Of a DNA stretch of 34,504 nt, positions 1 through 34,504 are shown one piece after another; positions within the stretch are counted from its first letter, which is position 1; each line of letters starts with the position of its first letter. The notes beneath the pieces are model-generated. The model saw only the letters and a list, made by a program, of their open reading frames with translations. It was not told the DNA's origin and made no database searches. The DNA is from Bacteroidota bacterium (GTDB taxonomy: Bacteria > Bacteroidota > Ignavibacteria > SZUA-365). A program made the translations under genes and the position numbers. Location: positions 1 through 34,504 of the forward strand of contig QKAF01000064.1 of NCBI GenBank assembly GCA_003246455.1, read 5' to 3'.

Positions 1-956
1 GAAAGCTCGTAGTAGTTGTGATAGTCGGCGGTGATGTCGTTGCTGCCTGAATAGTCGTAGACGCGATCTTTTCCGAAGAGGGTGCGAAGCGTCTCCAGGT
101 CACGGCGGGCGAGCGGACGCTGGTCGTACAGCGGGCTGATGACGATACGTGCGTCCGTTCCCTGCGCTGCAAAGATGTGTCGCAGTTCCTTCAGCAGTCG
201 AATGTGTTCACGACCGAGGCAGGGTGCATAGGGCTGGGGGCGCTGCGCTCTTTGCCCGAAAATCTCCCGACGGCGCCCGGTGTAGTACGTCCCAGCCGCG
301 ATGGATTGTTCGAACTGCGGATATCGGATTTCATTGCTCCTCCGATCGTACTGCATCGGTTCGGCATTCAGGACGTTGTGATCGCGCATGTACTCGCGAA
401 ACGTCCCGAAAATGGTGAAATCATAGTACGCGAGCAGAAAACGCGGGTCGAGGTAGGAGAGAAAAAACGACGCATGGAAGGGGAGCAGGTTGCTTTGCCC
501 CATCAGCCGTGGCGGCGTGGCGATCAGATGTCCATCGCGTTCGTCGGCCCAGTAGAGCAGGGAATGATCCACGACAAGCAGCGCGTTCGCGATCCGGACT
601 CCCTGTGCGTCGAGGTACCGGACCTTCCGGTAGAGACTGTACAGGGATTCGTCGGAGCCGTCAAAATGGAAACAGGACGCGCCGTCCGCCAGCCACGGTT
701 TCCAGTCCTCCACCTGCCAGAAAAGGGACCGGGAGTTGCCGAAAATGAAGGAGTCGTATCGCCGCTCCGGATACTGGCGCACGAACGTCTCCGTGCTGAC
801 GAGACCGCGGTTGAGGACGATATAATCCGGCTGCCCGGATATATAATAGCTGTCGTACGATCGCAGGACCTTGAACGGATCCAGGACGAAATACAGTGAG
901 GCGACCAGCAGAAGCGGGGAGGAGAACAGGAGAAATTTCAGAAGGTACCGTCTCAT
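1..956 (-). CDS. SGNH-hydrolase-like (DltD/AlgX-type) membrane-anchored protein, partial at left edge
   Basis: An uninterrupted minus-strand frame runs from ATG at 956 to the window edge, giving the first 318 residues; the C-terminus lies outside. The N-terminus (residues 1-25, MRRYLLKFLLFSSPLLL...) is a signal anchor. Residues 68-77 read DSFIFGNSRS, like the block I nucleophile loop of SGNH proteins paired with MBOAT acyltransferases, making Ser75 the candidate nucleophile. Near the edge, Asp310 and His312 (ITADYHNYY) resemble the Asp-x-x-His block, but the catalytic His may lie beyond the edge. The gene starts 15 bases after the MBOAT stop, so the two are almost certainly co-transcribed. 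By analogy with DltB/DltD and AlgI/AlgJ, the inferred role is the extracytoplasmic step of polymer O-acylation. The pairing is solid; the substrate is unknown. Confidence 0.75.
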   Translation of the reverse strand, partial: MRRYLLKFLLFSSPLLLVASLYFVLDPFKVLRSYDSYYISGQPDYIVLNRGLVSTETFVRQYPERRYDSFIFGNSRSLFWQVEDWKPWLADGASCFHFDGSDESLYSLYRKVRYLDAQGVRIANALLVVDHSLLYWADERDGHLIATPPRLMGQSNLLPFHASFFLSYLDPRFLLAYYDFTIFGTFREYMRDHNVLNAEPMQYDRRSNEIRYPQFEQSIAAGTYYTGRRREIFGQRAQRPQPYAPCLGREHIRLLKELRHIFAAQGTDARIVISPLYDQRPLARRDLETLRTLFGKDRVYDYSGSNDITADYHNYYEL

Positions 957-971
957 GCTGCGCGCCCCGCC

Positions 972-2408
972 TCAGAACTGAAAGTAGATAAAGGCCTGCT
1001 GATCGCCGCCGAAATACATGATGAGTATCGACACGACATAGTAGAGGCTCCAGCGGATGACACGCGGGAAGTGCGCTGCTTCGAGCGCGAGGCCATGCTG
1101 CTTCTCCCGCTGCAGCCATTCCGTCAGGAGGAACAGAACGGCAATCAGAGGAAACCAGCCGAATTCTCCTTCCGGCATGCGGAAGAACGATGCGCGGAAA
1201 ATGCCGCCGAGGTACGCCAGCGCGTCGCCCACGCTCGCCGCACGGAAGAAGATCCAGGCCAGGCAGGTGAGAAGGAAAGTCATCGTCATCTGCATGAACT
1301 CTCGCGGCGAAGGCAGGATGCGTCCCTCCGCGATGGTATCCGTATGCGCGCGGTTGCTCTTTGTCAGCAGCAGCGGGAGGAAATACAGCGCATTGAGGGC
1401 GCCCCAGACGATGAAGGTCCAGTTCGCCCCATGCCAGAAACCGCTCACGAGAAAGATGATCAGCACGTTGCGAATCTGCAGCCAGCGTCCCCCGCGGCTT
1501 CCTCCGAGCGGGATATAGACGTAATCGCGGAACCAGCTCGACAGCGAGATATGCCAGCGCCGCCAGAACTCCGCGATGTCGCGTGAGAAATAGGGGAACG
1601 CGAAATTCCGCATGAGGTCGAACCCGAAAAGCCGTGCGCTGCCGATCGCAATATCGGAGTACCCGGAAAAGTCGCCATAGATCTGAAGCGCGAAGAACAC
1701 CGCACCCAGCAGCAGAGTGCTGCCGGAGAGATCCGCGTGATTGTTGAAAATGTAATTCGCGTACGTGGCCGCGTTGTCGGCGATAACGATCTTCTTGAAC
1801 AATCCCCAGAGTATCTGCCGCGAACCGTCGACCGCCGCGTCATGATCAAACGTCCTCCGCCGGTGAAACTGGGGGAGCAGGTGCGAGGCGCGCTCAATCG
1901 GCCCCGCCACCAGCTGCGGGAAAAACGCCACGAAGGTGAAAAACGCGATGATGTCCTGCGATGGAAGCATCTTCCGCCGGTAGACGTCGATGGAGTAACT
2001 CAGAGTCTGGAATGTGTAGAAGCTGATGCCTACAGGAAGGATGATGTACAGCCGGGCCGGATCGATCGGTTTTCCGAGAAGGGTGAACGCATCGGCGAAG
2101 CTCTGGGCGAAGAAATTGAAGTACTTGAAGAATCCCAGCAGCCCGATGTTCACCGCGATGCTCGCTCCGAGGAGCAGGCGTCGTTTCCACTGCACCTCGG
2201 TGCCGCCCAGGCCGACGCCGACGAGGAAATCGACCATGGAACTCAGGAGAATAAGGGAAAGAAATCGCCAATCCCACCATCCATAGAAGATGTAGCTCGC
2301 CAGCAGGAGGAAAAAATTCTGCAGCGCAAGCCTCCGCGCGGTGATGAACCAGTAGAGGAGGAACACCACCGGAAGGAAAACGGCGAACTCTATGGAATTG
2401 AATAGCAC
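972..2408 (-). CDS. MBOAT family membrane-bound O-acyltransferase (AlgI/DltB-like)
   Basis: This 478-residue polytopic membrane protein starts LFNSIEFAVFLPVVFLLYWF, the typical beginning of bacterial AlgI-like MBOAT proteins. That match supports the GTG start at 2408. Family residues are visible: FWRRWHIS with His286 and SGFWHGANWTFIVWG with His326, the latter being the conserved catalytic histidine. Proteins of this family pass acyl groups from a cytoplasmic donor across the membrane to a surface polymer such as alginate, peptidoglycan or teichoic acid. The SGNH-like gene immediately downstream is the expected acyl-transfer partner. The C1 peptidase gene lies 62 bases upstream on the same strand. 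No glycan synthesis genes are visible, so the polymer modified cannot be named. Family assignment is firm. Confidence 0.93.
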   Translation of the reverse strand: MLFNSIEFAVFLPVVFLLYWFITARRLALQNFFLLLASYIFYGWWDWRFLSLILLSSMVDFLVGVGLGGTEVQWKRRLLLGASIAVNIGLLGFFKYFNFFAQSFADAFTLLGKPIDPARLYIILPVGISFYTFQTLSYSIDVYRRKMLPSQDIIAFFTFVAFFPQLVAGPIERASHLLPQFHRRRTFDHDAAVDGSRQILWGLFKKIVIADNAATYANYIFNNHADLSGSTLLLGAVFFALQIYGDFSGYSDIAIGSARLFGFDLMRNFAFPYFSRDIAEFWRRWHISLSSWFRDYVYIPLGGSRGGRWLQIRNVLIIFLVSGFWHGANWTFIVWGALNALYFLPLLLTKSNRAHTDTIAEGRILPSPREFMQMTMTFLLTCLAWIFFRAASVGDALAYLGGIFRASFFRMPEGEFGWFPLIAVLFLLTEWLQREKQHGLALEAAHFPRVIRWSLYYVVSILIMYFGGDQQAFIYFQF

Positions 2409-2470
2409 TTCGGGCTACCGCGCTGCTCTCACCATGTCATGCTCCGCAATTATCGCAACGAGACGTCTGA

Positions 2471-3622
2471 CTACAGTCCGAGCTTTTTCCGCAGGTCCGC
2501 GGGTATGGCGTTTCTGTTGAGCATGATGGATGTCGTCTTGTACGCGACAAAGGCTTTCGACGCGTAGAACCATCCGTCATACGTGCTGTTCTTCAGACCC
2601 CACGAATTCTTCACGTAGTAGTATTTCCCGCCCTTTTCGTCCTTTGCGATACCGGTGATGTGCATGCCGTGATCGTCCGTGGTCGCGTAGCGGTCGAACG
2701 CATCCTGCCGCAGCTCCTGCGTGATGACTTTTTCGGCACCCGGCGCGATGAAAACACTGTCCTGCTCTCCCTTCGACATGTCGTCCCAGTCTTTTTCCGG
2801 GACAATCGCGATTCCCTTCTTGAAGTTGAATCCCTTCTCGCTCACGTCGCTGGCCCATGCCACCGTGTAGCCGGATTCGATCGCATTATCGATGGTGCGC
2901 ATCAGCTCCTCGAGCGGGACGTTGTACACGGTCCCGAAATTCCAGTTGTCCGGCACCTCCAGGACGAACTGCTGATAGAACGGATGATGGGTAAACGATG
3001 AGAGCAGAACGTAATCGTCCGGATTCAGGCCCATAACGTCGTCCGCAAAAGTTCGCGGCGTGTAGGTTTTTCCGTGCCACGTGAACTTCTCGGGTTCCGT
3101 GCCGAGGTAGGCGTCGAGAATCCCCTGCACGCCGCCGTACCAGGCCGTCGTCAGTTCGTGGTTCGGATTTTTGATGACCGCGTCCACATACGCGCGAAGC
3201 ACCGCATCGAGCTCGCCGTGCATGTGTTTTTCGGAACCGTACGAAAGCCCGGGGTACGCTTCGTCGGGCACCATCCCGAGGTCGCGCAGGATTGTCGGGA
3301 CATCGTTGAACGCGCCGCCGGCGGCGAAGGGGCCGCTGCCGTGCATGCGCACATACTTCTTCGCTTTCCCCTCATAGACGTTCCGGACGATGAACATCTC
3401 GGAAAGATCGAACTCGCCTTTGCCGGTGCGGAGCAGCTCGGATTCGAGCAGGGAGATGGAGGAGAAACTCCAGCAGGTGCTCGTGCGGTACTGGTTCTTC
3501 ACCGGTGTCGCCGGCAGGCTTATTACCATGGTGAAGCTGTACCCGGAACTGTCGTTGTCCTGGGCTGTGGCGGGAAGATTGGCGAGAACGAGGAGAAGGG
3601 CGAGGAGAAGGATGCGTTTCAT
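2471..3622 (-). CDS. Secreted C1B family cysteine peptidase (bleomycin hydrolase/aminopeptidase C-like)
   Basis: The protein has 383 residues with a clear signal peptide (MKRILLLALLLVLANLPATAQ), placing it in the periplasm or outside. The papain-type catalytic set is complete: Gln44 of the oxyanion hole, Cys50 in STCWSFSS, His318 in DHGMHITG and Asn339 in YVKNSWG. The motif spacing and the long insert between Cys and His resemble the C1B subgroup (bleomycin hydrolase, PepC) rather than compact papains. Well-known C1B enzymes are cytosolic, so export is a noteworthy difference, though exported homologs are common in Bacteroidota. The upstream gap of 153 bases suggests its own promoter, but no convincing site was found. 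The substrate is unknown. Confidence 0.88.
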   Translation of the reverse strand: MKRILLLALLLVLANLPATAQDNDSSGYSFTMVISLPATPVKNQYRTSTCWSFSSISLLESELLRTGKGEFDLSEMFIVRNVYEGKAKKYVRMHGSGPFAAGGAFNDVPTILRDLGMVPDEAYPGLSYGSEKHMHGELDAVLRAYVDAVIKNPNHELTTAWYGGVQGILDAYLGTEPEKFTWHGKTYTPRTFADDVMGLNPDDYVLLSSFTHHPFYQQFVLEVPDNWNFGTVYNVPLEELMRTIDNAIESGYTVAWASDVSEKGFNFKKGIAIVPEKDWDDMSKGEQDSVFIAPGAEKVITQELRQDAFDRYATTDDHGMHITGIAKDEKGGKYYYVKNSWGLKNSTYDGWFYASKAFVAYKTTSIMLNRNAIPADLRKKLGL

Positions 3623-3775
3623 GAGGTTGTTCGGAGGTGGTGGAAAGAAGAAGATGAAATCGTATTCAGAAAAGAAGGTAAGAAGATCCCGTCTCCCAGA
3701 AAAGCCTGAGGAGCGTGAGCGACCGCTGTGGGGTTCCTGCCTCCTCTGTCCACGGCCGCATCGTCCGCGGCAGCG

Positions 3776-5182
3776 TCAGACGCGATCGAACAGCGAGCCG
3801 CTTCCGGGTTGAAACAGGCGATTGTACATGCGTTCCGCGTACGTGTCAGTCATGCCCGCGATGTAGTCGGCGAGCACGCGCAGGCGCGCAGACTCGCTCA
3901 CCGCCTCGCGGAGAAGGTGCCCGTGTTTTCCCCCGAGCAGTTCCGGGGACTCGTGAAGCGCTTCGAACATCTTCTGGATAATGATGCCGCCCCGGTATTC
4001 AAGACTCTGCACGGCAGGACCGTTGATGACATGATCGTATACCGATTCCTTGAGCGCATCGAGCACCATGCGATGATCGCGCGGTAAGGTGATGTTCCAG
4101 CGCAGGCGGGGATGCGCAAAGCCTTCGGTCTCGCAGAGTTCCGCCGCCGCGATCAGCATGCTGATCAGGGATGATGCCGCACCCTTTTTTTCGTGCACCG
4201 CGTCGCGGCTGCTTCCTCCTGCACCGCGGCCCATCTGCGTGATCAGGGCGGTATAGCGGTCATAGATTCCGGGGTCGTCGAACCGCCCGCGATCCAGATA
4301 CCCGATGATGGTATCCGGCGAGATCAGCCGGGAGAAGAAGGCGTCTTCGACGTCGTGAGTGCCGTATGCGACATCGTCCGCGAGCTCGACGATGCTGGCC
4401 TCGAGCGTCTTGTGCATCGTACGCGCATGTTTTCCTTCTCGCCGCTCCGTGCGCATGAAACGTTGACGATCCGCGTCGGAGAACGGCGCAAGCAGCCACG
4501 CGAGCAGCGGGGCTTCTTCGTTGTGAATACACTTCGGCGGCGCCCACGGCTTGAAGGGCGGACATGCCTGGTCCTGCGGGTATTTTTCGGCGTTGACGAG
4601 GTCCGCGTATACCCGCGGATACTTGAGCACCGCCTGGAGGGTCGCGCGTGTCAGGTTGAGGCCGTGGCGCTCCCCATGCGCTTCGAGCGTGTCGCTTGTC
4701 AGCAGGCGAAGCGTCTGCCCATTGCCCTCGAAACCGTTGTCACGACCGGGCCACCGGGTCCAGACGCACTGGTTGAGCGCCTCCTCCCCACGGTGTCCGA
4801 ACGGCGGATGGCCGAGATCATGCGCCAGGCACGCCGCCTCGATCAGGCTCGTATCCACGGGCCCGCCCAGTGGTTCGAATTCTTCCTTCACCGTTCCCAG
4901 CGGATACCCCGGCCATATTTCGCGGTTCACCACCGCAGTCAGTCCGCGGCCGATGTTGCTGACTTCCAGCGAATGCGTCAGCCGTGTGCGCAGGAATTCC
5001 GATTCGTTGAGCGCGAAAATCTGTGTTTTCGACTGCAGCCGCCGGAAGGAGAAGCTGTGGATGATGCGGGCGCGATCGCGCTCGAACTGATCGCGATGTT
5101 CACCGGTCCGATGGGACGCGTCGCCGAGCCGCTCGGTATCCTCGGCGCGGTAGAGCGGGGATATATGGTAGAATGGGTGCAT
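3776..5182 (-). CDS. dgt: Deoxyguanosinetriphosphate triphosphohydrolase-like HD protein
   Basis: This 468-residue HD-superfamily enzyme is predicted to cleave dNTPs (classically dGTP) to the deoxynucleoside and tripolyphosphate. Visible signatures are RDQFERDRARIIHSFSFRRL near residues 30-49, His70 in RLTHSLEV, the His121-Asp122 pair in CLAHDLGHPPFGH, and the downstream Asp in ELADDVAYGTHD. These are the metal-binding residues expected in the family, so it should be active. The length and the HPPFGHRGEEAL segment match the dGTPase-like group. The start ATG at 5182 gives the usual N-terminus; the family often carries a short tail before the first conserved block. It is divergent from lptD across about 140 bases. 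Substrate preference and allosteric regulation cannot be read from sequence. Confidence 0.93.
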   Translation of the reverse strand: MHPFYHISPLYRAEDTERLGDASHRTGEHRDQFERDRARIIHSFSFRRLQSKTQIFALNESEFLRTRLTHSLEVSNIGRGLTAVVNREIWPGYPLGTVKEEFEPLGGPVDTSLIEAACLAHDLGHPPFGHRGEEALNQCVWTRWPGRDNGFEGNGQTLRLLTSDTLEAHGERHGLNLTRATLQAVLKYPRVYADLVNAEKYPQDQACPPFKPWAPPKCIHNEEAPLLAWLLAPFSDADRQRFMRTERREGKHARTMHKTLEASIVELADDVAYGTHDVEDAFFSRLISPDTIIGYLDRGRFDDPGIYDRYTALITQMGRGAGGSSRDAVHEKKGAASSLISMLIAAAELCETEGFAHPRLRWNITLPRDHRMVLDALKESVYDHVINGPAVQSLEYRGGIIIQKMFEALHESPELLGGKHGHLLREAVSESARLRVLADYIAGMTDTYAERMYNRLFQPGSGSLFDRV

Positions 5183-5236
5183 GACGCTAAACTACACAAA
5201 ACCGGGCATTGTCGGAACCGGGGGGAATATTCTCCG

Positions 5237-5266
5237 TTTCTCTACTCGACGTGTTTTCGTACTTTG
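5237..5266 (+). promoter_or_regulatory. Possible promoter of lptD
   Basis: TTTC at 5237-5240, 19 bases, then TACTTTG at 5260-5266, roughly resembling the Bacteroidota TTTG-N19-TAnnTTTG pattern. It lies about 60 bases before the chosen GTG start in the dgt-lptD divergent gap. The match is imperfect. Confidence 0.28.
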
Positions 5267-5325
5267 TAACATCCATTTCTCCCGGGAGCGATACCGCCTC
5301 CCCGCGCGAGGGGATTATCCATTAC

Positions 5326-8079
5326 GTGAAAAACGCTTTCCATATCGTCATTCTGGCCCTCGGACTGCTTTCCGGCAGTCTGCTGCTTCCGCGCATGGTG
5401 TTCGCCCAGGCCGTTACCGACAGTGTTGCATCGCCGCAGGACACCGTCCGGACGAGGATCCCCATCGGCATCGGACTGCCGACCGGCGATTCGCTCCGTG
5501 CCGTCGTGCTGGACTCCCTTTCCGCGGATGATTCGCTCACGCTGTCGGAAGACAGCGTGGCGGTGTTCGCGACGAAGGATGCGGTCGACACCATCATCGT
5601 CTACAAGGCCAAGGATTCCGTCCTGTACGTGCTCGACGACAAGAAAATGAACATGTACGACAACGCGGCGATCGACTACGGGAAGACCGCGATCCGCGCT
5701 TCCCGGATCACGGTCAACTGGGACAATTCGACCATTGTCGCAAGGGGAGTGCCGGATTCCACCAACGAGGGGAAACTGACGGGGACACCGGTGTTCAAGG
5801 AAGGGAGCGATGAATACCGCGGTGAGGAGATGACCTACAACTTCAAATCGAAGAAAGGCGTCATTACGAAAGGGGAAACCGCCATCGATGACGGGTTCTA
5901 CCTGGGCGAGCGAATAAAGCGCGTGAACGAGACCGAGTACTTTATCGGCGGCGGACGATACACGACCTGCGATAATCCTGATCACAAACATTATTACTTC
6001 GGTTCGGCGGAGATGAAATTCGTGCCGGACGAGGTCATCGTCGCACGGCCGATCACCTTTTACGTAGAGGATATCCCGCTGTTCTGGCTGCCGTTCGCCG
6101 TCATCCCTTCCAGCGGGGGACGCAGCAGCGGCATCATGGTGCCGTCGTTCGGAACCAGTCCCACCCGCGGCCGCTACCTGCTCAAGGGCGGGTACTATCT
6201 CGCGATGAGCGACTACTGGGATCTCGCTCTCACGGGAGATCTGTATTCGAAGGGCGGGTATCTCCTGCGTGCCGATGTGCGGTACGCGCTGCGGTACAAT
6301 TTCAGCGGATCGATTTCCGCGACGTACGGGCGCCAGACCTACAATGTCGGCAATGTCACCACCCGCGACGATCAGCCCGGCACGGACTGGAGCCTGACAA
6401 TCAACCACAATCAGGAAATCGATCCGACATCACGTGTGAGCGTGAATTTTTCGTTCCTGACCAATTCGTATTACCAGAATTTCTCGAACAACCTGAATGA
6501 ACTCCTGAATCAGACCGCGCGTTCGTCCGCAATGTTCTCGAAAAACTGGGAAGGAACGAGCAGGAGCATGTCGCTCGGAATTACGCGGGATCAGAACCTT
6601 GTCAACGGCACGTACACCATGGCCCTGCCCGACCTGACGTTCAACCAGTCCCAGATATATCCCTTCCGCAGCGAAGGCGGATTCGGCGATTCGTGGTACG
6701 ATCTGATCGGTTTCAATTACAGCGGGAAGGCGCTCAACCGCATCGTGCTGAAGGAGTACGACAGCGGGGAACGCGATACCCTGCAGCAGGCGATTCTCGC
6801 GAAGGAACGGTTCGATCGCCGCGGCGTCAAGCATTCCCTTTCCCTTATCGCGACGCCGAAGCTGGGCTTCTTCACCATATCCCCGAATTTTTCCTACGAT
6901 GAAGTCTGGTACGATCACCGTATCGAGCGTGCCTATAACACGGTCGACTCCGTCGTCGAAGCGCGTGACGCCAGCGGATTTTTCACGTACCGCACGTTCC
7001 GGGCGAGCCTGACCGCGAGCACGAAAATCTACGGCATGTTCCAGCCCAACGCGTTCGGCATCATCGGCATCCGCCACACGCTGCAGCCGTCGCTGAGCTA
7101 CAACTGGAACCCGGATTTTTCAAAAGAAAGCTGGGGCTACTATCAGAGCTACGTCGACGGCAAGGGGGAGGACGTTCGGTATGACCCGTATTCCGGGTAT
7201 TCCTATCGGCCGGGTGAGGTGTTCGGCGGGGTGGGGGCAGGTGAGTCGCAGACCATCGGCATGAGCCTGTCGAACATCTTCGAAATGAAGCTCAATCCGC
7301 GTGAAGGTGATACGACCGCGACGCCGCGGAAATTCCAGCTCTTCACCATCCAGGCGAGTTCGAATTACAACATGGTGAAAGACAGCATGAAGCTCGCGCC
7401 CGTGAACCTGTCCTTCCGCACCAGCATACAGGGCGTGCTCGATATTTACGGCGGGACGACTCTTTCGCCGTACGTGTGGAAAAACAGTTACGAGCGGAGA
7501 GCCGAAAACGGGGATCTCGAAAAAGTCCCCGGACACGAAATTGATGAATATCTCTGGGAGAACGGTCGCGGCTATGCCCGTCTGACGAACTTCAACATCA
7601 ATCTCTCCACCACGCTGTCGCATACGATGTTCACGTCCGCCGCCAAGGCCGCCGTGGATACCGCGCGCAGCAACCCAGACGACGAAGAGGACGAGGGGGG
7701 ACGCAGCATCGAGATGGACCCGAAAGCCCCGTACAATTTCAGCATCCCCTGGAATCTGACTCTCGGGTATGACTACACGATGAACCAGTTCAATCCCGAA
7801 CTGAAAACGAGAAATTCCGGACTGCGCGCGAACCTCACCCTGAGTCTCACGCCGAGCTGGCACTTCACGCTCAGTGCCTACTATGACATCGTCAACAAGG
7901 AAATCGGTGCCCCGCAGATCAACATCCGTAAGGATCTGCACTGCTGGGAAATGAACTTCAACTGGGTGCCTGCCGGTCCCTACCGCAATTTCTATTTCGT
8001 CCTGCGCCTCAAAGCCGCACAGCTCCAGGATATCAAGCTCGAGAAGCGCGGATCCGACCGCGAAGTGTACGGGTATTGA
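5326..8079 (+). CDS. lptD: LPS-assembly outer membrane protein LptD
   Basis: The protein is about 917 residues. GTG at 5326 is preferred because it opens directly onto a signal peptide (VKNAFHIVILALGLLSGSLLL ending near FAQA) and has a GAGGGG upstream. The longer frame from 5209 would add 39 residues lacking signal-peptide character. After a Thr/Asp-rich segment, an OstA/LptA-like beta-jellyroll follows (roughly residues 95-230, with SRITVNWDNSTIVARG and GEEMTYNFKSKKG). The rest is a large beta-barrel with alternating, Tyr/Ser-rich strands ending at Tyr. The role is inserting lipopolysaccharide into the outer leaflet of the outer membrane with the Lpt bridge. No LptE or other Lpt gene is nearby. 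The FCB-type LptD assignment rests on the domain order and the VEDIPLFWLPFAVIPSSGGR region. Confidence 0.85.
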   Translation: MKNAFHIVILALGLLSGSLLLPRMVFAQAVTDSVASPQDTVRTRIPIGIGLPTGDSLRAVVLDSLSADDSLTLSEDSVAVFATKDAVDTIIVYKAKDSVLYVLDDKKMNMYDNAAIDYGKTAIRASRITVNWDNSTIVARGVPDSTNEGKLTGTPVFKEGSDEYRGEEMTYNFKSKKGVITKGETAIDDGFYLGERIKRVNETEYFIGGGRYTTCDNPDHKHYYFGSAEMKFVPDEVIVARPITFYVEDIPLFWLPFAVIPSSGGRSSGIMVPSFGTSPTRGRYLLKGGYYLAMSDYWDLALTGDLYSKGGYLLRADVRYALRYNFSGSISATYGRQTYNVGNVTTRDDQPGTDWSLTINHNQEIDPTSRVSVNFSFLTNSYYQNFSNNLNELLNQTARSSAMFSKNWEGTSRSMSLGITRDQNLVNGTYTMALPDLTFNQSQIYPFRSEGGFGDSWYDLIGFNYSGKALNRIVLKEYDSGERDTLQQAILAKERFDRRGVKHSLSLIATPKLGFFTISPNFSYDEVWYDHRIERAYNTVDSVVEARDASGFFTYRTFRASLTASTKIYGMFQPNAFGIIGIRHTLQPSLSYNWNPDFSKESWGYYQSYVDGKGEDVRYDPYSGYSYRPGEVFGGVGAGESQTIGMSLSNIFEMKLNPREGDTTATPRKFQLFTIQASSNYNMVKDSMKLAPVNLSFRTSIQGVLDIYGGTTLSPYVWKNSYERRAENGDLEKVPGHEIDEYLWENGRGYARLTNFNINLSTTLSHTMFTSAAKAAVDTARSNPDDEEDEGGRSIEMDPKAPYNFSIPWNLTLGYDYTMNQFNPELKTRNSGLRANLTLSLTPSWHFTLSAYYDIVNKEIGAPQINIRKDLHCWEMNFNWVPAGPYRNFYFVLRLKAAQLQDIKLEKRGSDREVYGY

Positions 8080-8217
8080 TCCGTGTAATCTGTGGTTACT
8101 TTTTCGCTGCGCACCGTTGGAGCGCCGTAATGCATCCCACTTTTTGCGTTGCCGGGAGTACCGGACTTTCGTATTTTTTTATAATTGACTGATTTCGCAT
8201 ACGAATACGATAGCATT

Positions 8218-10236
8218 ATGAAAAAACTCTCCGTACTGATTCCCGCCCTGTTTCTCCTCACGTTGATGCTGACCTCCGGCCTTCTGGCGCAGGAGGCCGC
8301 GAAATGGAGCGCGAAACCCGCTGCGGCCACAGTGAAAGCCGGCTCCACCGTAGACGTGAAGGTCACCGCCGCCGTCATCGACGGCTGGCATATTTATTCG
8401 ACGACCCCGCAGGAAGAGGGTCCCGTGCCGACCGAGATCGAATTCGCGGAGGACGCGCCGTTCTCACGCAGCGGAAAAATCAGGCAGCCGAAGCCCATCG
8501 TCAAGTTCGACGAGAATTTCGGCATCAATACGGAGTACTACGACAAGGACGTCACCTTTACCGTCACGGCGAAAGTCAAGGCCGGTGCGAAGGTCGGGAA
8601 GCAGAAAGTCGTGGTCGAGGTCTCGTTCATGGCGTGCAACGACCGCATGTGTCTGCCTCCCAAGACGGTGGAAGTGCCCTTCGACGTCACCATCGAAGCC
8701 GCGGATGAAACTGCCGCCGCGGCAGCGGATGATGCTGCGGGGACCGACCAGGAGACCGCAGCGGCCGCGGACGAAACCCCTGCCGGGGAAGAGATGGCTG
8801 CCGCGGATGATGCGGCGTCGGATGCGACTGCGGACGAGGAGTCCGAATCCCTCGGATACGGCGACGAACGTGATGTGGAAAAAGCCAAGGAGGAAGGACT
8901 CTGGGCGTACATCGGTCTCGCAATGTCCGTCGGCGCCCTCGCACTGCTGACGCCGTGCGTATTCCCGATGATTCCCATTACCGTCAGTTTCTTCACGAAA
9001 CGGGAAGCCGCGACGCGTTTTCAGTCCGTTCGTGACGCCCTTATCTATTCGTTCGGCATCATCTTCACGTTTACGGGTCTGGGGATATTACTGGCGCTCA
9101 TATTCGGGGCGTCAGGGATAAATCAGTTCGCGGCGAACCCGTGGATGAACATTCTGATCGCCCTCATTTTCATCATTTTTGCCCTGAACCTGTTCGGTTT
9201 GTTCGAAATCGTCGTCCCGTCGGGGATTCTCACCAAACTCACCATCGCTTCGGGCAGCGGGCAGGGCATCGCGAGCCTTCTGCTCATGGGTCTCACGTTC
9301 ACCCTGACAAGCTTCACCTGCACCGTGCCGTTCGTCGGAACCGTTATGGTCGCCGCGGCGAAAGGCGAGATCTGGTGGTCGATCGTGGGCATGCTGGCCT
9401 TTTCGTCGGTTTTCGCCCTCCCGTTTTTCCTGCTTGCACTCTTCCCGTCGTGGCTGAAATCCATGCCGAAAAGCGGCGGATGGCTGAACTCTGTGAAGGT
9501 CGTGATGGGTTTCCTCGAGTTCGCCGCGGCAATGAAGTTCATGTCCAACGTCGACCTGATCTGGGGGCTCGGAATCCTGAGCCGCGACCTCTTCCTGAGC
9601 TTCTGGGTTGGAATCGGCGTGCTAATCACCACCTATCTGCTCGGCAAGTTTCAGCTTCCGCATGACAGCAAGCTCGAGAAAGTCGGGGTTTTCCGCATGG
9701 TGTGGTCGGTATTCTTCCTCGGGATCTCCATTTACATTTTCACGGGGCTGAACGACAAACCGCTCGGGGAACTCGACGCGTTCCTGCCGCCGATGAATTA
9801 TTCCGAAACCATCAATGCAGCCTCCCTCGGCGATACCGGTATCATGGGCGGTGAGAAATCCGAGGAAGCGGTATGGCACTCGGACTACGCGCAGGCGCTG
9901 AAAATCGCCCAGGCGGAATCGAAACCCATTTTCATTGATTTTACCGGGTTCGCCTGCACCAACTGCCGGTGGATGGAAGCGAATATATTTCCGAGGAAGG
10001 ACGTTCAGTCCCTGTTCAGCGATTTCGTGCTCGTGCGTCTCTATACCGACGGACAGGGGGAAGTGTACGACCGGAACCGCGAATTTCAGGAGTCGCGCTT
10101 CGGGACCGTCGCTCTGCCGCTCTATGTGACCATGTCGCCCGAGGACGTGAAGCTCTCGACCTTCCCGGGTCTCACCCGCAAACCGGAAGAGTTCGTTCGT
10201 TTCCTCAAGGACGGTCTGAACAAGCCCGGCGCCTGA
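8218..10236 (+). CDS. dsbD: Thiol:disulfide interchange protein DsbD
   Basis: The protein has 672 residues when started at ATG 8218, which begins the signal peptide MKKLSVLIPALFLLTLML. It carries electrons from cytoplasmic thioredoxin to periplasmic substrates. Three modules are visible. The N-terminal periplasmic domain has Cys140 and Cys145 in MACNDRMCLPP. The multi-helix membrane domain has Cys247 (LLTPCVFPMIP) and Cys368 (TSFTCTVPFVG). The C-terminal thioredoxin-like domain has the Cys580-Cys583 pair (GFACTNCRWME). All six redox cysteines of the family are therefore present. An unusual Ala/Asp/Glu-rich low-complexity linker spans about residues 161-225 between the first domain and the membrane part. 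A strong hairpin at 10265-10291 closes the unit. No clear ribosome binding site precedes the start. Confidence 0.95.
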   Translation: MKKLSVLIPALFLLTLMLTSGLLAQEAAKWSAKPAAATVKAGSTVDVKVTAAVIDGWHIYSTTPQEEGPVPTEIEFAEDAPFSRSGKIRQPKPIVKFDENFGINTEYYDKDVTFTVTAKVKAGAKVGKQKVVVEVSFMACNDRMCLPPKTVEVPFDVTIEAADETAAAAADDAAGTDQETAAAADETPAGEEMAAADDAASDATADEESESLGYGDERDVEKAKEEGLWAYIGLAMSVGALALLTPCVFPMIPITVSFFTKREAATRFQSVRDALIYSFGIIFTFTGLGILLALIFGASGINQFAANPWMNILIALIFIIFALNLFGLFEIVVPSGILTKLTIASGSGQGIASLLLMGLTFTLTSFTCTVPFVGTVMVAAAKGEIWWSIVGMLAFSSVFALPFFLLALFPSWLKSMPKSGGWLNSVKVVMGFLEFAAAMKFMSNVDLIWGLGILSRDLFLSFWVGIGVLITTYLLGKFQLPHDSKLEKVGVFRMVWSVFFLGISIYIFTGLNDKPLGELDAFLPPMNYSETINAASLGDTGIMGGEKSEEAVWHSDYAQALKIAQAESKPIFIDFTGFACTNCRWMEANIFPRKDVQSLFSDFVLVRLYTDGQGEVYDRNREFQESRFGTVALPLYVTMSPEDVKLSTFPGLTRKPEEFVRFLKDGLNKPGA

Positions 10237-10264
10237 GAGCGTCGCACAGCGTTTGAATGGTGAA

Positions 10265-10291
10265 AAGGGAGCTGCCACGCGCAGCTCCCTT
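10265..10291 (+). terminator. Hairpin terminator after dsbD
   Basis: A perfect 11-bp stem (AAGGGAGCTGC at 10265-10275 paired with 10281-10291) with a 5-base loop lies 29 bases after the dsbD stop. The downstream arm ends in TT with no further T tract, so it may need Rho or act mainly as a 3'-end stabiliser. Confidence 0.6.
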
Positions 10292-10361
10292 CGCATTCAG
10301 GGGCTTCCCTCGCTATTCTCCCCGATCTTTCGTATTATTCTGGACCATGCCAAAATGGCCG

Positions 10362-10385
10362 TCCCGATTCTGAATCGGGAATTTT
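10362..10385 (+). promoter_or_regulatory. 19-base perfect palindrome followed by ATTTT in the fni leader
   Basis: TCCCGATTC at 10362-10370 and its exact complement GAATCGGGA at 10372-10380 flank one base, with ATTTT right after. The fni ATG at 10411 is 30 bases downstream. As RNA it folds into a 7-bp stem with a 5-base loop before a short U run, which is attenuator-like. As DNA it could be the operator of a dimeric regulator. The symmetry is seen; the function is inferred. Confidence 0.4.
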
Positions 10386-10410
10386 CGTGGCATTCAGGAA
10401 CCGCGAACCC

Positions 10411-11454
10411 ATGTCGAACACCCCATCCCGGAAGAAGGACCACGTCGATCTCTGCGTAAACGAGAACGTCTCGTTTCGCAGGAAGACCAATGGTCTCGAG
10501 GACTGGGAGTTCGTCCATAATGCGCTACCGGAACTGAACACCGAGGATATCGATTCCTCCACGGACTTCCTCGGTCACCGTCTCTCATTTCCGCTGCTGG
10601 TCACCGGCATGACCGGCGGCTATGCCGACGCCGAGCGCATCAACGGCGCGCTTGCAGAAGCCTGCCAGGATCTGCGTATCGGCATCGGGGCGGGGAGCAT
10701 GCGGCAGGCGCTGGAGAACGACTCTTTCCACGAATCCTATCGCATTCTCCGCCGCAACGGGCCTGATATCCCCATTCTCGCCAACATCGGGGCTGTCGAG
10801 GTCGCGGCCATGCGCGATGCGCGTCCCGCGCAGTATCTGATCGATCTTCTTGAAGCGGACGCACTGGTCGTCCACAGCAATCCGTTGCAGGAATTCCTGC
10901 AGCCGGAAGGTGAGCCCCGTTTCCGCGGTGTCCTCACGGGCCTCGAAATGCTCGTCCGTGAGCTCGATGTTCCCGTCATTCTCAAGGAAGTCGGCGCGGG
11001 CATCTCCCGAGAAGCCGCGATGCGGGCCCATGAGGTGGGCGTACGGTGGATCGACGTCGCGGGAGCGGGGGGAACGAGCTGGGCCGGCGTGGAAATCCTT
11101 CGCCGCCGCGACGGATGCGAAGTCTCCCCGCAGTTCTGGGATTGGGGGATCCCGACCGCGCGCGCACTGGAGGAGCTGCGCATCAACCGTCCGGAAGATC
11201 TCCGGCTGATTGCCTCCGGCGGGATCACCGACGGGGTGATGATCGCAAAGTGCCTCGGATTGGGCGCGGAAATCGCCGGCGCGGCGCGCCCGCTGCTCAC
11301 GGCCTATTTCCAGGGCGGGATCGACAGCCTTCACAATCGTCTCTGCGGATGGAAGCGGGATCTGCTCGGCGTCATGTTCCTGACCGGGTCCGCGAATATC
11401 GCGCAGCTGAAACGTAAACCGATACTCAATGCGAGAGAGGAGCGCACGCGCTAG
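10411..11454 (+). CDS. fni: Type 2 isopentenyl-diphosphate delta-isomerase
   Basis: This FMN-dependent enzyme interconverts isopentenyl and dimethylallyl diphosphate. The 347-residue protein begins MSNTPSRKKDHVDLCVN at ATG 10411; a GTG at 10387 in the same frame would add 8 residues and is less likely. Family features: the KKDHVDLC opening, LLVTGMTGGY, IGIGAGSMRQAL, ILANIGAVE, the Gln/Glu-rich NPLQEFLQPEGEP loop, VILKEVGAGIS, DVAGAGGTSW and ASGGI(T)DG at the FMN phosphate site. Length matches the family (about 340-350). A prenyl diphosphate synthase follows 45 bases later, so precursor isomerisation and chain elongation are coupled genetically. IspH, the last enzyme of the MEP pathway, is also encoded in the window. 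A palindrome precedes the start. Confidence 0.93.
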   Translation: MSNTPSRKKDHVDLCVNENVSFRRKTNGLEDWEFVHNALPELNTEDIDSSTDFLGHRLSFPLLVTGMTGGYADAERINGALAEACQDLRIGIGAGSMRQALENDSFHESYRILRRNGPDIPILANIGAVEVAAMRDARPAQYLIDLLEADALVVHSNPLQEFLQPEGEPRFRGVLTGLEMLVRELDVPVILKEVGAGISREAAMRAHEVGVRWIDVAGAGGTSWAGVEILRRRDGCEVSPQFWDWGIPTARALEELRINRPEDLRLIASGGITDGVMIAKCLGLGAEIAGAARPLLTAYFQGGIDSLHNRLCGWKRDLLGVMFLTGSANIAQLKRKPILNAREERTR

Positions 11455-11499
11455 CGCTGCGGCCCCCGATCGGAAGTCTCAAACTCAACCGACTGATTC

Positions 11500-12480
11500 A
11501 TGCACCGATTCTACGACCGTTACGACACCTATCGCAGCCTCATCGACGCAAGACTCGCCACCGTGATCGACCGCGGCGAACCCGTGAGCATGTATGATCC
11601 TGCACGGTATGTCCTGAGCGGCGGCGGGAAACGCATCCGGCCCGTTCTCGTGATGCTTGCCTGCGAGGCGGTGGGCGGAGATCCGCGCGATGCGGTGGAA
11701 GCCGGCGTCGCGGTGGAAATCCTCCACAACTTCACCCTCGTGCATGACGACATCATGGACCGTGCCGACACGCGCCGCGGACGTGAAACCGTGCACCGGA
11801 AATGGGACGAAAACATCGCGATTCTCGTCGGTGACGAGCTGATGGGCATCGCCTACAAGACCCTCCTCAACACCGAAAAAGGGGACGTCCGCGCGCTGAC
11901 GCGGGTGTTCACCGATGGCGTCATCGAGGTCTGCGAGGGCCAGAGCTACGACAAGGAATTCGAGCTGCTGCCGACCGTGAGTGAAGAAGACTACATGATG
12001 ATGATCAGCAAGAAAACCGGGTGGCTGGTCGCGATATCCGCCGAACTGGGGGCGATCATCGGCGGAGCGGACGCCGGACGCCGGGCCGCGCTGAACGAAT
12101 ATGCCCGCTGCGTCGGACGCGCGTTCCAGGTGCAGGACGATCTGCTCGATGTCGTGGCGGATAAGGACGCCTTCGGGAAGCCGATCGGAGGAGATATCAT
12201 CGAAGGAAAGAAAACCTACCTGCTGGTCAAGGCGCTCAACCGTGCGACAGGCGACGACCTGGCGCTGCTGCAGGAGGTTGCGACCCGTGTCGCGCCGCAT
12301 GACGGACTCGTCGAGCGCGTGACCGAAATCTACCGGCGGTACGGCGTGCTCGACATCGCGCGGGAGAAGATCGAAGAGGATACGGAAGCCGCGATCCGCG
12401 CGCTCGACGCGCTCGAGGATACCGACGGCCGTCAGATGCTCATCTGGCTCGCACAGATGCTTCTCGAACGCAAACACTGA
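11500..12480 (+). CDS. Polyprenyl diphosphate synthase, probably short chain (C15-C20)
   Basis: This 326-residue all-helical prenyltransferase condenses IPP with allylic diphosphates. The first Asp-rich motif DDIMD (Asp83-Asp87, in HNFTLVHDDIMDRADTRRG) and the second, QDDLLD near residue 210, are intact, as is GGGKRIRP at 41-48. The residue five positions before the first Asp motif is Phe78; a bulky aromatic at this place limits chain length in related enzymes, whereas octaprenyl-type enzymes usually have Ala. A C20 or C15 product is therefore inferred, possibly for carotenoids or as a primer for quinones. Its stop is only 5 bases before ptsH, indicating one transcript. Chain length cannot be settled without an assay. 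Confidence 0.9.
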   Translation: MHRFYDRYDTYRSLIDARLATVIDRGEPVSMYDPARYVLSGGGKRIRPVLVMLACEAVGGDPRDAVEAGVAVEILHNFTLVHDDIMDRADTRRGRETVHRKWDENIAILVGDELMGIAYKTLLNTEKGDVRALTRVFTDGVIEVCEGQSYDKEFELLPTVSEEDYMMMISKKTGWLVAISAELGAIIGGADAGRRAALNEYARCVGRAFQVQDDLLDVVADKDAFGKPIGGDIIEGKKTYLLVKALNRATGDDLALLQEVATRVAPHDGLVERVTEIYRRYGVLDIAREKIEEDTEAAIRALDALEDTDGRQMLIWLAQMLLERKH

Positions 12481-12485
12481 GACAT

Positions 12486-12752
12486 ATGATCGAACGCACC
12501 GTTACAATAAAGAACCGATCCGGTCTGCATACGCGCCCCGCGGCGACGCTGGTGAAGACCGCCGCGCGCTTCGAATCGGAGTTCTACATCAAGAAAGACA
12601 GCTTCGAGATAAACGGCAAGAGCATCATCGGCGTGATGACGCTCGCCGCCGAACAGGGCTCGACCCTGCAGCTGAGTTTCTCCGGTGCGGATGAAACCGA
12701 GATGGCGGACGCGGTGACGCAGCTCTTCGATGAAGGTTTCGGCGAACTCTAA
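12486..12752 (+). CDS. ptsH: Phosphocarrier protein HPr
   Basis: This 88-residue HPr has the phosphorylated His15 in SGLHTRPAA, which receives phosphate from enzyme I. The regulatory Ser46 in INGKSIIGVMTLA is also present, the site used by HPr kinase/phosphorylase in many bacteria. Both positions match the canonical numbering exactly. The length is standard. It sits 5 bases after the prenyl synthase and just before enzyme I. No EIIA, EIIB or EIIC gene is in the window, so it may serve a regulatory relay or permeases elsewhere. Presence of Ser46 suggests, but does not show, that an HPr kinase exists in this genome. Confidence 0.95.
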   Translation: MIERTVTIKNRSGLHTRPAATLVKTAARFESEFYIKKDSFEINGKSIIGVMTLAAEQGSTLQLSFSGADETEMADAVTQLFDEGFGEL

Positions 12753-12780
12753 CAATTTTCCGGACAGCCAGGGATACCTC

Positions 12781-14607
12781 GTGGATAACGGGAAACAGGA
12801 ACGGATTTACAAAGGACTCCCCGCATCAGGCGGGATTGCCATCGGTCCCGCGTACGTATACGAGAGGGAAGAGGTCTATGTCGTCGAGCGCATCCTCTCG
12901 CCGGAAGAAGTGGAAGTGGAAATCCAGCTGCTCGACGATGCCATGGAGCGCGCCCGCGCCGAACTGGGAAAAATCGTCTCCTTCGCCCACGAAAAACTCA
13001 ACCAGGACGCCGCGGCGATTTTCGAAAGTCAGCTCCTGATGCTCGACGATCCGGAGATGCACAAAGCGCTCAACAAGCGCCTCCGGGACGAATGCAAGAA
13101 TGCGGATTTCCTGATTCATGACGAACTGGAGAAATTCCGGGTTCTGTTCGGGGAAGCGAAAGACGAACTGCTTCGCGACCGCATGGCGGACCTCGACGAA
13201 GTGGGGCAGCGCATCATGCGCAACCTTCAGAAAAAGCGCCTTCATTCGACCGTCGAGGGTGAACACGTCATCATCGCCGAGCAGCTCACGCCGTCGGACA
13301 CGCTGCTCTTCAGCAGGAACGACGTTCTCGCATACGCGACCGATGTCGGCGGCATCACCTCGCATGCGGCGATTTTGTCCCGCTCCCTGAAAATCCCGGC
13401 CGTCACGGCGCTGCACGGCGCTTCCCGCGAGATCGCGACCGGAGACCTGGTGATTCTCGACGGTCAGCACGGCCTGCTGATCGTCAATCCCACCGAGGAG
13501 CATCAGGCGGAGTACGCGCGAAAGATCGAACGCATCATCCGGCTCGAAACCGAACTCGCCGACCTTGTGGATCTTCCCTGCGAGACTTCGGACGGACACA
13601 AGGTCGAGCTGTCCGCGAACGCCGAATTCGTCAACGAGCTCGAATTCATCATCACGCAGGGTTCCAAGGGCATCGGGCTTTACCGCACCGAGCATCTCTA
13701 CATCGCCAAGGGGGAATTCCCCTCCGAGCAGGAACAGTACATCGAATACAGTGAAATCGCGCACTCGATGTACCCGCAGCCCGTTATTTTCCGCACCTTC
13801 GATATCGGCGGAGACAAGCTGCTCGAGCGCGGCATTTCAGAACTGAATCCGTTTCTCGGGTGGCGCGGCATTCGGATGATGCTGGACAAGACCGATATTT
13901 TCCGGCATCAGCTTCGCGCAATTCTCCGCGCTTCGTCGATGAAAAACATCAAGATCATGTTCCCCATGATTTCAGGAGTCGCGGAACTCCGTGAAGTGCT
14001 CGCGGTGCTCGAAGAAGTCAAGGCGGAACTGACGGAGGAACTGGTCCCCTTCGATGAGCACATGGAAGTCGGGCTGATGATCGAGGTTCCCTCCGCAGTG
14101 TTCGTCGCGGATGAACTCGCAAAGATGGTGGATTTTTTCAGCATCGGAACGAATGACCTTGTGCAGTACCTGATGGCCGTGGACCGGAACAACGAACTGA
14201 TCGCGGACCTGTACCAGGAATTCCACCCGGCCGTGATACGCGCGGTGAAGAGCATCATCGACACGGGGCACGCCAACGGCATCTGGGTCGGCATGTGCGG
14301 CGAACTCGCGGGCAACCCGCTGGCCACCGTCATGCTCCTTGGCCTCGGGCTGGATGAATTTTCCATGGTGCCGTCCGTCATCCCCGAAGTGAAGAAAATC
14401 ATCCGGTCCACGACGTTCGAGGACGCCAGAACCGTTGCCGCGAACGTGCTGCGCCTGCCGCTCGCAACTGACGTGCGCGCGTATCTCGACACGCACATGC
14501 GGGCCCACTACCCGCACCTCCGGGAAACCCTGCGGAACGGCGTGAACAGTGAAAACGGAACGCATCGAAATCACGAGGATAACGGAGATCAGCATGCGAC
14601 CCTCTGA
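12781..14607 (+). CDS. ptsI: PTS enzyme I (phosphoenolpyruvate-protein phosphotransferase)
   Basis: This enzyme takes phosphate from phosphoenolpyruvate and passes it to HPr. The GTG at 12781 gives 608 residues beginning VDNGKQERIYKGLPASGGIAIGPAYV, close to the usual family start. An in-frame ATG at 12730 would give 625 residues but overlaps ptsH by 23 bases with no ribosome site. Key parts: the N-terminal HPr-binding helical region, the phospho-histidine loop GGITSHAAILSRS (His195), the PEP-binding barrel with RTEHLYI and FRTFDIGGDK, and the C-terminal MCGELAGNP with its conserved Cys. No GAF domain is fused, so this is the sugar-type EI rather than PtsP. The 3' end overlaps pgi by 14 bases. 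Confidence 0.95.
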   Translation: MDNGKQERIYKGLPASGGIAIGPAYVYEREEVYVVERILSPEEVEVEIQLLDDAMERARAELGKIVSFAHEKLNQDAAAIFESQLLMLDDPEMHKALNKRLRDECKNADFLIHDELEKFRVLFGEAKDELLRDRMADLDEVGQRIMRNLQKKRLHSTVEGEHVIIAEQLTPSDTLLFSRNDVLAYATDVGGITSHAAILSRSLKIPAVTALHGASREIATGDLVILDGQHGLLIVNPTEEHQAEYARKIERIIRLETELADLVDLPCETSDGHKVELSANAEFVNELEFIITQGSKGIGLYRTEHLYIAKGEFPSEQEQYIEYSEIAHSMYPQPVIFRTFDIGGDKLLERGISELNPFLGWRGIRMMLDKTDIFRHQLRAILRASSMKNIKIMFPMISGVAELREVLAVLEEVKAELTEELVPFDEHMEVGLMIEVPSAVFVADELAKMVDFFSIGTNDLVQYLMAVDRNNELIADLYQEFHPAVIRAVKSIIDTGHANGIWVGMCGELAGNPLATVMLLGLGLDEFSMVPSVIPEVKKIIRSTTFEDARTVAANVLRLPLATDVRAYLDTHMRAHYPHLRETLRNGVNSENGTHRNHEDNGDQHATL

Positions 14608-15955
14608 CGCACGTATCCGTGTCGACTATGCGCATACACTCGATTTCATCGATGCCGCGGCTATGGACGCGGCGGCGAGCCGCATCCGCGCCGCACAGGA
14701 CCTGCTCGCTTCGCGCAGCGGCGCCGGGGCCGATTTTCTCGGCTGGGTGGATCTCCCCGTTCGCGCACGGCAGGAAATCGCACCCGTGCTCGATGCCGCG
14801 GAGCGGATCAGGACCGAAGCCGATGTTCTGATCGTCGTGGGCATCGGCGGTTCCTACCTGGGCGCCCGCGCGGTCATCGAAGCGCTGCGATCGCCCTTCG
14901 CCGCGGACGGTCCCACCGTCGTCTTCGCCGGCCAGCACATCGACGGCGGATACCTTCGGTCGCTCATGGATGCATGCGCGGACCGTCGGGTCTGCGTCAA
15001 CGTGATATCAAAATCTGGTACCACCACGGAGCCCGCGCTCGCCTTTCGCGTGCTGCGGCAGTGGCTCGAACAGCGGTACGGGAAGCGCGAAGCGTCCCGC
15101 CGGATCTTCGCCACCACCGACGCGAAGCATGGGGCGCTCCGCCGTGTCGCGGACGAGGAGGGGTACACGACCTTCGTCATTCCTGACGATGTCGGCGGCC
15201 GGTTTTCCGTCATGACGCCGGTCGGTCTGCTGCCGATCGCTGCCGCCGGTCTCGATGTTGCGGCGATGCTCGACGGCGCAATCGCGATGCGGGATACCGC
15301 GGGGAGTACGGATCCGGATCGCAACCCGGTTCTCCGCTACGCGATGCTGCGGGATGCGCTGTATCGGCAGGGGAAGCAGATCGAAGTGCTCGCGTCGTTT
15401 CATCCGGAACTGAGTTTCGTCACGGAATGGTGGAAGCAGTTGTTCGGAGAAAGCGAAGGGAAGGACGGCAAGGGAATTTTCCCCGCGGCGGTGACCAACA
15501 CGACCGATCTGCATTCGATGGGACAGTATATTCAGGACGGCGAACGCCGGCTTTTCGAAACCTTCCTTTTCGCCGAGGAGAGCGGTGACGATATCGCCGT
15601 TCCCGAAGCTGCGGACGATACCGACGGGCTGAACTACCTGGCCGGCAGCAGTTTCGCGCAGGTGAACGCGGAGGCCCTTCGCGGGACATCGCTTGCGCAT
15701 CTCGACGGGGGCGTCCCCAACGCAACCATCCTTCTGCCCCGTATCAGCGCCGCATCGATCGGCGCCCTGATGTATTTCTTCGAAACCACGGTCGCGCTGT
15801 GCGGGTACGCGATAGGCGTCAATCCTTTCGACCAGCCCGGCGTCGAAGCGTACAAGCGGAATATGTTCGCCCTGCTGGGGAAACCCGGCAACGAAACCCG
15901 ACGCTCGGAGCTCCTCGCGCAGTTATCCCGCAGCGGTGACGCGATCTCCGGCTGA
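14594..15955 (+). CDS. pgi: Glucose-6-phosphate isomerase
   Basis: The protein is about 453 residues and interconverts glucose 6-phosphate and fructose 6-phosphate. ATG at 14594 is chosen because GGAG lies 8 bases upstream; a GTG at 14549 would add 15 residues inside the ptsI coding end. Recognisable blocks: VVGIGGSYLGARA, VISKSGTTTEPALAF (SIS phosphate loop), IPDDVGGRFSVMTPVGLLP (the classic PGI signature), SFHPELSFVTEWWKQLFGESEGKDGKG and NPFDQPGVEAYK. The length fits the short bacterial PGI class. The upstream overlap with ptsI implies translational coupling. A second, unrelated-subfamily hexose-phosphate isomerase follows 30 bases downstream. Confidence 0.94.
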   Translation: MRPSDARIRVDYAHTLDFIDAAAMDAAASRIRAAQDLLASRSGAGADFLGWVDLPVRARQEIAPVLDAAERIRTEADVLIVVGIGGSYLGARAVIEALRSPFAADGPTVVFAGQHIDGGYLRSLMDACADRRVCVNVISKSGTTTEPALAFRVLRQWLEQRYGKREASRRIFATTDAKHGALRRVADEEGYTTFVIPDDVGGRFSVMTPVGLLPIAAAGLDVAAMLDGAIAMRDTAGSTDPDRNPVLRYAMLRDALYRQGKQIEVLASFHPELSFVTEWWKQLFGESEGKDGKGIFPAAVTNTTDLHSMGQYIQDGERRLFETFLFAEESGDDIAVPEAADDTDGLNYLAGSSFAQVNAEALRGTSLAHLDGGVPNATILLPRISAASIGALMYFFETTVALCGYAIGVNPFDQPGVEAYKRNMFALLGKPGNETRRSELLAQLSRSGDAISG

Positions 15956-15985
15956 CCGTTTTTCTTCCCACACTACAGGACAACA

Positions 15986-17047
15986 ATGAGCAGTACCGAT
16001 TACGCCCAGCGCATCTCCCTCCTGGACTCCCACGACATGTACAGCGTGCTCCTGGATTATCCCGGACAGGCGAGAACAGGAATGAACGTCGGCAATGCGG
16101 TCAATCTCAGCAGTATCGATACATCCCAGATACGGAACATGCTGGTGTGCGGCATGGGAGGGTCGGCTATCGGCGGCGATGTGCTTCGCGTGTACGCCGA
16201 GCAGAAATCGCGGATCCCGATCGCCGTCAACCGCGGCTACGTGCTCCCGGGATACGTCGGGCGAAACACGCTCGTCGTGGTCATGAGCTACTCGGGCGGG
16301 ACCGAGGAGTCTCTCGCCGCCTACGCTGAAGCGCAGCGCCGGCATGCGCAGTGCGTCGTGGTGACTTCCGGCGGAACCCTGCTCGAGCAGGCGACGGCGG
16401 ACGGCGTCCCGGCCGCGGTCATTCCGGGCGGACTCGCCCCTCGCTGCGCCCTCGGATACCTGTTCTTTCCGCTGCTGATGATCGCCGCCCGTCTCGACAT
16501 CATCGATCTCGAGCAGTCCGCGCTGGAGGGAAGCCTCGCCCTCCTCGAACAGTGCACGCACGATTACGCGGATCACGACGGCACCGAGAACCTGGCTGTT
16601 TCCATCGCTGAGCGGCTGCGCGGTCGGCTCCCGGTGATTTACGGCGCACAGCTCGGACTCGATGCGGTGCTGATGCGCTGGCGCTGCCAGATCGAGGAGA
16701 ATGCAAAAATGCTATCCTACTCGAATGTCCTCCCCGAAATGAACCACAATGAAATCGTCGGCTGGGAGCTCAACGAAGACCTTCTCAAGCGCATCGCCGT
16801 CGTGGTTCTCCACGACCGGGCCGATCTGCCGCAGATCCGGAAACGCATCGCCGTGACGCTCGACATCATCCGTCCGCTCGCCGCTGATATCATCGAGATA
16901 TACGCGGAGGAAAGCCACCCGCTCGCTCGGATTTTGGGATTGATTTGCCTCGGCGATTGGGTTAGCTTTTACCTCGCTATGACCAGCGGAGTGGATCCCT
17001 ACCCGATTGTGAACATCGACCGGCTGAAGGCGGCGCTGTCCGGATAA
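15986..17047 (+). CDS. Bifunctional phosphoglucose/phosphomannose isomerase (SIS domain)
   Basis: This 353-residue protein has two SIS folds. The first carries the phosphate-binding loop MLVCGMGGSAIGGDVL and the SYSGGTEESLAAYAEA block. The C-terminal half has NVLPEMNHNEIVGWE, the Glu/His block of the archaeal-type PGI/PMI family. Members isomerise both glucose 6-phosphate and mannose 6-phosphate to fructose 6-phosphate, the second activity feeding GDP-mannose and surface sugars. AGGA lies 7 bases before the ATG. Having it next to a standard pgi suggests its mannose activity is the useful one here. The call is by motif and length; dual activity is inferred from the family. Confidence 0.88.
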   Translation: MSSTDYAQRISLLDSHDMYSVLLDYPGQARTGMNVGNAVNLSSIDTSQIRNMLVCGMGGSAIGGDVLRVYAEQKSRIPIAVNRGYVLPGYVGRNTLVVVMSYSGGTEESLAAYAEAQRRHAQCVVVTSGGTLLEQATADGVPAAVIPGGLAPRCALGYLFFPLLMIAARLDIIDLEQSALEGSLALLEQCTHDYADHDGTENLAVSIAERLRGRLPVIYGAQLGLDAVLMRWRCQIEENAKMLSYSNVLPEMNHNEIVGWELNEDLLKRIAVVVLHDRADLPQIRKRIAVTLDIIRPLAADIIEIYAEESHPLARILGLICLGDWVSFYLAMTSGVDPYPIVNIDRLKAALSG

Positions 17048-17057
17048 TCCGCTCGTA

Positions 17058-17168
17058 CACCAAGTCACCAGGACGTAAAGACACAAGAATGTGTGGCCAA
17101 GACAGAAATTCATCCGGTCGCTCCCATGCAAAGCAATTGACGTGTCTTTGCGTCTTCGTGTTTTTGGG
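17058..17168. repeat. Long imperfect inverted repeat flanking a gene start
   Basis: The arm at 17058-17084 (containing GACGTAAAGACAC at 17072-17084) is nearly complementary to the arm at 17142-17168 (GTGTCTTTGCGTC at 17142-17154). There are 12 of 13 matches in the core and weaker pairing outward. About 57 bases lie between, including the ATG at 17089. The sequence resembles the AAAGACACAAAG-type dispersed intergenic repeats found in many environmental genomes (from memory, not searched). Confidence 0.6.
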
Positions 17169-19938
17169 TCTGACTGCCATGGCCCCGTCTGTCCTCCACG
17201 CCCAGTTCCTCCCCTTTGGGCGGAACAAGGTCCAGTATGCGAACTTCCACTGGCAGATCCTCAAGACCGAGCATTTCGACATATACTATTACCCCGAGAT
17301 GGAGGAACTGGCGGGGAAGGGCGCACATTTCGCCGAGGAGAGCTACGACAAGCTCGAGCGGGTGTTCAACTTCACCGTCGGTCACCGCATCCCGCTGATA
17401 TTCTATTCCTCTCCAATCCATTTTCAGCAGACGAACGTAACCCCGGGCTTCATCCCTGACGGCGTCGGGGGCTTTTTCGAGTTCATCAAGGGACGCGTCG
17501 TCATCCCCAGTTCCGGATCGATGGAGCAGTTCCGTCACGTGATCAATCACGAGCTCGTGCATGTCTTCATGCACAACAAGCTCGAATGGACGCTGCGCAA
17601 CAACGGACAGCGTACCGATCGCTACCTTCCGCTGTGGTTCGTCGAAGGGCTCGCGGAGTATTATTCCACGGACTGGGACGCCCAGGCGGAGATGGTGCTG
17701 CGAGATGCGGTCCTCTCCGGATACTTCGCGCCGCTCTCGTACATCTACGCGATCAGCGGGAGTTTCCTGATGTACAAGGAAGGGCAGGATGCGCTCGGCT
17801 TCATCGCGCGGGAATACGGGAAGGAGAAAATCGTTCAGCTCATCGATAATTTCTGGATGGCGGAAGATTTCCAGGAAGTTCTGCGGCTGACGCTCGGCGT
17901 CGGATATGAACAGTTCGACCGCGCGTGGCTCCGGGATCTGCGCCGCCGAATTTATCCGCTGGTCGAAACCGCCGACCGGCCGAGCGACGCCGCGTCGGCC
18001 ATCGTCCGGGAAGGATTCAACGCGAAGCCGGTGTATTATGCGCGCGGCGATTCGTCCTACGTGGTGTATATCGCCAACAACACCGGCTATTCCGGGCTCT
18101 ATATGAAATCGCTGGACGGGGGAGAGGCAAAGCTGCTGCTTGAGGGGGAAAAGACCGACCGCTTCGAAGCGTTTCATCTTTTCGGCAGCCGGATGTCGGT
18201 CAGCCGCGACGGCATGCTGGCTTTCGTCACGAAGAGCGGGGAGTCGGATGTGCTGCATCTTTACGATCTCGGTGCAGAGCATCTCGTGCGCACGCTGTCG
18301 TTTCCCGGCCTGGTCATGATCGGTTCTCCCTCGTGGAATCCCGGCGGGGACGCCATCGTCTTCTCCGCTCTGAATGAAGCAGGAGAACAGGATCTTTATA
18401 CCGTGGATATCGTGACGGAGGAGATGCGGCGGCTGACACACGACCTGTACGATGACCGTGACCCCGCCTGGTCGCCGGACGGAGACCGCATCGCGTTCGC
18501 GTCCGATCGCGGACCCGGGGGATTCCAGCAGATATTCCTCCTCGACCTGGAGCGGGGAGGCATGCATTTCCTGACGCAGGACAGCTGCAGCTACGCATCG
18601 CCCGCATGGTCGAGCGATGGCGCCGCCATCGCATGTACCGGCGACAGGGACGGCACGCAGAACCTGTATGTCATCCCCGTTTCCGAAGCCGCGTCGATGC
18701 TGCCCCCCGTGCGCCAGCTTTCTCATTTCACCACCGGCGTCTTCGATCCGGCGTGGACCCCGGACGGCGATGTCGTCTTCTCCGCGTATGACGGCGGAAG
18801 CTTCCAGATCCTCGGACTGCAGAAGATCGGGGCGAAAATCGATTCGCTGTCCGAAGTGTACGGACCGCGCCGCCCCCAGCCCGCGGCTCCATGGACGGTA
18901 CCCTCTCTTGCCGGCACCACGGTATCCTCGCGCATCAGCTATGAGAAGGAGTATCAGGTCGATATCGCGCAGAGCGCCATTTCCACCGACCCCGTCTTCG
19001 GTACGCTCGGAGGCGCGGTGCTGAGCATGAGTGATGTGCTCGGCGACGACCGCTATTATTTCCTGATATCGAACACCGCACAGACCTCGAGCGAACTGCT
19101 CTCGAGTTTCAATATCGCGGTATCGCGCCTTTCGCTTGCGCAGAAGACGCCCTACAGCTACGGGGTATTCCACTATGCCGGCCGCCGATACGACCTGCTG
19201 GACCCCGACCTGTATTTCTACGAGCGCGCGTATGGCGGATTCTTCGCGGCGGCGTACCCGCTTTCGAAGTTCCGGCGCATCGAGGGGGCGTTCAGTTTCA
19301 GCAATTCCGACAAGGAAGCGCTTGCCGGCGTCCGCCAGCGGAAAGCGCTGCTGCTGACCAATTCCATCTCCTACGTCAAGGACAACGCCCTGTATTACTG
19401 GACCGGTCCCATCGACGGCAACCGGTTCAACCTGACCCTTTCGTACACGACGGACCTCCGGTACGCGAACGTCAATTACTACTCGGCGATGTTCGATTAC
19501 CGGCGATACTTCCGCATCGGTCTGCGTTCCGCCGTCGCGACGCGCTTCGAATTCCTTTACAATCACGGGAAAGAAGCCCGGCGGTTCTTTCTCGGCGGCA
19601 GCTGGGACCTGCGCGGCTGGCCTCGCTGGTCCATTCGCGGGACGAAGCGCTGGATCACCAGCTGCGAACTGCGCTTCCCGGTTCTCGATCGCGTGGGATT
19701 CGATTTCCCGTTCGGTTCGATCACGCTCGGCGTTCTGCGCGGCGCGGTTTTCTTCGACGCGGGAAATTCCTGGGACAGCGACTACCGCGAAACCCTGGGC
19801 AGCATCGGTGCCGGACTCCGGTTCAGTCTCTTCGGAATCCTCGTGCTGCGCTATGATGTCGGGAAACGCATCGAGGACAATTTCACGCATCTCCAGGGCG
19901 ACATCTTCCAGCAGTTCTTTTTCGGATGGGACTTCTGA
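17089..19938 (+). CDS. HExxH metallopeptidase / PD40 beta-propeller / Omp85-like barrel fusion protein
   Basis: This 949-residue exported protein has an N-region containing Arg/Lys, a hydrophobic core (CLCVFVFLGLTAMAPSVL) and a cut after HAQ near residue 39. Residues about 50-290 form a peptidase-MA-like gluzincin domain with HELVH at 154-158 and WFVEGLAEYY carrying the third zinc ligand (Glu186). Residues about 320-620 contain TolB/PD40 propeller repeats such as DPAWSPDGDRIAFASDR. The C-terminal third is a beta-barrel with Omp85 signatures: LGGSWDLRGW (RG loop, about 835-844), ELRFPVLD, FFDAGNSW, GAGLRF and a terminal Phe. The start may be ATG 17089 or TTG 17137. A surface or periplasmic protease tethered to its own barrel is inferred. 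The next gene overlaps by 1 base. Confidence 0.85.
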   Translation: MCGQDRNSSGRSHAKQLTCLCVFVFLGLTAMAPSVLHAQFLPFGRNKVQYANFHWQILKTEHFDIYYYPEMEELAGKGAHFAEESYDKLERVFNFTVGHRIPLIFYSSPIHFQQTNVTPGFIPDGVGGFFEFIKGRVVIPSSGSMEQFRHVINHELVHVFMHNKLEWTLRNNGQRTDRYLPLWFVEGLAEYYSTDWDAQAEMVLRDAVLSGYFAPLSYIYAISGSFLMYKEGQDALGFIAREYGKEKIVQLIDNFWMAEDFQEVLRLTLGVGYEQFDRAWLRDLRRRIYPLVETADRPSDAASAIVREGFNAKPVYYARGDSSYVVYIANNTGYSGLYMKSLDGGEAKLLLEGEKTDRFEAFHLFGSRMSVSRDGMLAFVTKSGESDVLHLYDLGAEHLVRTLSFPGLVMIGSPSWNPGGDAIVFSALNEAGEQDLYTVDIVTEEMRRLTHDLYDDRDPAWSPDGDRIAFASDRGPGGFQQIFLLDLERGGMHFLTQDSCSYASPAWSSDGAAIACTGDRDGTQNLYVIPVSEAASMLPPVRQLSHFTTGVFDPAWTPDGDVVFSAYDGGSFQILGLQKIGAKIDSLSEVYGPRRPQPAAPWTVPSLAGTTVSSRISYEKEYQVDIAQSAISTDPVFGTLGGAVLSMSDVLGDDRYYFLISNTAQTSSELLSSFNIAVSRLSLAQKTPYSYGVFHYAGRRYDLLDPDLYFYERAYGGFFAAAYPLSKFRRIEGAFSFSNSDKEALAGVRQRKALLLTNSISYVKDNALYYWTGPIDGNRFNLTLSYTTDLRYANVNYYSAMFDYRRYFRIGLRSAVATRFEFLYNHGKEARRFFLGGSWDLRGWPRWSIRGTKRWITSCELRFPVLDRVGFDFPFGSITLGVLRGAVFFDAGNSWDSDYRETLGSIGAGLRFSLFGILVLRYDVGKRIEDNFTHLQGDIFQQFFFGWDF

Positions 19939-21086
19939 TGCGTACACCCATCGCCATGACTTCGATCGCCCTGCTGCTGCTGACCGCATGCAGCACCTCG
20001 TTCCGGCTCGACCGTCCCCTGGACATTGGAAAGGGTGACTGGCTGCAGATGGGGGGGGACGCCGGAAGGACGCACGCCATCAGTGAGGATTCCCCGTCAA
20101 TCCCGGTGACGGTTCGGGACGGGATCGTCTGGTCTTTCGGTCTCGACGGTCCCGCGGCAAAAGCGGCGGCGCTGCTCGCCGATGACGCGGTGATTTTTTC
20201 TTCAACGACCGGGTACGCGGAAGCGGTCGAAGCTGCGTCGGGCGAACGCATAGGGGTGTTCCCGTGCAAGTGGTTCATCCATGCCACCCCGGCGGTCGCG
20301 GACGGCTGTCTTTTCGTCGCGACGAACGGAATCGAACCGCTGCTGCTGTGCTTCGATCTGCGGGAACAGCGCATCAGATACGAGGCCGCGATTCCGTCCG
20401 TACACGCCGCCGTGTGCGCGGTGGGAAAACGCGTAATCATCGCCGCGCGTGACGGGGAAGTGCGGGCGTACGCCGCGCGTGACACGGTGCCGCTCTGGAG
20501 CACGAGGCTCGAGGGGACCATCACCGCGGCTCCTGCGGCGACGGACAGTGTCGTGGTCGTGGCCGGGCAAAACGGCGACCTGACGGCGCTCGCCGCGTCG
20601 GACGGACGGAAGCTCTGGCGGCTGCCTGCCGGCAGTCCTTTTCTCGCCGGTCCGAGCATTCATGGAGGGACGGTCGCGGCCGCGAATTACGCGGGCGTCC
20701 TTACCGCGGTGGATATCGCGTCCGGTGAACGGCGGTGGAGCGTTGATTGCGGCGTCCCGGTGTACCAGGGACTTGCCTGGCACGGGGACACGATCGCGGC
20801 CGCACTTTCGAGCGGCGAACTCGTCCTCTTCCGCGCATCCGACGGCACCGAGTACCGCCGGATTTCGACCGGTGAACTCCCGGGTGCCGCGCCCCTTTTC
20901 GATGGCGGGGGTATCATGCTGCTGCAGCGCAGGGGTGTGCTCGTCCGAATAGATCCCCGGAGCGGCGAAATCACGGAAATTGCGAAGCTCGAGACCCGAA
21001 GTGAAACGCCGCCGCTTCTGACACCGTACGGCATCGTTCTCGTGGACGAGGAAGGCGAAGCCGTATGCATCCCGAGGGAGAAGTAA
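19938..21086 (+). CDS. BamB-like PQQ-type beta-propeller lipoprotein
   Basis: The protein has 382 residues started at ATG 19938, which overlaps the preceding stop (TGATG). The signal peptide ends in a lipobox LLTAC with Cys18 as the lipid attachment site. The +2 position is Ser, not Asp, so outer-membrane sorting is expected. The body is made of short repeats like PAATDSVVVVAGQNGDLTALAASDGRKLWRL, the pattern of PQQ-like eight-bladed propellers such as BamB. BamB helps the Omp85 protein BamA, so its tight coupling to an Omp85-barrel gene suggests partnership, which is inference. Catalytic quinoprotein residues are not evident. Gene order and overlap point to one transcript with its neighbours on both sides. 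Confidence 0.85.
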   Translation: MRTPIAMTSIALLLLTACSTSFRLDRPLDIGKGDWLQMGGDAGRTHAISEDSPSIPVTVRDGIVWSFGLDGPAAKAAALLADDAVIFSSTTGYAEAVEAASGERIGVFPCKWFIHATPAVADGCLFVATNGIEPLLLCFDLREQRIRYEAAIPSVHAAVCAVGKRVIIAARDGEVRAYAARDTVPLWSTRLEGTITAAPAATDSVVVVAGQNGDLTALAASDGRKLWRLPAGSPFLAGPSIHGGTVAAANYAGVLTAVDIASGERRWSVDCGVPVYQGLAWHGDTIAAALSSGELVLFRASDGTEYRRISTGELPGAAPLFDGGGIMLLQRRGVLVRIDPRSGEITEIAKLETRSETPPLLTPYGIVLVDEEGEAVCIPREK

Positions 21087-21087
21087 C

Positions 21088-21675
21088 ATGGCAGTGAACT
21101 GGAAATACGGGCTGATCGCCGCGCTGCTCATCCTGTCGATGCCCGCAGCAGGGCAGGACAGGGAACCCCCGATGACAGGGCTTGTGGAACTCGCCTCGGA
21201 ACCCGCGGGGGCGGAGGTTTTTGCAGGGGATTCACTGATCGGACACACCCCCATGCGCGTCCAACGTGCGATTCTCGACAGTGTGACGCTCTGGTTCCCC
21301 GCACGCGACGCGTGGAACGCGCAGGTCCTCCGTCCTTCCGCGGAAGGACCCGATGCGGGAACCGGGGTGCGGATGCTGCGTTTCGACGCGCAAAAGCTGT
21401 TTCTGGGCGTTCCGGCCGGCAAGGCGCGGATCGAGGACAACAGTTTTCAGCTTCCCGCTGCGGATGTGCTCTTGCCGGCAGGTCTCGGACTTGCCGCGGG
21501 CGTTGCCGCGGTGATACTCAAGCAGCGCGCCGACGCGCTTTATGACGATTACGTGCGGACGGGAGACGAATCCCTGTTATCTCAAACGAAAAAGTACGAT
21601 ATTTACGCAGGTGTATCACTTGCATTGCTGCAGTTCGGACTAGGGTACTTCATTTATCGTCTTTTTGATGAATGA
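21088..21675 (+). CDS. PEGA-domain membrane protein of unknown function
   Basis: The protein has 195 residues starting 1 base after the preceding stop. A signal peptide (residues 1-22, ending AAGQ) is followed by a PEGA-type beta-sandwich, visible as VELASEPAGAEVFAGDSLIGHTP (about residues 31-53). Two hydrophobic segments follow: VLLPAGLGLAAGVAAVIL near 128-145 and YAGVSLALLQFGLGYFIY near 172-189. PEGA domains are found in surface-layer and envelope proteins and often bind glycans or proteins; no reaction is known. The position at the end of the protease-barrel/BamB-like module suggests a structural accessory role. The exact function is not recognisable. Confidence 0.75.
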   Translation: MAVNWKYGLIAALLILSMPAAGQDREPPMTGLVELASEPAGAEVFAGDSLIGHTPMRVQRAILDSVTLWFPARDAWNAQVLRPSAEGPDAGTGVRMLRFDAQKLFLGVPAGKARIEDNSFQLPAADVLLPAGLGLAAGVAAVILKQRADALYDDYVRTGDESLLSQTKKYDIYAGVSLALLQFGLGYFIYRLFDE

Positions 21676-21718
21676 CTATTCCGTCATCTTCCTGCAGAAA
21701 TCACTAGCATTCTGAGCC

Positions 21719-22546
21719 ATGGCCGGAAAAGTAGATCTCCATACGCATACATACTTCTCCGACGGCGCTCTCTCACCGCGGGAGCTGGTCCTGCGTGCCC
21801 ACGAAGTGGGCATCTCCGTTATCAGCATCACCGATCATGACAATATCGACGGCATAGCACCCGCCGCCGAGGTGGCGAAGGATTTTGGGATTGAAGTGAT
21901 TCCCGGTGTGGAGTTAAGTTCTACCCTCGGAACAAAAGACATCCATATCCTGGGTTACATGTTCGATCCCGACAACAAGCAGCTGCGAGACACCCTCGAA
22001 TTCCTCAAGAAGGAACGCTTTATTCGTGCGGAACGGATCGTCCGGAAACTCAACAACCTCGACCTGCCCCTGGATTTCGACATGGTGCTCGAACGTGCGG
22101 GGCACGGTGCGGTGGGGCGTCCGCATATCGCCGCCGCGATGCTGGACGAAGGGTTGACCAGCGATTACGCAGAGGCCTTCGAACAGTATATCGGCGATTC
22201 GGGTCCCGCGTACGAACCCAAGTACAAGATTTCCCCGGAAGACGCCGTCGATATCATCGCGAACGCGGGCGGTGTATCCACGGTCGCGCACCCGGGATGG
22301 TACGTGAGCGAACAGGACCTCTCCTACCTGATCCGCGCCGGGATCGACGGCATCGAAGTCGTGCATCCCGCGCATGATCAGAGCCGCATGCGCTACTACC
22401 GGGGAATCGCGTCCACGTATTTTCTGCTGGAGAGCGGGGGATCGGATTTCCACGGGGGCAAGCGGAACGACTATCAGAATTTCGGCACCTTCAGCGTCAA
22501 CACCGACGTCGTCGATGCCATGAAACGCAGACTGTTCATTCAATAG
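21719..22546 (+). CDS. PHP-domain metal-dependent phosphoesterase (RNase AM/YciV-like)
   Basis: The protein has 275 residues. PHP metal-binding motifs are complete: DLHTHTYFSDG near residue 5, ITDHDNIDG near 40, GVELSS near 62, VSTVAHPGW near 180 and GGSDFHGG near 240. The length and the HPxW and SDFHG blocks match the YciV/RNase AM group, whose members hydrolyse 3',5'-bisphosphate nucleotides or trim 5' ends of RNA. No polymerase domain is attached. The ATG lies in TAGCATTCTGAGCC-ATG with no ribosome site visible. Lumazine synthase follows 18 bases after the stop, probably co-transcribed. Substrate is by homology pattern only. Confidence 0.88.
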   Translation: MAGKVDLHTHTYFSDGALSPRELVLRAHEVGISVISITDHDNIDGIAPAAEVAKDFGIEVIPGVELSSTLGTKDIHILGYMFDPDNKQLRDTLEFLKKERFIRAERIVRKLNNLDLPLDFDMVLERAGHGAVGRPHIAAAMLDEGLTSDYAEAFEQYIGDSGPAYEPKYKISPEDAVDIIANAGGVSTVAHPGWYVSEQDLSYLIRAGIDGIEVVHPAHDQSRMRYYRGIASTYFLLESGGSDFHGGKRNDYQNFGTFSVNTDVVDAMKRRLFIQ

Positions 22547-22564
22547 AAATTGACCGAGGATCTC

Positions 22565-23038
22565 ATGTTCACTCCCATCCAGGGCGATCTCAAGGCGGGA
22601 TCATCACGATACGGAATCGTGGCGAGCCGCTTCAACGATATCATCACGCGCCGGCTTATCGACGGCGCGATCGACTGCCTCACCCGGCACGGTGCGAGCG
22701 ACGAACAGATCAGCGTGCTGCTCTGCCCGGGCGCTTTCGAACTGCCCATCGTCGCGCGGAAAATGGTCGACAGCGGGAAGTATGACGGCATCATCTGCAT
22801 CGGCGCGGTGATCCGCGGTTCGACGCCGCATTTCGATTACATCGCCGCTGAAGTGACAAAGGGCATCGCGAATCTCTCCATGGAGAGCCGCGTGCCGGTC
22901 GCCTTCGGCGTTCTGACGACGGATACAACGGAGCAGGCACTGGAACGAGCCGGCCTCAAACATGGCAACAAGGGATGGGAAGCCGCGCAAACCGTCATGG
23001 AGATGCTGAACCTGTTCGCGGCAATCGACGCACAATAA
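22565..23038 (+). CDS. ribH: 6,7-dimethyl-8-ribityllumazine synthase
   Basis: The protein has 157 residues from ATG 22565, chosen because GAGGA sits 5 bases upstream; a TTG at 22550 in the same frame is less likely. The enzyme condenses the ribityl-pyrimidine with 3,4-dihydroxybutanone phosphate in riboflavin synthesis. Blocks seen: [46 protein letters not shown] with the active-site His, [16 protein letters not shown] and [10 protein letters not shown]. Length is typical of the icosahedral or pentameric enzymes. No FMN riboswitch or other rib genes are nearby, so it appears as a stand-alone gene between a PHP protein and a secreted propeller protein. Confidence 0.96.
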
Positions 23039-23059
23039 TTATCCACGTGAAGGAAGAGC

Positions 23060-25321
23060 ATGAAGCGCGTTGTCCTGCTGCTTCTCCTCATCACTTCCGC
23101 CGGGACGGCGCAGGTGGGGACATGGCATACGTACACTGACATGAAACTCGTCCGCGACCTCGTCACGGGCACGGACGATTACTGGGCCGCCACCAGCGGG
23201 GGCGTATTTCACGCCCGCGCCGACGGTACCTTCGAAAGATTCACGAATGTTGACGGGCTTTCGGTCATCGACTATACCGCGATCGCGCTGGACGACAACG
23301 GTGCGGTGATCGCCGGTTCCTCGAGCGGGATGATCAACGTGCGCACGCCGGCGGGAGAATGGTACGAGGTTTCGGATATCACCCGTGCAGAGGAAATTCC
23401 CGCCCGTGGCATCACGACGATCAGGGTGCATGAGGGCAAGGCGTATATCGGAACGGAGTTCGGCCTCGCCGTCTACGATCTGCAGCGGAAGGAATTCGGG
23501 GATACATATCAGAAATTCGGGAGCCTGCCGCTTCGCAGTCCGGTGAACGCCCTGCGCTTCGACGGTACCAAGCTCTGGGTCGCCACAGGCGCAGGCGTCG
23601 CCGTCGCGGATCTGACCAATCAGAACCTGAAGGATCCTGCCTCGTGGACCTCCTGGAGCGCCGAAAACAGCGGGCAGAAATTCGGCAGCGTGCGCGACGT
23701 CTTCATCTATGACGGGCATCCGCTCGCGGTCATTGAAAACAACAGCATCACGCGGTACAACGGGAGCGACTGGTACCCCTGGGTCGCACCGCCTACCGGG
23801 ACGATTCTGAAGATAGCCGGGCATGACGGCGTGCTCTACATGATCACGGACCTGGGTCTCTACAGGGTGGAGCCCACAAGCGCGGTCGAGCAGCTCGGCG
23901 ACCTGCTGAACCTCACAGTGTACCCCCAGGGCACGCGATTCATGGACATCGAAATATCAGGCGACGGCACCATCGCACTGGGGAGCACTTTCGGCTTTAC
24001 CACGTACGCGCCGCCATCGCCGTGGATATTCCGCAAACCGGATGGTCCCAATTCGAATCTCTTCAATGCCCTTGCCGTCGACAGCGACGGGACGCTCTGG
24101 GCGGCATCCGGTATCACGGCCAATGGAAACGGAGCATACGCCTTTGACGGCAGCGTGTGGACCAATCACACGGTCGCGCTCGATCCGGGAATCCACACCG
24201 ACGCGATCACCGATGTTGCGTCGGAAGGGAACGGAAGAATGTGGTTCACGACCTGGGGCAATGGCGTCTTTCTGAGGAATCCCGACGGGACCACCGAGTA
24301 TTTCGACGGCACGAATGTCCCCGGATTTCCGGGCATCGTCTCCAATACCGAATTCTCCGCAGTACGGTCGTTGCAGTTCGACAACCGTGGCAACCTCTGG
24401 ACGCTGCACAATGAGTCCAACACCGCCATGCTCGGCTGCCGCACGCCGGAAGGGCAATGGTACTTTTTCAGTGATCCGTCACTTTCGACCGGACTCTTCA
24501 CCATGGATTTCGCGGTCGATCAATTCGACCAAATCTGGACCCTCGTAGACAACAGCGCGTTCCGTGGAATTCTGATTTTCAACGCAAACAGAACTCCCGC
24601 ACAGACCGGCGATGACAGATGGATGCGCCTGACGGCGCAAGACGCGAATACGATCGACGCAGGCGTAAATGTAACCGCGCTTGCCGTCGATCTCCTTGGC
24701 GACGTCTGGATCGGCACCGACAGGGGTCTGCGTACGATTTTCAATCCCGCGCAGCCCGACCGCGTTTCAAAAACCTGCTTCAACACGCGCTGCAATATCG
24801 AGGGACAGTACATCACGAGCATCGCGGTGGATCCGGTCAACAACAAATGGCTCGGGACGAAAGAGGGCGTGTTCGTGCTGAGCGCCGACGGCAGTGATAT
24901 TCTCGCGCATTACGACACCGACAACAGTCCGCTGCTCGATGACGAAATCGAAACGATCCTGGTTCACCCCGGCAACGGCATCGCGTACATTGCGACACGG
25001 CGCGGACTGTCGAGTCTTTCCACGGCGTACGTGGAACCCGAAACGAGCTTTACGGATCTGAAGGTCGGTCCGAATCCCTTCCGTCCCGGGAAAGACGAGC
25101 GCGTGATCATCGACGGCCTCGTCGAAGCTTCCGTCGTCAAGATCCTGTCGGTCTCCGGTGACCTCGTCGCCGAGATTCCCACGCCGGGCGGACGAATCGG
25201 TTTCTGGAACGGGCGCACGAGCAAAGGCGACTACGCGCCGTCGGGCGTCTATTTCATCGTGGCGGCCGCGCCGAATGGTTCGCAGTCCGCTGTCGCCAAA
25301 GTGGCGGTCGTACGGGAGTAA
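23060..25321 (+). CDS. Secreted beta-propeller protein with T9SS-type C-terminal domain (PorZ-like)
   Basis: The protein has 753 residues with a signal peptide MKRVVLLLLLITSAGTAQ. Residues 19-640 are rich in two-component-regulator-type propeller blades, for example WAATSGGVFHARADGTFERF, DVWIGTDRGLRTIF and KWLGTKEGVFVLSADGS. The last 86 residues (from KVGPNPFRPGKDERV) form a FlgD/Por-type sorting domain with the typical PNPF opening and GVYFIV ending. This layout matches PorZ, a cell-surface component of the type IX secretion system, but could equally be an ordinary T9SS cargo. GAAGGAAGAG precedes the ATG. Transcription ends at the shared terminator at 25341-25376. Confidence 0.82.
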   Translation: MKRVVLLLLLITSAGTAQVGTWHTYTDMKLVRDLVTGTDDYWAATSGGVFHARADGTFERFTNVDGLSVIDYTAIALDDNGAVIAGSSSGMINVRTPAGEWYEVSDITRAEEIPARGITTIRVHEGKAYIGTEFGLAVYDLQRKEFGDTYQKFGSLPLRSPVNALRFDGTKLWVATGAGVAVADLTNQNLKDPASWTSWSAENSGQKFGSVRDVFIYDGHPLAVIENNSITRYNGSDWYPWVAPPTGTILKIAGHDGVLYMITDLGLYRVEPTSAVEQLGDLLNLTVYPQGTRFMDIEISGDGTIALGSTFGFTTYAPPSPWIFRKPDGPNSNLFNALAVDSDGTLWAASGITANGNGAYAFDGSVWTNHTVALDPGIHTDAITDVASEGNGRMWFTTWGNGVFLRNPDGTTEYFDGTNVPGFPGIVSNTEFSAVRSLQFDNRGNLWTLHNESNTAMLGCRTPEGQWYFFSDPSLSTGLFTMDFAVDQFDQIWTLVDNSAFRGILIFNANRTPAQTGDDRWMRLTAQDANTIDAGVNVTALAVDLLGDVWIGTDRGLRTIFNPAQPDRVSKTCFNTRCNIEGQYITSIAVDPVNNKWLGTKEGVFVLSADGSDILAHYDTDNSPLLDDEIETILVHPGNGIAYIATRRGLSSLSTAYVEPETSFTDLKVGPNPFRPGKDERVIIDGLVEASVVKILSVSGDLVAEIPTPGGRIGFWNGRTSKGDYAPSGVYFIVAAAPNGSQSAVAKVAVVRE

Positions 25322-25340
25322 CGGCCGGGAACATGAGAGT

Positions 25341-25376
25341 AAAAAAAACGTCCGCTTCGCGCGGACGTTTTTTTTT
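25341..25376. terminator. Bidirectional intrinsic terminator between convergent genes
   Basis: Eight A residues, CGTCCGC, a 5-base loop (TTCGC), GCGGACG and nine T residues form a 15-bp stem when the A and T tracts pair. Both strands therefore give a hairpin followed by U. It lies 19 bases after the plus-strand stop and 20 bases beyond the minus-strand stop. Confidence 0.92.
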
Positions 25377-25396
25377 CATGCTCGATGTGCCTCCTG

Positions 25397-28300
25397 TCAC
25401 CGAATTCGGATCATTCTCCCGGAGCGGCTGTCAGGGGTTGACAGCTGCAGCCAGTAGAACCCCGCTTCCAGCGCCTCGAGTCCGAGCGTTCGCACCGCCG
25501 TGCTGCCTTCCGCCTCGGTGAGCGGTACGTCCATGCGTATCCTTCCGAGCATATCGAAGAGCGTCAGCTGGTATGCCGTCCGCGGTGTCAGGGAGAGCGT
25601 AACGGTCAGGATATCCCCGGCCGGCTGCGGCCAGGCACCGGTAATGGCCGCGCGGAGAGGGACGGCAATGTCCGCGTCGACGGCCGTGCCGATATCGACG
25701 GTACGGAACATCCACGGCGTATTCCAGTCGCTGGTGCCGCGCGCCGTCGTGACGTTAAGACGCCAGTAGTAGGTCCAGTAGCTCCAGAGCCGCGTGAGCT
25801 GTATCGTCGTGCCGGCGATACCCGCGCTGTCGAACACCACTGATGCAAAGCCCCGGTCCGTCGCCACCTGCAGTCGATAACTGCGCGCTCCCAGTACGGG
25901 GTACCAGTTGAGCAGGGCGTTCAGCGGAACATCGGGCAGACCGTCGAACGGCGTCAGCTGCCTCGGCGGCGCGGGCGCCGTACTGAATTTCCAGCCGCGC
26001 GACCAGTCGCTCAGCGCAGTGGAGGCCGTATTCCCTGCACGAAGGCGCCACCAGTAATCGGTATCGTACGAAAGCCCTGTCAGGGACGCGGTGAGACCGG
26101 TAAGCCCGGCCTGCTCGTCGATGAGCGTCTGGAACTGTTCGTCGACTGCGACCTGCAGCTGATAGGCATCCGCGTCCGGAACCGCGTTCCACCGCAGGTT
26201 CATTGAGACCGGCAGTCCGATGGCGCCGTTGAGCGGCATGAACTGGACGGGTGTCATCAGGGTGCTTCCGCTGGTGGTGAATTCCCAGAGGGTGCTCCAC
26301 TCACTTACCGTTCCGCTTCTGAAGGCTTTGACGCGCCAGAAATAACGGGTGCTCTGTGCGAGTTCCGGTACCGCATAGCTGGTGGCCGTCAGGCCGCTTT
26401 CGTTGATGACCCAGGTGTTCAGCGTCGGATCGTTCGTCAGCTGCAGCTGATAGGTCAGCGCGCCGTGGAAAGGAATCCAGCGGAGGATCGGCCGCGTCGA
26501 TTCGCCATCGGCGCCATCGAGCGGCGCGTACAGTGTCGGACGCGTTTCCGACTCGCTGATGCGGAACGGCGCCGGGGAGATGACCATGCGCGTCGAGTCG
26601 TGCGTGTCGGTCAGTCGTACGCGGCAATATTCCGAGGGCTCTGTCGGAACCGTCCATGAATACGTACCGCTTGCGGCAGGAATGTTCACCGCCGCCGCGA
26701 TCCATGTCTGCCCGTTGTCCAGCGAATAGTCGATGTCCACGCTCGCGATTTCCGCACTCGCCCAGCGAATATCCTGCCGTGTGGCGATTTCCCAGCTCTC
26801 CCCGCCGATTGGGGCGACGAGCTGAAGGAAGGGTTCAGGAGTTATCGCGAACACGCTGTCGCTTTCGTCGGTGAGTTGCGGCCGGTCGCTCGCGGTCACG
26901 CGGAGCATGCAGCGGTCGGACACGCGGTCGGGGATGGTCCAGAGCCACTGGCCCCACCGCGCTGCCTCGCTCGCCAGCAGTTCCCAGGTCGCGCCTGCGT
27001 CGTCCGAAAGCTCGATCCGCACGCTGTCGATTTCCGCGCTCTGCCAGCGTACAGCGTGGGTGCTGGCGATGCGCCAGCGTTCGCCGCCGTTTGGCGAAAT
27101 GAGCGAGACCGAGGGGATTGCGGTGATGCGGAAGCGTGCGTCGCTGCGGTCGAACACGGAGGCGTCGTCGGAGGAGACGATGCGGATCAGGCTGGAATCG
27201 GAAGGAGTGACGGGAAGCCTCCAGGAATACCCGCCCTGGCGCGCGTTGACGGCACTGGCGATCGGGTTCCATGACCGGCCGTTGTCCGTCGAATATCCGA
27301 GGTTCACGCGGTCGACGGCGATGGATGTCCAGAGAATGTCATGCGTCGATGCAACCTGCCATTCCTCTCCGCCATTCGGTTTCGTTATGCTGACAACAGG
27401 CCGCAGATACACCGTGAAATTTGCGGGTGACGCATCGAATATGCTTCCGGCGGCATCGCGCACACGGATACGGCACGCGGTCGAGGTGATCCCCGGCGCG
27501 GTCCACATGCAGGCGCCATCCATTGCGGGGAGGGGACCGGCGATTTCCGTCCATGAGGCGCCGCCGTCGGCGCTGAAATCGATCGCGACGAACTGCGCGG
27601 CGACTCCCTGCCACCGGATCGGATGCGCGGTGCCGCTTTCCCATTCCTCTCCGCCGGCGGGAGAAAGCAGTTCGAGCGAAGGAATGAGCGCGAGATTTTT
27701 CGCCGCAGTGCGCCGGATGGTGCAGCCGCCTGCGGTTGCGAAGTAGAATCCTTCGATGCGGTAATCGCCTGCGCGTCCCAGCTGAAGGGCACCGGTGAAG
27801 ATCCCGTCGTTCGCCGTCCCGTCCGCACCGAGGCCGTCGTCATTGACGGTGATCGGCGTGCGGTTGCCCGTGCTGTCGATAATCACACAGCTCGCGGATG
27901 TCTGCGTCGCGGCAGGCCCGGCGTTGTCGAGCGCAAGCGCGACGGTGATCTGCTGACGGCTTAGCGGTTCGGTAGGCGTGAGCGTGAGCTGCAGTTCCTT
28001 CGACGCGCGGCTGATGTATGCGAGGCGGCAGGTCGAGGGAAGGGATGGTGCGTTGTCGACGAGCAGCCGCCAGTCCCCCGGGGCGGGATGCTTCACGGTG
28101 ATGAACTTGACATGCTGCCCCGCATTGTGCGTGAAGTAGATGGTGGAGTCGTTTGCTTCCGCCGGTCCGACCGGAACGCCCCCCGGGGCCGACAGCGCGA
28201 ATAGCGGTTCGGAAGCACCGCCGTAATCGAGCAGCACGGTGAGTTCCTCGGTGAGGCAGTCCACGGTGAAATCGACGAAGGCGCCCGGATCGGGAAGCAC

Positions 28301-30616
28301 GCCGCGCAGCGTGCGTTCCGGATCGAGAAGCATCGCTTCATGTTCGGAGATGAGCAGCGTGTTCCGCTTTTCACGCGACCACGCCATGCGCAGATCCCCG
28401 ATGCCCTGGCAGACGTCGAACGACCGGTCCAGGTCGTCGGTACGCGAAAGGATCGGGTCGGGAACGATGCTCTGCTGCTGCACGGCGAGCTGCCATCCGA
28501 GACCGGAGTGGAGCAGCGGCGTGCCGCGGAAGGGATTGAGTCCTCCCGCATGCGCGACGCCGAAGAAGCGCGCATCCTGCCAGGTCAGCTGCCGGACCAC
28601 CGGGTCATCAGAAAAACACATCGAGGACGGGTAGAAAAAGAGCCCCGGATCATTGACATCCGTGAAAGTCTCCACGGCTTCGATCCGCAGGCGGTTCCCC
28701 GCCGAAAGATCGAGCCGAAGCCGCGCGCGGTCCGACACGGGGAACGGAGCGCCGTCCGCCGTGATGCGCAGGGTCGGGACACCGACGTCGACGCGGAGCG
28801 GCGGTGCGCCGGCGACCGCGTATTCCTGCTGCGGAAACTGCAGCGTGTCCGGCGGATTGTAGATCAGGAATCGCGAGCGATACGCCGCGAGCGTGGTATC
28901 GCTGACGGTGAACGCATACACGATATCCGGGACGAGGTCCGCATCAGGCGCGTCGAACTGTCCGGTGTCGCCGTCGTCGGGCGACTGCAGCATCGCGGAC
29001 GCGTATCCGCCCAGCACGGCGTTGATTGTACGGGGCGCGGGATAGGTCGAGGAACTCAGCGCCGTCATCCCGTCGTCATGCAGCGTCGATTCCACATCCT
29101 GCGCCGGCGAGGAGAAAGCCGCCGATCCCGAGATGTTCAGCACGGCGATCCCGGAAGGGAGGAGGTTCGGATCGAGCCGCGCGAGCGCATCGCGTCCCGG
29201 CATCAGCTCGCGCAGGACCGGTGCGTGACGATCCGGAATATCGGGCATCGGGAGCGCATCCGGTCCGGCGAACGCCAGGCCGGCTCGCAGCCGTCCGGCA
29301 TGCGGCGTTCCGAGAAAGATTGCCTTGAAGACGTCGCCGCGGTACGGGATTGCGCTCGCAGCGCTGCCGAAGTAGGTGAAGTTCCGTGCGGTTCCTTCGA
29401 GATACGAACGCACGACCAGACCGCCCACGCCGTCGGCGGCCACCGCCGCCCGGGTGGTGTCGTAGTTGTCGAGAAGCCAGCGCAGATCGCGGGCGAAAAG
29501 ATATCCCGACTCTTCCCAGTTCTGATCCGGGGGATAATAGTACTCCCAGACATCGAAGCGATCCGCGTGTGCATGATCGCGGCGTTGGAGCCGAGCGCCG
29601 TAGGAGGTGAAAACGTAATCGTGTTTCCCGTTGAATCCGGGCTGGAGGGTGTCCGCCGCGGTGACGATATCTTCATCGGTGCCCCACGCATCGCGCATGA
29701 GGTTCATCTCCGGAAGCAGCAGCAGCGGGATGCGGTCGTGGCGGATGTTCGCCATGCGGAACTGCGCATAGCCTGCGGCACCGCTGTCATGCGACGCGGG
29801 TGGGAGGAGCAGGGACGTCTGATAGACCGGTCCGTCCGCCGCGTCGCCTCCTGCCGCCAGCGCGCTCAGCGAGGATCCCGGCAGCCACGGGAATCTCACC
29901 CGGGTCGGGAAAATCCAGCCGGACTGGTCGAGCAGCTCACGCGGATGCTGCTGGTAGGAGGTCAGGTCGCGGTGCAGGAAGACCACGGCGTCGCGCCTGC
30001 GATGCGCCGCAAGGTCCTTGTAGGGGTAGGAAAAGCCAGCCTTCCCGATGACCCGGAAATTCTCGTCCAGCACCAGCAGATCGGTCATGTTCTGCGAGAG
30101 CACGGGAAGGAATTTCGACCAGTAGAACGCAGCGCATCCGCTGCTGTCGAGCGGCATCCGTATCGATACGGGCAGCTGGGGAGCGGGAATGCCGCTGCCG
30201 GCATACCCCCACAGCTCGATATACTTCGCCAGGGGAGCGGAGTATTCGACCAGACGGATGAAGCATGCGATGTTGTCTTCCTCCACGGGCGCCACGTCGA
30301 TGAAATCCGCATAGACCGCGGTGTCGCTGCTTGCGCTGTCGCTCACCACGAGCGTGATAGTGTAGCGTCCGGGGATTTCATATGTCCAGCGCGGATTTTT
30401 CTCATGCGTGTCCACGACGCCGTCGCCGTCCAGATCCCATGACCAGCGGATGATCGAATCCGCCGGGACGCTCTGGTCCAGAAACTGCAGCGAGAGCGGC
30501 GCGGCGCCGGAAGTCACGTCCGCGGTAAATGCGGCATGCGGCTGCGCGTACAGCGAACCCGCGAGGCAGAGGAGTATCGGAAGTATCATTACGGGGGAGA
30601 AGCGTGTTCTGTACAT
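25397..30616 (-). CDS. Giant secreted mosaic protein: PKD, degenerate lipase-like domain, Ig-like and FnIII repeats, T9SS tail
   Basis: The protein has 1739 residues with a signal peptide (MYRTRFSPVMILPILLCLAG, cut after YAQ). Order: PKD domain 26-108; an alpha/beta-hydrolase, PGAP1/lipase-like domain about 290-540 with FLGTPHAG (434-441) and a DDGMTALSSS block (514-523) like the catalytic Asp loop; a beta-rich region 560-975; four Ig-like repeats opening with PNGGExW (981-1070, 1073-1165, 1168-1260, 1263-1355); three FnIII-like repeats (1358-1449, 1453-1548, 1551-1640); and a C-terminal sorting domain (about 1655-1739). The nucleophile elbow reads ADGVGGLVV with Gly396 where Ser is expected, so lipase activity is probably lost. 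Inferred to be a T9SS-exported surface adhesin or binding protein. Confidence 0.85.
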   Translation of the reverse strand: MYRTRFSPVMILPILLCLAGSLYAQPHAAFTADVTSGAAPLSLQFLDQSVPADSIIRWSWDLDGDGVVDTHEKNPRWTYEIPGRYTITLVVSDSASSDTAVYADFIDVAPVEEDNIACFIRLVEYSAPLAKYIELWGYAGSGIPAPQLPVSIRMPLDSSGCAAFYWSKFLPVLSQNMTDLLVLDENFRVIGKAGFSYPYKDLAAHRRRDAVVFLHRDLTSYQQHPRELLDQSGWIFPTRVRFPWLPGSSLSALAAGGDAADGPVYQTSLLLPPASHDSGAAGYAQFRMANIRHDRIPLLLLPEMNLMRDAWGTDEDIVTAADTLQPGFNGKHDYVFTSYGARLQRRDHAHADRFDVWEYYYPPDQNWEESGYLFARDLRWLLDNYDTTRAAVAADGVGGLVVRSYLEGTARNFTYFGSAASAIPYRGDVFKAIFLGTPHAGRLRAGLAFAGPDALPMPDIPDRHAPVLRELMPGRDALARLDPNLLPSGIAVLNISGSAAFSSPAQDVESTLHDDGMTALSSSTYPAPRTINAVLGGYASAMLQSPDDGDTGQFDAPDADLVPDIVYAFTVSDTTLAAYRSRFLIYNPPDTLQFPQQEYAVAGAPPLRVDVGVPTLRITADGAPFPVSDRARLRLDLSAGNRLRIEAVETFTDVNDPGLFFYPSSMCFSDDPVVRQLTWQDARFFGVAHAGGLNPFRGTPLLHSGLGWQLAVQQQSIVPDPILSRTDDLDRSFDVCQGIGDLRMAWSREKRNTLLISEHEAMLLDPERTLRGVLPDPGAFVDFTVDCLTEELTVLLDYGGASEPLFALSAPGGVPVGPAEANDSTIYFTHNAGQHVKFITVKHPAPGDWRLLVDNAPSLPSTCRLAYISRASKELQLTLTPTEPLSRQQITVALALDNAGPAATQTSASCVIIDSTGNRTPITVNDDGLGADGTANDGIFTGALQLGRAGDYRIEGFYFATAGGCTIRRTAAKNLALIPSLELLSPAGGEEWESGTAHPIRWQGVAAQFVAIDFSADGGASWTEIAGPLPAMDGACMWTAPGITSTACRIRVRDAAGSIFDASPANFTVYLRPVVSITKPNGGEEWQVASTHDILWTSIAVDRVNLGYSTDNGRSWNPIASAVNARQGGYSWRLPVTPSDSSLIRIVSSDDASVFDRSDARFRITAIPSVSLISPNGGERWRIASTHAVRWQSAEIDSVRIELSDDAGATWELLASEAARWGQWLWTIPDRVSDRCMLRVTASDRPQLTDESDSVFAITPEPFLQLVAPIGGESWEIATRQDIRWASAEIASVDIDYSLDNGQTWIAAAVNIPAASGTYSWTVPTEPSEYCRVRLTDTHDSTRMVISPAPFRISESETRPTLYAPLDGADGESTRPILRWIPFHGALTYQLQLTNDPTLNTWVINESGLTATSYAVPELAQSTRYFWRVKAFRSGTVSEWSTLWEFTTSGSTLMTPVQFMPLNGAIGLPVSMNLRWNAVPDADAYQLQVAVDEQFQTLIDEQAGLTGLTASLTGLSYDTDYWWRLRAGNTASTALSDWSRGWKFSTAPAPPRQLTPFDGLPDVPLNALLNWYPVLGARSYRLQVATDRGFASVVFDSAGIAGTTIQLTRLWSYWTYYWRLNVTTARGTSDWNTPWMFRTVDIGTAVDADIAVPLRAAITGAWPQPAGDILTVTLSLTPRTAYQLTLFDMLGRIRMDVPLTEAEGSTAVRTLGLEALEAGFYWLQLSTPDSRSGRMIRIR

Positions 30617-30752
30617 CGTCGCACTCCGGGGGGAAGGGATAATACGGTGAAAATTATGCGTTTTACACCAGTCGATTGAAGTTATGGATAAGAATAAACG
30701 TAGTCAAGAATGCACGGCGGTGAAATCCGCGGCACGCGGAACGCGTATCCGC

Positions 30753-30778
30753 CGGGGCTGCAGGACGGGGCTGCAGGA
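30753..30778. repeat. 13-base tandem duplication upstream of cmk
   Basis: CGGGGCTGCAGGA occurs twice head to tail at 30753-30765 and 30766-30778. The second copy can also pair partly with GCAGCC at 30796-30801. The 256-base divergent gap (30617-30872) holds this, AT-rich sequence near 30650-30710, and the cmk promoter candidate; no gene or RNA was seen in it. Confidence 0.6.
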
Positions 30779-30835
30779 ATTTCCCCTGCCGGCGGCAGCC
30801 CGGACATTCACCGCTGCGAATCGCCGGATTATTCT

Positions 30836-30865
30836 TGCATTTTCCCGTAAGTCGCAGTATTTTTC
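30836..30865 (+). promoter_or_regulatory. Bacteroidota-type promoter candidate for cmk
   Basis: TTG at 30836-30838, 19 bases, then TATTTTTC at 30858-30865, one base from the Bacteroidota -7 consensus TAnnTTTG with correct spacing to the -33 TTG. The cmk ATG begins only 7 bases after this box, so the transcript would have almost no leader. Confidence 0.45.
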
Positions 30866-30872
30866 ATAGCTT

Positions 30873-31589
30873 ATGGAGATTGCGCAGGAACATCGCCCCT
30901 TCATCGTCGCCATCGACGGACCCGCCGGGTCGGGAAAAACCACCACGGCCAAGGCACTCGCACGCGATCTCGGGTTCATCTATGTCGACACCGGAGCGAT
31001 GTATCGCGCCGTGGCCCTGTTCGCCCGCCAGCGTGCGGTGTCGATCACGGAGCGTGATGCGATCTGCGCGCTTCTCGCGGAGGTGGACATCCGTCTCGCG
31101 CGCGTCGACGGAGAACAGCAGACGCTGCTCAACGGCGAGAACGTGGAGGCGCACATCCGCACGCAGGAAATGAGCAGAGCCGCAAGCGACATCAGCGCGA
31201 TTCCCTGTGTCCGCGAGGCCATGGTGGATCTGCAGCGCAAGGCCGCCCGCGATGCGCAGGGGGCGGTGCTCGAAGGACGCGATATCGGCACGGTCGTTTT
31301 TCCGGATTCGCCCTGCAAGGTATTCCTGGTGGCCGACGCGGATACCCGCGCAATGCGGCGCAAGCTGCAGCTTGAGGAGAAAGGCATTCCCGCGGATCTC
31401 GCGACCATCAGGCGTGAGATCGAGGAACGCGACCGCAACGATGCCGAGCGTGAGCATTCTCCGCTCAGGAAAGCGAAGGATGCGATCGAGGTCGAAACGA
31501 CGAATACCAGCATTGATGAACAGGTGTCGATGATCCTGAGCCTGGTAATTCGGCGGATCGACCAGTTCCAGAAAGGAATAGTGGAATGA
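30873..31589 (+). CDS. cmk: (d)CMP kinase
   Basis: This 238-residue P-loop kinase phosphorylates CMP and dCMP with ATP. The Walker A motif DGPAGSGKTTTAKALA begins near residue 15, followed by FIYVDTGAMYRA, and later GAVLEGRDIGTVVFPDS and the Arg-rich lid RDRNDAEREHSPLRKA, all standard for Cmk. The ATG at 30873 leaves only a short tail before the conserved FIVAIDG strand, so no later start is plausible. There is no ribosome binding site, and a promoter-like box ends 7 bases upstream. The stop overlaps the ispH start by 4 bases (ATGA). The order cmk-ispH-rpsA recurs in several bacterial phyla. Confidence 0.95.
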   Translation: MEIAQEHRPFIVAIDGPAGSGKTTTAKALARDLGFIYVDTGAMYRAVALFARQRAVSITERDAICALLAEVDIRLARVDGEQQTLLNGENVEAHIRTQEMSRAASDISAIPCVREAMVDLQRKAARDAQGAVLEGRDIGTVVFPDSPCKVFLVADADTRAMRRKLQLEEKGIPADLATIRREIEERDRNDAEREHSPLRKAKDAIEVETTNTSIDEQVSMILSLVIRRIDQFQKGIVE

Positions 31590-32530
31590 ACGTCCGTATC
31601 GATCCCACCGCCGGTTTCTGCTGGGGTGTGGTTCGTACCATAGATATCGCGGAGGAAGAACTCCGCAGCGGAAATACGCTCGTCTCTCTCGGCGACATCA
31701 TTCACAATCCGAAGGAGATCGAGCGGCTCGACGCCCTCGGGATGCGTACCATCGACCATGCGGCGATGGAACAGCTTCCTGACGGCACCCGCGTACTGAT
31801 CCGCGCGCACGGCGAGCCGGCGTCCACCTATCGCCGGGCCGACGCACTCGGAATCCAGCTGATCGACGCAACCTGTCCGATCGTCACGAAACTGCAGGAG
31901 CGCATCCGCAAGTACTATCTCGACGGCTGGCAGGTCGTGATCTTCGGAAAAAAGGAACACGCCGAAGTGATCGGTCTCCGCGGAGTATGCAACGACGAGT
32001 GCATCGTCATCACGACGCTCGAACAGGCCCGCGCAGAGGTGGACCTTTCGAGACCGACGGTGCTGTTTTCGCAGACGACGATGGATAAGGCGCACTTCCA
32101 CGAGATCCGTGAATTTCTCCGCGGCCGCGTCGCGGAGTTCCGCGAAGGATCGATGGAAGAGATCGCCTCCAGTTTCCATGCGAAAGACACCATCTGCGGA
32201 CAGGTGTCAGGCCGCGATAAAAAGCTTCGTGCGTTTGCCGAGGACAACGATGTCATGGTCTTCGTGGCCGGACGCAAGAGTTCGAACGGCAAGGTGCTGT
32301 TTCATATCGCGCTCGAAGCAAACCCGCGCACGCACTTCATCGAGGATGTCCGGGAAATGGACCCCTCATGGTTTGCGGGCGCCGAACGTGTCGGAATCAG
32401 CGGTGCGACGAGTACACCGCAATGGCTCATGAATGAAGTGAAAGTCCATATTGAACAAATGAACCTCCCCGCAGGGGATGTTCCCGCTGCAGCCACCGGT
32501 AAACAACAGCATGTTCCAACAAATCCATAA
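31586..32530 (+). CDS. ispH: 4-hydroxy-3-methylbut-2-enyl diphosphate reductase
   Basis: This 314-residue iron-sulfur enzyme catalyses the last MEP-pathway step, giving IPP and DMAPP. The three cluster cysteines are present: Cys12 (GFCWGV), Cys97 (DATCPIV) and Cys204 (DTICGQV). Substrate-binding histidines and the Glu/Thr/Asn blocks (RAHGEP, KKEHAEVIG, SQTTMDKAHF, GISGATSTPQWL) are visible. AAAGGA lies 8 bases before the ATG at 31586. It implies a MEP route to isoprenoids, consistent with fni and the prenyl synthase elsewhere in the window. The overlap with cmk suggests translational coupling. The C-terminal 20 or so residues after the conserved core are unconserved in the family. Confidence 0.96.
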   Translation: MNVRIDPTAGFCWGVVRTIDIAEEELRSGNTLVSLGDIIHNPKEIERLDALGMRTIDHAAMEQLPDGTRVLIRAHGEPASTYRRADALGIQLIDATCPIVTKLQERIRKYYLDGWQVVIFGKKEHAEVIGLRGVCNDECIVITTLEQARAEVDLSRPTVLFSQTTMDKAHFHEIREFLRGRVAEFREGSMEEIASSFHAKDTICGQVSGRDKKLRAFAEDNDVMVFVAGRKSSNGKVLFHIALEANPRTHFIEDVREMDPSWFAGAERVGISGATSTPQWLMNEVKVHIEQMNLPAGDVPAAATGKQQHVPTNP

Positions 32531-32613
32531 TTCACGCTTCCCGTCGACAAGCCCATTCAGGTGGCGTCTGGGCGAACGCGACGGCGGAGAGATTGTTCAA
32601 CCAAGGAGTTTTA

Positions 32614-34410
32614 ATGTCTGAAGAAACCAACACCCCCGTTGCTGAAGCCCCGGTCAAGACCGCGCCGCAGGAAAGCAAGGACAGCGCCATTGTTCGCACC
32701 GTCGGTGTCGTCGTCGATGAAAAAGACTACGCGCCCGCGGAAATCGCCGACATGCGTGCGATGTACGAGAAGACCCTCAACACCCTGAAGCAGGGTGAGA
32801 TCATCGAGGGAACGATCGTCCACATGAACAAGGACTACGTGACGATTGATATCGGCTTCAAGTCCGAGGGTATCGTTGACACCAGCGAGTTTACGAATGC
32901 GTCCGAACTGGGCGTCGGATCCGTGGTCGAGGTGTTCCTCGAGTCCGTCGAAAACAAAGACGGCAACGTGATCCTCTCCCGCAAGCGCGCCGATTTCGTG
33001 CGCATCTGGGAACGTATCCAGAAAGCATACGATACCGACGAAATCCTCCAGGGCCGCTGCATCCGCCGCATCAAGGGCGGTATCGTCATGGACCTCATGG
33101 GCGTCGACGCCTTCCTCCCGGGATCGCAGATCGACATTCGTCCCGTGCGCGACTTTGACGCCTATCTTGGCCGCACCCTCGACGTGCGCGTCGTCAAGAT
33201 CAATCAGCCCGCGGAAAACATCGTCGTCAGCCGCAAGGCGATCATCGAAGAGCAGATCGCCGGCCAGCGCAAAGCCATTCTCGACAGCCTCGAGAAGGGT
33301 CAGATCCTCGAAGGTATCGTCAAGGCGATCGCCGACTTCGGTGTGTTCATCGATCTTGGCGGTGTCGACGGTCTCGTGCATATCACCGATCTGTCGTGGG
33401 GCCGCGTCAACCATCCGACCGAAATCGTCAAGCTCGATCAGACCGTCAACGTCGTCGTGCTCGATTTCGACGAGGAGAAGCGCCGCATCTCTCTCGGCAT
33501 GAAGCAGCTGCAGCCGCATCCCTGGGAAAACATCGACCAGAAGTATCCTTCGGGCACGCAGGTGCGCGGAAAGGTCGTCTCCCTCGCCGACTACGGCGCA
33601 TTCATCGAAATCGAGAAGGGCATCGAAGGCCTCATCCACATCTCCGAAATGAGCTGGACGCAGCACATCAAGCATCCGTCGCAGGTCGTCTCGATGGGAC
33701 AGATGGTGGACGCCGTCATTCTCAATCTCGACGTCGAAGACAAGAAGATCTCCCTCGGCATGAAGCAGCTCGAGCCGGATCCCTGGTCGAACCTCATCGC
33801 CAAGTATCCCGTCGGCTCCCAGCACACCGGTACCGTGCGCAACCTCACCAACTTCGGTGTGTTCGTTGAGCTCGAGCCGGGTGTTGACGGCCTCGTGCAC
33901 ATCTCCGACCTGTCATGGACCAAGAAGATCCGCCACCCGGGAGAACTCGTCAAGAAGGCCGACAAGATCGACGTGGTCATCCTTGGCGTGGACACCGACC
34001 AGCGCCGCATCTCCCTCGGCCACAAGCAGGTTCAGGACAATCCGTGGGACAACTTCGAATCGCTCTTCGCAGTCGGCACCGACAGCGAAGGAAAGATCGT
34101 GCGCCTGATCGAGAAGGGTGTCATCGTCGAACTGCCGGCTGGCGTCGACGGTTTTGTCCCCTCGTCCCAGCTCGCGACCAAGCAGGTCAAGAACATCCCC
34201 GAGAATTTCAAGGAAGGCGATACCCTTCCGCTCCGCGTCATTGAATTCGACAAGGAAAACAAGAAAATCGTGCTTTCCGTCGTCGAGTATTTCAAGGACA
34301 AGGATACCGAAAATCTCGAAGCCTACCTCGCATCGCATGGTCTGCTCAATGCAGCCGACGCGGAGAATACCGAAATCAAGCCCGACGAACTGAACTTCGA
34401 CGAGCTGTAA
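32614..34410 (+). CDS. rpsA: 30S ribosomal protein S1
   Basis: The protein has 598 residues from ATG 32614, picked because AAGGAG is 5 bases upstream; an upstream in-frame start at 32593 would add 7 residues. Six S1 OB-fold repeats follow an N-terminal Ala/Pro/Glu-rich tail of about 45 residues. Repeats 3 to 5 contain near-identical blocks such as GVFIDLGGVDGLVHITDLSW and KRRISLGMKQL, the RNA-binding repeats. S1 brings mRNA to the 30S subunit. Codons are strongly C-ending (ATC, CTC, AAG), more so than in the neighbours, as expected for a highly expressed gene. The 83-base gap after ispH may hold an internal promoter, though none was recognised. A strong terminator follows. Confidence 0.97.
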   Translation: MSEETNTPVAEAPVKTAPQESKDSAIVRTVGVVVDEKDYAPAEIADMRAMYEKTLNTLKQGEIIEGTIVHMNKDYVTIDIGFKSEGIVDTSEFTNASELGVGSVVEVFLESVENKDGNVILSRKRADFVRIWERIQKAYDTDEILQGRCIRRIKGGIVMDLMGVDAFLPGSQIDIRPVRDFDAYLGRTLDVRVVKINQPAENIVVSRKAIIEEQIAGQRKAILDSLEKGQILEGIVKAIADFGVFIDLGGVDGLVHITDLSWGRVNHPTEIVKLDQTVNVVVLDFDEEKRRISLGMKQLQPHPWENIDQKYPSGTQVRGKVVSLADYGAFIEIEKGIEGLIHISEMSWTQHIKHPSQVVSMGQMVDAVILNLDVEDKKISLGMKQLEPDPWSNLIAKYPVGSQHTGTVRNLTNFGVFVELEPGVDGLVHISDLSWTKKIRHPGELVKKADKIDVVILGVDTDQRRISLGHKQVQDNPWDNFESLFAVGTDSEGKIVRLIEKGVIVELPAGVDGFVPSSQLATKQVKNIPENFKEGDTLPLRVIEFDKENKKIVLSVVEYFKDKDTENLEAYLASHGLLNAADAENTEIKPDELNFDEL

Positions 34411-34453
34411 GACCCGGAGCGGCGCGCGCCATCGCGCCTCCCTCCTTGAAGTG

Positions 34454-34481
34454 AAAAAACCCCGCCTCGGCGGGGTTTTTT
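34454..34481 (+). terminator. Intrinsic terminator after rpsA
   Basis: AAAAAACCCCGC at 34454-34465, a CTCG loop, and GCGGGGTTTTTT at 34470-34481 form a 12-bp hairpin with a T tract, 44 bases after the rpsA stop. Confidence 0.93.
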
Positions 34482-34482
34482 C

Positions 34483-34504
34483 GCTGTAGGCTGTAGGCTG
34501 TAGG
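34483..34504. repeat. Heptamer tandem repeat at right edge
   Basis: GCTGTAG is repeated three times without change (34483-34489, 34490-34496, 34497-34503), plus one further G, running into the window edge. The array may continue. Confidence 0.7.

Follow-up and report, generated by a model that had tools for sequence, protein, structure and literature searches.

A maintained lipase-like domain without its nucleophilic serine in a giant multidomain protein with predicted type IX secretion

A giant gene of an Ignavibacteria genome encodes a lipase-like domain with a glycine at the position of the nucleophilic serine. On balance, the evidence favours the reading that this domain is a maintained pseudo-lipase, carried by a protein for which type IX secretion is predicted, and that it would most likely act in binding, its ligand being a lipid, an acyl chain or a polymer at the surface or outside the cell. 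The stretch of DNA analysed (contig QKAF01000064.1, 34,504 nucleotides, hereafter the window) carries the gene as a single frame on the minus strand, and its product is arranged as follows.

25397 to 30616, minus strand: whole gene, a single ORF open throughout, for a 1739-aa secreted-type multidomain protein
30542 to 30616, minus strand: N-terminal signal peptide-like segment, residues 1-25, MYRTRFSPVMILPILLCLAGSLYAQ (from sequence)
30314 to 30547, minus strand: PKD domain, residues 24-101 (Pfam PF18911, E 5e-9, above cut-off)
29747 to 30280, minus strand: conserved N-terminal domain of the module, residues 113-290 (alignments)
28868 to 29761, minus strand: lipase-like alpha/beta-hydrolase domain, residues 286-583 (profile match and AlphaFold2 model)
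27662 to 28861, minus strand: post-lipase beta-rich part including choice-of-anchor X, residues 586-985 (NF041940 and predicted beta structure)
25697 to 27661, minus strand: Ig-like and FnIII-like repeats, residues 986-1640 (domain search)
25427 to 25633, minus strand: type IX secretion sorting tail, residues 1662-1730 (TIGR04183)

The first-pass annotation had placed the lipase-like domain among PKD, Ig-like and FnIII repeats. This description of the flanking domains stands: the PKD and Ig-like matches were above the Pfam cut-off and the fn3 match below it. The N-terminal domain, the lipase domain and the beta-rich part together form a module of about 870 residues (770-900). Within it, the N-terminal domain (residues 113-290) gave no match in a Pfam search, and its first ~100 residues were predicted to be mostly beta strands. 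NF041940 matched the post-lipase part at residues 922-955 (E 1e-8, above cut-off), for which the top Foldseek match was a DUF4785 protein with a low TM-score. A 700-aa frame also runs antisense over the lipase-like region (28340-30442 of the window, plus strand); the frames of the relatives that match it are shorter and broken up, so that it is probably a side effect of codon usage in the sense gene.

The assignment of the domain to the lipases is supported more strongly by the structure model than by sequence. Searches of Pfam and of PDB sequences that used only the window domain or the ten orthologues gave no lipase match. A profile of the module family built without generic lipases matched the lipase BlEst2 at E 4e-6, and the profile to which generic lipases had been added matched many lipases, a result that is partly circular. 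When the domain was modelled alone with a deeper alignment, AlphaFold2 produced a model with a pLDDT of 74 and a pTM of 0.80, with low confidence across most of residues 21-62. This model superimposed on BlEst2 (6wpy_A) with a Z of 20.5 and 3.5 A over 224 residues and on PlaB (6zti) with a Z of 22.9, the range over solved lipases being about 17 to 23, and it shows the arrangement strand-elbow-helix at Gly396. An earlier model of 866 residues had a pLDDT <50 in its lipase part, and a Foldseek search with it returned chiefly Ig-like matches of low TM-score. The structure prediction that had been proposed as a check thus returned a lipase fold, with a Z of about 20 to solved lipases, and the domain is predicted to adopt a lipase-type alpha/beta-hydrolase fold.

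The positions of the domain that correspond to the catalytic machinery and to the conserved loops of lipases are listed below.

29708 to 29713, minus strand: Pro302-Glu303 at the site of the oxyanion His-Gly (alignment column)
29483 to 29557, minus strand: FDVWEYYYPPDQNWEESGYLFARDL loop, residues 354-378, with the strongest conservation in the domain (mean entropy 0.27)
29420 to 29437, minus strand: degenerate elbow ADGVGG, residues 394-399 (translation, alignment)
29429 to 29431, minus strand: Gly396 (GGC) at the position of the nucleophilic Ser
29294 to 29314, minus strand: LGTPHAG lipase motif (translation, alignment)
29072 to 29074, minus strand: Asp515 of HDDG, the Asp retained at the catalytic position
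28997 to 28999, minus strand: Ser540, the aligned position of the catalytic His

The elbow had been reported from the letters alone as ADGVGG, with Gly396 encoded by GGC at 29431-29429 (minus strand), and we confirmed it there; LGTPHAG (29314-29294) and DDGMTALSSS (29077-29048, minus strand), reported as hallmarks, were likewise located where they had been described. To look for a serine at the elbow, as had been suggested, we aligned the orthologues present in 10 of the 12 genomes of the window's family (the window counted among the ten). The nucleophile column was Gly in all ten and the Ser of GxSxG was absent. The glycine codons were GGC (four), GGG (three), GGT (two) and GGA (one), and since all four are in use and the third base has turned over, the glycine itself appears to have been kept by selection. 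As a control, the same searches returned generic lipase-like loci, counted only where the elbow column was readable, and nearly all of them carried Ser, with the exception of L044. The protein encoded there (G239, 2-2959) is likewise large and secreted-looking but does not belong to the module family; its elbow is of the Gly type (VVAHGLGGL), HD replaces the oxyanion HG, and a His-bearing IAHSDL segment lies downstream.

A sequencing or assembly error at one base of a normal lipase would give the same reading in a single genome, and the remark that GGC lies one base from AGC fits, given that G224 and G126, the relatives with an intact triad whose codon was read, use AGC. Ten separate genomes agree on glycine, however, with four different codons, and the catalytic His is missing as well. 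The orthologues thus refute a base error at 29431, which we regard as next to impossible. Two alternative nucleophiles were also rejected: Asp395 is found in the window alone, the other sequences having H or Q, and the serines of DDGMTALSSS lie away from the elbow.

The remaining catalytic positions were retained to different degrees. Asp515 was invariant in the ten orthologues, as was the nearby His513. The column of the catalytic His read S/S/S/A/Y/A/S/S/A/A and was never His, while it was His in the three intact relatives G224, G112 and G126 (HTHL, KHTEL); this position was set by alignment and is less certain than the elbow. The earlier observation that no catalytic His follows the Asp loop therefore holds, since the loop contains no conserved His either. 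At the oxyanion site, the four genomes of the window's genus carried Pro-Glu, Pro-Glu, Ala-Asp and Pro-Glu, and outside this genus His-Gly was retained in five of six orthologues, with His-Asp in G010. As the oxyanion His is kept outside the genus and the catalytic Ser and His are absent in all ten, Ser and His were lost first and the oxyanion motif later.

The invariance of Asp515 and His513 leaves a theoretical chance of unusual chemistry, in which the elbow glycine would make space for a ligand or for water and catalysis would fall to the retained Asp (in other lineages also to the His), so that the domain would still be an enzyme. Gly-elbow relatives that retain both His and Asp (G485 and the g12 genomes) speak in the same direction. 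The established lipase mechanism of serine hydrolases requires the catalytic His and the oxyanion motif; the former is gone in the window's family and the latter also in its genus, and we consider this explanation improbable. Hydrolysis is presumably absent from the domain.

If activity was lost, the gene could also be decaying under relaxed selection, and the loss of the oxyanion motif after that of Ser and His is what decay would give. Against this, the frame is open at full length in nine genomes including the window (1712-1778 aa in the eight relatives, a further orthologue being split into two fragments). Moreover, the dN/dS of the lipase domain was 0.10-0.17 in the pairs measured, towards the low end for the domains of this protein, although dS was near saturation and these values are rough. 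The lipase domain is kept under purifying selection, and the open frames together with the dN/dS make decay very unlikely.

Since the domain is maintained, the main rival to a binding role is that of a structural spacer, in which the dead domain would bind no ligand and would be kept only for its stable fold, as one block of a long stalk on the surface. Its place in a fixed module of ~870 residues between the PKD domain and the Ig/FnIII-like repeats is compatible with such a role, as are the similar constraint over all domains and the freedom of the catalytic loops to vary: within the domain, variability peaks in the oxyanion loop (entropy 1.45) and is also seen in the His loop (1.01). In contrast, the FDVWEYYYPPDQ..EES loop is nearly fixed (mean entropy 0.27 as compared with a domain mean of 0.91), and conservation at this loop and at the elbow far exceeds that elsewhere in the domain, seemingly beyond what a spacer needs. 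The loop is probably located beside the pocket, although it could have been retained for folding rather than for binding. Weighing these observations, we regard a spacer as unlikely, though it deserves more weight than an altered chemistry.

The genomic surroundings and the C-terminus of the protein bear on its secretion. The gene lies beside porZ, and the site without it was found in two genomes.

23060 to 25321, plus strand: porZ, a type IX secretion component (NF052228, 354 bits, cut-off 260)
L131 (G004), 2979 to 5993: empty site, porZ and cmk adjacent
L132 (G006), 3298 to 6488: empty site, porZ and cmk adjacent

In the window and the six relatives compared, porZ and cmk flank the gene, in the order PHP - ribH - porZ - gene - cmk - ispH - rpsA. 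G004 and G006, which belong to other genera of the family, lack the gene and have porZ directly beside cmk, indicating that one gene was gained or cleanly lost. The neighbourhoods compared outside the family had nothing but the gene itself in common with the window. The giant gene and porZ converge in the window and five of the relatives compared; in L106 (G007, 5046-12803) it lies on the strand of porZ. The sorting tail of the window protein scored 20.1 bits with TIGR04183 (cut-off 23), and the model was above cut-off in the orthologues L101 (30.3 bits) and L102 (25.5 bits) and in G224. From the sorting tails of the orthologues and the presence of porZ, we infer that the protein is probably a type IX substrate; the neighbouring porZ is suggestive of this system without proving a link. 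Two further genes of the window are on the plus strand. One (17089-19938) encodes a 949-aa protein in which a weak peptidase-MA-like part is combined with PD40 propeller repeats of the TolB-like kind and a C-terminus resembling Omp85, and the other (21088-21675) a 195-aa protein without a match in Pfam or NCBIfam, for which similar open frames occur in those family loci that extend to this position.

The module was not restricted to the window's family, and was also found in large secreted-looking proteins of other families of the class and of one genome of another class. Ser, His and Asp were all intact in three of these relatives (G224, G112 and G126), whose N-terminal, lipase and post-lipase domains align with those of the window over ~770-900 residues and whose lipase domains, judged by these residues, are probably active; G224 is 31-32% identical to the window in the lipase domain. 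Other members had a Gly elbow, either without the His (G106) or with His and Asp retained (G020, G610 and G671, and also G485), and G689 had Asn at the nucleophile position. A tree was built with the elbow residue masked; it has long branches, that of G485 above all. Beside the intact G224, the window's family formed one clade (100/100); the f8 members grouped in a separate one. A single clade of all Gly forms was rejected (AU p about 1e-77), while one clade of the Gly forms within f8 was compatible with the tree test (p 0.12). If Ser was ancestral and never regained, at least three separate changes to Gly (in the window's family, in f8 and in G485) and one to Asn are required, a count that, owing to the long branches, depends on this assumption and on the model. 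The nucleophile of alpha/beta-hydrolases occupies a strained turn at which Gly is well tolerated, and this may be why the losses were mostly to Gly.

Taken together, the absence of Ser and His in all orthologues, the purifying selection, the predicted fold and the relatives with intact triads support the original proposal of a lipase-derived pseudoenzyme on a secreted multidomain protein. According to this reading, a lipase-fold domain has lost the Ser and His of its triad and retained its predicted fold together with the Asp, one highly conserved loop and the GTPHAG motif; the oxyanion motif was lost afterwards, in the window's genus, and the dead domain would be displayed by a multidomain protein predicted to leave the cell by type IX secretion. 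With the family I bacterial lipases and their relatives (BlEst2 6wpy, the Burkholderia lipase and the Proteus lipase) the domain shares the predicted fold, the order of motifs, GTPHxG and the Asp in the (N/D)DG loop, but it differs from them in lacking the Ser nucleophile, the catalytic His and, at the level of the genus, the oxyanion HG, and in being set in a giant multidomain protein. The signal-like N-terminus, the PKD/Ig/FnIII-like repeats and the C-terminal sorting tail, which in the window protein scores just under the cut-off, resemble those of type IX substrates that carry a type A sorting domain. Hydrolases exported by this system would typically be expected to be active, whereas the lipase-like part of the window protein is predicted to be inactive.

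Non-catalytic domains of the esterase fold are best known from animals, where they act in adhesion. In neuroligins, the esterase-like domain is devoid of the catalytic residues and takes part in adhesion by binding a partner (PMC2570956). In these and other non-catalytic cholinesterase-like proteins of animals, an alpha/beta-hydrolase domain is likewise without the residues for esterase activity, and by analogy with them binding may be the function that the window domain has retained. Neuroligins differ in hydrolase subfamily, in domain of life and in being membrane-anchored, and the parallel would be one of working rather than of descent, implying no common pseudoenzyme ancestor. No description of such a bacterial family turned up in the literature searched, which does not prove its absence, and nothing usable was found on the fly yolk proteins, considered as another parallel derived from a lipase.

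The recurrent loss of the nucleophile is the new element of the finding, amounting to at least four separate losses in the module family if Ser was ancestral. We tentatively propose, as a possibility that we hold with some doubt, that the module turned from a lipase into a binding domain several times independently through the elbow nucleophile, mostly by a change to Gly, giving a convergent class of surface-displayed ligand binders in large secreted proteins of the Bacteroidetes/Ignavibacteria type. Annotation of such proteins as secreted lipases would be incorrect. With its intact and inactivated members, a single secreted bacterial module would offer a natural series from enzyme pocket to binding site.
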